Shown here one piece after another: positions 1 through 64,000 of a stretch of DNA of 64,000 nucleotides (position 1 is its first letter; each line of letters starts with the position of its first letter). The stretch covers positions 1 to 64,000 of the forward strand of contig JABCTC010000020.1 in the NCBI GenBank assembly GCA_018238545.1, given 5' to 3'. Position numbers and translations under genes: made by a program. This DNA is from Candidatus Heimdallarchaeota archaeon. Lineage in GTDB: Archaea; Asgardarchaeota; Heimdallarchaeia; Heimdallarchaeales; Heimdallarchaeaceae. The notes under the pieces were generated by a model. That model searched no databases and was not told the origin of the DNA. It saw nothing but the letters and a program-made list of their open reading frames with translations.

Positions 1-736
1 CCAAAGTAGGCAAAGTTTCAATTATATCTCCCTCAACATAGTAATCTAGTTGTTCATTATATAAAGTAGGTACAAGATTGAATAATGCTTTTTTAGTCGG
101 TAGAGATGGAGATAATAGAATATCAGCAGCTGGAAAAACTTCTAAACTTGTAGCAACTCCCACAACTATCTCACTCCTATTAGCTACTCTCATTGCAGTG
201 CTAATAATATCCCTGTCCAGAGATTCCCCAAAAAGTATAACTTTTGGTTTTAGAGGATTTTCACATTTAGGACATAAGGGGATTTTTTCCGGTTCAATGT
301 GTTTTTCGTAATTCATCTTTTCCTCATGAGAACATCTAATACAGTGCATTATGTCAGGATTGCCGTGTAATTCGTAAACATTTACAGATCCGGATTTCTG
401 ATGGAGCCCATCAATATTTTGCGTAGCAATATGAACACTATTTTCTCCTTTCATTTGTTGAATCTCTGTAATAGCGTAATGACCTGCATTAGGTTCTACG
501 GGACGAAAATCCTCATAAATAATACGAAAGAACTCCCACACTTTATCAGGGTTCTTTCTAAAAGCTCCGATAGACGCTACTTCACTAGGTTTGAATTTTT
601 CCCACAGTCCGCCTTCAGAACGAAAATCAGGAATACCACTATGAACACTTGTACCAGCACCAGTAAAGAAAATGATTGTCTCTGCTTTTAAAATCTGCTT
701 AGCAATCATTCTTATGATCTCGTCATTTGTATCCAT
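1..736 (-). CDS. SIR2-family NAD-dependent protein deacylase (sirtuin), C-terminus cut by window edge
   Basis: Not in the ORF track because it is open at the window edge. Minus-strand translation from ATG at 736: MDTNDEIIRMIAKQILKAETIIFFTGAGTSVHSGIPDFRSEGGLWEKF...IATQNIDGLHQKSG...ELHGN...C..C(Zn)...PKVILFGESLD: GAGxS, TQNIDxLH, HG and Zn-Cys motifs. Confidence 0.93.
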   Translation of the reverse strand, partial: MDTNDEIIRMIAKQILKAETIIFFTGAGTSVHSGIPDFRSEGGLWEKFKPSEVASIGAFRKNPDKVWEFFRIIYEDFRPVEPNAGHYAITEIQQMKGENSVHIATQNIDGLHQKSGSVNVYELHGNPDIMHCIRCSHEEKMNYEKHIEPEKIPLCPKCENPLKPKVILFGESLDRDIISTAMRVANRSEIVVGVATSLEVFPAADILLSPSLPTKKALFNLVPTLYNEQLDYYVEGDIIETLPTL

Positions 737-883
737 AAGGTTCACTCAGTAACTCTGTTCGAATAAAGTTTTGATTATATTTGGAGAGGTTATATTTAAT
801 GTTTTAAGCTCTTATAGACTAAAACTTCTAAAATGTTACAAAAGGTTGTTTGAGGTTTTGTAAGTCCATTCAGAAAGATTTAC

Positions 884-1504
884 ATGTATCTAGTTTTCAG
901 AGGACTCATGGACTACCATTTAACTACTCCAATACCACCCGAAGAACTGAAAAAAATCAGGATTGGGGATATAGTGTACCTGACAGGTACAGTTGTCACT
1001 GCTAGAGATGAAGCTCATCTTAAGGCATTAGAACTTCACAAAGAAGGTAAAGAACTACCTGTGAATTTCACCGGTATAGGACTTTTTCATTGTGGTCCAG
1101 TAATGAAAAAGAATGTTGATGATGAGTGGATAGTTGTTGCTGCAGGACCAACTACATCTGCAAGAATGGAAATCTTTCAAGATGAATTCATTAAAGTGTT
1201 TCATCCTGGAATAATCATTGGTAAAGGTGGAATGGGTGAAAAAACTGCCAAAGCGTGTCAAGAAGAAACTTGCATCTATGGATACTTCACTGGTGGAGCA
1301 GCTCTATTAGCAGCTGACAGAATAAAGAAGGTAAGGGATGTTTTTTGGTATGAAGAACTAGGAATGCCAGAATCACTCTGGGTATACGAAGTTGAAGAGT
1401 TTGGACCTTTAACTATAACAATAGACACCCATGGTGGGAATTTAACTGATGAGAGCAAAAAGAAAATAGAAGAAAACAAAAATAAGATTCTGCAAGAACT
1501 TTAG
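884..1504 (+). CDS. fumB: Fumarate hydratase class I, beta subunit (C-terminal domain type); start may be the internal ATG at 908
   Basis: HLTTPIPPEELKKIRIGDIVYLTGTVVTARDEAH...GPTTSARME...IIGKGGMG...ITIDTHGGNL, typical beta domain of class I fumarase/tartrate dehydratase. Confidence 0.92.
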   Translation: MYLVFRGLMDYHLTTPIPPEELKKIRIGDIVYLTGTVVTARDEAHLKALELHKEGKELPVNFTGIGLFHCGPVMKKNVDDEWIVVAAGPTTSARMEIFQDEFIKVFHPGIIIGKGGMGEKTAKACQEETCIYGYFTGGAALLAADRIKKVRDVFWYEELGMPESLWVYEVEEFGPLTITIDTHGGNLTDESKKKIEENKNKILQEL

Positions 1505-1610
1505 AGATATTTTGTGAGATTATTCTTTTTTCTCAGACTTATCGTCGTTTTTTTCACATTTTTCTTTAGTTTATAAACCAATTGTGTTATTATATTATTG
1601 AGTAACATAA

Positions 1611-4331
1611 ATGTCAACCAATTCAGGAGAAGAAGAAACCTATAATCACATCAGCCTAGATGATTTAAAACTGGAAATTCAAGAGGAATTAAAGAATATC
1701 AGAAGTGTAAAGAAAACTTTGCGTAAATTAAGCAAAGAAATCAAGTATTCCCAAGAATATAAATTCTCTGAGAAGAATGAAATTAGAATAAACACAGAAT
1801 TCATTAAACACAAATATACTTGCAATAAGGAGATTCTCGCTGGTAGTATTTCAATAAAAGAACATCTAGCTTATGTATTCAAAGAATCGGTTAAAGGATC
1901 TAGAATATTAAGAAATGCTATTCAAATAACAGGTATTGATATTGACCAAAATTCTACTGACTGGATAAAACATCTTCTTAATGATATGTCAAATTTGAAT
2001 CACATTTTTGGTATCCTAAATGAAAATAGTTCCCGAAATATCATAGAATTGACAAATTTCTATCTCAAACAGTATAATGTTTCAGAGAAAGGTAAATTTA
2101 ACCTATTAAAGAGAGATAATTGTTCAGATGATCTAAAAAATTACGTGTGCAAACTTGAATGTGTAGAGGCTGATTCTTATGTTCGTGTACTCCTAACTAA
2201 ATGTGGTGTTCATGGAATTACCAGCACACATTCTGCTGAATACTTTCTTAAAGCATTTATTAAATTACACTTTGAAAATGACTCGATAAGAAGGCACTGG
2301 TTTAAATCTAAAAATCAAAAATCATTTAATAAAGTCCTTGTTAAAGGACTAAAAGGTAAATTTTCCAGTTCAAATGGCTTTGATGATATTCTGTTAACAG
2401 TATCTGGGAAAGACAAGTCTGAAAAATTTGATTTAAAGACTGTTGAAATGAAAGTAGGAGATGATTTGGGGAGCTTTTTCGATTACATTAGAACAAACAA
2501 AAATACAAAATTTACCTCTCAAATATGTGATGATATTGACAGTTTTCTTGCAATCAGATATAAACAATTAGTAAATAACAATATTGATTCTGAGCTTGCT
2601 AATAACATAATAGTGAATTTAAACAATAAATACAAATTTACAGCATCAGGGATAGGTTACAATTTTAATATTAAGATTAAATCTGACAATCTACGTAATG
2701 TTCTCATAGGTGCTGGGTTGACACAAGATAAAACTAATCGGATTTTAGAGGGAGCTATAAAACAGAACCAGTTGATTTCACTTATGCAGCATGGAAGTGC
2801 TCATAAGATGGTGAAAAAGAAAGGATATTATACAACAATAGACGAAATTGTTCATGATATAGAGTTTAAAGTTAAAATTAACGATAAAAACAAAGAAAAA
2901 TACGTGATTGTAAAGATACATCGTGATATGTTCTTACCAAAATTTGTTATAAGAGATAATGGTAAGCTAATTCTAGAAATTGAAGGTTTTAGTTCTGTTC
3001 TACAGAAATTGGTCAATGAGAAAAACAAGACATCAGATCAATATAAAGCCTACATGAAACTCAAAATTATATTTAATAGTGCTTTGGTTGAATTGAACTC
3101 ATGTGAAATTAGCTATAATACTTCTGCTGAAGAGGTTGTTGGAAATCTGAATGAAGTGCATCAATCAATTTATTTTGAAATAATCAAACATTGTAGGGAT
3201 GGTTTATTTGAAGAACTATCTGTTTTTGAAAATGGAAGAATGTCTCACTGTTTGGAAACGATAAGTAATCTAGGTCAGAAAACCAGGGAACAACTTAAAA
3301 AACATTTCAAAAGCAAAAGTATTGTACCTTATACGTTTCATCAACATTGGCAAACACTTTATTCTCTAGAGAAAGCATTCCAATTAAAAGGCATGATTGC
3401 AAATTCCTCACCAGTGAACGGTTGGATGATTCTGAAAAATAGATATATTGGAAAAATGCTTCCTAATGACATTGTTGAAATTTGCGAAGTAGCAAATATT
3501 TGGAATGAATTTCTAGAAGATTCAAATTGGTTTCAAAAGATATTAAGAGATTTACCACCACCCTACAAAATTCCAGATGGATTTAATCTCAATCATCGAG
3601 CTCATATCATTAGACCAATTATTTTTTTTGATAAACAATTAATGACTCCAGTTATTGTAAAGGGATATAATAATAGAAATCAATGGTTTGGAGTTAAGAT
3701 AGATATTAACAAGTTTTTTGAGGAAAAAACTTCTTTTAGTAAATATCTGTTTCAATTTCCGATCAAGATCAACATTAAGGGGGTTGAATTCAGTCAATCA
3801 GAGGAAATTGTAAAAGCATGGAAAGAACGTCTTATCTACACTGGAGTTCCAGAGGAGCAGGTTAATCTTCTTGGAACTAAGTATAATTTACGAAATGCAG
3901 AAGGTTGCTTTAATGTCAAAATTTTATTTGCAGTTATTTTTGAATTCAGAAATGTTTGGAACGAATTTTCTACATGGATTCGAGAATTTATTCAAACTAC
4001 AAATGAGTGGAGCAAGGTTTTACCAAGTTCAGTGGACCAAATATGTGGTTCAAGACTACGAGTAGTAAATGAACAAATTCAATATGATAATTCAGGAAAA
4101 GGTGATTGGAGAGAAGTGCTACTTGGTCTAGGATCAATGCATGGCAAGGAAATGTGGAATGTACGGAAAGACATTAAACGTTCCTTTGTTTTTCCTTCAC
4201 AAAACAAACTATTCAATAAACTAATCGAAGATATTCAATACCAGATTTGGAAACTAATACCTGAATCACCTCAAAACATAGATGTAAATGAAATCTGGAG
4301 TTTTATCATCTCTAACTGGAATGCATTATGA
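1611..4331 (+). CDS. Large hypothetical protein (906 aa), no recognisable domain
   Basis: Long uninterrupted ORF, Lys/Asn/Ile rich; no signal peptide, TM segment or familiar motif seen. Confidence 0.8.
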   Translation: MSTNSGEEETYNHISLDDLKLEIQEELKNIRSVKKTLRKLSKEIKYSQEYKFSEKNEIRINTEFIKHKYTCNKEILAGSISIKEHLAYVFKESVKGSRILRNAIQITGIDIDQNSTDWIKHLLNDMSNLNHIFGILNENSSRNIIELTNFYLKQYNVSEKGKFNLLKRDNCSDDLKNYVCKLECVEADSYVRVLLTKCGVHGITSTHSAEYFLKAFIKLHFENDSIRRHWFKSKNQKSFNKVLVKGLKGKFSSSNGFDDILLTVSGKDKSEKFDLKTVEMKVGDDLGSFFDYIRTNKNTKFTSQICDDIDSFLAIRYKQLVNNNIDSELANNIIVNLNNKYKFTASGIGYNFNIKIKSDNLRNVLIGAGLTQDKTNRILEGAIKQNQLISLMQHGSAHKMVKKKGYYTTIDEIVHDIEFKVKINDKNKEKYVIVKIHRDMFLPKFVIRDNGKLILEIEGFSSVLQKLVNEKNKTSDQYKAYMKLKIIFNSALVELNSCEISYNTSAEEVVGNLNEVHQSIYFEIIKHCRDGLFEELSVFENGRMSHCLETISNLGQKTREQLKKHFKSKSIVPYTFHQHWQTLYSLEKAFQLKGMIANSSPVNGWMILKNRYIGKMLPNDIVEICEVANIWNEFLEDSNWFQKILRDLPPPYKIPDGFNLNHRAHIIRPIIFFDKQLMTPVIVKGYNNRNQWFGVKIDINKFFEEKTSFSKYLFQFPIKINIKGVEFSQSEEIVKAWKERLIYTGVPEEQVNLLGTKYNLRNAEGCFNVKILFAVIFEFRNVWNEFSTWIREFIQTTNEWSKVLPSSVDQICGSRLRVVNEQIQYDNSGKGDWREVLLGLGSMHGKEMWNVRKDIKRSFVFPSQNKLFNKLIEDIQYQIWKLIPESPQNIDVNEIWSFIISNWNAL

Positions 4332-4406
4332 TAGTAAACCACTTCCAGAATCCTTAAAATTAACGATTCTCTATGTTCTAGTTAGGATATAAAAAGGAAA
4401 TCAATC

Positions 4407-6215
4407 ATGAATAAAAAAATTGGCGTTTTGTTTTTAATTTTGTTTTTTAGTTCTCCATACTTTTTGAAACCAGCTGAAGCAAGTGTAAATATCGCATTTT
4501 ACATTGATTTACTTTCACCAAACACAGACCCTGAAAGAAATCAATGGATTATGTTGATCCAAGAACAGCTTTCAAAAATAGGGATAGGAGTAAGACTACA
4601 TGAATCAACAACTTGGGATAACATTGCTCCTCGTACATGGAGTTATCCCTTAATTGATTATGATTATATTCCAACATATGCTGAGGGCGGTTATGATTTG
4701 CTCTTCGTTAAGTGGTCTTGGGATCTTGATTGGGATCCTACAGATCTTTATAGCAGTCGATGTTTATATCCTAGTGGAAACAATTTTTACCAATATAATA
4801 ATACCACATTTGATGCTAAATTAGATAAATATTTGACAGAATTTGATCCAATTCTACGCAATAAATATTCTCATGATATGCAAAAAATACTCTATGAAGA
4901 CTTGCCTTCAATATGTATTGTCTATCCAAGATTCCTCTTCGCGTATTCTACCAATAGCAGTTACATTGATTGGTTTTTACTATCAATTTCCAATCATCGT
5001 GCTGAAAATTGGCTAGATTATTATGATAGTGTCATCAAATATGCTATTCCTGAAAAGCTCACAGAACCAAATATTTTTGTTCAAAAGACATTCTATGACG
5101 CTCAGTGGATGCAATGTGTCTATGGATCTTTGTATCAAAGAGCTCGGTATAACCATGAATGGGAACCTGTTATTGCAACAGATGCTGTTTATAGTTCTGA
5201 TTATAAGAACTTAACAATTACAATCGATCCAAATGCTAAATTTAGTGATGGAAGCCCAGTTCTTGCTGAAGATGTAAAGTACTCTTATGAATTGTATATG
5301 ACTCCTGCTGTTCATTCATCGAATTACGATTATCTAACAAAGTGGTTTACAACCAATGATTCAATTGAAATTGTTAATCCATATACTCTGAACTTCAATC
5401 TAACTCAAGTGTACACTTTTGCACACAGTTTGCTGTCTTATAGTATTGTGGATAAGAGTATTGCTGATCCAGCTATCGCAGCTTATGGATATAACATTTT
5501 TAACGAAATTCCATTAACGGGGAATGTACTTGATACATTAGTCAAATCTTGTGGTCCTTTCATGTTGGATGTATATGATTCAGTTAACGGTTCAGTTAAG
5601 CTTCTTCCTAATCCTTACTGGAACAACCTTACTGCTTCTAGGGGAATACAACCACTTTTGGATGAATTATATTTTATTCCTTTCTCTAACACTGATTTTG
5701 TTCATTCAGAATTACTCGCAGGCCATATCGATATCATGGATTACCACTTTGAACCTCTCCCATGTATTTTTTGGGATTTTGGAAGTTATGATTGTTACTT
5801 AGTGAAAGAACTTGCTCATGAAGAAATAGCTATTAACTTAAAGCACCCAATTATTGGTACTGGAGAATTAACCCCCGTTGGAACTCCTGAAGCAGCTAGG
5901 TTGATTCGTAAAGCTATAAGTCATGTTATACCAAGATCTGAAATCTCTGATAGTTTATCCTATTTACCCCGACCTGGAATTATACCTATGCCTGATTCTT
6001 GTATAGGATTTGATGATAGTTTGACACCTTATCGTTATGAGCTTGATTCTGCAATATACTATATCGAACAAGCAGGATATTGTGTTGAAGGACCTTGTTC
6101 TGTAACACAGATAACAGCAGAAAACTGCTTACTCATTCTTTGTATTTTAGGATTATCCAGTTTCTATTTAATTTACAAAAGAAAACCTTCTTTCAATAGA
6201 ATGAATAATAGGTGA
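4407..6215 (+). CDS. Secreted, membrane-anchored ABC-type substrate-binding protein, family 5 (peptide/nickel type), apparently circularly permuted
   Basis: N-terminal signal peptide; SBP_bac_5-like segments (KFSDGSPVLAEDVKYSYELYM; CGPFMLDVYDSVNGSVKLLPNPYW; AARLIRKAISHVIPRSEI); C-terminal TM plus KRK. Confidence 0.8.
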   Translation: MNKKIGVLFLILFFSSPYFLKPAEASVNIAFYIDLLSPNTDPERNQWIMLIQEQLSKIGIGVRLHESTTWDNIAPRTWSYPLIDYDYIPTYAEGGYDLLFVKWSWDLDWDPTDLYSSRCLYPSGNNFYQYNNTTFDAKLDKYLTEFDPILRNKYSHDMQKILYEDLPSICIVYPRFLFAYSTNSSYIDWFLLSISNHRAENWLDYYDSVIKYAIPEKLTEPNIFVQKTFYDAQWMQCVYGSLYQRARYNHEWEPVIATDAVYSSDYKNLTITIDPNAKFSDGSPVLAEDVKYSYELYMTPAVHSSNYDYLTKWFTTNDSIEIVNPYTLNFNLTQVYTFAHSLLSYSIVDKSIADPAIAAYGYNIFNEIPLTGNVLDTLVKSCGPFMLDVYDSVNGSVKLLPNPYWNNLTASRGIQPLLDELYFIPFSNTDFVHSELLAGHIDIMDYHFEPLPCIFWDFGSYDCYLVKELAHEEIAINLKHPIIGTGELTPVGTPEAARLIRKAISHVIPRSEISDSLSYLPRPGIIPMPDSCIGFDDSLTPYRYELDSAIYYIEQAGYCVEGPCSVTQITAENCLLILCILGLSSFYLIYKRKPSFNRMNNR

Positions 6216-6421
6216 ATAATATCTTGAGAATAAGAAAATCAACTAAGTTTTTCTGATAAAATTGGCTTAATGGGTGCTCTAAAATAAGAAAAAAAAGAGG
6301 ATTTTAGCTTAGAATATTAAGTGATAAATTTTTTTGCTTGTTCATAGCACAAAGTTTTAATTTAATTTGTCTTTTCCAGTAAATGAATCTGATAACAATT
6401 CATAGTTCTTGCAAAGAGTGT

Positions 6422-6553
6422 CTTTGGGTTTACGAAGTTGAAGAGTTTGGACCATTAACTATAACGATAGACACCCACGGTGGAAACTTTACTGAGGATT
6501 CAAAGAAGAATATTGCTGCAAATCGTGATAAGATTTTGCAGGAGTTGAACTAG
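6422..6553 (+). pseudogene. Orphan 3' remnant of a fumarase beta subunit gene
   Basis: LWVYEVEEFGPLTITIDTHGGNFTEDSKKNIAANRDKILQELN* closely matches the C-terminus of the 884-1504 product; no 5' part is present. Confidence 0.88.
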
Positions 6554-6554
6554 T

Positions 6555-7433
6555 ATGAAGGATATAGCACAAGTAGTAGAAGATACAGCTGCACGGTTAC
6601 TGAAAATCGCTGCAACAATTTTACCTACAGAGGTAAAAAACACATTAATCAAAGATGAGAAAGAGACAGAAGGAAGTTTAGGCAAGTCTCAATTACATGC
6701 AATTAATGAAAATGTTAACATTGCTGAAACACAAAGTAAACCAATGTGCCAAGATACCGGTCTTGTAGCCTTTTTCGTAAAAATCGGTGATAAGTTCCCA
6801 ATTAGATCAGAAGTAAAAACAGCTCTAATTGAAGCAACAAAGAAAGCAACTTCTAATGTGCCTCTCAGACCAAATGCTGTAGATATGTTCAAGGGTAACA
6901 CAAAGAATAATGTTGGATTAAGAGGTTATGTTCCTTGGTTCTACTTTGATTTAGTAGAAGGAGATAAGTGCGAAATTATAGCACTACCTAAGGGTGGTGG
7001 ATCCAGCAACGTCGGAAAAATGAAGATGATTCCACCAGGAAAAGGTATCAAAGGTGTTAAAGAATTTGTAGTTGAAGCAGTAGCTGCTGCTGGACCTTTA
7101 GGTTGTCCCCCATATACAGTTGGTGTTGGTGTTGGAGGAGGAGAAGATATGTGTATGAATCTTGGTAAGAAAGCTCTTCTGAGACCTCTTTATGAATATC
7201 ATGAAGACGAAAAGATAGCCGATTTGGAAAAAGAGATGTTACAAATATTGAACAAACTTGAAATTGGTGCTATGGGACTAGGAGAAGGATCATCTGTACT
7301 AGATGTTCATATGGAATTCGCTGCAAGACATCCTGCATCATTACCTGTAGGAGTAGTTATCTCTTGTTGGGCATTGCGACATGCTGGTGCAACAATAGAT
7401 AAAGAAGGAAATGTGGAATACCACCCACAATAA
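6555..7433 (+). CDS. fumA: Fumarate hydratase class I, alpha subunit
   Basis: QSKPMCQDTGLVAFFVKIGDKFP...LPKGGGSSNVGKMKMIPPGKG...AAGPLGCPPYTVGVGVGGGEDM, class I fumarase alpha motifs. Confidence 0.95.
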   Translation: MKDIAQVVEDTAARLLKIAATILPTEVKNTLIKDEKETEGSLGKSQLHAINENVNIAETQSKPMCQDTGLVAFFVKIGDKFPIRSEVKTALIEATKKATSNVPLRPNAVDMFKGNTKNNVGLRGYVPWFYFDLVEGDKCEIIALPKGGGSSNVGKMKMIPPGKGIKGVKEFVVEAVAAAGPLGCPPYTVGVGVGGGEDMCMNLGKKALLRPLYEYHEDEKIADLEKEMLQILNKLEIGAMGLGEGSSVLDVHMEFAARHPASLPVGVVISCWALRHAGATIDKEGNVEYHPQ

Positions 7434-8240
7434 TCATTCTTTTTTTCTAAGATACAAAATAATCCTTTTCTTGGAAATACTCAAAGAGAGGAATACTACA
7501 CAAAGGAAACCAATAACCATGTGTACATCAACTGTAGTTGTAGGCATTGAGGGAGAAGGATTAGAAAAATTATCTCGAATTTCTTGTTCGTTTAATTCTC
7601 TATTATATATGATTACTTCATCAATGATGCCATCAAACCACCAACCTGATCCACCAGTATCGTGACCAATTTGTAGATAATCTTCCTCATGTTCTTCTGT
7701 ATTTAATGAATCAAAATATGTTGGACTTGTGGCTATAGTTGTTGCATTTACATATAATTTGACATAACTCCCATTCCAAGTAGCTACTAAGTGATACCAA
7801 GTATTTGTATCCAGCACACTGTATGCTCTAGTAGTAGCTACTGCTGTACCACTACTTAAGTAAAGTATTAAATCCCCACCTGTGCAAGACGAAAAATGAA
7901 ATTCTCCTTCTGTCCATAAGATCCATTTACAAACTAAGGGATTCCCACTGCTTCCACCATCACCTGAAAAATTATCTGCTTTTATCCATAATTCTATTGA
8001 AAACCCATCATGAACAGATAAAGTATCTGAGTCTTCTATTCTAACATAGTCATCAATTCCATCAAAAGAAAGAGCTTTTCCTTTTATAGCTTCATTTGTC
8101 CATTCAGCTCCACTTAGAATCCCATCATTATTATTTTGACTACTATCCATTACTTCCTCGCCTTCACCTTCATCAAAATTCCAGTATCCCACAATATCCT
8201 CTTTTTTTATCAGACCTTGCCAGATTTGAAGTTTTTCCAA
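7434..8240 (-). CDS. LamG/concanavalin-A-like lectin domain protein with C-terminal TM anchor; possibly 5'-truncated
   Basis: VGYWNFDEGEGEEVMDSSQNNNDG...GKALSFDGIDDYVRI...FSIELWIKA...WYHLVATWNGSYVKLYVN...FDGIIDEVIIYNREL. The ORF starts only at TTG; no upstream in-frame ATG before TGA; no signal peptide. Confidence 0.78.
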   Translation of the reverse strand: MEKLQIWQGLIKKEDIVGYWNFDEGEGEEVMDSSQNNNDGILSGAEWTNEAIKGKALSFDGIDDYVRIEDSDTLSVHDGFSIELWIKADNFSGDGGSSGNPLVCKWILWTEGEFHFSSCTGGDLILYLSSGTAVATTRAYSVLDTNTWYHLVATWNGSYVKLYVNATTIATSPTYFDSLNTEEHEEDYLQIGHDTGGSGWWFDGIIDEVIIYNRELNEQEIRDNFSNPSPSMPTTTVDVHMVIGFLCVVFLSLSISKKRIILYLRKKE

Positions 8241-8369
8241 AAAAAATTGTTTAACTCTATATGGATACTTTAGATTTTTTAATTTAATTCAGTCCTTATC
8301 TAAAAGTATTAATCTGAATTTACACTCTTTACAATAAGTAGTTCATTCTACGAAGCCTCTATTAAAGAG

Positions 8370-9332
8370 ATGCAGCAGTTGAAAAAGAAACAAGAACACT
8401 CATTCAAGTATGTATTTGGACCCGTTCCCTCAAGAAGATTAGGTCGATCCTTAGGTATAAGTCCTATCCCAAGAAAAACATGTAATTTCACTTGTATATA
8501 TTGTCAGTTAGGTAGAACACCAAATTTTACAAATAAAAGAGTAGATTTTTTTCCTTCAGAAGCAATTATCAAAGAGGTTCAAAAGGCTCTTTTAATAACA
8601 GATAAAATAGATTATATTACCATAGTAGGAGATGGAGAACCAACACTCTATGCTGGTTTAGGGACTTTAATTAATAGTCTGAAGAAACACACATCTTTCC
8701 CCATAGCTGTCATCACAAATGGTGCATTACTATATCGGGAAGATGTTAGACACGATTTACTAAATGCTGATGTAATTTTGCCTACTTTAGATGCTCCCAC
8801 AGAAAAATTATTTCGTTTGATTAATCGACCTCATAAAGAAATAAACCTAAAAAGTGTAATTCAAGGCATGAAGCAGTTTAGAGAGGAATATAACGGGCAG
8901 TTTTGGGTAGAAGTTATGCTTGTTAAAGGGAAGAATGACAAACCAGAAATTTTATGCAAAATTAAGGAGGTTATTGATTCGATTGGTTTTGATAAAGTTT
9001 TTATCAATGTTCCAATACGGCCTCCAGCAGAAAGTTGGGTGAAAATACCTGATCCTGAAGTTCTTCTTGAAGCTCAAAAGATTCTTTCAGCAGAAAGTAT
9101 CTCTCTTTATGAAACATCAGATGTGACTTCTATCGATAAAACAGCTTCTCCTGAACAGAATATTATAAAAATAGCTCAAAGACATCCCCTACGAGAAGAT
9201 CAAGTCTACTCGCTTTTAGAAACTTTGTCCAATAATTATGTTGAAAACCTATTATTGAGAATGGAAAAAGAAGGAAAGATTAAGTCCGTTACTTATAATG
9301 ATAGAAGATTCTACATCATTCCACAAAGGTAA
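8370..9332 (+). CDS. Radical SAM protein (COG0731-like, wyosine-synthetase-related group)
   Basis: KYVFGPVPSRRLGRSLGISPIPRKTCNFTCIYCQLGRT (CxxxCxxC), VGDGEPTLY, TNGAL. Confidence 0.85.
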   Translation: MQQLKKKQEHSFKYVFGPVPSRRLGRSLGISPIPRKTCNFTCIYCQLGRTPNFTNKRVDFFPSEAIIKEVQKALLITDKIDYITIVGDGEPTLYAGLGTLINSLKKHTSFPIAVITNGALLYREDVRHDLLNADVILPTLDAPTEKLFRLINRPHKEINLKSVIQGMKQFREEYNGQFWVEVMLVKGKNDKPEILCKIKEVIDSIGFDKVFINVPIRPPAESWVKIPDPEVLLEAQKILSAESISLYETSDVTSIDKTASPEQNIIKIAQRHPLREDQVYSLLETLSNNYVENLLLRMEKEGKIKSVTYNDRRFYIIPQR

Positions 9333-9349
9333 GTTTACTACTTTGGAGT

Positions 9350-10294
9350 TTATTGTTCCATTTTGTATTTTGTAGTGGTATAGGATTCTTTTATTCCCAC
9401 TTCACCATTTATGTACTTTGTTGCAAATTGACCACAATTAGTACCTATGTCATTCTCTTCCCATTCACCAATACTGATTTCAGCATCAAATCCTCTTTCT
9501 CGAAAAGCTTTAACCAAAGGAAAATATTCAGAGTTTTCTTCAGTAATGCCACTCTTCAACTGATTACTTTGTGCTTTGCTAGTAGGATTGACAGGTGTGA
9601 GTTTGATCCAATACATTGAAGGTTTAAAGTACTTTAGAATCACATCTGGATCAATAATAGAGTCAGCCGCAACAGCGAAGTTCAAGGTTATTCTTCTGTC
9701 TCCTTCCTTAAACCATTTTTCACCGTACTTAGAAATTTCTTCAAGACTCCAGATGTTTGTTGTTATCCATTTATGTCTTACGTTTTCATCAGTGGAATGT
9801 ATAGAAAATTGTAGTTGGAACTTTCCATTTGGATAGAACTCATCTTTAATAGAGATGAGCTTATTTAGAAAATCATCACTCCCATTAGGTGCGATTGTGC
9901 TTATACAGGGCATCAATCCTGGAGCGTCATATATTTCTGGTAACTCTTTCAAAACTTCTAGGACATCTTTGTTCAAAGAAGGCTCACCCATTCTCGCAAA
10001 CTGGATTTTAAATTTGTCAATTGGAATTTTACCTTCTGGAAAACGAGCTCTGATCATATAATCAATTTCTTCTAACATCCCTTCTTTAGAGACGTTACCA
10101 TGGTAGTACTCCCCAGCATCACACATTAAACAACCAATAGGACACCCATACATGGTTGAAATAACTAGAACCCATTTTTCTTCTCTAGGAATAGGGGGCT
10201 GTAGACTTTCAACAAATTCTACAATTTTATCTTCTTGTTTAGCTATGTAAAGAATTGCTAAATCTTCTTTACCATACTTTCCTAGAAGCTCCAT
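9350..10294 (-). CDS. RlmN/Cfr-like radical SAM protein
   Basis: STMYGCPIGCLMCDAGEYYHGN (CxxxCxxC), FARMGEPSLN, QFSIHSTDENVRHKWIT, C-terminal NCGQFA resembling the RlmN CGQL motif. Confidence 0.8.
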   Translation of the reverse strand: MELLGKYGKEDLAILYIAKQEDKIVEFVESLQPPIPREEKWVLVISTMYGCPIGCLMCDAGEYYHGNVSKEGMLEEIDYMIRARFPEGKIPIDKFKIQFARMGEPSLNKDVLEVLKELPEIYDAPGLMPCISTIAPNGSDDFLNKLISIKDEFYPNGKFQLQFSIHSTDENVRHKWITTNIWSLEEISKYGEKWFKEGDRRITLNFAVAADSIIDPDVILKYFKPSMYWIKLTPVNPTSKAQSNQLKSGITEENSEYFPLVKAFRERGFDAEISIGEWEENDIGTNCGQFATKYINGEVGIKESYTTTKYKMEQ

Positions 10295-11198
10295 GATAAC
10301 CCTCTTTCTCAGTAATCTTTTTTACTGTTTCCATTGCAACCTTCATTCCATCTCCCATAGCTATCGAAACTTGTCTGAAATTATTTTTGTTAATATCACC
10401 AATAAAATATAGTTTGGAATCTATTTTTGGATTATTGTATTCAGATATTATGCCCTCAGAGAGAAAAGCATAATTTGGTTTTCTACCTATAGCAACCAAA
10501 ATTAAGTCTTTTGTCAGAGTTTTAGGTTCCCCATTTTCATCTACATCAAGAATTATTTTATCGTCTTGAGGCACTAAATTCTTTATAACATGGTTTTTCA
10601 GAATAACAATGTTAATTACATCATTTACTCGTTTTTGTAAAATTGGTAGACTAGATGTTTTATCAGTTCTACATATGATTGATATTTTATTTGCTATGTT
10701 TTGAAGATTTAGAGCGTAATCATATGCTACATCTCCACTTCCTATTATACCAATGTCTTTTTTTTCTGTAAACTGTTTAGCATTATAAATTTCATAGAAC
10801 AATTTTCCGTTTAGAAAAGCCTCTTTTTCACCCTCAACATCTAATTTCTTAGGGGTGGATCCCGTACCTATAATAAGATATTCGCTTATTATTTCTGTTT
10901 CAGCTGTATTAATTTTAAAGCCATTACTTACTTGCTCAACAGTTAGAACTTCCTCTAGAATAGTTGGAACACCAGCTTTTACCAGTTGCAATTGAAATGA
11001 TCTGGCGAAATCTTTCCCAACTACCCCTTCTGGATAACCTATGAGATTTTCAACAAGATTAGCATTCTTGATAGTTCCTCCTATTTCCTTTGAAACAAGA
11101 ACTATGTCTATTCCAGCTCTAATCAGTTGTATTGAAGCTGTTGCACAAGCCGGTCCTCCACCAATCAAAGCAACTTTGGTTATTAGTTTATTTTTCAT
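10269..11198 (-). CDS. Thioredoxin-reductase-like FAD/NAD(P) oxidoreductase lacking the redox-active CxxC
   Basis: Two dinucleotide-binding motifs (ALIGGGPACATAS; IGIIGSGDVAYDYAL), YLIIGTGSTPKKLDVEGE, C-terminal YFIGDI; no Cys where TrxR has CxxC. Confidence 0.83.
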   Translation of the reverse strand: MKNKLITKVALIGGGPACATASIQLIRAGIDIVLVSKEIGGTIKNANLVENLIGYPEGVVGKDFARSFQLQLVKAGVPTILEEVLTVEQVSNGFKINTAETEIISEYLIIGTGSTPKKLDVEGEKEAFLNGKLFYEIYNAKQFTEKKDIGIIGSGDVAYDYALNLQNIANKISIICRTDKTSSLPILQKRVNDVINIVILKNHVIKNLVPQDDKIILDVDENGEPKTLTKDLILVAIGRKPNYAFLSEGIISEYNNPKIDSKLYFIGDINKNNFRQVSIAMGDGMKVAMETVKKITEKEGYHGASRKVW

Positions 11199-11838
11199 TT
11201 ATTATCTCCTCTGTTGATATACATGTACCAAAACCATGAGATATCGCTCTTAGGGTTCCTAAATGTAGCTCTTCTGTATATGTAGCTGTGGCATCTACTA
11301 CAAAGAAAACCTCAAACCCTCTCATGAAAGCATCGCGTGCGGTTGTCTCGCAACAAAGATGTGTCATTACTCCTGTAATGATTATTTGTTCAATATCATT
11401 TTCCTTGAGAATAGTTTCTAGTTCTGTTTCATAGAATGCACTGTAATGGCTTTTCTCAATAACTTCTATGTCTCGTTTATTTAACATATGGGTGATTTTT
11501 GATTGATCATTATCCGGTCTAATATTGTCTTTCCACCAATTATTCATTATACTAGATTCGTTTTCGGTATCTAGATGCCTGGAGAAGATTACTTTGTTTC
11601 CCATCCATTGAAAAATCTTAGAAATCTCTTGGATTGAGGATATTATGTTTACTGAGGAAGGAACAAAAGCATGAGACTCTTCATTCACGAAGTAGTCTTG
11701 CATATCCAGAACTAAAAGAACTGCTTTCTTTAGATTTAGTTCAAAAGGTCGATATGATTTGATTTTTCTACATTCATCTAACCAATAGCTCACTTTCTTT
11801 TCTCTGTTTTTTTCCGTTAGATAAACTTCTTTCATCAT
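11188..11838 (-). CDS. Isochorismatase-family cysteine hydrolase
   Basis: AVLLVLDMQDYFVNEESHAF...EKSHYSAFYETELETIL...IIITGVMTHLCCETTARDAFMRGFEVFFVVDATATY. Confidence 0.9.
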   Translation of the reverse strand: MMKEVYLTEKNREKKVSYWLDECRKIKSYRPFELNLKKAVLLVLDMQDYFVNEESHAFVPSSVNIISSIQEISKIFQWMGNKVIFSRHLDTENESSIMNNWWKDNIRPDNDQSKITHMLNKRDIEVIEKSHYSAFYETELETILKENDIEQIIITGVMTHLCCETTARDAFMRGFEVFFVVDATATYTEELHLGTLRAISHGFGTCISTEEIINEK

Positions 11839-11885
11839 TAAGGAAACAATGTTTTACCCTTTAAGAATGTTGTTTTGCTGAAAAT

Positions 11886-11900
11886 GTCACAACTTGTGAC
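11886..11900. promoter_or_regulatory. Perfect 15-bp inverted repeat GTCACAA-C-TTGTGAC, candidate operator
   Basis: Read directly; 48-62 bp upstream of the isochorismatase start, with a TATA-like cctttttaaaagg at ~11928-11940 on the far side. Confidence 0.6.
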
Positions 11901-11959
11901 CTCTTTATGTGTTCAATCCTTTTTAAAAGGGATAGTGATGTTAAGATAGGTGCAAAAAA

Positions 11960-12061
11960 ATGAATAAAAAACTCGCAATAAAAATAAAACTCCAAAAAGA
12001 ACTTAAAATAGAGAGAAATTCTGGACTAAGAACATACATACTCCTAAAAGGTTCTCTCTAA
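11960..12061 (+). CDS. Candidate 33-aa basic small ORF (MNKKLAIKIKLQKELKIERNSGLRTYILLKGSL)
   Basis: ATG...TAA about 22 bp downstream of the TATA-like box; would be near-leaderless. Coding status unproven. Confidence 0.25.
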   Translation: MNKKLAIKIKLQKELKIERNSGLRTYILLKGSL

Positions 12062-12103
12062 AATTCCATTTTTCTTATCTTCATAAGATAAACATATCTT
12101 CTT

Positions 12104-12937
12104 TTATTTATATCCAAGAACACTCTCACCATCAGGAGTCTTCTTTGTTTTAAAACCAACAGAATTAAGTCTGTCTTGGACACCTTTCACAAAATCTTTC
12201 CCTCGATATTTTGAACCAGGATTACCAACATAATGAAGTAGTCTTCCTTTAGGTTTAAGAATACGATATAGTTCCTCATAAAACTTTTCAGAATATAACT
12301 CACCTGCGAAAGAGAATCGGGGAGGATCATGAAGAATAACACTAAAGGAATCATCGCTGAATTTTTTGACTGATTCCGTTGCATTCTCGTTGATTAATTT
12401 AATTGTTCCCCGTTCAATGCCATCAAAAAGTTCTCTTGAATAAGGATTGAATCCAGCTATCTCCAATACACTGGGGTCTTTCTCTATAGTTGTAACAGTT
12501 GCATTTTTCCTCTTAGCTTGAATTGCTGTGTATCCCAATCCTGTGCATATATCAAGCACTATATCTGACGATTTAACTCTCACATATTCTATTTTTCTTT
12601 CTGCATCTTCTATAGGTGTCATATGCTTTGTTCGATGCATCCGAATCCCATCAATCTCTATTGTTGGAACTGTTCCTTTGATTGGTTCTAATTTGTAAAA
12701 ACATTCATCAAAAAAAGCAATCTTTCTTGGTTTTTTTTCTAGTAAAAATGCTGCCTGAGCTTTCTCAAGTTTCTTAATCGTTTTTAGGGTGTAAGTAAAA
12801 TCACCAATTTTGATGTTTTCTCCTTTAAGATAAGCAATTTGATTTATTAGTCCAAGGTCTAGCTTTAATTTGATTGAAGTTTTTCTCTTTTGATGAGCTA
12901 TAATTATTTTTTCAGCTTCAAAAGAATCAATTATCAT
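12104..12937 (-). CDS. SAM-dependent methyltransferase (COG2521-like archaeal family)
   Basis: VLDICTGLGYTAIQAKRKNATVTTIEKDPSVLEIA...FSVILHDPPRFSFAGELYSEKFYEELYRILKPKGRLLHYVG. Confidence 0.85.
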   Translation of the reverse strand: MIIDSFEAEKIIIAHQKRKTSIKLKLDLGLINQIAYLKGENIKIGDFTYTLKTIKKLEKAQAAFLLEKKPRKIAFFDECFYKLEPIKGTVPTIEIDGIRMHRTKHMTPIEDAERKIEYVRVKSSDIVLDICTGLGYTAIQAKRKNATVTTIEKDPSVLEIAGFNPYSRELFDGIERGTIKLINENATESVKKFSDDSFSVILHDPPRFSFAGELYSEKFYEELYRILKPKGRLLHYVGNPGSKYRGKDFVKGVQDRLNSVGFKTKKTPDGESVLGYK

Positions 12938-12943
12938 TATTGA

Positions 12944-13681
12944 TCATCTCTCATAGGGTTTATCTCTTAGTTTGTCTTTAGCACCGAATTCTTCCGCTGC
13001 TTGAGGCCAACCATTATTAGCCCCATTCACATAGGATTCTAAGGGCATTGGAATGAACTCTAGCTTCTTAAGCTCATCTCTTGGAACAATTTCTCCTTTG
13101 CTCAAATGATTAACTGATGATCTAATAACAGAATCAAGTATTTTTGTTGGTTTAGTGTATATTTCATTTCTTGGATCTTCTTCTGGTAGTTGCTCAAGCA
13201 TCTTCAAGAATTCTGGGATTGGATACTGTGCATATGTGCCAGCTGCACCAATCGGTAAACCCCCAGCCCAAATAATATCATTCTGTTTTGCAAATTGTTC
13301 ATAGATTTTCAAAGTAATATTATTATGATAATATTCAAGAAAACCAGCATTAGAAATTGCGAACAGATGTCTTGTTTTATTACTTAGCTTACCTTGTTGA
13401 AATGCTTCAGATATGATATCCATTAGTTTAATTGTCATATAAGGAGCTTGATCTATATAGAGTGGTGATGAAATTAGGATTATGTCGCTATCATTAACAG
13501 ACTTTATCATCTCTTCTGTTTTTTCTTGATTTTTCAGTGTTCTATATGCCCCGAAGGTCTTTACAACTATTCCTTTCTCCTCAAATAAGCTTACAAGATA
13601 GGAACCAATAGAATGAGAAGCACTTTTATCTCCCCTTGGACTGCACATTAAAAATGTTAATTGCCTACTCATTTTCTTCAC
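12944..13681 (-). CDS. NADPH-dependent FMN reductase / flavodoxin-like protein
   Basis: LTFLMCSPRGDKSASHSIGSYL...DIILISSPLYIDQAPYMTIKLMDIISEAF, flavodoxin fold motif. Confidence 0.75.
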   Translation of the reverse strand: MKKMSRQLTFLMCSPRGDKSASHSIGSYLVSLFEEKGIVVKTFGAYRTLKNQEKTEEMIKSVNDSDIILISSPLYIDQAPYMTIKLMDIISEAFQQGKLSNKTRHLFAISNAGFLEYYHNNITLKIYEQFAKQNDIIWAGGLPIGAAGTYAQYPIPEFLKMLEQLPEEDPRNEIYTKPTKILDSVIRSSVNHLSKGEIVPRDELKKLEFIPMPLESYVNGANNGWPQAAEEFGAKDKLRDKPYER

Positions 13682-14243
13682 CTACTTCCATCAAACTGTT
13701 CTTAAGTTTCTTTTTAATCGTTGCTTCATCATCATCCGTGTAAATTACTTGGGAGGAGTATTTTGGGCAGAAGAGATTGAGTACATTCCTTTGTACAAGT
13801 TCAGTAAAAATCTCTTCTTGATCAGAATTGGGTTTATCTAAAGTCCCGATAACTACGAGATTAGGATACTCGTCATATCTCATCTCATGATGAATTTCAT
13901 TTTCATAAACGCGGAAAAATGGCGAAATTAAACCCAATGATCTATCAATGGCTTTCTTCAGTTCAGCAGAATATCCACCATAATTAATAGGTGTGATATA
14001 GACCAGAACATCTGACTGAATCATTTTCTTTGCAACTTCTCTCCCATAATCGTCAATAATGCAAATTCCAGGTGTTTGAACCCAACATTTGAAGCAACCT
14101 AGACAAGGTTTAATCTCTTCATCATGCAGAATAACAGTATCACCTACGTAATTGTTTCGTTGGAATTCGTCAGAGACCATTTGGTTAATTCTTGGAATAA
14201 AAGAATCGTCCTTATACATTCCATTTAAAATCACATATGACAT
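13665..14243 (-). CDS. Flavodoxin-family NAD(P)H-dependent oxidoreductase (iron-sulfur flavoprotein-like)
   Basis: IKPCLGCFKCWVQTPGICIIDDYGREVAKKMIQSDVLVYITPINYGGYSAELKKAIDRSLGLISPFF. Confidence 0.85.
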   Translation of the reverse strand: MSYVILNGMYKDDSFIPRINQMVSDEFQRNNYVGDTVILHDEEIKPCLGCFKCWVQTPGICIIDDYGREVAKKMIQSDVLVYITPINYGGYSAELKKAIDRSLGLISPFFRVYENEIHHEMRYDEYPNLVVIGTLDKPNSDQEEIFTELVQRNVLNLFCPKYSSQVIYTDDDEATIKKKLKNSLMEVGEENE

Positions 14244-14360
14244 TAAATATTGAATCCCAACTGCATATTTATATCTTTACAAAACTAAAAGGTAGAAGAT
14301 TTTAACTTTCTTTACTCAAAAGTATAGAGACTTATAAATTCTCTATTTTAGAAACAACAA

Positions 14361-14870
14361 ATGTCTCTTCCTAATTTCAAAATATCTGAATTTGATGTAT
14401 TTACTGCTGCAGCTGATATATTTGAGAAGTACTTCGATTTAAATGACGAGCTCTTCTTTGAAGTTGAACCTGACGATAAACCTTATCCAAGAGATTTACG
14501 GAAAAAAATGATGAGTGATCAGAACCCAAGAAGTGAGACACATCGATGGTTAATTACTACGGAAAATGATGAACTAGTTATAGGATTTGCTCAAGTGAGC
14601 TATAATACAAAACTTGCAACTAATTACGAGCAAACACAAAGTATAGCAACTATGGAATTAGGGATTAGCAAACCTTTTAGAAGGAATCGTTTAGGTTCTA
14701 AACTTCTACGGACAGTTATAGATCATCTTATGAAACTTGAAAGAATTACAACTATTACTTCAACACTTTCTGATGAGACAGGAATAAATTTCTGTAATTT
14801 TCTAAGAGGAATACTCGTGCATGAAGAAGCTGAATTCAGATTGCATTTTAGTAAGATTGATTGGGATTAG
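14361..14870 (+). CDS. GNAT-like N-acetyltransferase
   Basis: IATMELGISKPFRRNRLGSKLLRTVIDHLMKLERITTITSTLSDETGINF, motif A-like region. Confidence 0.7.
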   Translation: MSLPNFKISEFDVFTAAADIFEKYFDLNDELFFEVEPDDKPYPRDLRKKMMSDQNPRSETHRWLITTENDELVIGFAQVSYNTKLATNYEQTQSIATMELGISKPFRRNRLGSKLLRTVIDHLMKLERITTITSTLSDETGINFCNFLRGILVHEEAEFRLHFSKIDWD

Positions 14871-14930
14871 ATCAAACAATGGAAATCAACCGGTGAGAAG
14901 TTATCAAAAAGTGATGGGATAACTCTGGAA

Positions 14931-15422
14931 ATGTTTGAGACATGCCCTGAAGATATTATCCAAGAATATACAGAAATATACACAGAAACATTAAATCAAC
15001 GTCCATTAGGGCAGATTCCAGCTACAGTGAGAGTTACTCCTGAAACAAGAAAAGAGAAAGAGAAAAGTTGGATTACTAATAGGGGGCATAAATGGTTTAC
15101 AATGATTACTAAGGAATCTGATCAACAAATAAGTGGATTAACAGAGATGGTCTATATTCCTGAATCCCCATATTATATCGAACAGTTACTCACTGGTGTA
15201 AAAACAGAATATAGAGGAAGAGGATTAGGAAAATGGTTGAAGGCAGAGATGATTGATTTCATTCATAAAAAATACCCAAAAATAAAATTTATTGCAACAG
15301 ATAATGCGGGTACAAATGCCCCAATGATTTCAATCAATGAAAAATTAGGGTTTACAGAACATATTTCGATAAAAACGTATCAATTCAATCTTAGTGGGTT
15401 AGATGACTTAATCCCCATTTAA
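14931..15422 (+). CDS. GNAT N-acetyltransferase
   Basis: EQLLTGVKTEYRGRGLGKWLKAEMIDFIHKKYPKIKFIATDNAGTNAPMISINEKLGF. Confidence 0.85.
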   Translation: MFETCPEDIIQEYTEIYTETLNQRPLGQIPATVRVTPETRKEKEKSWITNRGHKWFTMITKESDQQISGLTEMVYIPESPYYIEQLLTGVKTEYRGRGLGKWLKAEMIDFIHKKYPKIKFIATDNAGTNAPMISINEKLGFTEHISIKTYQFNLSGLDDLIPI

Positions 15423-15527
15423 CTAAACAGAGAAAAATCATTAAGTACTCATAACTAATTTTTTAAGAAACTTAGGTGGTCTAAAGATTACAAAGGCTAC
15501 AATGGAAATAGCTACTGAGTTCACATG

Positions 15528-15899
15528 CTATTCTTTAAAAGATTCTTCAGTTGTATCTTCAAGAGTTTTAATGAACCGATTACTAACATTACAATACACT
15601 ATTCCAACAATTCCAATCGCTGCAACAGCTACAAATAACCAGATTGAAAATAAACTAAACATGTCAGGATTTATCAATCCAATAATCGCTCCAATTAGAA
15701 GAGGGGTACCTGTAACAAAAAACAAAATCGAATAATATTTCGCCAATCCTTCTTTATCAACACTGAAGTCCTTTTTTCTAAAGATTCTTTGAAAAGCTTC
15801 ATATCTATAAATTAAGAAGTTTACCCAACCCAATATCATCAAAAATCCAAGAGCAAACAAAACGATTGCAGCAATTAATGCATAGATTTCCAACCCCAT
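15528..15899 (-). CDS. Small membrane protein, DUF3784-like
   Basis: Three hydrophobic segments around IYRYEAFQRIFRKKDFSVDKEGLAKYYSILFFVTGTPLLIGAII. Confidence 0.55.
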   Translation of the reverse strand: MGLEIYALIAAIVLFALGFLMILGWVNFLIYRYEAFQRIFRKKDFSVDKEGLAKYYSILFFVTGTPLLIGAIIGLINPDMFSLFSIWLFVAVAAIGIVGIVYCNVSNRFIKTLEDTTEESFKE

Positions 15900-16021
15900 G
15901 ATGCATTATCGAAAAAACACATATTTAAATTTAATCAATTACTTGGCTATGTGTCAATTATATCTAGCTCACTCCTTCAGTTTATTGTAGCTCTCAGCCT
16001 TTTAGTTGAGTCTTCCTCCAT

Positions 16022-16981
16022 TCAGCCAACGCTTTTAGTTTCTAGTGTTGTCTTGGCCAAAGATACCAATTCTTGATTGCCTATTTCTTCTGCTATTTCT
16101 ATTCCTTTTTCCAAATATGGAACTGATTTCTCGAACTGTTCCGATCTTATGAAGGTTCTACCAATTGAGATAGACCCTATTGCCTGTGCCATTTTAATTC
16201 CAATTTTCAAGGCAGCTTCATATCCTGATTTATAGAATTCCATTGCTTTTTGATAATCTTTCTTTCTTATATGTAAGTCACCGAGGCTAAGGATTGAGAA
16301 AGGGATCCCAATTTTAAACCCTGCATCATCTCTAAGTTTTAATGACTCAACCAAGAATTTCTCAGCTTCTTCTAGTTCTTCATTTCTCATTTCTAAGAAT
16401 CCCAGGTGTCTACCCGCAAAGGACATCTCTATAGGATTGTTAGTATTTTTTGCTAGATGGTAGGAATTGTTATACCATATACTTGCTTCTTCAAATTGAT
16501 TCCATCTCTCAAAAAATAGACCACGATAGAAGTATGCCATGCTTAGGTACTTTGTGTTCTTAACAACTTCTAAAATTTCAATTGCTTTAACAATGTAGTC
16601 GATTGCTATGTTTAGATTTTCGATTTTTTCTTCTGGATTTGAAATTGTTTTGTAATTCCAAGCATTAGCATATTGGATGTTTAATCTTGCACTTTCCAAT
16701 GATTGGTTATCCAGTATAATCTTATCGCAAATTTGAAGTTTCTCTGTTGCCAAACCAAAATCTTTGTTTTCCATGAGAATTGATACAACAAGAATCTCAG
16801 AATATAGAAGATAGAATTGTATTTTGAGATATTCATCAAAATTCTCTGCGTGAATAACAGGTTCACCCTTTTCTAATAGATCAATTGCTTTCTTCAAATC
16901 TCCTTCATGATAGAACTTCTGAACCTCCCCTAGAAACCTCTCAATGTCCTGTATTTGTTGTTCTCTCATTGCTGTTAACAT
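16022..16981 (-). CDS. TPR-repeat protein
   Basis: Tandem TPR-like helices (SMAYFYRGLFFERWNQFEEASIWYNNSYHLA; PFSILSLGDLHIRKKDYQKAMEFYKSGYEAA; GSISIGRTFIRSEQFEKSVPYLEKGIEIA). Confidence 0.85.
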   Translation of the reverse strand: MLTAMREQQIQDIERFLGEVQKFYHEGDLKKAIDLLEKGEPVIHAENFDEYLKIQFYLLYSEILVVSILMENKDFGLATEKLQICDKIILDNQSLESARLNIQYANAWNYKTISNPEEKIENLNIAIDYIVKAIEILEVVKNTKYLSMAYFYRGLFFERWNQFEEASIWYNNSYHLAKNTNNPIEMSFAGRHLGFLEMRNEELEEAEKFLVESLKLRDDAGFKIGIPFSILSLGDLHIRKKDYQKAMEFYKSGYEAALKIGIKMAQAIGSISIGRTFIRSEQFEKSVPYLEKGIEIAEEIGNQELVSLAKTTLETKSVG

Positions 16982-17015
16982 TCACATGACTATTAATATA
17001 GTTTTTTCAGTTTAG

Positions 17016-17054
17016 CGCAAAGAGATTTTCTCGCTCATTAGAAAAATAACTTTG
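17016..17054. repeat. Dispersed 39-bp repeat, copy 1 (34/39 identical to copy 2)
   Basis: cgcaaagagattttctcgctcattagaaaaataactttg; upstream of the minus-strand TPR gene. Confidence 0.7.
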
Positions 17055-17178
17055 CTTTTATGAATATCTTTTGTCTTCCCAACAGCATTTAAACAGCATT
17101 TGTATAATAGGCTATTAAATAGATTTTGCGCTGCTTTATACAGAGAATTTAAATTCTGTAATCAAATTATATTCATAA

Positions 17179-17976
17179 ATGAGCAACATAATGTCATTTG
17201 TATCTGGCTTGAATTTGGATAAATATAGTTCTTCTTTTTATGCCTTTCTGATTGAACTTTTTGAGTTTAATGTCTATTTTAGATTCGGTGAAAAGAGGGT
17301 TAAATCTGAACTTCAGGAATTGAAAGAGAAGCACTCAAAATTAACTAAGACAAAAAGTGATGGTTGGAGTATGTTTGAACAAACCATTATTGGAGGGTTT
17401 TTACATGAATATGATCATCACCGAAATAAGATTATTCTAGTACAATTGAATACGACTTTTGAGAATTATGTAATGGATTTTTCATTTAGATTACTACAAA
17501 ATTATCCTGAAATGCTTGATGAGTGTCAAGTTAAAATGAGCGAAGTAAGAACAAAGAGTATAGAAGATGTAATAGACACAAAGATTGAGGAATTTATTCG
17601 AAATCAAGTAATGGCCAATAGTTTCAAGAAAATTTTTGAAAACATTAACAAAAAATTCAAAATTTCGGCAGATTTAGACTCTGAAATATTTAATAAACTA
17701 GATGAATTTCGAGAAATAAGGAACCTTATTGTTCATAGAAATTGTATAGTTGATAGAAAATTCATGGATAAATATACAAATGTGAGATACAAACTCGGAA
17801 AAAAATTATTGATTAAAAATGAATACTTACAAGATATAGAACATCTCATAGTAAAAACAATTTCTAGTTTTGATCAAGAGCTTATTAAAAAACACTCATT
17901 TCTAATACCAAAGGAAATCATACTTGGTCTTCCCAAAGATTTAGACGATAAATTTCTTGAAATGTTTGAGAGTTAA
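17179..17976 (+). CDS. Hypothetical protein with HEPN-like R-x4-H motif
   Basis: Helical protein with LDEFREIRNLIVHRNCIVDRKFMDKY, as seen in HEPN/RiboL-PSP-HEPN families. Confidence 0.5.
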   Translation: MSNIMSFVSGLNLDKYSSSFYAFLIELFEFNVYFRFGEKRVKSELQELKEKHSKLTKTKSDGWSMFEQTIIGGFLHEYDHHRNKIILVQLNTTFENYVMDFSFRLLQNYPEMLDECQVKMSEVRTKSIEDVIDTKIEEFIRNQVMANSFKKIFENINKKFKISADLDSEIFNKLDEFREIRNLIVHRNCIVDRKFMDKYTNVRYKLGKKLLIKNEYLQDIEHLIVKTISSFDQELIKKHSFLIPKEIILGLPKDLDDKFLEMFES

Positions 17977-18124
17977 AATACTAAGTTAATCTTCGACGAA
18001 ACTAAGATGAAGTGTAGAGAACACATTATTTCTATTGTGTTATTACATTCTTTGACACTCTTTAGAGAAAATATTGTAATCAATTACTTAGGGTATTTTT
18101 CTGGATTCAAAAGAATTTTTAAGT

Positions 18125-18565
18125 GTGAAAAATATTAGAAAACTTATGTCGAATTATTGGGAGCTATGGAGTGAATACCTATTTGAACCCTTGAAACCGG
18201 ATGTAAATGCTAGAAAGTATTGGAATTTAATTACTAAAACATATGATAAAACAAAGGATAGTATTGCTTCTAGATTTTTAGGTTTTTTCCTATTGCTACT
18301 TCTAGGTACAATTGGTTTAGTATTACTTATCGCTGTGATGATAATTGGGTTTGGGTTAATAATTTCTTCATATATTCTTTGGATTGCAGTTTATATACTT
18401 TTGATGGTAATTGGTTTGGTATTTATCTGGTTAATCTGGATTATTTCAGGTAAAGAGGGCTTAAATAGCGCAGAAAGTTGGCTTAATGATGATATAGACT
18501 CGACTTTTACTGAGTTGAGAGATTATCTAATAGATCTAGCAGGACAACTAAATCCTTGTAAATAA
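18125..18565 (+). CDS. Small integral membrane protein
   Basis: Long hydrophobic central region FFLLLLLGTIGLVLLIAVMIIGFGLIISSYILWIAVYILLMVIGLVFIWLIW. Confidence 0.6.
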   Translation: MKNIRKLMSNYWELWSEYLFEPLKPDVNARKYWNLITKTYDKTKDSIASRFLGFFLLLLLGTIGLVLLIAVMIIGFGLIISSYILWIAVYILLMVIGLVFIWLIWIISGKEGLNSAESWLNDDIDSTFTELRDYLIDLAGQLNPCK

Positions 18566-18692
18566 CATTCGTTAAGTTGAGCGATACCTTTACATCTAGT
18601 AAATTTATCTTTTTTAAATATGATGCAAAAGGATTTTTAGCTAATAAATTTCACAACCTTGCTGTCCAGTTGGATCAATCACTAATAATAAT

Positions 18693-20519
18693 CTATCTTC
18701 CTAAAAGATTCTTTAGAAACTTTAGTGGTCGAATAATAACATAAACTACTAATGGAACCATCAGGAAAAAGAGATAAAAGAAATTATTGTAATTGAATTC
18801 TTCATAAATAGGAATTTCGGCTAATGGATAAGGGTCTGTAGAATTTGAATCACCCAATATCAAGTAAGAACCCGAACCTTCATAATTGGACCACCAATTT
18901 CCCTGTTTGGTTTTTATCTCGTACCACGTATTATTCTGGGAATCATCATAAGCTTGAGGTAATCCATCAACAACTTTCGAAATAAAGCTATTGTGATGAA
19001 CAGTATTGAAATCTGATCCTACTTCTAACAAAAGTCCTAAATTCACCTGTTCTGGGGAGCCGTTATCTTCTAGATGATTATAAGAGATTTCACAATAATC
19101 TGATAAAAGAAGTCTAATCCCAGCAAGACCGTTATTGATGCAAGTATTATTTATTAAGCGATTATTGTTAGAGCTATACAACCAAATCCCAGAGGAAGAT
19201 CCTCCTTCACATAAAGTAGATTTAATTGTGGAATAGTTAGTATTGTGTAGATTTATCCCCCCATATCTATTTTTACAAATAACATTGTTTATTTCTATTT
19301 CTTCAGAGTCATAAATCCATATACTCCACGCAACCGACACCTTTGGCGTATTTACAATTTTAAGATTCTCCATTAAAATATCATTACAATTCCTAAGTGT
19401 AATTCCTATAAAACCTATTTCGCTATTATGATTTTGTATTGTTATGTCATTACCGAACACTATGAATATTTGCCCATAGATGGGTTCAGTTAGTTTAATA
19501 TTCACAGGTTCCTTGAAATAACCAAGGATTAAGTCATTTACAGTATTGTCCTCAAATGTATAAAGAAGATAATTTGCTTCATCATATGTTTCTCTTATGT
19601 CTAAACCAGTAACATAAAGCTTGTTTGATATAACTTCAGTAAAAGGAGATCTGTGAAATGACATTGATTTGTAGTTTGATGTAACAGTGTTATTCAATAC
19701 TTTTGCTGAGATTGAATCTGTTACAGCTATTCCAACATACCCATTATCATTGAAAACAGTGTTGTGTTCAATAATAGCATCATTTGAACTATGGCTTTGT
19801 ATTCCAGCTACGGAATTGTTAATACAAGTATTATTCTCTACTCTGGTTCCATTGGAATAACTGAGTTTTATCCCCGAGGCATGACCATTTTGTATTGCAA
19901 GGTTTTCTCTGACTTCTGAATTCAAACATCCTTCTAGGATGATTCCACCAGAATTCTTTTCACATATGTTGCCAACAATAGTAGCATTAGAGCACTCTTT
20001 TAGATGTATACCTGCCGACCTATCATTATCAAAGCAAATATTATTAATGATTTTGACTCCATGTGAATTTCCCCCCCAAATCCCCACAACATTGCTAAAT
20101 GAACAGCTGTTATTTTCTATTAGTCCATTAGCAAAACCAATGTTCTCAATATGGATTCCTGAAGAAGCAGCTTTTAAGAGACAATTACGTATCACAAAAT
20201 ATTTCGTTGTACTCTCTATTATAATTGCTCTACTGCTAGATGTTGTAATGTTGTAATTTTCGATGATGAAAGGATCATTAATTGTTCCTTCTCCATTGAA
20301 ACCATAATCTGTAAAGTTTTGATCAGAAATAATCTCTATAGCTGGATGTAAGATATATTCAATTGAATAGCTTTCTGAGACTTGCCGGTATTCTGGTAAA
20401 ACTACTCTTTCTACATCATCATTCATCGCAAATTTAGATTGGATAACTTGTGTGTTGGTACTAATGTAGAATAAAGGAAAAACGAAAACAGCAACAATTA
20501 GTAAGCATTTCAATCGCAA
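18693..20519 (-). CDS. Secreted NosD-like right-handed parallel beta-helix protein with C-terminal TM anchor
   Basis: Signal peptide; repeated 'IxNNTCxNNxxAGIxLxxSxxxxIxxN' repeats; C-terminal FFYLFFLMVPLVVYVIIRPL. Confidence 0.87.
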   Translation of the reverse strand: MRLKCLLIVAVFVFPLFYISTNTQVIQSKFAMNDDVERVVLPEYRQVSESYSIEYILHPAIEIISDQNFTDYGFNGEGTINDPFIIENYNITTSSSRAIIIESTTKYFVIRNCLLKAASSGIHIENIGFANGLIENNSCSFSNVVGIWGGNSHGVKIINNICFDNDRSAGIHLKECSNATIVGNICEKNSGGIILEGCLNSEVRENLAIQNGHASGIKLSYSNGTRVENNTCINNSVAGIQSHSSNDAIIEHNTVFNDNGYVGIAVTDSISAKVLNNTVTSNYKSMSFHRSPFTEVISNKLYVTGLDIRETYDEANYLLYTFEDNTVNDLILGYFKEPVNIKLTEPIYGQIFIVFGNDITIQNHNSEIGFIGITLRNCNDILMENLKIVNTPKVSVAWSIWIYDSEEIEINNVICKNRYGGINLHNTNYSTIKSTLCEGGSSSGIWLYSSNNNRLINNTCINNGLAGIRLLLSDYCEISYNHLEDNGSPEQVNLGLLLEVGSDFNTVHHNSFISKVVDGLPQAYDDSQNNTWYEIKTKQGNWWSNYEGSGSYLILGDSNSTDPYPLAEIPIYEEFNYNNFFYLFFLMVPLVVYVIIRPLKFLKNLLGR

Positions 20520-20570
20520 TAGTATCAGTAAATGATAGTTGAAAAGCTTGATAAGTTTTTTTCATTACAA

Positions 20571-20609
20571 CGCAAAGAGATTTTCTCACGTATTAGGAAA
20601 ATAACCTTG
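20571..20609. repeat. Dispersed 39-bp repeat, copy 2
   Basis: cgcaaagagattttctcacgtattaggaaaataaccttg; upstream of the minus-strand beta-helix gene. Confidence 0.7.
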
Positions 20610-20701
20610 TTGTTTAGAGGTCCTTATTGGAAGGGAGTGTCTGCCTTACACAGCTGTTTTCTATGGAAAAATTGAACGAAAATTAGATGAGAATTATTAG
20701 A

Positions 20702-21946
20702 TTATTTGTTTTCTAAATATTCTTCATAATTTTCTACATAATGTGTGTTCTGTAGCGGGTAAGGTAATGTTTCAACTACTGTTTTAGTGATCTTGTGGGT
20801 AAACATTATACCTTTTTTAGACATTGTATTGTTCTTAATATATCCCATCAATTTCAGAATAGACACAAAGAGTTTGATTCCAAGGTTTACCTCCCCTTCA
20901 ATAGTACCCTTTAAATCATAAAGCATTCTTGCAAACTTTCGCCAGTCATCACTAGACTTCTCTTTTGTTGCAACGAGTGCCTTATTCTTGCTAGTTTCGG
21001 AGTTTTTCAAATATATGTCAAGCTCTGGATTAACAACTTTCCATGAACCATAAGTGGAGAAAGCAGCGGGTCCAAATCCAAAATAGTCTTCAATTAACTC
21101 GTCTCTTGATGAATCATAGACTTCATCTCCTTTAGCAAAAATCCATATGCCCTTTCTTATATATTCGTGTCTCATCATTATTTCGTTAGCCTTTTCAATG
21201 AGAATAAATTGATCGTCATCTGACAAACTTGGCTGTACAGCTAATTCCCCAATTTGCATAAAAGGATAAATTGTAATTTGATCTGGATTTAGTAAAGAAA
21301 TTTGTTCTATGTCATATAGAAATGAATCAGGTCGTTGTTCTGGAAGGCCTATCATTAGATCCACATTCACCCAAAGTCCAAGCTTTTGAGCTTTTTTAAC
21401 TATTTTTCCGATTTTTTCTTTCTTGGTAACAGTTCTTCCACTTTTAGACAGAGTTACTGCTGATAAACTTTCTACACCTATGCTTATTTTAGTGAATCCG
21501 ATGTCGCGAAGTCCATCTAGATACTTACTATCTATTATAGAGGGGAGCAGTTCTATTCCCATAGTTGAAACAGTGATATTTTCGTGAATTTTGTTAATTA
21601 TCTTTTTTAGTTCTGGAATCTTTAGGGTGTTCGGTGTACCTCCACCAATGTATAACCAGGTAGCCTCCCCTTTCAGTCCACTTCCCTCAATCTCTTTCAT
21701 TATAGCTGAAATATATTGATTTTTCTTCTTTTCATTGAATATTTCTTTATAGAATGGACAAAAAGCACATTTTGAAAAACAAAACGGAACGTGCAAATAT
21801 ACACCAAAGGAACCTTTAGTTACAACCTTTGGAACTTCCTCATATCTATACACTGTTTTCTGAAAAGATTTGACCATCATTTCTTTACTTTTTTTAGTTA
21901 TCATTGTTTTGCACAGTTTAAATTTGGGAAACGCCTTTTTCAACAA
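20702..21946 (-). CDS. HemN/HemW-like radical SAM protein
   Basis: GVYLHVPFCFSKCAFCPFYKE (CxxxCxxC), WLYIGGGTPNTL, KISIGVESLSAVTLSKSGR, NVDLMIGLPEQRPDSFLYDIE. Confidence 0.85.
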   Translation of the reverse strand: MLKKAFPKFKLCKTMITKKSKEMMVKSFQKTVYRYEEVPKVVTKGSFGVYLHVPFCFSKCAFCPFYKEIFNEKKKNQYISAIMKEIEGSGLKGEATWLYIGGGTPNTLKIPELKKIINKIHENITVSTMGIELLPSIIDSKYLDGLRDIGFTKISIGVESLSAVTLSKSGRTVTKKEKIGKIVKKAQKLGLWVNVDLMIGLPEQRPDSFLYDIEQISLLNPDQITIYPFMQIGELAVQPSLSDDDQFILIEKANEIMMRHEYIRKGIWIFAKGDEVYDSSRDELIEDYFGFGPAAFSTYGSWKVVNPELDIYLKNSETSKNKALVATKEKSSDDWRKFARMLYDLKGTIEGEVNLGIKLFVSILKLMGYIKNNTMSKKGIMFTHKITKTVVETLPYPLQNTHYVENYEEYLENK

Positions 21947-21976
21947 TAAATAAGTGTTACGATGCGTAAAAGGGTG

Positions 21977-22402
21977 TTACTTTATTGATGCGATAACTAT
22001 GTCGCCTGTTAATACTCCTTTGAACGAGAGGACATCGTCTTTAAATTTATGCAATTCGTGATACTTTCCGCGGAGAATGGTAGTCTCTAAACATAATTCA
22101 TGCGAAACATGAGCATGCATAGTAGAAATAATCAGATTCTCATTCTTATGTTGAAGCTCAGTTAATTTTGCTGTGCTATCAAAATTGTGATGGTCGAAAA
22201 TGTAAGTTAGTGTTCCTACTACTTCGATCTGAGGATTCTTTTCAATATCTTCTTTTACTAGATATTCTCTGATGATGTATCTAATGGCCTCAGATCTGTT
22301 TGGAAATCCTTTTTCCTCGATCCATATATCAAACTTCATTAGTAATTCAGGATCAAAGGAAACACCCGTTCTTGTAACCAATTCCTTCTTACCAGATTTC
22401 AT
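21977..22402 (-). CDS. nikR: Nickel-responsive regulator NikR-type (RHH + ACT-like domain)
   Basis: RTGVSFDPELLMKFDIWIEEKGFPNRSEAIRYIIREYL...YIFDHH...THAHVSHELCLETTILRG-like metal site (actual MHAHVSHELCLETTILRG). Confidence 0.93.
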   Translation of the reverse strand: MKSGKKELVTRTGVSFDPELLMKFDIWIEEKGFPNRSEAIRYIIREYLVKEDIEKNPQIEVVGTLTYIFDHHNFDSTAKLTELQHKNENLIISTMHAHVSHELCLETTILRGKYHELHKFKDDVLSFKGVLTGDIVIASIK

Positions 22403-22521
22403 ATTCAGTTTCTGAAGCTCCTTAATTCATAAAAAACTTCCTACTTTTTCATAATACATCCTATAGTTTTGATTCACTTACATTTAAATAAACCAAATTA
22501 GATTAATTATCTAGATTCAAA

Positions 22522-22974
22522 ATGTTTGGGAAAATTACTAAAGAAGATTTTAAGTATGTACTTCTTAACTCGAAGAATGAAATATCTTCTATTTTTGATT
22601 TGCTAGACGAACAAGAAGCATTAGATATATTGTCTCTCCTGTACTTCGAAAATGTTACATATGACACACTAAAAAGAGAGCTATCTCATTTTGACAAAAA
22701 TATTTTATCAAATTACGTAGTAAAATTGTGGGATTTTGGGATTATTGAACTTGATCGTAAGGATAGATATCAACTAACAAAAACTGGCAAAAAATTTCTT
22801 GAAATAACAATACAACTGGTTTTTAATGCCTTTTTCAATGATGAAGTTGTTGATGAAAAGATGAAGACAATCTTAATTCAACATATTGGGAAGGAAGAAC
22901 TAGCAAAATTCAAAAAAGAAATAAAAAGGAATAAGCGTAAAGGTAAACTATATGGTAGGAGTCGCAGCAGATAA
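22522..22974 (+). CDS. Winged-helix-like putative transcriptional regulator
   Basis: LDEQEALDILSLLYFENVTYDTLKRELSHFDKNILSNYVVKLWDFGIIELDRKDRYQLTKTGKKFLE, typical wHTH pattern. Confidence 0.6.
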   Translation: MFGKITKEDFKYVLLNSKNEISSIFDLLDEQEALDILSLLYFENVTYDTLKRELSHFDKNILSNYVVKLWDFGIIELDRKDRYQLTKTGKKFLEITIQLVFNAFFNDEVVDEKMKTILIQHIGKEELAKFKKEIKRNKRKGKLYGRSRSR

Positions 22975-23082
22975 GCTGTGTTCTCTTACAACAGCTGAAG
23001 AAACTAAATATTGTTACTCATATAACCTTCCATTTTACCTATACCTTTAAATCCGGGTTGAATTCTGTAAGTTGATTGTTGA

Positions 23083-24429
23083 ATGAGTTCGTTATTTTTA
23101 AGCAAAGTGAAGAATCGTTTACCTCCAAGGAATTTGTTGCCTTTATTATTTGCTTACTTATTCGATAGTCTAGCCATATCCAGTTACTGGATATTTTTTG
23201 GTATATGGTTGAATGAAGAGTTAATTACACCTGAAGCAGGATTCCAATATCCTTACTTGATGTTAACCATAGTACTTGCAGTCCCTGGGCTTGTTTCAAT
23301 TATAGGCAGTTCAATATTTAGCACTTTTTCAGATAAGACTGGACGAAGAAAAGAAATTATGTTTATTGCAAGACTGCTACTTATGGCTCAATGTATATTA
23401 CTAATATTTTTCAATAGTGTTCCTTGGCACATTCTTCTAATTTTAGGGGTGTTTGGCGTTCATAATGTGTTCTATATAATGCATAATACTTTGAGTACAA
23501 CAATTTGTCATCCCGATAAACGAGGTGAGGTTTCAAGTTTTCAGATGTTCTTTGCCAGTCTTGGATGGATGATTGGAAGCAGTGTGTCTGGTCTGATCTA
23601 TGAAAATTTGGGCATGATTGGTGGACTAAGTTTTGGTGCTGGATTTGCCCTTATTACAGGAATAGTAACTATGTTCTCACCTTCTAAACCAAGTGTTGAA
23701 GAGGGCGATGAGGTAGGAGATTCAGATATACTTATCCAAAACCCTGAAGAGAATTCATCTGAGAAGATAGAGCTAAGCAACAAAAATCACACCTACAAAT
23801 CAGCTAGTTATTGGCAGATCTTAATTCGTAGAAGCGTTTTATTTCTTCTTGTAGTTTTGGCAGTATTAGATTTTGGTTTTGGTTCTTTCAATATTTTATC
23901 CTCTGTTTATCTTAAAGAAATAGGACTATCGTCAAATTTCATCGGCTATTCAAGCACGATAGCCACTTTTCTTGGAATGATTTTTCTACTATTCATCGGA
24001 AGAATATTAGATAAGAAAGGAAGGAGACCAGTGTTATTAATAGCAATTGCGGCTTATCCGATTTTGTTCTTGTTTATGTATTTATTCTCTGACTATTGGA
24101 TAATTATATTCCTTCTTTATTCTTATCCACTTTATGCTTTAAAGATACCCGCAGCTAATGTGATTATGTCTGATGTTACTAAACCCAAAGAAAGAGCAAG
24201 AGGGATGAGTTTATTGCAATTTCAGAACACTATATTTATTTATATTGGTGCTTTTCTTGGTGCATTTATTGCAGATGTTTCACCAATGGGATTGTTAACC
24301 CTTCCTCTGTTTCCATTATCTTTCGGAGCAATTGCATTTGTTTTAGCAATATTTATGATTAAAGAAACAAATAAGAAACTTCTAGGCAAGAATATTCCAC
24401 AATTTTTAGAAAAGAATCGAACTAGTTAA
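23083..24429 (+). CDS. Major facilitator superfamily transporter
   Basis: Multiple TM segments; loop motifs FSDKTGRRKEIMFIARL and GRILDKKGRRPVLLIAI. Confidence 0.9.
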   Translation: MSSLFLSKVKNRLPPRNLLPLLFAYLFDSLAISSYWIFFGIWLNEELITPEAGFQYPYLMLTIVLAVPGLVSIIGSSIFSTFSDKTGRRKEIMFIARLLLMAQCILLIFFNSVPWHILLILGVFGVHNVFYIMHNTLSTTICHPDKRGEVSSFQMFFASLGWMIGSSVSGLIYENLGMIGGLSFGAGFALITGIVTMFSPSKPSVEEGDEVGDSDILIQNPEENSSEKIELSNKNHTYKSASYWQILIRRSVLFLLVVLAVLDFGFGSFNILSSVYLKEIGLSSNFIGYSSTIATFLGMIFLLFIGRILDKKGRRPVLLIAIAAYPILFLFMYLFSDYWIIIFLLYSYPLYALKIPAANVIMSDVTKPKERARGMSLLQFQNTIFIYIGAFLGAFIADVSPMGLLTLPLFPLSFGAIAFVLAIFMIKETNKKLLGKNIPQFLEKNRTS

Positions 24430-24444
24430 AGAAAGATTTGAAAA

Positions 24445-24950
24445 TCAAATTATTATGTTATTAATAATGTCTTTAGTCACCTTGTTATTTTTAACTATAC
24501 CCCATGTGCAGAACTTAAATTGCTCCCATCTCTCAAACAGATTACTACTGTCAATTGCAAGTAAGAATCCGAAATAGAGCGTTAATATTATTCCATGACT
24601 TACTATCAGGATTGTCTTTTCAGTGTGTTCTTTATCTATTTTTGCTATTTCATCTCTAAATCTCTTAAGAGCATTTTCAGCTGTTTCAATAACTCTTTCT
24701 CCTCTATTAAGTTCATTTAAAGCAGAATTTGTAATAATTTTTTTTCTATGCTTTTAGCTATATAGTGTGCAGTTTGAATGGCTTTTTTTTCTGTAGATGA
24801 TAATATTACGTCTACATCAAGAAATATTTTATTATCACAAAGCTGGCTTACTTGCTCTATCCCTTCATCCCTTAAAATCCATTTATAGGCAGGTTTCTTA
24901 GGATCAATTTTAGTTAAAGCATGTCGAAGGAAGATGAATTTGTTATTCAT
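24445..24950 (-). pseudogene. Histidine-phosphatase/phosphoglycerate-mutase-like gene interrupted by one frameshift in an A8 run
   Basis: First frame MNNKFIFLRHALTKIDP...VDVILSSTEKKAIQTAHYIAKSIEKK, then -1 frame IITNSALNELNRGERVIETAENALKRFRDEIAKIDKEHTEKTILIVSHGIILTLYF...* (LRHA and SHG motifs in different frames). Could also be assembly error or recoding. Confidence 0.75.
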
Positions 24951-25006
24951 TGAATCATTGATGTAAACAAAGCAAGGTATAAAAAAATTGTGAAAAAAAG
25001 AGGGAA

Positions 25007-26677
25007 TTAACAGGAATCTTCGTATAGTTTAACTAACCTGTCTCTAACTGCTTCACTTCTATATTCAGGAAGAATCATTGGCGAATATCTTTTTTCTTTC
25101 ATTTTTAAAGCATCTAATGTTTCTATTGTTTTCCTTACATGATCCAAAGATAATTTTCCTGGATTTCCACCTTTCTTTTTGTATTCTTTAGCTGCTGTTA
25201 TACCTGCTCGTCTTCCGAATACATTTACTTCTAATAGTGAATTACCCATTAAACGATTCTTTCCATGAACTCCGCCAGAGATTTCGCCTGCTGCTAAAAG
25301 ACCTTTGAGCGAAGTATAACAGTTTTCATTATGTAAAACTCCTCCATTTTGATAGTGGAGTGTCGGATAAACAAGAATGGGATCTTTAGTGATATCAATA
25401 TCGAAACGTTGCATCATTCGATACATGGCACTTAGATTTTTCTCAATTGTACCTTTTCCTTTTAGTTCTTCTATCAATGGGCTGTCCAACCAAATACCTC
25501 TCATACCTGTAGGCGTTTCAATGTAATTATCTGTGGATGCACAACATTTGATAAATGAAGAAGCTTCAACATCTCTTGGTTCAAGTGGATAACAAATTTG
25601 TTCTCCATCGTATCCTAATACTTGTCCTCCTAGACTTCTGACTTTCTCAGTTATGAGCAGCCCGAGTATTTGCTCTGGAAAAGCAGCACCTGTAGGGTGG
25701 AATTGGGTAGATTCAAGATTTCGGAGTTTAGCTCCTGCGCGATAAGCTATTACTAATCCATCAGCTGTAGCTCCATAATGGTTAGTTGTTGGAAAACCAG
25801 CAACATGTAATCTACCAAAACCACCTGTTGTTAAGATTGTAACTTTAGCTTTAACTACGAAATACTGCTTAGTTTCGATGTTATAAAGAATAGTTCCAAC
25901 AATTCTTCCTGTTTCATCTGTTAGTAGTTCAACAGCTGGAGAAAATTCTAGGACTGGGATTTCCTTGTTGATGACTTCATCTTTCAAAGTACGGAAAATT
26001 TCCATTCCTGTGTAATCTTTTGAACAGTGCATTCTATTTCTAGATGTACCACCACCTGGATTTTCAACAAAACTTCCATCTGGGTTTTGGTCATACATTA
26101 TCCCTAGTTCTTTGTGCCATTGAATGATTTTTGGTCCATCATTCACTAGAGCTTTTGCCAATTTAGGTTTATTATCAAAATGCCCACCACCTAAAACATC
26201 AAGGTAATGAATGAGAGGAGAATCTACTGGACGATCTGCAGCTTGAATGCCTCCTTGAGCCATAACAGTGTTACAATCACCCAATCTTAATTTAGTAACA
26301 ATTAAGATTTTATCTGCTGGTACTCCTTCTTTTACTGCCCATAAAGCAGCTGAATTGCCTGCACCACCAGCTCCAATTATTAGCACACCAACATCATAAT
26401 CAATTTGAGATAAATCAATATCATCAGGGTTAACTACTGGGTAAGCCTCGATTACATCTGCTACTTCATTAGGTATGTTAATGCCCTTGTTGGGTCCCCA
26501 TCTCAGATCTCTTTTAAATTTTGGATTGTAATCTGGATGATAATTATCAAGCACTTCTTTTCTTTCAGCTTCAGTTAAATCTGCTTTAATTTCAGTCAAA
26601 CGTTTAGCTCTAGTTTTGTTAACATTTTCTATGCTTTTGCGCATATTTTCAGGATATCCTCTTATCATCATAATCAC
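25007..26677 (-). CDS. Fumarate reductase/succinate dehydrogenase-type flavoprotein (soluble, TfrA-like)
   Basis: VGVLIIGAGGAGNSAALWAVKEG...NTVMAQGGIQAA...STQFHPTGA...GGVLHNENCYTSLKGLLAAGEISGGVHGKNRLMGNSLLEVNVFGRRAG. Confidence 0.93.
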   Translation of the reverse strand: MIMMIRGYPENMRKSIENVNKTRAKRLTEIKADLTEAERKEVLDNYHPDYNPKFKRDLRWGPNKGINIPNEVADVIEAYPVVNPDDIDLSQIDYDVGVLIIGAGGAGNSAALWAVKEGVPADKILIVTKLRLGDCNTVMAQGGIQAADRPVDSPLIHYLDVLGGGHFDNKPKLAKALVNDGPKIIQWHKELGIMYDQNPDGSFVENPGGGTSRNRMHCSKDYTGMEIFRTLKDEVINKEIPVLEFSPAVELLTDETGRIVGTILYNIETKQYFVVKAKVTILTTGGFGRLHVAGFPTTNHYGATADGLVIAYRAGAKLRNLESTQFHPTGAAFPEQILGLLITEKVRSLGGQVLGYDGEQICYPLEPRDVEASSFIKCCASTDNYIETPTGMRGIWLDSPLIEELKGKGTIEKNLSAMYRMMQRFDIDITKDPILVYPTLHYQNGGVLHNENCYTSLKGLLAAGEISGGVHGKNRLMGNSLLEVNVFGRRAGITAAKEYKKKGGNPGKLSLDHVRKTIETLDALKMKEKRYSPMILPEYRSEAVRDRLVKLYEDSC

Positions 26678-27399
26678 GCCTTTTTCTGATCAACAAAATC
26701 TCTTTCATGATAATATTTGTGTCGTAATTTATCCTCAGGAAGAGACATAAGTTCTTTGAACCCTTCTTCAAAAACACCATCTTCAATTTCTCTTACTCTC
26801 TTTTCAAGAGTTTCTGGAGGTTTCATATTATATTTTCCGTGTAGTCTTCTTACTAAAGTAGCTACATGATATTGTGGGATTTCAGCAGGGCAACGAATTG
26901 CACATAAACCGCATTGCACACAGTCAAAACTCACTGCAGCTGCTTTATCGATTTCCCCATGCAAGCAATGTTGCACATAATCCATAACTTGAATTTCTTG
27001 TGGGCATACTCTTGAGCAAGCGTTGCAACTTAGACATCGAGCCACTTCAGGATAGTAACGAAGTATTGTACTTGCTATAGGATCAAGAGTGTCAATATCA
27101 TATTTTGCTTTATTTGCAGGAACGAAGGGCATTTGTGTGAGATACATTCCTTCTTCAACTTGAGTTTGGCAAGCTAAAGCGGTGTATATTCTGAAATCTC
27201 CTTCCTTGCGATAAACGGTAGCACACGCTCCACAAAAGCCAGCACGACATCCACTGCCTCTTGTAAGTTTGAATCCCGCATATTCTATTGCTTTCATTAT
27301 GGTTAATGATGAAGGAACTTCATACATGCTCCCCATAATGTAAATTTTTACCATCTGGGTTTGATTTTCTGCTTTTGTTTTTGATTTTGTTTTTGCCAT
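26674..27399 (-). CDS. Fumarate reductase/succinate dehydrogenase-type iron-sulfur subunit
   Basis: GSGCRAGFCGACATVYR (2Fe-2S-like) and CLSCNACSRVCPQE, CVQCGLCAIRCPAEI. Confidence 0.9.
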   Translation of the reverse strand: MAKTKSKTKAENQTQMVKIYIMGSMYEVPSSLTIMKAIEYAGFKLTRGSGCRAGFCGACATVYRKEGDFRIYTALACQTQVEEGMYLTQMPFVPANKAKYDIDTLDPIASTILRYYPEVARCLSCNACSRVCPQEIQVMDYVQHCLHGEIDKAAAVSFDCVQCGLCAIRCPAEIPQYHVATLVRRLHGKYNMKPPETLEKRVREIEDGVFEEGFKELMSLPEDKLRHKYYHERDFVDQKKA

Positions 27400-27409
27400 T
27401 TTTAACCCT

Positions 27410-28318
27410 CTATTTCTTTTTCCCTAGTAGTCCTAACTCTTTAAGTAAGGTTTTTGGATTTATGTGATGATCTTCAAAATGATTTACTTTTTGTGGTAAT
27501 CCCATTGCTATAGCCATCAGTTGTGTAAAATAAAAAATGGGTATGGGATCTTTTTCTACACCTAGTTTTTCTAATTCTACTTGTTGATTATCAAGATTAT
27601 AAGCACACAAAGGACATGCTACGATCAAAGCATTTGCGCCAGTTTTCTTTGCATTTCTGATGATTTTAACAACTTGAGAATTTACAATATCGTCTCTATC
27701 TACAATATGATAGGAACCACAACATTGTTTGAAGTAAGGCCAATCAACTACTTCAGCTCCCAATGATAGAGCAATACTTTCCATAACTGTGGGCATCTCT
27801 TCGTCATCTATTTTAGCTTTTTCTGGATGTAGAAGCATACAGCCATAATACGAAGCAATTTTCATCCCCTCTAATGGATTAGTTACTTTTTTTGCGATAT
27901 TTTCATAACCAACATTGTCTCTGAGAATTTCTAGAAAATGCTTAACTTCCATATCTCCCTCGTAAACTAAATCATCGTTTTCTAGTTGAAAATTAATTTT
28001 CTCAAGATCATTTGGATTTTCTTTTACTTCTGCATTTACTATTTTCAAAGTAGAATTACACATTGAACATAAGGTTGTAACTTGATTAGGAGAACCCTCT
28101 AATTCTTTAACATGTTTTGATGCTCTAGATAGAACTCTAACTGGAGCAATCCTTCTCATTAAATTATCAGTTGTCATGGTTTGAACTGTTCCACAACAAT
28201 TCCATTCAGGCATTTCTACTAGTTCCGCATCTAATTCTTTAGATACAGCAATTGCTGATTGTTCAAATCCTTTGGCTTCAGTTTTTAAATTACACCCGGG
28301 AAAGTAGGAATTTTTCAT
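27410..28318 (-). CDS. hdrB: HdrB-like heterodisulfide reductase subunit B (two CCG domains)
   Basis: YFPGCNLKTEAKG...EWNCCGTVQT...LCSMCNSTLKIVN...YYGCMLLHP...KQCCGSYHIVDR...CPLCAYNLD. Confidence 0.93.
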   Translation of the reverse strand: MKNSYFPGCNLKTEAKGFEQSAIAVSKELDAELVEMPEWNCCGTVQTMTTDNLMRRIAPVRVLSRASKHVKELEGSPNQVTTLCSMCNSTLKIVNAEVKENPNDLEKINFQLENDDLVYEGDMEVKHFLEILRDNVGYENIAKKVTNPLEGMKIASYYGCMLLHPEKAKIDDEEMPTVMESIALSLGAEVVDWPYFKQCCGSYHIVDRDDIVNSQVVKIIRNAKKTGANALIVACPLCAYNLDNQQVELEKLGVEKDPIPIFYFTQLMAIAMGLPQKVNHFEDHHINPKTLLKELGLLGKKK

Positions 28319-28330
28319 TTATTCACCTTA

Positions 28331-28744
28331 TTATAATTCTGATTTTTTACGGAAGCTCCCAACCAATGCAATATTGGGTATCTTCTTCAACAACTCTTCT
28401 GGCAAATCTAGCCTCTCAATTGTTTCTGGTTCATAGCGTAAGGTATACTCACGTATAGCTTCCATAACGGCTGCAACATCAATTTCTCTTGGACATCGAA
28501 CAGTACATGTTAAGCAACTTGCACATACCCAATGGGTATTTGATTGCAGAACCTTCTCCTTTTTTCCTAATTGTACAAGTTGCATTGTATGATTTATTGT
28601 TTTTTCCATAAGGTTACTAAAAGCGCAACCAGCAGAACATTTTCCGCATTGATAACAACTAAAGATGTTCTGTCCAGATATTTCTTCTATCTTTGAAGTG
28701 AACTCTTTTTCAGATTCTCCAAATTCTATATAATCATAAGACAT
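28331..28744 (-). CDS. hdrC: HdrC-like heterodisulfide reductase subunit C
   Basis: CYQCGKCSAGCAFSNLM and CASCLTCTVRCPREIDVAAVMEAIREY. Confidence 0.92.
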   Translation of the reverse strand: MSYDYIEFGESEKEFTSKIEEISGQNIFSCYQCGKCSAGCAFSNLMEKTINHTMQLVQLGKKEKVLQSNTHWVCASCLTCTVRCPREIDVAAVMEAIREYTLRYEPETIERLDLPEELLKKIPNIALVGSFRKKSEL

Positions 28745-28755
28745 ATTTTTCGCCT

Positions 28756-30723
28756 CTACTCTTCTCCTAAAGCTTGTATCATTGCAAGGATTTGCTTGTC
28801 TTCAAAGCCAAATTGGTTTATGGCACCATTCAAACATGCAGCTGCGCATGATCCACACCCCTTACATAGTGCTTCATTGACAGAAGCTACCTTGTAGGTA
28901 TTTCCAAATCTTTTAGTGTCTATCAAAGTGATTGCACTATAAGGACATGTTTCCACACAGACTCCGCAACCTCTACATAACATTTCATCAACATGAGCAA
29001 TGGTTGCTTCAACCTCTATCTCATCTTGAGCTATAATATTGCATGCTCTTACTGCAGCTCTTCCTGCTTGTGACACTGTCTCTGGGATATCTTTTGGTCC
29101 AGTTGCACACCCGGCAACGAATACTCCAGTAATTGAAGTTTCAACTGGTTTTAGTTTTGGGTGAGCTTCTTTGATGAATCCATTAATACCAAGAGAGAGC
29201 CTTAATACACTTGCTATATCTTTTGTTCCTTGACTTGGGATAATACCTGTTGCAAGCACAACTAAATCTGCATGTAGTTCGACTGTTTCAGCAGTTAGTG
29301 TATTTACACCTTTAACTAAAATCTCATCTCCATCTTGTATTAGTTCAGAAACTTTTCCTCTGATGTAAACAACTTTTGCTTCTTCTGCTGCTCTTTGATA
29401 AAACTCCTCGTAATCTTTTCCTCCAGTACGTATATCTATGTAGAAATTGACTGCGGTTCCATCACGTACTTCATGTTTGAACATTAAAGCTTGTTTAGTG
29501 GAATACATACAGCAGATTTTAGAGCAGTATGGTAAGTGCTTTGCCGGATCTCTTGAACCAGCACAGTGGATGAAGACAACGTTTTTCACCAATTTTCCGT
29601 CAGAAGGTCTTCTTAAAGCTCCGGTTGACGGTCCTCCTGGAGATATCAATCTCTCAAAATCTAGGCCTGTAATAACATCAGGTATATTGCCTTGTCCATA
29701 TTCTCCAAGATTTTCTATTGGGTATGTATCATATCCTGTAGCAACGACAATAGCACCAAACTCATCCTCAATTATCTCAGGTTTCATGTCAAAATCAATG
29801 GCTTCAGGGCCACAAACATCTTTGCATTTAGAGCATATGAGAGGGTCAATACCTAAACAATCGTCAGGATCAATAATATATGATGCGGGAATAGCTTGAG
29901 GAAATGCAATATAAATCGCTTTACGCGGCGATAAGTTCTGGTTGTACTCATCATGAGCAATAACAGGACAAACAGCAACACAATCATCACACATTGTACA
30001 TTTATCTTCAATTACATAGCGTGGTTTCTTCTTTATTTTAACTTCGAAATTACCAACATAACCGTCAACTTGTTCCACTTCAGCATTGGCAATTAGAGTG
30101 ATGTTAGGATTACGTCCTACATCAACCATTTTAGGACTCAGAATACATGCAGAACAATCTAATGTTGGAAAAGTCTTATCTAATTGAGCCATTTTTCCTC
30201 CAATGGATGAAGTTTTTTCAACAAGTGTTACTTGATAACCTGATCCTGCAATATCTAATGCTGCTTGTATTCCTGCAATTCCTGCTCCTATTACAAGTGC
30301 TTTGTGAGTAACTCCTACCTTTTTCCTATCCAAAGGTTCCATTAGAGCAGATCGCATAACAGAACTCTTTACTAATGATTTCGCTTTTTTAGTGCCTTTC
30401 TTTTTATCGTCATGAACCCATGAAACCTGTTCACGAATATTGACTATTTCTAGTGTATAAGGATTCAATCCCTTATCCTCAATCGCAGCTCTAAAAGTAG
30501 GTTCATGCATTCTGGGGGAACAAGCTGCAACTATTACTTTATCTAGTTTCAGTTCTTCAATATCCTTCTTAATAAGTTCTTGACCAGGATCAGCACACAT
30601 ATACTTGTAAACTCGACTGCTGGCTACATAAGGAAGAGATTTTGCATAATCTACTACCTTTTCAACATCAACAGTTGCAGATATATTTTTTCCACATTCA
30701 CAAACGTAAACACCTATGCGCAT
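28756..30723 (-). CDS. hdrA: HdrA-like heterodisulfide reductase subunit A
   Basis: MRIGVYVCECGKNIS...CSPRMHEPTFR...ALVIGAGIAGIQAALDIA...GGKMAQLDKTFPTLDCSACILSPKM, several 4Fe-4S motifs. Confidence 0.96.
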   Translation of the reverse strand: MRIGVYVCECGKNISATVDVEKVVDYAKSLPYVASSRVYKYMCADPGQELIKKDIEELKLDKVIVAACSPRMHEPTFRAAIEDKGLNPYTLEIVNIREQVSWVHDDKKKGTKKAKSLVKSSVMRSALMEPLDRKKVGVTHKALVIGAGIAGIQAALDIAGSGYQVTLVEKTSSIGGKMAQLDKTFPTLDCSACILSPKMVDVGRNPNITLIANAEVEQVDGYVGNFEVKIKKKPRYVIEDKCTMCDDCVAVCPVIAHDEYNQNLSPRKAIYIAFPQAIPASYIIDPDDCLGIDPLICSKCKDVCGPEAIDFDMKPEIIEDEFGAIVVATGYDTYPIENLGEYGQGNIPDVITGLDFERLISPGGPSTGALRRPSDGKLVKNVVFIHCAGSRDPAKHLPYCSKICCMYSTKQALMFKHEVRDGTAVNFYIDIRTGGKDYEEFYQRAAEEAKVVYIRGKVSELIQDGDEILVKGVNTLTAETVELHADLVVLATGIIPSQGTKDIASVLRLSLGINGFIKEAHPKLKPVETSITGVFVAGCATGPKDIPETVSQAGRAAVRACNIIAQDEIEVEATIAHVDEMLCRGCGVCVETCPYSAITLIDTKRFGNTYKVASVNEALCKGCGSCAAACLNGAINQFGFEDKQILAMIQALGEE

Positions 30724-30725
30724 CT

Positions 30726-31571
30726 TTACAAATCTCCTTCAAGGTTTTTTAACTGAGCATTTGAGAATACTGGGCCATCTTTGCAAACATAAAGATTACC
30801 AATATTGCATCGTCCACAAATTCCAACTCCGCATTTCATTCTCATTTCTAGAGTTGTAAATATTTGTTCATCTTTGAATCCTAATTCTAGTAAGTTTTGA
30901 ATAACAAATTTAATCATTATTGGGGGACCACAAGTTATTGCAATTGTATTTTTTGATGGGGGTTTAACTCTGAGCAGATTAGAAGGGACAAATCCCACGA
31001 ACTCTTCCCATCCTTCTTCTACTACATCAATAGAGAGATGCACGTTTACATCTTCACGTTTTTGTAGCTCAGCAAATTCATCCTTGAAACATAAATCATT
31101 TGATGTTCTTGCCCCATAGATAATATCTAGATTACCATATTGATCTCTATTTTTATCAGCAAGAGTATAGTTGGCTATGGATCTTAATGGTGCCATTCCG
31201 ATACCTCCTCCTATGAAAACAATATTCTTGTTTTTCCATCCTTCTACGTCAAAATGATTACCATAAGGTCCTCTTACACCCACTGTATCTCCCACTTCTG
31301 TTTCATGCAAGGCTGAAGTATTTATTCCTTGTTTCATCACACTTACTTCAAGATAATCTTTCTCTGTTGATGAGGATGAAATTGCAAACATGCTTTCACC
31401 TTTACCTAGCCTACTGATCATGACGCACTGACCAGGAACAAAATTGAACTCTTTTTGGATTTTTTTATCTTGCATTACTAACTTGAACGTCTTTATCGCT
31501 CTTTCTCCAGTAACCTCGACTTTTATCTTCTCAATAGTTGCCAACACAGGTTGGTATGGATTTTCTGTCAT
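30726..31571 (-). CDS. FAD/NAD-binding oxidoreductase, sulfhydrogenase gamma / AsrB-like
   Basis: FVPGQCVMISRLGKGESMFAISSS...GVRGPYGNHFDVEGWKNKNIVFIGGGIGMAPLRS...MKCGVGICGRCNIGNLYVCKDGPVFS. Confidence 0.9.
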   Translation of the reverse strand: MTENPYQPVLATIEKIKVEVTGERAIKTFKLVMQDKKIQKEFNFVPGQCVMISRLGKGESMFAISSSSTEKDYLEVSVMKQGINTSALHETEVGDTVGVRGPYGNHFDVEGWKNKNIVFIGGGIGMAPLRSIANYTLADKNRDQYGNLDIIYGARTSNDLCFKDEFAELQKREDVNVHLSIDVVEEGWEEFVGFVPSNLLRVKPPSKNTIAITCGPPIMIKFVIQNLLELGFKDEQIFTTLEMRMKCGVGICGRCNIGNLYVCKDGPVFSNAQLKNLEGDL

Positions 31572-32593
31572 AGTTCCATCTCACTTACTCGGTTCATTAA
31601 TTCAATAATATCTATATTTACAGGACAATATCTGATGCACCGACCACATCCTGTACATGCGATAACATCAGAATTTTTTGGAAAGTAACTGTATTTGCAA
31701 TAAAATCTATTTCTCACTCTATTCATTCTCGCTGGACGCGGATTATGTCCTGAAGTATGTATCGTATATTCAGGGAACATACATGAATCCCAGACACGAA
31801 TTCTAGCTCCTTTATCTAGCGTACCCTCATCAAGCATGTCAAAACATCGGCAAGTCATGCACAGATATGTGCAAGCTCCACATCCTATACATTTTTTAGC
31901 ATATTCTTCCCAAATTGGATGATCAAACATTTTATCCATTTTTTCTTCTATGCCCTCTACTTTCAAATTTCGTTTTATTAATCCGATTGCTTCTTGCTCT
32001 TTGGCATTCTTTGCTTCTATCTCCTTTGATGAAGCAGGTGAGAAAAATCTGCTGAAATCGTTAATAAAGTCCTTCCCCTTTTCAGTCATAACTTCTACTA
32101 AGTAGTTCTCTTCTATATCCGTAAATAGAATATCAACATATTTTCCAGAAGCAGGACTATCACCAAATGAAGTACAAAAACAACTTGAATCAGGTTGATT
32201 ACAGCTCAACCCAATTAAAACACTGTTGTCTCTATTGGCTTTGTATAAAGGATCAACAACATCACCAAAAAACACTGTATCAAGTATCCTAAAACCTTTA
32301 GCATCACAAGGTCTAATAGCAAAAATTGCTGTTTTTTCATTTCTAATTTCTTTAGGTTTAATAGTTCCTTTTGTACCAGGTTCCATTAGAAAGAGCGTTT
32401 CAGTTTGATTGAACAATATTGCTTTGGGGGGCATTCTAGAATTTAAATAAGATAAATCCATCTCTGAATAATCTTTTATAATATTGAAACCAGAAAATCC
32501 ATTCTCCTCTGTGGGAGCGAATAATCTGTAGCTTTTTACTATAGTATTGATGATTTCCGGGAATTTTTCTTTTGATATTATTAGACTTTCCAT
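31568..32593 (-). CDS. 4Fe-4S dicluster protein, sulfhydrogenase beta / AsrA-like
   Basis: IFAIRPCDAKGFRILDTVFFGDVVDPLYKANRDNSVLIGLSCNQPDSSCFCTSFG...CIGCGACTYLCMTCRCFDM...CTGCGRCIRYCPVNIDI. Confidence 0.9.
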   Translation of the reverse strand: MESLIISKEKFPEIINTIVKSYRLFAPTEENGFSGFNIIKDYSEMDLSYLNSRMPPKAILFNQTETLFLMEPGTKGTIKPKEIRNEKTAIFAIRPCDAKGFRILDTVFFGDVVDPLYKANRDNSVLIGLSCNQPDSSCFCTSFGDSPASGKYVDILFTDIEENYLVEVMTEKGKDFINDFSRFFSPASSKEIEAKNAKEQEAIGLIKRNLKVEGIEEKMDKMFDHPIWEEYAKKCIGCGACTYLCMTCRCFDMLDEGTLDKGARIRVWDSCMFPEYTIHTSGHNPRPARMNRVRNRFYCKYSYFPKNSDVIACTGCGRCIRYCPVNIDIIELMNRVSEMEL

Positions 32594-32602
32594 TTCTTCA
32601 CT

Positions 32603-33586
32603 TCACTTTATGAATTCTTCGGGATCATCAGGATTGAAGCTACCAAGCAATGGTTTGGCATCAATATCCAGTCCTGGTGTATATTCAAACATTTCTTTTA
32701 CTTCTTCCCCTAACTTTTTGTTTAATTCCATTAAGGGTATGTCCATTGGGCAAGCGTTTTCACATGCTCCACATCCTACACATCTCCCCGCTAGGTGATA
32801 CGCTCGCATGATATTCCATGCAGTATTTTCAGAAAGATTAACAGATCTCCTAATCCATTGTGGTTCCAGTAAATCAGCCATACATGTACTACAATAGCAT
32901 AATGGACAAGCTTCTCTACAAGCATAACAACGGATACATCTTTGAAATTGCTTTTCCCAATATTCCCATCTATTTTCTAAAGTTGCTTCTTCCAATTTTT
33001 TTATTCCTTCGTATTCTGCTTTGGGATTAACTTCAACTTCTTCTCCGATCATAACATCATATAATACGGGATTTGGATACCCACAAGTTTTACAGACTTC
33101 AGCTAAGAGTTCTTGTTTTGGAATTTTATGCTCTTTTCCTTCAACTGTAAAAACATATTCATCATTAATTTCATCTATTTCAGTAATTTCTGATTGGTTT
33201 GGAAATCTCTTCTCTATCTCTTTTTGATCAATTACACCTGGGCATGGAATACCTATTAATACAACCTCTTCTCTTTTCATTCCATTTTCCTGAATGATTT
33301 GAACAATTGCTCTTGAATCGCATCCTTTTACAACGATACCTATTTTTCTCTTATCTTCTTCTTCTCCTCTTTTCAGAGGTAGTTTTTCTTCCTTAAGTGG
33401 ATATTTCGCTAGATTTTTGTTACATAGAGGAGTAAAAATGAATTCTTCAACATCTTTAGGAGTATATGCGAATGCTGCACTTGTCTGAAATCCGTATGAT
33501 CCTTTTTTATAGCCAATAATATACTTAACATCTTTTCTTGCAAGTGTTTCTTTGGCAACTTCAACAAGTTTTTTCTGATCTACCAT
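32603..33586 (-). CDS. 4Fe-4S protein with FrhB-like N-terminal region
   Basis: GIVVKGCDSRAIVQIIQENGMKREEVVLIGIPCPGVID...CIRCYACREACPLCYC...CVGCGACENACPMDIPL. Confidence 0.85.
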   Translation of the reverse strand: MVDQKKLVEVAKETLARKDVKYIIGYKKGSYGFQTSAAFAYTPKDVEEFIFTPLCNKNLAKYPLKEEKLPLKRGEEEDKRKIGIVVKGCDSRAIVQIIQENGMKREEVVLIGIPCPGVIDQKEIEKRFPNQSEITEIDEINDEYVFTVEGKEHKIPKQELLAEVCKTCGYPNPVLYDVMIGEEVEVNPKAEYEGIKKLEEATLENRWEYWEKQFQRCIRCYACREACPLCYCSTCMADLLEPQWIRRSVNLSENTAWNIMRAYHLAGRCVGCGACENACPMDIPLMELNKKLGEEVKEMFEYTPGLDIDAKPLLGSFNPDDPEEFIK

Positions 33587-34005
33587 TCGTTCTTCCTCCT
33601 AATTTTAGTGTTAGGTCCTAATTTTCTAATTTCTTCAGTTACCTCATCAACAACATCAGCGAACTTTCTTCCTTCAGCTGCAGAAACCCATGCCATCTTA
33701 ACCCTCTCTGGGTTAATTCCCATGAATTCAAGCAATTTTTTCATAACAGATATTCTTCTTCTTGCAAGATAGTTTCCGTGTTGATAATGACAATCGCCTG
33801 GATGGCAACCACCAATTAAAACTCCATCAGCACCTTGTTGTAATGCATTAATAACAAACATAGGGTTAACTCTTCCTGAACACATAACCCGAATAACTTT
33901 GACATTGTGTGAGTATTGAATCCTGCTAGTACCAGCGAGGTCGGCTCCTGCATATGAGCACCAGTTGCACAAGAAACCAATAATATTAGGTTCGAAATCT
34001 TCCAT
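33580..34005 (-). CDS. mvhD: MvhD-like hydrogenase/heterodisulfide reductase delta subunit
   Basis: MEDFEPNIIGFLCNWCSYAGADLAGTSRIQYSHNVKVIRVMCSGRVNPMFVINALQQGADGVLIGGCHPGDCHYQHGNYLARRR. Internal ATG at 34005 preferred over the ORF-track start at 34074, which overlaps korC. Confidence 0.93.
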   Translation of the reverse strand: MEDFEPNIIGFLCNWCSYAGADLAGTSRIQYSHNVKVIRVMCSGRVNPMFVINALQQGADGVLIGGCHPGDCHYQHGNYLARRRISVMKKLLEFMGINPERVKMAWVSAAEGRKFADVVDEVTEEIRKLGPNTKIRRKNEW

Positions 34006-34039
34006 CGTTATACGCCTAATTCCATGTATTTTTGAATAA

Positions 34040-34579
34040 TCATTTGTGATTCTTTCCCTTTTCGAAAGCAACAAGATTTTTCTCGATGAACCTTGCTCGC
34101 ACCTTCGCTTTCATGACTTGAACAAAAGCCTCTTCAGAGAAAAGATCAGTGTTGGCACATACAAAACCTAACATCGCTATATTAGCATATAAACGACTTC
34201 CAAGAGTTTCTGCTATTGCGGTTGCGGGTATTTTGTGAATTTTGCTGGCTTTCTTTGCATGGTCATCTAAAGTTACAAGGTTTTCCTCAACAAAGATAAT
34301 TCCACCTTCTTTCAAACGGGGGATATATTTGTGATAAGCTTCTTCAGACATTACAACAAAATAATCAAATGCTGTAGATTTAGGATAATCAATGGTTTGA
34401 GTATCAATCACAACATCACAACTACTAGCTCCTCCTCTGCTTTCAGGACCATAACTCTGTGTCATTACTGAATTCTTACCTTCTTCGTGAAGACTAATGA
34501 CTTCTCCAACAAGCCTTCCCATGAGAGCAATTCCTTGCCCACCAAATCCAGCAAAACGAATTTCTATTCTGTCACTCAT
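34040..34579 (-). CDS. korC: 2-oxoacid:ferredoxin oxidoreductase gamma subunit
   Basis: IRFAGFGGQGIALMGRLVGEVISLHEEGKNSVMTQSYGPESRGGASSCDVVI. Confidence 0.93.
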   Translation of the reverse strand: MSDRIEIRFAGFGGQGIALMGRLVGEVISLHEEGKNSVMTQSYGPESRGGASSCDVVIDTQTIDYPKSTAFDYFVVMSEEAYHKYIPRLKEGGIIFVEENLVTLDDHAKKASKIHKIPATAIAETLGSRLYANIAMLGFVCANTDLFSEEAFVQVMKAKVRARFIEKNLVAFEKGKNHK

Positions 34580-34581
34580 TT

Positions 34582-35451
34582 TTATGCCCCCTTATCTTTA
34601 GATGCTGTCGACATTCTTTGAATGCTAAGTAAATTGTCAGTCAAAGTTGGTTTATCATGAATATCTACAAATTTACCTACAATAATTGGTCCTTCCTTGC
34701 CAATTGCGACTTTTTCTGTATCTATTCCGTGTTCAATCACTGATCGTTCCTTAAATGCTTCTAATATTGCTATCCCTTCTCTTAATTGGTTTCTTCTACC
34801 ATAAGTTGTTGGACATGCACCTAATACCTCAACAAAAGAGAACCCTTGGTGATTGATTGCTTCAACAAAAGATTCTTTCACTCTTCTGACATCTAAGGCT
34901 GTCCATCTTGCAATATAAGTAGCCCCGCATGACTTCACTAGTTCTGGCAAATTGAAAGGTTCCTCGATATTACCATAGGGGGCAGTAGTCTGAACTTGAC
35001 CTTTATATGAAGTAGGCCCCACTTGTCCACCAGTCATACCATATTGAAAATTGTTTACGCAAATAACTGTGATGTTAGCATTTCTTCTTGCTGCGTGAAT
35101 CAGATGATTTCCACCTATTGAAGCGAGATCTCCATCACCTGAGATGACAATAATTTTTCTGTTGGGGTCAGTTAGACCAAGACCAATAGCAAAAGGTATT
35201 GCTCTCCCATGTGTTGTGTGGAAAGAATCGAAATTCAAATATCCTGCTGTTCGACCGGTACATCCAATACCTGAGATAACTGCAATATTTTTTTGTTCTA
35301 TTCCTGATTCTTTTATTGCTTCTATTATCACTGTCATGACTGAACCCAAACTACATCCGGGACACCAAATGTGTGGTATTCTCCCCTTCCTTAGATAACC
35401 ATCAAGAGGGTGTTCCTCTGCTTCTATCAAACCAATTTCTTCTTCGGTCAT
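34582..35451 (-). CDS. korB: 2-oxoacid:ferredoxin oxidoreductase beta subunit (TPP-binding)
   Basis: IWCPGCSLGSVMTVIIEAI...SGIGCTGRTAGYLNFDSFHTTHGRAIPFAIGLGLTDPNRKIIVISGDGDLASIGGNHLIHAARRN. Confidence 0.94.
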   Translation of the reverse strand: MTEEEIGLIEAEEHPLDGYLRKGRIPHIWCPGCSLGSVMTVIIEAIKESGIEQKNIAVISGIGCTGRTAGYLNFDSFHTTHGRAIPFAIGLGLTDPNRKIIVISGDGDLASIGGNHLIHAARRNANITVICVNNFQYGMTGGQVGPTSYKGQVQTTAPYGNIEEPFNLPELVKSCGATYIARWTALDVRRVKESFVEAINHQGFSFVEVLGACPTTYGRRNQLREGIAILEAFKERSVIEHGIDTEKVAIGKEGPIIVGKFVDIHDKPTLTDNLLSIQRMSTASKDKGA

Positions 35452-36614
35452 TTTGTTCGCCTCTCTATTTCTTCTACTATTTCTGTGGGAGTATGAATGG
35501 CTCCGCCTAGTTTGAATAAACCGTGAACCTTTGATTTTCCTTCAACAGCTCGTTGAACTTCTCGTGTAACTTGACCTGAATTTATTTCTGTAATGAAAAT
35601 AGCTTTAACCTTTGAAGCTATTTGTGCTATTTGTTCATCTGGAAATGGCCAAATAGTAATTAATCTCAAATAACCAACTTTTAGACCTTTTTTTCGGGCA
35701 AGATTAACTGCTCCCTTAGCAGCTCTTGAACTAATACCGAAAGAGATAATGACAAACTCAGCATCATCAAGCATGTACTCTTCAAGCTTGATTATTTTAT
35801 CTTTGTTTTTTCTAATTTTATCTAAAAGTCGTGTAAGTAGAACTTCTTGCGAGTTCACGTCTAAAGCGGGATATCCTCTTTCATCGTGTGTCAAACCTGT
35901 TGCCATTACATTATAACCCTCACCAGCAACAGCCATTGGAGGTATCAAGTCATCATCTGCTTTGTAGGGTAGATGACCTTCAGCTTCATCTGTTGGTTTC
36001 TTTCTGTTGACAATTTCAATTTTATCTGCTTCAGGAATAACTAGTTTTTCGCTCATGTGACCTATAGTTTCATCCATTAATATCGTTACAGGAACTCGGT
36101 ACTCTTCAGCTAGATTAAATGCTGTAACAGCAAGATCAAAGCATTCCTGTACACTATTTGGAGATAGTGCGATAATTTCATAGTCTCCATGACTTCCCCA
36201 TCTTGCTTGTTGGATATCCTGTTGACCTACTAAGGTTGGTAATCCGGTAGATGGTCCACCACGTTGAACATTTACGATAACACAAGGTGTTTCCGTCATA
36301 ATTCCTAAACCAATGTTTTCCAACATTAAGGAATAACCTGGTCCAGAAGTAGCAGTCATCGATTTCCAACCACCCCAACTTGCACCCAAAATTGAAGCTA
36401 TTGAAGCAATTTCATCCTCAAATTGTACAAAATGTCCATTAGATTGAGGCAATTTGATTGACATATGTTCTGCAACTTCAGAGCTTGGTGTTATAGGATA
36501 CCCACCAAAAAATTTACATCCAGCAGCAAGTGATCCTTCAGCTACTGCTAAATTTCCACTAGTGAAAAATTCACCAGTATTAACCATTGGCGCATTTATT
36601 TTTTTATCACTCAA
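35448..36614 (-). CDS. korA: 2-oxoacid:ferredoxin oxidoreductase alpha subunit
   Basis: GEFFTSGNLAVAEGSLAAGCKFFGGYPITPSSEVAEHMS...FVQFEDEIASIASILGASWGGWKSMTATSGPGYSLMLENIG. Confidence 0.94.
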   Translation of the reverse strand: MSDKKINAPMVNTGEFFTSGNLAVAEGSLAAGCKFFGGYPITPSSEVAEHMSIKLPQSNGHFVQFEDEIASIASILGASWGGWKSMTATSGPGYSLMLENIGLGIMTETPCVIVNVQRGGPSTGLPTLVGQQDIQQARWGSHGDYEIIALSPNSVQECFDLAVTAFNLAEEYRVPVTILMDETIGHMSEKLVIPEADKIEIVNRKKPTDEAEGHLPYKADDDLIPPMAVAGEGYNVMATGLTHDERGYPALDVNSQEVLLTRLLDKIRKNKDKIIKLEEYMLDDAEFVIISFGISSRAAKGAVNLARKKGLKVGYLRLITIWPFPDEQIAQIASKVKAIFITEINSGQVTREVQRAVEGKSKVHGLFKLGGAIHTPTEIVEEIERRTK

Positions 36615-36942
36615 CTTCCATTTCCTCCTCTTCTACAGGTTTTTTGACAAAAATAGCGAATTCAGGACATATTAGTTCACAGAAATGACATTCAGTACAG
36701 TTCTCGAATGTTTTTCCTTCAATAAGTCTTGGTGGATGATATCCCTTCTCGTTGATTTCATCGGATAATTCCAGTATTTCTTCTGGGCAAAATTCTATAC
36801 ACCACCTACATTCTTTGCATCTAGAAGAAATAATGTGAATCTCAGGTGTAACTATTTTCCATTCTTTAATATCTACAAAAGCAGGCCATTCTGCTTTTTT
36901 CTTTTTCCGATCAAAACTATAGTTCATCAATGAATCCCGCAA
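36607..36942 (-). CDS. korD: 2-oxoacid:ferredoxin oxidoreductase delta (ferredoxin) subunit
   Basis: CKECRWCIEFCPEEIL...CTECHFCELICPEFAIFV immediately before and overlapping korA. Confidence 0.9.
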   Translation of the reverse strand: MRDSLMNYSFDRKKKKAEWPAFVDIKEWKIVTPEIHIISSRCKECRWCIEFCPEEILELSDEINEKGYHPPRLIEGKTFENCTECHFCELICPEFAIFVKKPVEEEEMEVE

Positions 36943-37363
36943 ACCACTAATTAATTTCAGTTTGAGGGAACAAATATTCGACTCTTATAAGTTTTGTTAA
37001 AAGGACACGAATTTCCTCTTTTAATTGAGTAAAATCAATTGTGAGCCATTTTACTATTTTGTATTCTACTGTCCTCATATATAAAGGATTGACCTTAGAC
37101 GAATTGTGACATTTTTGTCGTTACTTGCTTTTTTTCGACTGTGCAAACTATAAACAACTTGCCATTTTTGTTATAAAATGAAATCTTTTTTGAAAATCTT
37201 GTATATTTTGCCATTTATTAGTTATTGAAATGAATTTAATGTTCCTTTTAATTCACCATCAAATGTTTTTCATGATTTGTACTTTTAAATCAAATTATTG
37301 CAAGAAGAATAATAACAAATTGTACTAGAATTAGAGAAATATTAAAGAGTTATAAAGGAATAT

Positions 37364-38020
37364 TTGTATCTGTTGAAAATGTTGTCAAGAGATTTATCTA
37401 TAACAATCATGGGAAATACCGGGGTAGGGAAAAGTACTTTGATTAAACGTCTTAAAGGGGAATCTGTTGAAGATATCAGCCCCACAACTAATATAGAGGT
37501 TCATGAAAAAACTATCCGATTGAAGAGTCAGTCATACAAGTCTGCATTTAGTCTTGAGAAATATCGTAGCTATAAGGTATTAGCCGTTGACTGTCCTGGG
37601 GATATGAGTTTGTGGCCATACTGGAAGAAAGCTTTAGTAGACTATAAAACGCATGGAATTATCTTCATTATTGACCCCACTCAAGATGCGAAGATTCAGA
37701 TTGATGCTCTCACACAAGTTTCAAATTACTACTTAATGACACTTGATGATGATGTTGTTAAGGCTGAAAGAAAAGCTAGAAAAGAGAAAGCCATCTTTTT
37801 CTTAGTTGTTAATAAAATAGATTTGTTAGATAACAGCAAAGGAAAAGCTGATCAATTGTTACGTGACTATTACCAAACTGCGTGGAATCATCTTAAAGAA
37901 AGATATCCTAAGAGCGGTCATTATTGGGAAGCTATTTCAGCAATTGATGAATCTGAAGAAATGTATTCTATTATTGATGGTATTTTTGAAACTATAAAGC
38001 GAGAAATTTATGGTGACTAA
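37364..38020 (+). CDS. Arf/Ras-like small GTPase
   Basis: G1 GNTGVGKST, G3-like VDCPGDMSLWPYWKKAL, G4 NKID, ~218 aa. Confidence 0.85.
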   Translation: MYLLKMLSRDLSITIMGNTGVGKSTLIKRLKGESVEDISPTTNIEVHEKTIRLKSQSYKSAFSLEKYRSYKVLAVDCPGDMSLWPYWKKALVDYKTHGIIFIIDPTQDAKIQIDALTQVSNYYLMTLDDDVVKAERKARKEKAIFFLVVNKIDLLDNSKGKADQLLRDYYQTAWNHLKERYPKSGHYWEAISAIDESEEMYSIIDGIFETIKREIYGD

Positions 38021-38088
38021 TCTCCCCTAATTTCAAGCTAAGAGAGAAAAGTTTTTTTATCGTTTTTTTTCCTTGGATAAGTGATAGT

Positions 38089-39003
38089 ATGAGCGAGGAA
38101 AATAAAAAAGAAGAAAATGCTCAAGATAAACCTGCATCTGCAGAAGTGGTTGAAGATAAACCTGCATCTGCAGAAGTGGTTGAAGATAAACCTGCATCTG
38201 CAGAAGTGGTTGAAGATAAACCTGCAGATGCAGAAGTGGTTGAAGATAAACCTGCAGATGCAGAAGTGGTTGAAGATAAACCTGCAAAAAAGACACAAAA
38301 ATACATACATAATTGCACTAAATGTGGTAAATGTTGTGAGAAATGGACTGAAATCCCTTTTTATCTAGAAGATCTCCAACGATGGATCAAAGATGGTTCT
38401 ATCAATTATGTTTTGCCATTTATTCAATTGGAAGAAACTCCTCCAATGTATGTGCGAATGTTTCTGAAAAGAACACCCGTTGAAGGTGAAGATCCTAATC
38501 CTTCTGGTTGCCCGTTATATGATTACGAGAATAAAATCTGCAATTTATACAGCTCAATGCCTTTACATTGCGTTGCTTATCCTTTAGCTTATAACGGTGA
38601 GAAGTTCTATCTTGTTGACACAGAATCGCCAGGATTAGGTTCAGGCAGTATGTCAAAAGAATCTTTAGCAGAAGCCAGATTACGCGCAAAAAACCATTTT
38701 TCAGCACTTACATCAACAAGTTCCATACTTCCATTAATTTATTCTCTAATCCTCAGAAATATGATGCAAAGAAACCAAGAAGCAATGGATAGTATGTCTG
38801 AGGAAGATAGAAAACAGTTAGACGAATTGATGAAAAAATCTGAAGAAAGCACAACTGATGAAACTGAACCAACTGATGAAACTGAACCAACTGATGAAAC
38901 TGAACCAACTGATGAAACTGAACCAACTGATGAAACTGAACCAACTGATGAAACTGAAGAAGAAATAGATGATTTTGAAGATTTGGAGGACATAGAAAAA
39001 TAA
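38089..39003 (+). CDS. YkgJ-type cysteine cluster protein with repetitive acidic N- and C-terminal tails
   Basis: CTKCGKCCEKWTEIPFYLEDLQRW...GCPLYDYENKICNLYSSMPLHCVAYPL; DKPA(S/D)AEVVE and TDETEP repeats. Confidence 0.85.
   Translation: MSEENKKEENAQDKPASAEVVEDKPASAEVVEDKPASAEVVEDKPADAEVVEDKPADAEVVEDKPAKKTQKYIHNCTKCGKCCEKWTEIPFYLEDLQRWIKDGSINYVLPFIQLEETPPMYVRMFLKRTPVEGEDPNPSGCPLYDYENKICNLYSSMPLHCVAYPLAYNGEKFYLVDTESPGLGSGSMSKESLAEARLRAKNHFSALTSTSSILPLIYSLILRNMMQRNQEAMDSMSEEDRKQLDELMKKSEESTTDETEPTDETEPTDETEPTDETEPTDETEPTDETEEEIDDFEDLEDIEK
38125..38286 (+). repeat. In-frame 30-bp tandem repeat, five copies plus partial (DKPA[S/D]AEVVE)
   Basis: gataaacctgcatctgcagaagtggttgaa repeated; last two full copies carry tct to gat. 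Confidence 0.95.
38854..38961 (+). repeat. In-frame 18-bp tandem repeat, six copies (TDETEP, last TDETEE)
   Basis: actgatgaaactgaacca repeated. Confidence 0.95.
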
Positions 39004-39016
39004 AAGGGCCCTAAGG

Positions 39017-39032
39017 CTGAGGAACCCCTCAG
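39017..39032. terminator. Bidirectional terminator-like hairpin between convergent genes
   Basis: CTGAGG-AACC-CCTCAG, 6-bp perfect stem, T-rich on both sides, in the 33-bp gap between convergent stops at 39003 and 39037. Confidence 0.6.
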
Positions 39033-39036
39033 TTTC

Positions 39037-39717
39037 TTATTCACTCTCATCTTGACAATATAAGTCTCCTGACCCCATCAGATGCCCATCATCTGATTTT
39101 GTATTTAGATATTTTAGATTGTAAACATTTGGTTTAATCGAAATTGGTATTCGATCTGTAACATCGATACCTGCATCACATAGACCAGCAACTTTTGTTG
39201 GATTATTTGTCATTAATTTAACAGATTGGATTTTCAATGCTTTTAATGCGTCAATAGCTACTAAATATGACCTCTCATCCTTATTGAACCCCAATAATTC
39301 ATTAGCTTCATTGGTATTGTATCCCATTTCCTGTAATGTGTATGTCTTCAATTTGTTAAATAGTCCAATCCCTCTTCCTTCTTGTCTTAAATATATCAGA
39401 ATACCATATTCCTCTTTTGCAATATGATCCATCGCGAATTCTAACTGTTCTCTGCAATCGCATCTCAAGGATGTAAAAGCATCACCTGTCAAACATTCAG
39501 AATGGATTCTCATAGGGACATTCTCTTTTCCTATAGGGTTTCCTTTTATGATAATGGTATGTTCTTTCATGTCTCTCAAACTTAGAAAACCTATAATTTC
39601 AAATTCACCATGCTGCGTAGGTAATTTTGCTATTGATCCAAAATGAACTAGTTCTGTATCTTTTAACCCTAGTTTGACAATTTTCGCTCTGATACTACGT
39701 TCAATATCGTCTGTCAT
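39037..39717 (-). CDS. ribA: GTP cyclohydrolase II
   Basis: RIHSECLTGDAFTSLRCDCREQLEFAMDHIAKEEYGILIYLRQEGRGIGLFNKLKTYTLQ...LMTNNPTKVAGL. Confidence 0.95.
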   Translation of the reverse strand: MTDDIERSIRAKIVKLGLKDTELVHFGSIAKLPTQHGEFEIIGFLSLRDMKEHTIIIKGNPIGKENVPMRIHSECLTGDAFTSLRCDCREQLEFAMDHIAKEEYGILIYLRQEGRGIGLFNKLKTYTLQEMGYNTNEANELLGFNKDERSYLVAIDALKALKIQSVKLMTNNPTKVAGLCDAGIDVTDRIPISIKPNVYNLKYLNTKSDDGHLMGSGDLYCQDESE

Positions 39718-39769
39718 TTTTTCCGTCTCGTTATCTGTTATTTTCTGCTTTTTGTATATTGAGTTCGTG

Positions 39770-40078
39770 CTAATATATTAACTTGAATACATTTAATTTT
39801 CCTTCTGGTTCTTTCCATTTAACATCAATATTGTAAACTTTTGCGGAAGGGGGACCTCTCTTTGCATAACCTATGAGATTGAATAGTTTCTCTTCTTTGC
39901 CTTCTGCTATGATTTCTACAGTTCCATCTCTAAGGTTTCTTACTGTGCCCACCAAATTTAATCTAGTAGCATAATCCCTAGTAGATGCTCTGAAAAAGAC
40001 TCCTTGAACTATACCTGTAACAATGATTTCTACTCTTTTTAACGAATTATCAGTCATTATTTCTGTACCTACTAACAT
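39770..40078 (-). CDS. Acylphosphatase
   Basis: RVEIIVTGIVQGVFFRASTRDYATRLNLVGTVRNLRDGTVEIIAEGKEEKL; start may be the internal ATG at 40060. Confidence 0.94.
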   Translation of the reverse strand: MLVGTEIMTDNSLKRVEIIVTGIVQGVFFRASTRDYATRLNLVGTVRNLRDGTVEIIAEGKEEKLFNLIGYAKRGPPSAKVYNIDVKWKEPEGKLNVFKLIY

Positions 40079-40826
40079 ATTTCTTGATTAATATATCAGA
40101 AAACTCTGGAAGAATCTTTTCACAAGGTCCAAAGAAAGAGTGGTCTGAAATAGCTGTAAGGGGGGTTTCTTCGATGTTAAATTCAAGAAGAACTGCACCA
40201 TTATTCTTTGCAAACAAAGGTAATGATGCTACTGGGTGAACAACTCCTGATGTCCCAATTATAAGTACTATATTTGCTTGATTTACCCAATTTACAGCTT
40301 CTTGCCATTTGATTTGATCTAGTGGTTCTCCGAACCAGACTACATCAGGTCGAAGTAAGTTCTTTTTACATTTTGGACATTTTGGGACGATATCTTTCTG
40401 CTCTGCAAACTCTTTGTTATCCCATCTTTGAATATAATCGCAAACTTGACATCGAGCATACCTTATCCTACCGTGTACTTCGACAATTTTTTTGGTATTC
40501 GCAATTTCATGCAACCCATCTACATTTTGTGTAATAACACCTATCAAAAGTCCTTCTTCTTCTAGTTTCGTTAAGGCTTCGTGTGCTGGGTTTGGTTGCG
40601 CTTGCAACAGAATCCTCATGCGAGCTCTATACCACTCCCAAACAAGATTAGGATCATTGCTAAATGCGTAGGGTGTTGCTAAATCTTGAGCGTGATATTG
40701 ATTCCAAAGACCATCCTCTCCTCTAAAAGTAGGCATGCCCGAAGCTTTGGATATTCCTGCACCTACTAGAACAACAATTTTTGGTTCCAGTTCTAATAAA
40801 TTATCAGTAATGGAATCGATACTCAT
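40050..40826 (-). CDS. SIR2-family NAD-dependent protein deacylase (sirtuin)
   Basis: VVLVGAGISKASGMPTFRG...VITQNVDGLHEIANTKKIVEVHGRIRYARCQVC...CPKCKKNLLRPDVVWFGEPLD. Confidence 0.95.
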   Translation of the reverse strand: MSIDSITDNLLELEPKIVVLVGAGISKASGMPTFRGEDGLWNQYHAQDLATPYAFSNDPNLVWEWYRARMRILLQAQPNPAHEALTKLEEEGLLIGVITQNVDGLHEIANTKKIVEVHGRIRYARCQVCDYIQRWDNKEFAEQKDIVPKCPKCKKNLLRPDVVWFGEPLDQIKWQEAVNWVNQANIVLIIGTSGVVHPVASLPLFAKNNGAVLLEFNIEETPLTAISDHSFFGPCEKILPEFSDILIKKYVSRYRNND

Positions 40827-40929
40827 TACTAATGAATCTCACTTTGACATAAAAAAGTAATGTGTGAATGAATCAAAGTTTCTTTCATGTAAAAAAACAA
40901 AAAAGCTAAGTCATAATTTTCTGGTTTAA

Positions 40930-42093
40930 TTAAATTCCAAACTTTCTTTTCTTTCCAGTGACATCCTGGTATAGTGTATCTATGCTAGAAGCATATTCAG
41001 GATACCTTGTATAAGCAATCTGGAAAGCCATATCAATTTCAGATTCTCCTAATGAAGCAAATTGCTGTTTTGGATTTGTGGTAAGAGCATAATACTGCGA
41101 AATAATGCTTGTTCCAGAGTATCTTATGATTTTAATAACTTCCCCTTCTAATTTGAGTATAGATGAACCAATGATTTTCTTGTGATTATGTCCACTTGCT
41201 TCAACATCTTCTTGTAATTTCCTGAGGATTTCCTTGCTGAAATCACTTTCTTCCCCTCCTTTAGCTTTACCAACAGTTAAATCGCATATTACACTATTGG
41301 GATAATTTGAAATCAAATCTGGAGTGGTGAACAAAACATCGAATTGATCGGGAGGTACATAATTGGCTGGAAATAAGGATACTAAAAGTTCTCTTCTAGG
41401 TTGAAATGCTTGTAATGAAGATAAAAACGGTTTGACCATCTCTGTACCACAGACAACAGCTATGGGTTTTCCGTTTACAAGAGCATGAACAACTCTATCT
41501 TGCCCTTTGCTAACTAATCGCATAAAGAAGTAAGGTGAAGCGGCTGCTCTATCAATTTCGATTGTTTGAACCCCAGAATCATCATCTTTTTTTGACTCTA
41601 GGACGGTTTTGATATTTTCACCCCATTTTGTGATTCTTGCTCTTAAGGAATCATCCATCTCATAACTTGGCTCGTAAAGTAACAAACCAGATATTTGTTT
41701 TGAAACATTTGAACTGTTATAATTGAAAACAGGAACTTTTGTATAAAGTTGTGACTGTAATTCTTCAGGAATAATATAGGTTAGACAGGCCATGGTAATG
41801 GGAGAGCGTTTACTTTTACATGGAACTCCAAAGAAAAATGAATAAGCAACTCCACCTATATCATGCAAAGGCATAACGGCACTTGATTCTTTCAGGAAAT
41901 CTGTAGCGGCAGCACCCATAAGCATTCGAATAGAAACTTTTTGAGCCTCCTCTTCTGTTAGATTCTCAAAATGTACTGCTCTGGTTCCTACGGTGTCATC
42001 AAATACACTAAAACATAATTTGTGAACCATTTGAAAATATAGTTTTGCGGTTTCTATTAAATGTATTGTTGAGGGAAACGATGTTACTCGCAA
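40930..42093 (-). CDS. Hypothetical protein, possible longin/DENN-like alpha-beta N-terminal region (tentative)
   Basis: 387-aa ORF; no familiar enzyme motif; KLCFSVFDDTVGTRAVHF...GGVAYSFFFGVPCKSKRSPITMACLTYIIPEE. Confidence 0.6.
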   Translation of the reverse strand: MRVTSFPSTIHLIETAKLYFQMVHKLCFSVFDDTVGTRAVHFENLTEEEAQKVSIRMLMGAAATDFLKESSAVMPLHDIGGVAYSFFFGVPCKSKRSPITMACLTYIIPEELQSQLYTKVPVFNYNSSNVSKQISGLLLYEPSYEMDDSLRARITKWGENIKTVLESKKDDDSGVQTIEIDRAAASPYFFMRLVSKGQDRVVHALVNGKPIAVVCGTEMVKPFLSSLQAFQPRRELLVSLFPANYVPPDQFDVLFTTPDLISNYPNSVICDLTVGKAKGGEESDFSKEILRKLQEDVEASGHNHKKIIGSSILKLEGEVIKIIRYSGTSIISQYYALTTNPKQQFASLGESEIDMAFQIAYTRYPEYASSIDTLYQDVTGKKRKFGI

Positions 42094-42186
42094 ATGGATG
42101 ATAGAACCACTAGAATGCTTAAATAATTCAGCGGATGATTTTTATATTAATAATTTAAAGAAAAGTTGCCGAATCCGGTGGTATGA

Positions 42187-42498
42187 GTGATAAACACCAC
42201 AGAATTAGAAGAACTAGTGGAAAGGTTAGGTAAAACTAAACGCCTTATCCTCATCGAACTGTCAAAGGGGGCGGCTGGATACAAGAAACTATCAAAGAAA
42301 CTACAAATAGGCTTGGATACCATACGTTCTCATGTAAAGACTGGAAAACATTCCAGATCGCTCAATCAAATTGGACTAATCAAACAAGAGGAAAGGGGTT
42401 GGTCACTAACCGAATTAGGTATAAATATATTGGAATTGGTGAAAAGAGATCCTGAATATTCTCCTTTCTTTGTAGAACCTCAAACAAAAGAAGAATAG
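42187..42498 (+). CDS. Winged-helix DNA-binding protein
   Basis: LGKTKRLILIELSKGAAGYKKLSKKLQIGLDTIRSHVKTGKHSRSLNQIGLIKQEERGWSLTELGINILE. Confidence 0.7.
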   Translation: MINTTELEELVERLGKTKRLILIELSKGAAGYKKLSKKLQIGLDTIRSHVKTGKHSRSLNQIGLIKQEERGWSLTELGINILELVKRDPEYSPFFVEPQTKEE

Positions 42499-42559
42499 GA
42501 GAATTGAAGGGCTACTTTCATCTTCCTTTTTTTTTTATTTTTTTAACGCGTTTTCAGTA

Positions 42560-44197
42560 TCAATAACAATCTAGAGCTTTTTCTAAGATTCTTATTACCT
42601 CGTCCCTTCCTAGAGCATCAATTAATGTTCCGGCTCTTGGACCTGATTTTCTACCTAAGATGATTTTGTATATTGCTCTGAAGAATAGCGTTGGTTTAAG
42701 ATTTGCTTCTTTTGCAGAGTTATAAAGATCTTGAGTGATATCATCTCCTTGATGACTCTCTGGAATCTCTTTGACAGCACTAAGTAGCTGTTCTAATATA
42801 TCCTTCTCAATTATTTTAACATCATCACATCTAGGATTCTCAACTATTTTGAATATTAGATTTTCATTTGCATAATTTTCAATCCAATATTTCGCTTTCT
42901 CATATCTATCGTTGAATAAATTCATATCATGACTCGAGATATCTTTAGGTAATGTGCCTCCTTTAGTTAACTTTTGAATTACTTGTTCTTTGTCAAACAA
43001 ACAGACTTGCATTACTGTAACTAAGTGACCATAATCAACCTTCACTGGTTTTGTAGGCGTTTTTTGATGGATTTTTGCTAATTCATATGCCTTAACAGTT
43101 TTTTCTCTTGTTTTTTGATGCTCAATTTCTACTTCATCATAAAAAATTTCCTCAGCATTATCATACTCACTTGCAATACTAGGAACATCAAAATCGACTC
43201 TGAAATCAAAGTCTGTTCTGAGGTTATGTCTATAAATTTTATATAGAAATATTTCAGGTTCTAAGATTTTTGGGAATTCTGATACAGGCATACCACTCCC
43301 ACTACTTCCACTTAGTTTTTTACCTCCAAAGGTTAGAAAACCATGCTGGATAAGTAACGGTAGTTTTTCCTTTTCGAAGATGTTCTTATGTATGGCTAAT
43401 GATGTATCTATAGATCCCCCTGCAACACCGTGGTCCTTTCCTGATGATTCTACAGTTACTCCTAAGAAATCCTGTCTCGCTGCCCAATCTAGTCTCCACT
43501 TTATCTTCCAAAGCGTATCTCCTAGAATAATCGAAGATTCTTGCCCGCAACCCCGTTTCTCCCTATGACATAGTAGATTAACCTTGATTTTATTGTCAAT
43601 AAACTCATAATTGACTATTTTTGGAGCTGCTAAATTCTTACATTTTGGGCACTGAATAAGAAAGAAGTCTTCCATTTTTGAGCCTGTAATTCTTTCAGTT
43701 ATTTCGAACATTTCTTCCTTTTTCTCAAGAAACAGTTTCGCATATTTATCATATATTCTATCAAAATATAATTTTGAGGTGTGAATTGGTTCGGGATTAA
43801 CGTCAAAATCATTCATTATGGCTAAAGCATCAGTGATGAAGTGATCTGCATAAGAGTCATGACACCCTAATGGATCTGGTACTTCGTTGATTGCGTGTCC
43901 TAAATACGGTGATAACATTTTTCCATGATCTTTCTTGAAGAAAGCTGGTATCTTATCAAATGGATCTAAATCATCTATGTTGAGTATGTATTGAGAATCT
44001 GCTCCTAGGTTGATTAATTCTCTTTGAATAGCTCTACAAGTTACAGCTTCCTTGAAGTTTCCTATATGATAATGTCCGGAAGGTGCCCAGCCTGTAGCAA
44101 CAACTTGTTTATTTCCAAATCTTTCGACGGCTTCTTCACTTACCACTGTTGCCCAGTGTTTGAAAGCATACTCATCATTCTCTTCAATATGATTCAT
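42560..44197 (-). CDS. lysS: Lysyl-tRNA synthetase, class I
   Basis: VVATGWAPSGHYHIGNFKEAVTCRAIQREL (HIGH-like), SSGKDHGVAGGSIDTS, FGGKKLSGSSGSGMPVSEF (KMSKS-like). Confidence 0.94.
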   Translation of the reverse strand: MNHIEENDEYAFKHWATVVSEEAVERFGNKQVVATGWAPSGHYHIGNFKEAVTCRAIQRELINLGADSQYILNIDDLDPFDKIPAFFKKDHGKMLSPYLGHAINEVPDPLGCHDSYADHFITDALAIMNDFDVNPEPIHTSKLYFDRIYDKYAKLFLEKKEEMFEITERITGSKMEDFFLIQCPKCKNLAAPKIVNYEFIDNKIKVNLLCHREKRGCGQESSIILGDTLWKIKWRLDWAARQDFLGVTVESSGKDHGVAGGSIDTSLAIHKNIFEKEKLPLLIQHGFLTFGGKKLSGSSGSGMPVSEFPKILEPEIFLYKIYRHNLRTDFDFRVDFDVPSIASEYDNAEEIFYDEVEIEHQKTREKTVKAYELAKIHQKTPTKPVKVDYGHLVTVMQVCLFDKEQVIQKLTKGGTLPKDISSHDMNLFNDRYEKAKYWIENYANENLIFKIVENPRCDDVKIIEKDILEQLLSAVKEIPESHQGDDITQDLYNSAKEANLKPTLFFRAIYKIILGRKSGPRAGTLIDALGRDEVIRILEKALDCY

Positions 44198-44241
44198 TAT
44201 CGTGTTTTTCCTTTTGTTTATCTTAAGAATTATGATGTAAG

Positions 44242-45624
44242 TTACTTCAATTTAGCATATAAGCTTTCTATTTTTGCCACCCACTCACCGAATTTATCGG
44301 GTGTTTCTGGATATTCATCGCACAATTTCGCTACAGCTTTACTTACATCAATTGTTCTTTTGATTAGAATTAATAAGCCTATTTTTGGTAAACAACGTAT
44401 TGCTCTGTTGAGAAGATTAAACAAGGAATTTTTCTTCAATATGCCTTCTGAAGTTAGATCTGCTTGTTTGATTACCTTTCTCTTGAGGAGAAATTCAAGA
44501 TTATCTGCTCCTAATTTTTCCAATGTTAAAGTCAGAATTCTGCTACGGGCATTGTCTGAACCAAAACTAGAAAAGATGTGTCTGTTATATCCCCATAAAT
44601 CTTGTGTGGAATATTCGTTTCTATCAATTACTTCCTTTGCAATTTGACCGGCATAGTATCCTGCTAATAAAGCAGGACCATGACCTTCTGCTGTTAGGGG
44701 GTCGGCATGAAAAGCTGCGTCTCCAGCTACTAATAACCCAGGTGCAACAGCATTCCATAATGGCGGACGAATCGGTACATTTCCCCCTCTTCCATCTAAG
44801 ACCGTGTATGCTTCAGGCGAATAGTATTTTGCCATAGCATTGAAGTATATTGATTTTACACTCTTGTCCTTGTTTAATCCTTCTTTGATGAATCCTGTCC
44901 CACAATTTAGTTTTTTGTGACCGTCAGCAAAAAACCAGATGTAGCCTGGTGCAGGTATGTCTTTTTCATACTTGAGCACAATTTTTCCATCTAAATCATG
45001 TTCCTCCTTTAATTCAATTATCTCTCGATAACAAGAAGCGTAATCTGATTTTGTTAATTTGTTGTACAGAAATGGTTCAAGAGATTCATCTATGGTTGTT
45101 CTAACAATCCCTCTTACTCCACTACAATCAATAACTATTTTTGAATGAATCTCATCTTCCTCTTTGTTCCAAGGTTTAATTACTACTCCACTGACTTTAT
45201 TTTCTTTTATTATTGCTCTAATTACTTTCGTTTGATAAAGCAATTTAACTCCTCTATCTAATGCATCTTGTAGTAATCTTTGGCCATATTTGTGCCGGTC
45301 TACCATATAACCAATTGCCGGTAAAGCGATATGATCTTTCTTTATCGCTGTTTGAAGAACTAATTCTTTTACATCAGCATTTATCTCTTCTCCATGAGGG
45401 TATTGTACTTTTAATAAATCCGATGCAGTATGTGATGTTTCTTTTGAAATAGCTTCTCCACACACCTTATCACCTATTTTCTCCTTTTTCTTTGAATCCA
45501 ATAAAATAACTTTCAATCCATTGTTAATACAAGATATCGCTGCACTAACACCTGCTGGACCAGCTCCTACTACAATAACATCATAGTGACTTTTCATGCT
45601 TGAAATACTTCTATTCGAAGTCAT
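44242..45624 (-). CDS. Geranylgeranyl reductase family FAD-dependent oxidoreductase
   Basis: YDVIVVGAGPAGVSAAISCINNGLKVILLDSK...GDKVCGEAIS...YIWFFADGHKKLNCGTGF...GLLVAGDAAFHADPLTAEGHGPALLAGYYAG. Confidence 0.9.
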   Translation of the reverse strand: MTSNRSISSMKSHYDVIVVGAGPAGVSAAISCINNGLKVILLDSKKKEKIGDKVCGEAISKETSHTASDLLKVQYPHGEEINADVKELVLQTAIKKDHIALPAIGYMVDRHKYGQRLLQDALDRGVKLLYQTKVIRAIIKENKVSGVVIKPWNKEEDEIHSKIVIDCSGVRGIVRTTIDESLEPFLYNKLTKSDYASCYREIIELKEEHDLDGKIVLKYEKDIPAPGYIWFFADGHKKLNCGTGFIKEGLNKDKSVKSIYFNAMAKYYSPEAYTVLDGRGGNVPIRPPLWNAVAPGLLVAGDAAFHADPLTAEGHGPALLAGYYAGQIAKEVIDRNEYSTQDLWGYNRHIFSSFGSDNARSRILTLTLEKLGADNLEFLLKRKVIKQADLTSEGILKKNSLFNLLNRAIRCLPKIGLLILIKRTIDVSKAVAKLCDEYPETPDKFGEWVAKIESLYAKLK

Positions 45625-45782
45625 AAATAAATTCTGCGGAATTCAACTATTCTTTTTGCTTTAATAAAATTATAATACTAATAAAATCATTAAGGGATGA
45701 TGATTGAATCTTCCGCCTTATTCCGCATTAACATGTAGGTTCAGAGAGAGTTTTTAGGTTTAAATAATGTAATAAGGGGGGT

Positions 45783-45966
45783 AGTAGTGATGTTCGTTAG
45801 AAGAACTGAACGGATAAAAGTGAAACATAGTTTCACGCTGGTCTTCACCTACGGGACAGTGGATGCCGTGAGTCATCCTCACTGTTGAACTGTTTAGAGT
45901 AATCGATGCAGAGATGATAACAGTTGAAGACCTTAAATGTTCGTTAACGTTCGGAAAGGTCACTCA
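45783..45966 (+). ncRNA. Candidate structured non-coding RNA, class unknown
   Basis: Intergenic island visibly richer in G/C than neighbours; TATA-like ggtttaaataatg at ~45757-45769; helices AGTGA/TCACT (45786-45790/45960-45964), GTGAAA/TTTCAC (45820-45825/45831-45836), GGTCTTCA/TGAAGACC (45840-45847/45925-45932), ACAGTGGATG/CATCCTCACTGT (45856-45865/45874-45885), AACTGTT/AACAGTT (45888-45894/45919-45925); k-turn-like TGATG...CTGA. Confidence 0.6.
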
Positions 45967-45999
45967 TGAAAGAAATGCTAATAGATTAAATAGAGAAGT

Positions 46000-47562
46000 T
46001 TAGGGTGATTTAACCATCTCTCTTCTAACAGTAGTTTCTTTTTCTAATACATCCTTTTCTTCTTTATCTCCTATGAAAACATTGAACATCTCAAATAATG
46101 GCGGTGTATCACCTGATACTAGAACTTTCAGAGTAGTATTTTTTCTGACTGGAGGAGTTTCTACAATCCATGTGATAATTTTATCTCCTTCATCATTAAT
46201 TTGCTCCATAATTTGAGATTCTTCAGGTGTTCTTCCAACAATTGTGTGATTTATCGGAAGTTTGTCCATTAACGAAATCATATCTGTAGTTTCAGACATT
46301 ACGTTCTTTATAATGTAAAGCACAGTGTAACCCATCTCTCTTTCCGAAGGCAAAATAAATTTAGCCACTTTGAAGATTGTTCTACCTTCCTCATTCACAA
46401 TGATTTTTTTACCTCTGAAAAGGTATGGGAAGTAATCTAATGTATAGATCTTTTCAAGTGTTTGATTTACTCCTACATTCTTTTGTTTCCAGATGATGTT
46501 AATTCCCTTTAACTTTGCTTTTTCTATGATACCTGTTGGAGGAAGAGCTTCAGGATTAGTTCTTATAATACTAAACTCTGGAGGTATTTCATCAACAATA
46601 TGCAATTCATGTAAAGGTCGATTATGAATATTGATGTATTTTGTGTGAGAGCTGAATTCCAACCCTTTAGGCGTGATATTTTCAAAAGTGTTTAAAACCG
46701 CTATAACTTCATTTTGAACGATTTCAAGAATTGTGCGATTTATACGTTTTGCAAGTTTGTAACTAATTTCAATTTTTTCTTTTGGTTTAATTTCTGGAAT
46801 TTCCCAAATAATCTCTAAAACCTTCTCCTTTTTCTCCTTAGTTGGATCAATTTCAAGGTTATCTATACCCAAATCTTCAACTTCAAAGTAATAGGGTATC
46901 TCATCTACAATCTCAACTTCTGTAATTGGTTCATCATATTCGTTTTCCAAACTAGAGAAAAGTGTAACATCTCTTTGAGTTTCTCCGATTCCTAAAACAT
47001 TTTCTCTTTCAGTGGTCGCAATCTCACCATTAGGAAGTTTAAATTGGCTTCTACTTTTTATTGTTGAGGGAATCTGATATTTGTTATCTTCTAGTATCTT
47101 TTGTAGAAGCTCATTTCTTAGGTAATCATCTTCAGGAAGTCTTGTGATAGAAACCTCGTGACCTATTATCTTTGTATCTTCTGGGATGTCAAAAGCTTTT
47201 TCAAAATCCTCAGTGACAACTGATTTTGTGTCTTTTATAAGATCCTCTAAATCTCCTGCCACATCTTCATCTGAACGGAGAAGACGTAAAATCAAACTGT
47301 AATCACCAACAATATTTATCTCCGACAAATATTCTACTATCCACCTTGCAACCCTTGTTTCGTGCGGAGCTAAAATTGTTGCCCAAAACTCGTACACGGT
47401 TCTTGCTATCTCTTGCAGATTTCTGCATTCTTTTTCATTTATTAACCCATGAGTGTCGAAGAATGAAACTAATGCGCTCATTGAAGTACTGAAAACATTT
47501 GTATATGGTTCAAGCTTAAGAAAATATCTAGCAGAACCCCAGATCGGTTGTTTCTCCGACAT
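46000..47562 (-). CDS. Cytoplasmic-looking protein with repeated DUF11-like beta-sandwich segments
   Basis: Repeated 'hVxDxIP...I......W......p.e...I.Y.l' segments (VEIVDEIPYYFEV..., LHIVDEIPPEFSI..., SLMDKLPINHTIV...); no signal peptide or TM. Confidence 0.6.
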   Translation of the reverse strand: MSEKQPIWGSARYFLKLEPYTNVFSTSMSALVSFFDTHGLINEKECRNLQEIARTVYEFWATILAPHETRVARWIVEYLSEINIVGDYSLILRLLRSDEDVAGDLEDLIKDTKSVVTEDFEKAFDIPEDTKIIGHEVSITRLPEDDYLRNELLQKILEDNKYQIPSTIKSRSQFKLPNGEIATTERENVLGIGETQRDVTLFSSLENEYDEPITEVEIVDEIPYYFEVEDLGIDNLEIDPTKEKKEKVLEIIWEIPEIKPKEKIEISYKLAKRINRTILEIVQNEVIAVLNTFENITPKGLEFSSHTKYINIHNRPLHELHIVDEIPPEFSIIRTNPEALPPTGIIEKAKLKGINIIWKQKNVGVNQTLEKIYTLDYFPYLFRGKKIIVNEEGRTIFKVAKFILPSEREMGYTVLYIIKNVMSETTDMISLMDKLPINHTIVGRTPEESQIMEQINDEGDKIITWIVETPPVRKNTTLKVLVSGDTPPLFEMFNVFIGDKEEKDVLEKETTVRREMVKSP

Positions 47563-47563
47563 C

Positions 47564-48169
47564 TTAGTTCATCCTCACTTTTTCGTTCATTGATATTACT
47601 TCGTATTCTGAAAGAGTTTCGGTTGAAATCTCTATCTCTTCTTCAGTATTATTTTTGTGATTTAGTATAATTACAGAAAAGGTTCCTTCTGCTAGATTAT
47701 TATGAACATACCTTCTTATTAATGAGACATTCTCAAAATATGTGTTTGGGCTAGCTGGAATTAATTCTAGGTCACCAAAAACATCCATTCGGTAAATCTT
47801 AATGATTTCTCGATTTCCTTTAATTTGTTGTCTTCCAGCAAAGATTGTTTTTACTGTGTCTAAATGGAAACTGGAAAGATCCTTGTCCTCAGATTCCTTA
47901 TAAATTTCTTCAGCTTTACTAATATTATCAATTAACATATATCTGCTGATTAATTTGCTGTAAGCATATGCTAAATAGTCGTCTTCTTCGAAGTTTTCCA
48001 TGGTTTCTGCAACAAATTGCCATAGAATAATAGATTCTAGAATCTCATCTGATTTTTCCAATTCTGAAGTTTTACTTTCAACATAACTCAAGAAATCCTC
48101 AGCAGATTGTTTTGCAAGAATATCTTTCGCTTTACGTATAATTGTTTGAACGGTTTCTTCACTGCTCAC
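47564..48169 (-). CDS. Hypothetical protein (201 aa), partner of 46000-47562
   Basis: Helical N-terminal half and beta-rich C-terminus; 1-nt spacing to the downstream gene. Confidence 0.65.
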   Translation of the reverse strand: MSSEETVQTIIRKAKDILAKQSAEDFLSYVESKTSELEKSDEILESIILWQFVAETMENFEEDDYLAYAYSKLISRYMLIDNISKAEEIYKESEDKDLSSFHLDTVKTIFAGRQQIKGNREIIKIYRMDVFGDLELIPASPNTYFENVSLIRRYVHNNLAEGTFSVIILNHKNNTEEEIEISTETLSEYEVISMNEKVRMN

Positions 48170-48401
48170 TGAATATCACAACCTTAATCAGATTGACTTA
48201 CAAGTCTATATTTTTGTTTCAACTTATAAGAAGCTTTTTGTACTATTTTATTAGTATTTATAGCATTCCTCGGATATACATCAAACAAAAACCTAAAAGC
48301 GAACCTTAAGTATCTTTGCAGAACCATACTGCTTCCAAGTAAATAAATACAAAAAAGGTTAAGGTCGATAAAGTTAAAAAAACACTTTTTTATTCTCATT
48401 T

Positions 48402-49448
48402 ATGTCTGAAACTGCAAAAGAAGAGATTTGTGCTTTTCATTATCACAATAAATCTACAGTACAATGTGCTACCTGTGGTTTACCAATATGTGATTTAGAG
48501 GAAGGTGCCACTGCTGAAGGTAAGCAAATTTGTACTATCTGTTTTAATTCTCCCAAAGCTTCTAAATTCAGAAAATATATTCAGATAGGAACTTTGTTAG
48601 TAACATTACCCAGTGTCATTCTCATTTTTACATTAGTGCCTTCTGAAAATAGTTATCAATTATGGGCCTTTCTAGCATTGATACCTCTAATGATTGGTTT
48701 ACTTATAGGTGGTAATAGGCTACTAACAAATATGGCTTACAAAGGATTAGGAAAAAACCAAATGATCCTGCCACTTATACGTTACTTTGAAGCTAGTGGA
48801 AATGATCAATTCTACAAAATCTTTCTAAAGAATTTGAAAAAATTATCAGATGAGGAACTTGAGGAAATACGAGAACCATTATTTGATTATTTGGTGCCCG
48901 CTATTCTCTTTAATTATTCAAGATTAAGTGATAATTGGCAAGAAGATTTGCTTAAGTATCTAAAAATAGACGAGATAGCTTTAGCAAAAACATTTGCTGA
49001 AGACTTCAGAACTCTTCTTATCAATATTGCAGTTCATGATGCTAAAGCAGATTTATCAAAATTCATCTTCTATCTTGGAGAAATTACAGGAAACGATGAA
49101 ATTATTGTTGATTACATCAAAGCGATTGCTTCAAAAGATATCAAGAATCTGGAAGATGACCAATTGAAAAAAGATTATGATATGCTTTTAGAAGAGCTCT
49201 TCCTTTATGAAGAAATATTCTACTCTGTATGTGATAGACTAAATTTGCCGAAGGAGAAAGAAGCTCTAGCTGCATTGCTTAAGCGTTATGAACCTCCCCC
49301 TGTTCCAAAAAGCGCTATGGATGCAATAAAAATACAAAGAGATCAAGTTCTTCAAATGCAGAGACAGGGGTTAGTTAGTTCTAAAGAGGATTTTGAACTA
49401 ACTGATGAGAAAGAAGCTGAAACTGATAAAACAACAGAAGAATCTTAA
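48402..49448 (+). CDS. B-box-like zinc-finger membrane protein
   Basis: CAFHYHNKSTVQCATCGLPICDLEEGATAEGKQICTICF followed by two TM segments and a long helical tail. Confidence 0.7.
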   Translation: MSETAKEEICAFHYHNKSTVQCATCGLPICDLEEGATAEGKQICTICFNSPKASKFRKYIQIGTLLVTLPSVILIFTLVPSENSYQLWAFLALIPLMIGLLIGGNRLLTNMAYKGLGKNQMILPLIRYFEASGNDQFYKIFLKNLKKLSDEELEEIREPLFDYLVPAILFNYSRLSDNWQEDLLKYLKIDEIALAKTFAEDFRTLLINIAVHDAKADLSKFIFYLGEITGNDEIIVDYIKAIASKDIKNLEDDQLKKDYDMLLEELFLYEEIFYSVCDRLNLPKEKEALAALLKRYEPPPVPKSAMDAIKIQRDQVLQMQRQGLVSSKEDFELTDEKEAETDKTTEES

Positions 49449-49674
49449 CTCAGTTTCTTTATTTTTCTGTTTTCTATTATTTTTTCTTTACAAACAATAA
49501 TCTTATTTTAGTCATACACAATTTAAGCTGGGAATAACAGATATGATGTATAGCGAACAACCTATGATATTCATGATTTACTCAGCTCACACTGATCTTA
49601 ATATTCCCTATTAAGCATAAAATCTAGATAGTAAAACTCATATAAAAGATTGTAAAAGCAGAGTTGATGCTCTT

Positions 49675-51327
49675 ATGGGATTTAGTCAGCAAAATAAAAA
49701 GAGAGAATCAAAATTTTGGAAATTCCTAGGAGTTTTCCTATATCTTTTTACTATTGCTGTTTTGCTTGTTGGAATAACTTATTTTGTTTGGTCTATAGTT
49801 TTAATCATAAACTCTTTAATTGAACCTTCAAATTCGTTAACAATTGCCCAGATAGTTGTCCAAGCCATTCTCAACTTCCTATCTTTATTTGTAGAAGTTA
49901 TGAGCATTTTCTATACAGTTATGTTATTCAAACATATGAGTACAACTTGTTCTATACCTTTGGCTAAAGAGGAAGAGACAATTGATACAGTTGAAAATCT
50001 TCCAATGGTAAGTGTGTTAGTACCAATTCATTACCCTAACCTCGATGTACTCAATGACACATTGCAATCTATACGAGATTCTAATTACCTGCAAGAAAAA
50101 GTCCAAATTCTTATTGGAGATGATACAGAGAAGTCTCCTAAGTATGATGAACAAATATCTCTGCTTTCTGAAAAACATGAAGCTCTTTACATACATGATA
50201 GAGAGAATTACAACTTCAAAGCAGGCATGTTAAACATTATGCTTCCGAAGGTTAAATCTGATTTTGTGGTGTTTTTGGATTATGATCATAAATTAACCCC
50301 AAATTTTCTTAGAAGGAGTATTTCCAAATTTGCAAATGATGAAAATATTGCTTTTGTACAAGCTAAGGTTAATTTCCGTAATATAAAATCGAAATTACAA
50401 ATATGGGAAGCAGTAATGTATGCACAGTTTTTTGAGGTATTCGAGAGGTCAAAAAATAAGCGTAAAAAAGTTATTTTCAATGGTTCAACAGCTTGTTTCA
50501 GGAAAAAAGTTATAGATGAAGTTGGTGGTATTCCTATTGCAACATTCACAGAAGATGTTGATTTAACTATTCAAATTTTAACTAGAGGATATGATAGCGT
50601 TCTAATTGATGAATATGGTAGTTTTGGTTTAGTTCCTTCGAATTTTCCTCTTTTGCTTTCTCAAATCCTCCGATGGGCAAAAGGAAGTATGCACACACTA
50701 AAATTAAGATGGAAAAATATACTAAAAGGAAAAATGTCTTTCTACGATAAGATTGATCTTTCCTTTAGTGCATTATTGTTTTTCATTGCTTCCTCGATGT
50801 ACCTAACAATCTTTCTTTATGTTATAATGTTCTTTACTGGAAGTGAAGCTATCCGTCTACCTAGTGAAAACTTCCCCCCTCTGATTATCATGCCTGTCGC
50901 ACTAGCAGTCTCTTACCAAATTTCAGCAGTAATCGCCATTCTCTTCTCTAAAAAAGGTAGGGAACTAAAAATTAGTGCTTTTGATTTATTACTATTTTTC
51001 CTTATTGCGTTAACTTTGAACCCATTCACAGTCTATGCAGTTATAAAAACTATTTTCCGAAGAAAAGCGCCTGATAGGAGAAGGGATCAATGGAACGAGA
51101 AAATACCTTTCGTTCCCGTATCAGCGATTATCTCACTTCTTGGAGTTGGGTTAATAGTTTTATCATATTTTGATTTTATTGGTTCAAGTCAAAGTTTATG
51201 GGTTGTAATGGGTCTTCTAGGACTCTCACTTGTTGCAACTTTTCCTGTTAGTCTCTTTCTCTATATTACGACGAGGCATAACAAACCTTATTTTACTCCA
51301 AGGAAAAAAAATGATATCGAGGCTTAA
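49675..51327 (+). CDS. Family 2 glycosyltransferase, processive (cellulose/hyaluronan synthase-like)
   Basis: VSVLVPIHYPNLDVL...VFLDYDHKLTPNF...FTEDVDLTIQI...SQILRWAKGSMH (QxxRW) with flanking TMs. Confidence 0.9.
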   Translation: MGFSQQNKKRESKFWKFLGVFLYLFTIAVLLVGITYFVWSIVLIINSLIEPSNSLTIAQIVVQAILNFLSLFVEVMSIFYTVMLFKHMSTTCSIPLAKEEETIDTVENLPMVSVLVPIHYPNLDVLNDTLQSIRDSNYLQEKVQILIGDDTEKSPKYDEQISLLSEKHEALYIHDRENYNFKAGMLNIMLPKVKSDFVVFLDYDHKLTPNFLRRSISKFANDENIAFVQAKVNFRNIKSKLQIWEAVMYAQFFEVFERSKNKRKKVIFNGSTACFRKKVIDEVGGIPIATFTEDVDLTIQILTRGYDSVLIDEYGSFGLVPSNFPLLLSQILRWAKGSMHTLKLRWKNILKGKMSFYDKIDLSFSALLFFIASSMYLTIFLYVIMFFTGSEAIRLPSENFPPLIIMPVALAVSYQISAVIAILFSKKGRELKISAFDLLLFFLIALTLNPFTVYAVIKTIFRRKAPDRRRDQWNEKIPFVPVSAIISLLGVGLIVLSYFDFIGSSQSLWVVMGLLGLSLVATFPVSLFLYITTRHNKPYFTPRKKNDIEA

Positions 51328-51329
51328 AC

Positions 51330-53012
51330 ATGGGTTGGAAAAAAACATTATGGTTCTCACTTACAGTTATTCTCTTTGCTTTCTTGGGCTATTATGTAGT
51401 TATTAGTAGTATTCATATTGTAAATGTATATAAAGATGATTTGAGTAACTGGAAAGCTATAGTAGGTTTAACACTAAATTTTCTCATATTATTGGTTGAA
51501 TTGTTCTCATCATTTTACTCGGTTTTCATATACTATTATATTGGATCTTCTTCTGAATATCGCTTATTGAAGGATGACAAAAACAAGTATCTTACTTCAG
51601 ATCCTCTCCCCAAAGTTGCCATATTCCTCCCTTTTTATAAGGAACCTCTCACAGTGGTTTCCAAAACAATTGATGGGGCACTAAATATTGATTATCCAAA
51701 AAACCGCTTTGAAGTAGTAGTTTGTGATGATAGTCCTGCAGGAGAATCTACCGACATTGAAGCTTATTGCAAAGAAAAAAATGTCAAATTTATTCATAGA
51801 GATTCAAGAAAAGGTTTCAAAGCTGGTGCAATTAACAATGCTCTGAGCAAGGTCAAGTGTGATTTTGTTGGAATATTAGATTCTGACCATATTCCTACTC
51901 CAAACTTCATCCGTACTTGCTTATCTGGTTTCACTGAAGATGATATTATTTTAGTTCAAGGTAAGCCAATGTTTGTTAATCAAGATAATTATTTGCAACG
52001 TAGTAGTGCTTACATTCACACCCAATTTTTCCATGTCTATCAGAAAAGTAGAGGAACAAGGAATGGAGTCATTTTTGCTGGAACTACAGGTATGTTTAGG
52101 ACTGATCTATTGTTGGAATATGGTGGATTTCACGATGACACTTTGGCTGAAGATACTGATACATCCTTTGCATTAATGTCAAAAGGATACAGAACCCGCT
52201 ATCTTCATATAATTTGTTCTAAAGGGTTGGTTCCATGGAATCCAATAAGTATGATAAATCAAGTGTGGAGATGGACTAATGGTATCACATCAATCATACG
52301 AAAGCGTCTATGGACAATTTTGAGAGGTAAAAACTCTGTAATAAACAAAACTGACATTTTGTCTACATTGTTCACACCCGTAATCGGTGTAACAATGTGG
52401 TTCGTCAATCTTCTACTTTATATCATGTTTATGTTAAGCACTAAACTCAACATTCATGAGTTTGAATTCACCAGACCAATTTTAAATAACACAATTCCCT
52501 TGTTACTTGCTGCCCCCCTTCTTATTGCACTTGCAAGTTTTATAATGGCGTATGTTTCTTGGTATAGAGAAAGTAAAGAAGATCGAATGATCAAACTTCG
52601 TGGCTTCTTCGGAATGAACTGGACAATTTCTGCCTTCTATATGCTAATGCTCACTGCACAATCCTTCCTAATTTGGGCTGTTTTGAGTGCTCTTCTGGGT
52701 GTTAAGAAAGACTTTGATCGAACTGTTAAAGAAAAAACTCGAACCATGGGTAAAATGAGTGCGAAAATCAAATATACGCTTTGGTCTATAGGATTATTTG
52801 GACTTGCAGTTCTGTATTATATTGCTAGTTGGGATGCCTTAATAATAGAAAACAATGCTGTGTTCGGATGGTTTATATTTGCGGCTATCTCACTTACGAT
52901 ACCTATTATCATAACAATTACACATTTCAGAGAAATAGACAGAATGCAAGTTTTTGCTGCTACTAAAACAGCAGACGACATAGAGAAAGAGCATGAGGAA
53001 AAACAAACATGA
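51330..53012 (+). CDS. Family 2 glycosyltransferase, processive, paralog of the preceding gene
   Basis: VAIFLPFYKEPLTVVSKTIDGAL...FVGILDSDHIPTPNF...LAEDTDTSFAL...INQVWRWTNG (QxxRW). Confidence 0.9.
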   Translation: MGWKKTLWFSLTVILFAFLGYYVVISSIHIVNVYKDDLSNWKAIVGLTLNFLILLVELFSSFYSVFIYYYIGSSSEYRLLKDDKNKYLTSDPLPKVAIFLPFYKEPLTVVSKTIDGALNIDYPKNRFEVVVCDDSPAGESTDIEAYCKEKNVKFIHRDSRKGFKAGAINNALSKVKCDFVGILDSDHIPTPNFIRTCLSGFTEDDIILVQGKPMFVNQDNYLQRSSAYIHTQFFHVYQKSRGTRNGVIFAGTTGMFRTDLLLEYGGFHDDTLAEDTDTSFALMSKGYRTRYLHIICSKGLVPWNPISMINQVWRWTNGITSIIRKRLWTILRGKNSVINKTDILSTLFTPVIGVTMWFVNLLLYIMFMLSTKLNIHEFEFTRPILNNTIPLLLAAPLLIALASFIMAYVSWYRESKEDRMIKLRGFFGMNWTISAFYMLMLTAQSFLIWAVLSALLGVKKDFDRTVKEKTRTMGKMSAKIKYTLWSIGLFGLAVLYYIASWDALIIENNAVFGWFIFAAISLTIPIIITITHFREIDRMQVFAATKTADDIEKEHEEKQT

Positions 53013-55786
53013 TGATGGCACAGATTGACATAAGAATCATACTGCCCGTTATTTCAATACTTGGTATGGGATTCTTGATTGTCGATGTGTTCAAAAAGAA
53101 GATTATGAAAATCAATTCTTCGAGTTCTTTAATAGATTATATTATTGAATCTCTACTTTTTGGAACAATGTCACTTGTTGTCCCTATGCTCATAATAGCT
53201 ATAATTGCGGACAAAATCGGAAGCACGACTATCTTAGAGCGCTTTGTGTATACGTACCTGGCAGTAGCCCTCGCTTATCTAATTTTCAAAATATACCTTT
53301 GGGTTAGAAAGAAACTTCCCGTACTCGTCTTAAAGGAGAAGAAGAAAATACCCCAAGGTCTTGATGTATTATTACAAGTTATAGTAGGTTTAATGATTTT
53401 CTTTTTCATACTTCAGGGTTTAGTTTACCCTCTTCGAGGATGGGATTTCTTACACTTCTATTTGCCCAACTCTTTCAGAATATATCTTACAGGTCAATTA
53501 GGGATTGTCAATGAATGGAATTTTATGCCGCAATTCAAACCGCCTGTAAATATCCTCCTATTTGCGTATGGGTTTTTTGTAACACAAACAGAAATGATTC
53601 AACTGATTCCTTTGCTATTCCTTGCTGGAATAGTTTTCCTTTGCTATAAAATAGCAAAATTAGAAGGTTTAACAAAAAAATCTTCTTTACTATCTTCAAT
53701 TGCTTTACTAGCCACTCCTTTTACATTTTTCCTAATATATGAATTTCAATATTACCAAGAAATTTACATAACATTCTTTACAACTGCAACATACTTCTTT
53801 TTCAGAAAATTTCTAAAGAGTGAAAATTTTAAAGATCAGTTCTATAATGCTCTCCTCGCATCATTAGCTCTAAGTGGTTGTGTTTTAAGTAAAATCAGTG
53901 GATTTGTTATACCATTTGTAATTTTGGTTGCAATGCCTTCAGATATGGTAGGGAAAATTATCCGTTCAATTATTGTAGCGGGATTTGCTTTTCAGCTTGT
54001 TCGAAAATCCATATTCGAGGTGTATTTAGGAACGGGGATTCTTATCTTTCTCTTATGTGCATTTTGTATATATCTTATCTTTTCAAGCGAAACATTGAAG
54101 TTTTCATATAAACGTTGGTTGTTAGTTATCGGTATTTTTTCACTTCCATTTGTTGCAGCATTACTGTGGGGTCTTCATATATTGGCTGTTCCCGGTGTTC
54201 AAGATTATCTCTTTAACCTTTATGTGAACTTGCCTGATACTCAGATAAACTTGTCGTGGATGGGAATTTCTCTTCCTGGGACTACAACCTATCTAGAAAA
54301 TGCCCATATCGCAACGTTTGTTTCCTCCTCATTTTCCATTTTGATTGCAACAATGTTTGCTGGAACATGGTTGTTCTTTAAGATATTTGGATTTATCAAA
54401 TCTCATAGAAAGAACAATGAGTTGATACTCTGGTTAATATTCTTCTATGTCTTCTGGCAAGGATTTTTTGCCAATGGGTCAATAAGATACCTCTCCCCAA
54501 TTCTTGTTCCTCTCGCAATTGTTTTTGTAATGGGAATAGATGCCGTTGTTGATTTCTTCAACAAAAGAGATGGTCAAGAAAGAGATGGCTTTCTTGCTAG
54601 TATTTTCATTTTAGCAAGTGCGTATCTATCACTTTATCCTGCTATCCCATTTGAAGTTATATCTGAAGACTTCCATCTACGGTGGTATCATGCTCACACC
54701 CATATCTGGTCTTTGTTAGGTCATATAGTCTTTTTCAACCTCATAACTTTTCTTCTTATCTGGAAAGAAAACAAACTGAAAATTAGCTACCCACAAATTT
54801 TTAATAAAAAATTTAGTTTCCAAAAAATAATTTCCGGCTTTCTTATCTTTATTCTATTTTTCACACCTTTCTTAGCTCAATTTGCTCTGTTAATAGATAC
54901 TGGATTTAATCTAGAAGAATTTCAGATGGAGTATTCGTATTCTACGAGAGAATCATATCAAGAACTCGTTGACGCGATTAACCGTCTCGGATATGCAGAC
55001 AATTTAGCTATTCTTTCAATTAATACGCCTGGTCTTGAATATTACTCCTCTCAACCAATTATTGATTTATTCATGATTTCATTTATAGAGGATTCGGGGT
55101 TAGCTGATTCGGTCTTCCCATTAAGAATCTCGAATGTAACGCGAACGCTTGAATTTTTCGATCAATATAATGTATCAATATTTGTTTCTCTCAATTCTCT
55201 CAATGATTGGTATCCTGCTTATTTGGATCGAATATATTGGAATTACTTTGTATATCGTTTCATGAACAATAATGACTACTTTACATGGAGATTTTCAAAT
55301 GAAGAATACATCCTGTATACTATAAATAGCTACGATCCATATGTGGGACCAGTCGATATTCAACTTGTGGGGCCTCAAAATAGGGGAAGTTTACTTGCAA
55401 GGACACCAGATCCTACTGAAATCATAGGAAATACAGGGTACATTGAAACAAAAATAGATTTAACAGCTGCTCAAACAACTGGTCCAATAAATATTACAAT
55501 TAAGAGTGAATATAGTACAATTTCAAATGAAACAATAATAGAATCTAATAGTTTCCAATACTCGAAACCTGAAATAGAATATTTTCTAAGACTTTCACTT
55601 CTAGCTTTGCCCGAAGAAACAATATACTTACACAATATTGAGATTACGATAACATATGAAAATGTATATGGAGTTGAAGAAAATCACGATTATGTGTTGC
55701 AAGCATTTCAGGGCAACTCTGTTAATATAACCAGAATGGCAAATTCATGGCTATTTGGGGGATATTATGGTTTTATCTATGCTTGA
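53009..55786 (+). CDS. Polytopic GT-C-like glycosyltransferase / membrane protein
   Basis: Many TM segments, PLRGWDFLHFYLPNSFRIYLTGQLG, SIRYLSPILVPLAIVF; C-terminal extracytoplasmic domain; 4-nt overlap with the preceding GT2. Confidence 0.7.
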   Translation: MMMAQIDIRIILPVISILGMGFLIVDVFKKKIMKINSSSSLIDYIIESLLFGTMSLVVPMLIIAIIADKIGSTTILERFVYTYLAVALAYLIFKIYLWVRKKLPVLVLKEKKKIPQGLDVLLQVIVGLMIFFFILQGLVYPLRGWDFLHFYLPNSFRIYLTGQLGIVNEWNFMPQFKPPVNILLFAYGFFVTQTEMIQLIPLLFLAGIVFLCYKIAKLEGLTKKSSLLSSIALLATPFTFFLIYEFQYYQEIYITFFTTATYFFFRKFLKSENFKDQFYNALLASLALSGCVLSKISGFVIPFVILVAMPSDMVGKIIRSIIVAGFAFQLVRKSIFEVYLGTGILIFLLCAFCIYLIFSSETLKFSYKRWLLVIGIFSLPFVAALLWGLHILAVPGVQDYLFNLYVNLPDTQINLSWMGISLPGTTTYLENAHIATFVSSSFSILIATMFAGTWLFFKIFGFIKSHRKNNELILWLIFFYVFWQGFFANGSIRYLSPILVPLAIVFVMGIDAVVDFFNKRDGQERDGFLASIFILASAYLSLYPAIPFEVISEDFHLRWYHAHTHIWSLLGHIVFFNLITFLLIWKENKLKISYPQIFNKKFSFQKIISGFLIFILFFTPFLAQFALLIDTGFNLEEFQMEYSYSTRESYQELVDAINRLGYADNLAILSINTPGLEYYSSQPIIDLFMISFIEDSGLADSVFPLRISNVTRTLEFFDQYNVSIFVSLNSLNDWYPAYLDRIYWNYFVYRFMNNNDYFTWRFSNEEYILYTINSYDPYVGPVDIQLVGPQNRGSLLARTPDPTEIIGNTGYIETKIDLTAAQTTGPINITIKSEYSTISNETIIESNSFQYSKPEIEYFLRLSLLALPEETIYLHNIEITITYENVYGVEENHDYVLQAFQGNSVNITRMANSWLFGGYYGFIYA

Positions 55787-55802
55787 TGAAAAATCCACAA
55801 TA

Positions 55803-58800
55803 TCATCTTTTTGAGTAAACTATTCTTCTTTCTTTCCTAGCATTTCTAGTGATAATGAGTGACGTAATTAATGCTATGAATATTATTAACACACCATTTG
55901 TCAAAAACATAGCCCATCCTCCAGAAGGAGAAAATGTGTGACCAAAGAATACTGTTTGATTTGCACTTGCTAGGACCTTTATAATGGTCAACCCCAAACC
56001 ATATCCTATAAATGATGTTACTACTGCAACCAAGCCTAGACGGGAGAAAACTGTTGTTAAGACATTCGTAGTTGTTCCTCCAATCATTCTAAGAATTCGT
56101 GTTTCTCTCTTGTTTTCTTTATACACATTTTGAAGGATGGAATACATATTTACAATTACGATTAATAAAATTAGAATGATTTCTGTGTAAGCTAATGTAT
56201 ATGTAAATAGAAGGCTGCCTTTTAGATAATAATCCATATATTCCAAAGCGACGGATACTATGAAAGTGAACCCAGATATTGGTTTGAATGGAATCTTTCC
56301 ATATTGAGAATCAGTGTCACTCTTGATAGTTATTGTGATAACTTCTCTGCCCGGTTCAAAGGAACGCGTTAATGTTACAAATTTCCCGTCTAATTGGAAA
56401 TAGGAAACATTTACGATGCTATATGGTAACCATAATGTTATACTAGAATACAATTTAGTATTTGTTGTAAAATTTCCATCTATAATTGTTTGGAAGGTAA
56501 CTGGAAGATTATATACTTTTGAACCATTATCATAAACAAAATTAAATTGTACCAACTTTCTTGGTGAAGGAATTTCAAATACTATTTGTTGCCCTTGAGA
56601 GTAAACCTGGAATGGTGCACTAAGCAATTCATATGGACGCTTAAAGTGGATAATGTAATCTCCAGCAGGTATTTGTGCATTAAATTCTCCGAGAGAATTG
56701 GTCTGAAGAAAAGCGATTCTATTGCCATCAAGATCTCTAATAATACAATATTGATTGGTTATTGGAACACCAACATAATTGTCAAGAATAGTTAATATAA
56801 CAAGTGAATTTCCTAAATATATTGTCTGAAATAGTCCATCATCCGTATCTAGAAGGAAGCTGTAAGTTATATTGCTGTATAAGAAGTTAACATCGAACTT
56901 ACCTGGAAAAATATTCATGCTCAATTTTCCATTAATATCTGTATTCGCTGTCCATGATGTATAATTGTATTCGCTACTTATTGATACATCCAGAAAGGAA
57001 ATGTTAAAATCATTACCAAACAAGAAAACTTGAAACTCTAAAGTTATTGGAACATAATTGAGACCATTATAAAACACATAAGAAACTGTTTTTGTGTTAT
57101 AATAAGAATCTACTAAAAAGAAAGTAATTAATTGTCTACCTTCTTGATTATACTCTAAAAATACGGCTGTTCTGTTGTAAAGAATTATTCTTGGATCATG
57201 TTCAAGCTTGAAGTAAACCTCTACAGCATTACTTTCAATTTCAAGAAATTCATCAAGTGTTTCGATTCCCTTATTAGGTGTCACAATGGTTATCTCTGGC
57301 AATTCTGTGTCTATAATGTATTTAACGTTATATTGAACTCCCGGGTAGGTGGTTAGCATATAATAAATGTCATGAGTTCCATCTATTACAAAAATGCTTG
57401 ATAAATCATTAATAGTGAATGAAACATCAAAGTAGGGAAATGTTACAAGAATACTCCCAGAATAGGTTTCATTTAGTGCTGTACCATATAGTTCAGATGC
57501 TTTTTGTCCATCGCAAATATGAAATTCAAAGGTTCGTTTTCTACTTTCAAATAAACTTGTGTAGTATGTAACAGATAAACTATACAACCCAGGATGCAAA
57601 TACACTCTTTCCTTTTCTAAATTTGTTCTTGAGAAAGATACGATTGAAGGACCAACTATCTCGTAATCGATTTTGAATAATGATTGTTCGGTATTTATCT
57701 GTAAATCTATGTAGCTTTGATTTAAGAGTCCACTGTATTCATCTTGTAAATAGAAATCTATCGCGGTAGAACCTGCGAAATTGATTACATTATACGTATA
57801 ATTAACTATTCTCACATTACCTACAAGATCACATGTTAATATTTTTAGATTATGAAAACCATTTTCTACAGGTACAGGAATTGATTCTTCATATGAATGT
57901 GAATAATCCTGGTCGTCCCAACCAAACATCACATAAGAGAATGGTTCATTAATGGTATAGGATAGAGAACTACCCGTTTCAACCGATGATCCATTTGTGG
58001 CACTTATTGTTACGTTAGGTGGTGTGTTATCGACCATAATCTCATAGTCTCTGAAAGACCAAAGTGTTCCTGTAAAAATAACTAAAGATAAGTTGTGATA
58101 ACCTTCGTTTAAACCTTGAACAGTTATTTTTCCGTCATTTGCTATAGGCGTATTTGAATTAGAATCCCAGTGATATTGAATAATTGGAAAGGTAGGATTA
58201 AACCATGTTTGCAATGTATCATTTTCTTTGAAAAATAATCCTTCATTTGGACCAATAATGCCAATATTATCAGGGGTGTATTTAGTTATGAAATAGTAAG
58301 TGCTGATTCTACTCTCTCCAGTTGTTTCTGCTTTCATTTGTAGTTTATGAATTCCAATTTCACTAGGGCTGACGATGAAGCCTTCATCTGCTTTTGCCCA
58401 GCTATTATTATTCCATCTATACAACAAACCCTGATTGAAAATTAGTGTCTCATTTAGCTCTAAGATAGTTAGAGGATATATTTGTGATCCATTCATAACA
58501 TTCAGGAAGTCAATATCTGTTGGAAAATCATATGAGATTGTGAAGAATAAAGTAGTTTCTGCGTAGTTTTTGCTTTTATCATAATCTTGTAAATAGTCAT
58601 TATTGTAAGTTAATATAGTAAGACTATGAAAACCTTCTTCGAAAGGTACTAACATGCTTTGAGGGGGAACCATTCCTTCTGCACTATAATGATACTCTTG
58701 TAATTCCCCTAAATCCCCATCGGGATAAAAGAAAATAGAGTAACCAGTAGTTGCTCTAATTGAGATGTTTAGCTTATCACCAATAATCGTTGAAAAATTA

Positions 58801-60008
58801 AGAGGTGATTTGACAGTTATTTGTGGATGTCTACTAATTAGTGTGATTTCATATTCATTTGTTTCTTGTGTTATAAAGCTAAAGGATTTCCAGTACTCAC
58901 CATAACTGAACTCTGCTATGTAACTGCCATTTCCAACAATTAGTGATGCGTATCCATTTTGGTCTGTATACCTTTGTCTAGTGTTCTTTCCTAAAAGACG
59001 TACTCCTTCTTCACTATTGTATACAGTTACTCTTACGTCTTCTATTGGTTCAGCATCATCCGTTACAACATGAAACTGAATTTCTCGTTCTATATAGTTT
59101 ACATATATTGATTTTGTAGTGTTTTCATCAAGTATGAACTTCACGGGTTCAGAAAATATTCCGTCAATTTCAGCTTGAACTTCATACTCTCCAAAAGGTA
59201 GATTAAAGGTTGCTAGATAATCGTTGATTATTACCTCATCCTTGACTGAAGTTCCTTTACCTGTTCTAACATATACTGTTGCATTTAGTTCAGTTGATCC
59301 TCCAGGAGTATTAATTATTGTAGTTAAACCATACTTGCTGTTTACCAACTCTTCTATTGTTTCCTTTGAAGGTATTAAATCTAAATCTATTTTGACTCTA
59401 ATGTGTGTTATATAATTAAATGTTTCAAATGAGAAGAATTGCCCGATCCATAATGGAGCAATAATTTCATCATCTAACAAGGAACTTGTGACGAATATAG
59501 ATTTAACCCTCAGTTCTATCGCAGCGTTCGATCTAGTTGAAAATATGGTCATCAAATCACCAATTTCCAGGTTATTTCTTTCCGCGTAATCTATACCTAC
59601 ACTTACATCATAAGTATCATTTTCACTCAGAGGTACCCCCTCTACATAAGCTACTTCTGTAAACTGCCAGAATTTTGTTATATCGACTCCCCTAAAGTAT
59701 ACTGCCTTATTCTTATGTACTGCTGCTGTCATTACTTCTGGACTAACATCTATGACACCGTAGATTGATTTTATAGTGTCTGCTAATTCTAAGGGTAAAA
59801 TGCTTGTATAAGGTGTTGATGCTGCTGGATTTGAAATAACCAAAATATCATCACTTTCACCTAAATATGAAGTAGTCGATTCAACTATACTTACTAAAAG
59901 AATACCTCCTCCTGTGATTATTGTTGAACTAATGAGAAATCCAATGAAAGCTATGAACATCCTTTTCTTTGGTATTATATTATAGAGGAAAATTGATCGT
60001 AAATTCAT
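55803..60008 (-). CDS. FtsX/MacB-like permease with very large extracytoplasmic insertion (1401 aa)
   Basis: N-terminal TM, C-terminal FtsX-like three-TM block (ETRILRMIGGTTTNVLTTVFSRLGLVAVVTSFIGYGLGLTIIKVL), ~1000 aa of Ig/carboxypeptidase-regulatory-like beta repeats between. Confidence 0.82.
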   Translation of the reverse strand: MNLRSIFLYNIIPKKRMFIAFIGFLISSTIITGGGILLVSIVESTTSYLGESDDILVISNPAASTPYTSILPLELADTIKSIYGVIDVSPEVMTAAVHKNKAVYFRGVDITKFWQFTEVAYVEGVPLSENDTYDVSVGIDYAERNNLEIGDLMTIFSTRSNAAIELRVKSIFVTSSLLDDEIIAPLWIGQFFSFETFNYITHIRVKIDLDLIPSKETIEELVNSKYGLTTIINTPGGSTELNATVYVRTGKGTSVKDEVIINDYLATFNLPFGEYEVQAEIDGIFSEPVKFILDENTTKSIYVNYIEREIQFHVVTDDAEPIEDVRVTVYNSEEGVRLLGKNTRQRYTDQNGYASLIVGNGSYIAEFSYGEYWKSFSFITQETNEYEITLISRHPQITVKSPLNFSTIIGDKLNISIRATTGYSIFFYPDGDLGELQEYHYSAEGMVPPQSMLVPFEEGFHSLTILTYNNDYLQDYDKSKNYAETTLFFTISYDFPTDIDFLNVMNGSQIYPLTILELNETLIFNQGLLYRWNNNSWAKADEGFIVSPSEIGIHKLQMKAETTGESRISTYYFITKYTPDNIGIIGPNEGLFFKENDTLQTWFNPTFPIIQYHWDSNSNTPIANDGKITVQGLNEGYHNLSLVIFTGTLWSFRDYEIMVDNTPPNVTISATNGSSVETGSSLSYTINEPFSYVMFGWDDQDYSHSYEESIPVPVENGFHNLKILTCDLVGNVRIVNYTYNVINFAGSTAIDFYLQDEYSGLLNQSYIDLQINTEQSLFKIDYEIVGPSIVSFSRTNLEKERVYLHPGLYSLSVTYYTSLFESRKRTFEFHICDGQKASELYGTALNETYSGSILVTFPYFDVSFTINDLSSIFVIDGTHDIYYMLTTYPGVQYNVKYIIDTELPEITIVTPNKGIETLDEFLEIESNAVEVYFKLEHDPRIILYNRTAVFLEYNQEGRQLITFFLVDSYYNTKTVSYVFYNGLNYVPITLEFQVFLFGNDFNISFLDVSISSEYNYTSWTANTDINGKLSMNIFPGKFDVNFLYSNITYSFLLDTDDGLFQTIYLGNSLVILTILDNYVGVPITNQYCIIRDLDGNRIAFLQTNSLGEFNAQIPAGDYIIHFKRPYELLSAPFQVYSQGQQIVFEIPSPRKLVQFNFVYDNGSKVYNLPVTFQTIIDGNFTTNTKLYSSITLWLPYSIVNVSYFQLDGKFVTLTRSFEPGREVITITIKSDTDSQYGKIPFKPISGFTFIVSVALEYMDYYLKGSLLFTYTLAYTEIILILLIVIVNMYSILQNVYKENKRETRILRMIGGTTTNVLTTVFSRLGLVAVVTSFIGYGLGLTIIKVLASANQTVFFGHTFSPSGGWAMFLTNGVLIIFIALITSLIITRNARKERRIVYSKR

Positions 60009-61180
60009 TATTTATCCTCCCTAATAACTCTGATCTTTGCTGCTTCTAACGATGGATATATCCCAGAAATTACTGACAAAACTAGCGCAAACAAGAAGAT
60101 TATTCCCACCAAATTCAATTCAAAGTTTAATGCCAAATACGGCAGTCCAATAGTCGCTGAAACTATTGCAACGATTCCGCTTACTGCAAAATATCCAATT
60201 ATAATTGATAATAGCGATGAAATTATCCCTATGAAAACAGCTTGCAGCATGAAGAGCAACATGATTTGGTTTTTTGTCGCTCCAATTGATCTTAAAATGA
60301 AAATCTCTTCTTCACTCTCTTTGACAAGAGTATAGATGCTATAACTTATTGAAACTAGCATCAGAACAAAAAACAATATTTGAAGAAGAGTCAGAGTTTT
60401 AATAACCTCCTCTGTTGCATAAATGATGAAATTTTGTGTCTGCTGTTCTTCATTGATTTCTAAATACTTGAATCTTTCAGTTATATCTTCTTTAATTTGT
60501 CCAATTTCCCTTGTATCTAGGACTTTGAATTCAATAAAAGAATAATAATCTAAACCTAGCATTGGTAACCACTCGTTACTATCACCTAATATTTCAAGGT
60601 CATACTCTTGACCGGATTGGATTATATTTGCTACAGTGAGATTATTTGCATAGATCATTGAGAATGTTTCATTAACATAAATTTCAGAACTTTCAAGTTC
60701 CAGATTTGCTCCAATACCTGAAGAGATTGAGTTTGCAATCTGTTGCCCCATAATTACCTCAGTTGATTCTATTTGAGATAGAGTGTAGGTATATTTATGA
60801 CGTTGATAAAGTTCAAACGTTGTAAAATTAAGTAAACGTAAATGCGTGTCTATTCTCGCTCCTGTTTCCCCTTCAACAGTTATTGGGATGTAAATTTGTG
60901 GTAATACCACTTCCACATTTGGTGTGTGGATAGAATAATTTTCGAGAAATTCATAAACCTCAAAGCCTAATCTGCTCTCTGACAAACTCATGTCATATTC
61001 AGTTATAAGATAATAATTCGAGGGTTTAATGACTGATGCCATTCCTGCTATGTTTCCAGCATACCCTCGTACCAAAAGAGTTGTAGAAATGTAAATAACT
61101 AGTGCTAATGTAAGCGTCATTGTAGCTTGTAACGTTCTTTTTTTATTGTGGAAGAAGAAGCGTATAGTGAATCTTAACAC
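60008..61180 (-). CDS. FtsX-like ABC transporter permease
   Basis: EEEIFILRSIGATKNQIMLLFMLQAVFIGIISSLLSIIIGYFAVSGIV and C-terminal SVISGIYPSLEAAKIRVIRE. Confidence 0.88.
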   Translation of the reverse strand: MLRFTIRFFFHNKKRTLQATMTLTLALVIYISTTLLVRGYAGNIAGMASVIKPSNYYLITEYDMSLSESRLGFEVYEFLENYSIHTPNVEVVLPQIYIPITVEGETGARIDTHLRLLNFTTFELYQRHKYTYTLSQIESTEVIMGQQIANSISSGIGANLELESSEIYVNETFSMIYANNLTVANIIQSGQEYDLEILGDSNEWLPMLGLDYYSFIEFKVLDTREIGQIKEDITERFKYLEINEEQQTQNFIIYATEEVIKTLTLLQILFFVLMLVSISYSIYTLVKESEEEIFILRSIGATKNQIMLLFMLQAVFIGIISSLLSIIIGYFAVSGIVAIVSATIGLPYLALNFELNLVGIIFLFALVLSVISGIYPSLEAAKIRVIREDK

Positions 61181-61259
61181 TGGAAATCACTTTCTTTTTT
61201 ACAAGAGTAAATTTCTGATATAAAACTTTCTAAAGAGAATATTAAAAAAATAGGTGCCT

Positions 61260-61281
61260 CACCCACCTCTTTAGGCGGGTG
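61260..61281 (-). terminator. Hairpin plus T7 terminator overlapping the stop codon of the upstream gene
   Basis: Minus strand: CACCCGCCT-aaag-AGGTGGGTG (9-bp stem with one G.U) then AGGCACCTATTTTTTT; A7 on + at 61244-61250. Confidence 0.65.
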
Positions 61282-62593
61282 CTACCAAAGCGAAGAAGAC
61301 TAGTCTCTGAAGAATCAGTGTTGCATAAATTCCAATACCTAAAGCAATTACAGAAGGAATTCTTGTTTTAGAGGGTGCTACTTTGCTCACACCTATACCT
61401 AAAAACAAAAGGAACCCATAGAAGAAAATATTTAGTGGAATTGTAGATAGTAATTGAAAGGTTAGCATTTGTTGTTCAGTTCTAAATGTTGCAGGGTCAG
61501 TAGGATGAAATCCAACGGCTTCAAGATATTTTACTCCAGCAAATATGTAACAGATTATTAGAATAAAAATAGTAATTGAAGCAATAAGAACTGAATTTCT
61601 ATAAACCTTTAGCCATTTCTTTTCTCCTAATAGTAGAGAGTAAATTAGAGGAAAGACAAATACCCATGTAAACCATGAAATTGTCCCTATCAAGAATTGA
61701 TCACCGACATCACTTGCAAATATATCCGTGAAATCTAGAGGTTCTGCAAGATTAGAATAAAGACCTCCGGGATATAAAGGATAAACTGTCAATTCGGAGA
61801 AAAATCCTCCTCCAAAAGCCATGAAGCTAACGTAGACTAGGAATGATACTAAAATTGTAAATAGGAAATAATTGGGTAAAAGTTCAGAATAACTTGCTCT
61901 GCTCGGTCTTGCGAGATAATCTCTTGGAAAGCGAAAAATATCTTTAACATATGTGAATTTAAACAGCAAGTAGATACCAATAGCTGGAATCGCAATGACC
62001 GCAACTAAAAATAATAACTGAAGCACAAAAGCTCCTGGGTCACTTATCTTCAATAATAGACTTTCCCAAACAAAGGTCTTTATACCGAATTCAGGCATGC
62101 CCAAAATCGGTGGAGAACCAAAAAGGAGAAGAGAATACCAACACAGCGCTAGCGTAACAAATATGGTTGCAAGATAATCCCACACTCTAAACTTTCTTTC
62201 GTGTGTAGTTAAATACCAAAGTTTCTTGTATATTATTTCACAAGCATCTTTCTCAAAATCAGTTAGAATTAACCCATCAATTCTTAGCTCTCCATATTTC
62301 TCGAAGAATCTTTTTGAGATTGCTTTCAGGATTTCGTTTGTATCCTTGATATCCATTCTTTTGTCGACAGTTAGAACGAACAGCAAATCTTGTTCTTCTT
62401 CTTGGAAAATGATTCTGGAGGTTACTAGTTCAAACTCTGAGATATTTTCTTTTTGAGTTTCAGAAGTCATAGAGTAGATCGCACTCATTAACCCTCCAGT
62501 CAGAGCTACGTCAACTGTTTGTTCTGTTTCCTCAAATTCCTGACTATAGAATATTTGACCATATGTTGTAAGAATTAGAAGATGTTTTATCAC
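61271..62593 (-). CDS. Longin-like domain fused to a multi-TM (Yip1-like?) membrane region
   Basis: MIKHLLILTTYGQIFYSQEFEETEQTVDVALTGGLMSAIYSMTSETQKENISEFELVTSRIIFQEEEQDLLFVLTVDKRMDIKDTNEILKAISKRFFEKYGE (longin-type pattern) then about 6-7 TM helices. Confidence 0.65.
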   Translation of the reverse strand: MIKHLLILTTYGQIFYSQEFEETEQTVDVALTGGLMSAIYSMTSETQKENISEFELVTSRIIFQEEEQDLLFVLTVDKRMDIKDTNEILKAISKRFFEKYGELRIDGLILTDFEKDACEIIYKKLWYLTTHERKFRVWDYLATIFVTLALCWYSLLLFGSPPILGMPEFGIKTFVWESLLLKISDPGAFVLQLLFLVAVIAIPAIGIYLLFKFTYVKDIFRFPRDYLARPSRASYSELLPNYFLFTILVSFLVYVSFMAFGGGFFSELTVYPLYPGGLYSNLAEPLDFTDIFASDVGDQFLIGTISWFTWVFVFPLIYSLLLGEKKWLKVYRNSVLIASITIFILIICYIFAGVKYLEAVGFHPTDPATFRTEQQMLTFQLLSTIPLNIFFYGFLLFLGIGVSKVAPSKTRIPSVIALGIGIYATLILQRLVFFALVAPA

Positions 62594-62688
62594 GGTTTAT
62601 TCTCCTTTTCTTATATTTCTTTATATGAATCCTCTATCCTAAAAATCTTGTGGCATTTTCTTAGATATTAAATAGTGAAAGAAAAGGA

Positions 62689-63942
62689 TCAAGTTCCTTC
62701 GTAATAGGCATCACGATATCTGATCTGTTCCTCGGTTAGAGTGTCGATTTTATAACCCATAAGTGAGAGTTTTAGACTAGCTATACTTTCATCTTGTTTT
62801 CGGTCAATGTCATATACTTTGTTTTCTAGATCCTTACCTTTTTGAGCTAAATTGATTAGACTTAGAAGCTGGTTAGCAAAAGACATGTCCATAACTTCTG
62901 AAGGATGACCCTCAGCTGCAGAGAGATTAACTAGTCTCCCCTTAGCAAGCAAATAGATTCTTCTTTCATTTTCAAGAGTATACTCTTCATTATTTTCTCT
63001 TATTTCGCGTTTAGATTTTGCTAATTTTTCCAATTCCCCTATGTTAATTTCTGCATCATAATGACCTGTGTTACAGACGATGGCGCCTTCTTTCATAACT
63101 TTGAAATGTCTTTCAACCAGAATATCTTTCATTCCTGTTGCAGTGATAAATAGATCCCCTTGTTTTGCCGCATCATCCATTTCCATAACACGAAATCCAT
63201 CCATAGCTGCTTTCAAAGCTTGAATGGGATCAACTTCTGTTATGATAACATCAGCTCCTATGCCTGAAGCATTTTTAGCTAAACCTTTGCCACAATGGCC
63301 ATAACCTGCAATTACAACTATCTTTCCTGCTATAATGATGTTTGTTGATCTTAAAATACCATCAAGAGTTGATTGACCAGTTCCATATACATTATCAAAG
63401 TCACTTTTTGTCTCTGCATCATTCACTGCTATAACTGGATAAAGTAATTTACCTGCTCTATCCATTGCACGTAATCGATGAACTCCTGTTGTTGTTTCCT
63501 CAGTTCCTCCAATGATATGTTCAGCTTGTTCTGGAAAATCAGAATGAACTCTAAAAATAAGATCTGCTCCATCATCAAGTGTTAGAGTTGGTTTCATCTC
63601 AAGTGTCTTATCGATTGCCCAGTAGAATTCTTCAGTAGACATTCCATACCATGCAAAAACAGCTATATTTTCTGCAGCTAAAGCAGCTGCGATATCGTCT
63701 TTTGTCGATAACGGATTACATCCACTCCAAGAAACTTCTGCACCCGCAGCAATGAGTGTTTCAACTAAAACAGCTGTTTCTTTTGTGACATGAAGACAAC
63801 CAGCGATTTTCATTCCTGCTAATGGTTTTGTTTCACTGAATTTCTTTCTGAAATCCATCATCACAGGCATTCTTGATTCTGCCCAATCAATATTTCTCCT
63901 ACCTTCACTGGCAAGATTGATGTCTTTAATCTTATATTCCAT
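62689..63942 (-). CDS. ahcY: Adenosylhomocysteinase
   Basis: GCLHVTKETAVLVETLIAAGAEVSWSGCNPLSTKDDIAAALA...VYGTGQSTLDGILRSTNIIIAGKIVVIAGYGHCGKGLA...NTGHYDAEI...MSFANQLLSL. Confidence 0.96.
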   Translation of the reverse strand: MEYKIKDINLASEGRRNIDWAESRMPVMMDFRKKFSETKPLAGMKIAGCLHVTKETAVLVETLIAAGAEVSWSGCNPLSTKDDIAAALAAENIAVFAWYGMSTEEFYWAIDKTLEMKPTLTLDDGADLIFRVHSDFPEQAEHIIGGTEETTTGVHRLRAMDRAGKLLYPVIAVNDAETKSDFDNVYGTGQSTLDGILRSTNIIIAGKIVVIAGYGHCGKGLAKNASGIGADVIITEVDPIQALKAAMDGFRVMEMDDAAKQGDLFITATGMKDILVERHFKVMKEGAIVCNTGHYDAEINIGELEKLAKSKREIRENNEEYTLENERRIYLLAKGRLVNLSAAEGHPSEVMDMSFANQLLSLINLAQKGKDLENKVYDIDRKQDESIASLKLSLMGYKIDTLTEEQIRYRDAYYEGT

Positions 63943-64000
63943 GTATATTCCCTCACTGATATTTTTAAAAAGATGTCGAGAAACGAGAATAAGAGAAGCC

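Follow-up and report, generated by a model that had tools for sequence, protein, structure and literature searches.

A probable homing-type mobile element that restores the 3' end of a fumarase gene and carries captured cargo in a Heimdallarchaeaceae genome

Why does the 3' end of a fumarase beta gene (fumB) occur twice, about 5 kb apart, on either side of unrelated DNA in an archaeal genome? The window analysed here is a stretch of 64,000 nt from a Candidatus Heimdallarchaeota archaeon (genome G000; contig JABCTC010000020.1, positions 1 to 64,000). The end of fumB at 1369-1497 reappears at 6415-6543 (129 nt, 78% identity, spacing 5,046), and a protein search within the window aligns the gene end with the downstream orphan over 44 residues (78-80% identity, E=1.7e-13). 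The two copies share an identical 23-nt block (1385-1407 and 6431-6453), and the stop codon of the orphan (6551-6553) is followed after 1 nt by the ATG of the fumarase alpha gene, fumA, at 6555. No further fumB match was found elsewhere in the source genome by a genome search. The duplicated end, the shared block and the position of the orphan directly before fumA had all been read correctly in the original prediction, which also proposed that some 5 kb had been inserted into a beta-alpha operon from 1385 onwards. The insertion is real, but its breakpoint lies upstream of the 23-nt block: homology of the orphan to the uninterrupted (empty) alleles of relatives starts exactly at GA[A/G]TG (codons E-C-L-W), and the insertion therefore spans 1370-6415 (5,046 bp). 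The locus is composed as follows.

884-1369, plus strand: native 5' part of the chimeric fumB (Pfam Fumerase_C, E=1e-42 over the whole ORF; tracks the host phylogeny); the homologous start is probably the ATG at 908
1370-1504, plus strand: element-borne fumB 3' end of 135 nt (E-S-L-W... to the stop), which restores the gene and forms the left end of the insertion (GAATC junction; member of the clade of seven element-side ends, 100/98)
1611-4331, plus strand: orfX, a 906-aa putative mobility protein (candidate PD-(D/E)XK-like nuclease), with a homologue in each filled fumB allele of this type
2238-2453, plus strand: candidate catalytic residues of orfX, E210 (2238-2240), F257-D258 (2379-2384) and E279-x-K281 (2445-2453)
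about 4335-6284, plus strand: captured segment, 95% identical to an insertion adjoining formate-THF ligase in a relative (G006, locus L197, 10335-8387)
4407-6215, plus strand: family-5 extracellular solute-binding protein (SBP) gene, cargo in the captured segment (Pfam SBP_bac_5, E=4.7e-37; 93% aa identity to L197)
6240-6284, plus strand: 45-nt formate-THF ligase fragment (residues about 499-515; 89-93% nt identity to ligase genes), a remnant orphan end carried with the SBP gene
6309-6415, plus strand: right end of the fumB-type element (83% identity to the same end in G002)
6416-6553, plus strand: the orphan, the host's own fumB 3' end, now separated from its gene by the insertion (clusters with empty alleles and the orphans of close relatives)
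6555-7433, plus strand: fumA, fumarase alpha, originally directly 3' of fumB (Pfam Fumerase, E=1.5e-83; adjoins fumB in empty relatives)

Elsewhere in the window, 26674-36942 is densely packed with minus-strand genes that appear redox-like when judged by eye (2Fe-2S/heterodisulfide-reductase-like and 2-oxoacid-oxidoreductase-like ORFs).

The distribution of empty and filled alleles provides the first clues on the history of this locus. The empty beta-alpha arrangement is present in 13 relatives (G004, G006, G009, G011, G012, G014, G015 and G017-G022), in all of which the fumB stop and the fumA start are no more than about 10 nt apart. Six genomes of a single genus carry the insertion with an orfX homologue (G000, G001, G002, G007, G008 and G010; the filled loci of G002 and G007 are each split across two contigs), the orfX copies in filled fumB alleles being 47-99% identical to one another. 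The G015 metagenome-assembled genome (MAG) holds both states: beside its empty allele, a 3.3-kb contig carries a filled variant whose left flank equals the empty contig exactly over 123 nt and whose right end runs back into fumB beyond the start of the orphan. Thus, the element is segregating in the population, or between near strains that were binned together. In all filled genomes and in this strain variant the insertion sits at the same fumB nucleotide; the orphan starts with GA[A/G]TG in every filled case except G010 (GATTG), and the junction reads GAATC in all filled alleles versus GA[A/G]TG in 12 of the 13 empty ones. The simple fumB elements of four genomes measure 3,075, 3,083, 3,090 and 3,119 bp, with a core layout of diverged fumB 3' end, orfX and a short right end. 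Two full tandem fumB copies were found in no relative. An assembly artefact can be ruled out, since the same junction recurs in independent MAGs, in some of them deep within contigs (a 144-kb contig in G001).

Some variants around fumB and fumA deserve a separate mention. The empty fumB of G011 (L043, G011:C117) has an element-type junction codon, TCA (serine), and is perhaps a resistant or post-loss allele. In G014 (L046, G014:C287, 3015-3125) a displaced, frameshifted fumB end itself looks element-type, as if a second insertion had entered a filled allele. In G003 (L035, G003:C76, 4974-9987) two opposite-strand genes follow fumB-fumA, and behind them lie another fumB 3' end and a complete additional fumA (88.9% identity); orfX is absent, and the restoring segment may be longer here or a different process may be at work. 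In G001 (L032, G001:C3, 3535-3735) the fumA 3' end, too, has a second copy, which lies 3' of fumA beyond a 222-aa secreted-type protein.

Separate trees for the two parts of fumB reveal different histories. The 5' part tracks the host: filled genomes are scattered in its tree, and grouping them is rejected (p=3e-7). In the tree of the 3' part all seven element-side ends form one clade (support 100/98) and the orphans group with empty alleles, a split that is strongly supported even though the alignment is short (132 columns). The same is seen in pairwise comparisons, G007 and G010 being 96.8% identical in the 5' part and 75.0% in the 3' part, and G010 and G001 79.3% and 89.4%, respectively, while the element-side ends of G007 and the G015 variant are identical. 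The orphans, in turn, resemble the empty alleles of close species (96.2% identity in G007, 93.9% in G002, 91.9% in G010 and 88.6% in G000). Thus, fumB in the filled genomes is a chimera with an element-borne end, and two further suggestions of the original prediction, namely that the native 3' end was left behind and that the gene was restored by a diverged copy brought by the insert, hold good. Synonymous divergence additionally shows horizontal transfer of the element: in three pairs orfX dS is lower than host dS (0.47 vs 1.3-2.4, 0.24 vs 0.40-0.47 and 0.05 vs 0.16-0.30), and the close hosts G007 and G010 (dS about 0.1) bear distant elements (orfX dS 1.7). The elements and their gene ends move together between species.

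The window copy is larger than the simple elements, and its matches to relatives form a patchwork. Positions 1507-4329 are 91% identical to G002; the G006 counterpart of 4335-6284 sits between formate-THF ligase pieces and comprises the SBP gene and the 45-nt ligase orphan end; at 6309-6409 the sequence is again that of the fumB-element end. Hence the predicted single insert resolves into two parts, a 3.1-kb element and 1.95 kb captured from another gene-end insertion. Judged by these matches, the window copy is a composite whose SBP gene was captured from an insertion in formate-THF ligase.

The original prediction had seen no known recombinase in the insert. This holds as far as integrase and transposase domains are concerned, yet orfX, the 906-aa ORF and sole protein encoded by the core element of about 3.1 kb, probably acts as the mobility protein. 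The protein has no match in Pfam, PHROG, NCBIfam, PADLOC or PDB (against Pfam, nothing at E<=5 but one chance match), and we consider it an apparently new family. Among 13 divergent homologues, which include parts of giant proteins, E210, F257-D258 and K281 are invariant and E279 is retained in 12. A structural model of residues 171-470 (pLDDT 78.5, pTM 0.77; pLDDT 67 for the whole protein) predicts a helix with the glutamate, a strand, a strand starting after the aspartate, a strand ending at ExK and a helix; conserved residues and predicted order thus place the helix E, and then D and (D/E)xK on adjacent strands, as in PD-(D/E)XK nucleases. Foldseek searches of PDB with the whole model and with the putative nuclease region gave no significant match (HinP1I, MspJI and Dna2 at E about 1-2), and so the nuclease reading rests on the motif and the predicted strand order. 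On these grounds nuclease activity is likely. The gene is under purifying selection (dN/dS 0.15-0.28), and of 228 Asgard genomes 16 contain the family, almost all of them belonging to this genus; G022, a relative with a 3.33-Mb single-contig genome, has one degraded copy only. As to a possible relation to the Otus/Ephialtes giant proteins, that single degraded match in G022 was all that emerged; a viral origin was dismissed, a single-protein search of IMG/VR yielding no relative and PHROG no match. Loci L072, L107, L113, L111 and L117 encode very large proteins, of up to >2,979 aa and devoid of convincing Pfam matches, in which an orfX-like domain accounts for the C-terminal part or for most of the length; the candidate active-site residues are retained in those inspected (L072, L107, L113 and L111).

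Two unrelated genes, those for formate-THF ligase (FTHFS) and for a Rab-like GTPase, show insertions with the same anatomy, and the orfX copies of each form a clade apart. The tree of orfX C-termini separates fumB, FTHFS and GTPase clades with support of 97-100; therefore, the target follows the protein lineage. In the GTPase, the DTGGQE codons (residue 74/75) form the beginning of the orphans in G011, G015 (three orphans) and G020, and four of the five share a conserved element right end, which closes with TGTATTGAAATAT immediately before AC[A/T]GG. The G011 GTPase is 94.5% identical to that of G010 in its 5' part and 78.4% in its 3' part, with the G011 orphan matching G010 at 96.1%; tree tests find the host grouping compatible with the 5' part (p=0.485) and rejected by the 3' part (p=6e-6). 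At least six genomes have displaced FTHFS ends, often two of them one after the other; the junction is at codon ~280 in three cases, and in some genomes orfX or its remnants lie convergent next to the FTHFS stop. In G010, the middle part of FTHFS matches the orfX-adjoining copy of G016 at 98.3% identity, and the orphan, at its very end, matches an ordinary relative at 97%. Some gene-end insertions have no recognisable orfX (G001, G005 and G006 at FTHFS, G003 at fumB-fumA); orfX may therefore act in trans, be lost or be unneeded. A scan of ~480 kb (the window and G001) recovered C-terminal tandem duplications at fumB, fumA and FTHFS only, and a general repeat habit of these genomes was rejected on that account.

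Further arrangements were noted in passing. In L192 (G001:C3), L193 (G005:C137) and L197 (G006:C17), FTHFS is followed by two displaced 3' ends in series, array-like and with no recognisable orfX, and the cargo includes P-type-ATPase-like, serine-hydrolase-like and repeat-rich secreted proteins and the SBP gene. G015 (L112, G015:C4, 752-1015 and 5194-5928) shows a mirror image: a second copy of the N-terminal 77 residues of an alpha/beta-hydrolase-like gene precedes the complete gene and is separated from it by orfX and ligase remnants. An ABC-transporter ATPase 3' fragment lies near an orfX homologue in L122 (16273-16656) and is a possible further target.

What is observed is that the insertion is precise, that the gene is restored and its native end displaced, that gene end and orfX are transferred together, and that the lineages are target-specific. 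To connect these observations, we put forward that window 1370-6415 is probably a homing-type mobile element that restores gene 3' ends and has acquired captured cargo. Here, orfX would be a site-specific endonuclease that cuts an uninterrupted target near CCN/GA[A/G]TG, and the filled allele would serve as repair template, so that the element is copied into the cut site, the gene end that it carries keeping fumB functional. The junction change from TGY to TCR (C to S) on the element side would remove the target and confer immunity, and the displaced native end would also be immune because it lacks the left half-site. A free form of the element was not observed. A broader proposition, which we advance tentatively and rate at a little under an even chance, is that orfX represents a new family of site-specific mobility proteins that have repeatedly replaced the ends of core genes in Heimdallarchaeaceae with diverged copies, one gene per clade, the sites then docking foreign cassettes and the core genes turning chimeric.

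The main rival to homing is precise site-specific integration, in which a circular element would be inserted by orfX, acting as an integrase or transposase of a new type, with the gene end as an arm of the attachment site. Borders are sharp on both sides with flanks native up to the junction, unit length is constant, and the serial orphans at FTHFS and the GTPase look like tandem integrations. No flank conversion was detected, the left flank being native as far as the junction, which fits homing with little resection as well as precise integration. However, neither the window insert nor orfX contains an integrase or transposase domain (the ORFs of the other inserts were read by eye for integrase), identity at the crossover amounts to just 4 nt (GAAT), too short for the usual core of a tyrosine recombinase, terminal inverted or direct repeats are lacking, and the conserved residues of orfX resemble those of a nuclease. 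End comparisons in five elements did not exceed the level of shuffled sequence, which does not fit a DNA transposon or insertion sequence. Weakened by the missing recombinase domain, identical core and terminal repeats, this route seems to us unlikely, if worth serious consideration. In an alternative scenario, circular fragments from related species (a gene end and the genes downstream) would integrate by homology through a Campbell-type single crossover, with orfX as mere cargo. Such an event would leave the same anatomy of chimera, cargo and orphan; the products encoded in several gene-end insertions are all secreted or transport proteins, and the FTHFS piece moved as a block with the SBP gene. 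Homology would scatter the crossovers, and so the fixed junctions (the same nucleotide or codon in eight fumB alleles, at GTPase codons 74/75 in five orphans and at FTHFS codon ~280 in three cases) speak against it, as do the limitation of matches to a few genes in the ~480 kb scan and the fit between orfX clades and targets; we regard it as quite improbable.

That orfX is a toxin-like or defence nuclease, its original role being that of a C-terminal domain of giant proteins and the gene-end duplications a by-product of its location, is suggested by homologues located C-terminally in proteins of >2,979, ~1,872 and ~1,418 aa. Nevertheless, PADLOC gives no match, no partner gene is constant among the inserts, and the co-divergence of gene end and orfX and the target-matched orfX clades would go unexplained, making this highly improbable. 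Ordinary tandem duplication of fumB, with decay of the second copy and unrelated genes between, would also leave a truncated copy, and G003 does have a real duplication of the fumB end and fumA; the original prediction had named a similar course, divergent duplication and then deletion, as its alternative. Trees and empty alleles contradict tandem duplication and decay: the upstream end is foreign and the orphan native, most relatives are empty, the junction is shared and orfX is found in all cases of this type. We give duplication and decay practically no weight.

If homing is the correct reading, the gene-end-restoring homing of fungal mitochondria would also operate on the chromosomes of archaea close to eukaryotes, through an unrelated protein. 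The insertion hotspots at fumarase, formate-THF ligase and the GTPase would be accounted for, and chimeric core metabolic and Rab-like GTPase genes could mislead phylogenies of eukaryogenesis unless their ends are removed. In this context, orfX would stand for a protein family with no recognised fold whose lineages each seem bound to a single coding site, a link open to direct test.

Integrase-borne islands and prophages are known to occupy the 3' ends of protein-coding or tRNA genes, e14 in icd being an example. As in these, an element-borne 3' end restores the gene and the native end lies on the other side; in contrast, the window insert and orfX contain no tyrosine or serine integrase domain, the junctions share almost no identical core beyond GAAT and the protein is of an unfamiliar kind. 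Inteins and self-splicing introns do not fit either, since the element's own gene end has a stop codon and the downstream end remains an orphan. In phage free-standing homing endonucleases, to our knowledge, gene splitting and a replacement end are not usual. They likewise are non-intron ORFs that lie beside their target and spread by being copied into alleles lacking them (PMC2988022, PMC6083498), but they belong to different protein families. PD-(D/E)XK is one of six known homing-endonuclease families according to PMC6083498; no sequence link between orfX and PD-(D/E)XK homing endonucleases was found. Within the same archaeal group, the mobile elements described are the Heimdallarchaeum aloposons, which encode giant proteins, and HeimM2, with a homing-endonuclease homologue beside 16S rRNA (PMC8813620). 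Unlike the window element, they are located at tRNA or rRNA genes and differ in gene content, and restoration of protein-coding genes is not reported in PMC8813620; tandem giant genes at a tRNA gene, as in aloposons, are not seen here, the window having no tRNA and the element a single 906-aa ORF. The closest parallel is provided by the mobile-ORF (mORF) elements of fungal mitochondria, known from atp6 of Allomyces macrogynus and from atp6, atp9, cox2 and nad3 of Glomus, which use LAGLIDADG or GIY-YIG enzymes (PMC3630166). Both are inserted in the 3' part of a conserved gene, bring a diverged C-terminal end and one ORF (an endonuclease in mORF elements, a putative one in orfX), push the native end downstream and affect several genes; in both, the inserted end has a foreign phylogeny and the native end that of the host, and here too relatives retain the uninterrupted allele. 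The present elements differ in residing on an archaeal chromosome rather than in mitochondria, in a protein of ~900 aa in which Pfam recognises no LAGLIDADG or GIY-YIG domain and whose nuclease is putative, and in their extra cargo and serial arrays. We found no prokaryotic counterpart of gene-end-restoring elements in the open literature, which does not prove absence. Thus, on this comparison, the gene-end-restoring architecture was already known from fungal mitochondria, and what would be new here is the archaeal host together with an apparently new protein family.
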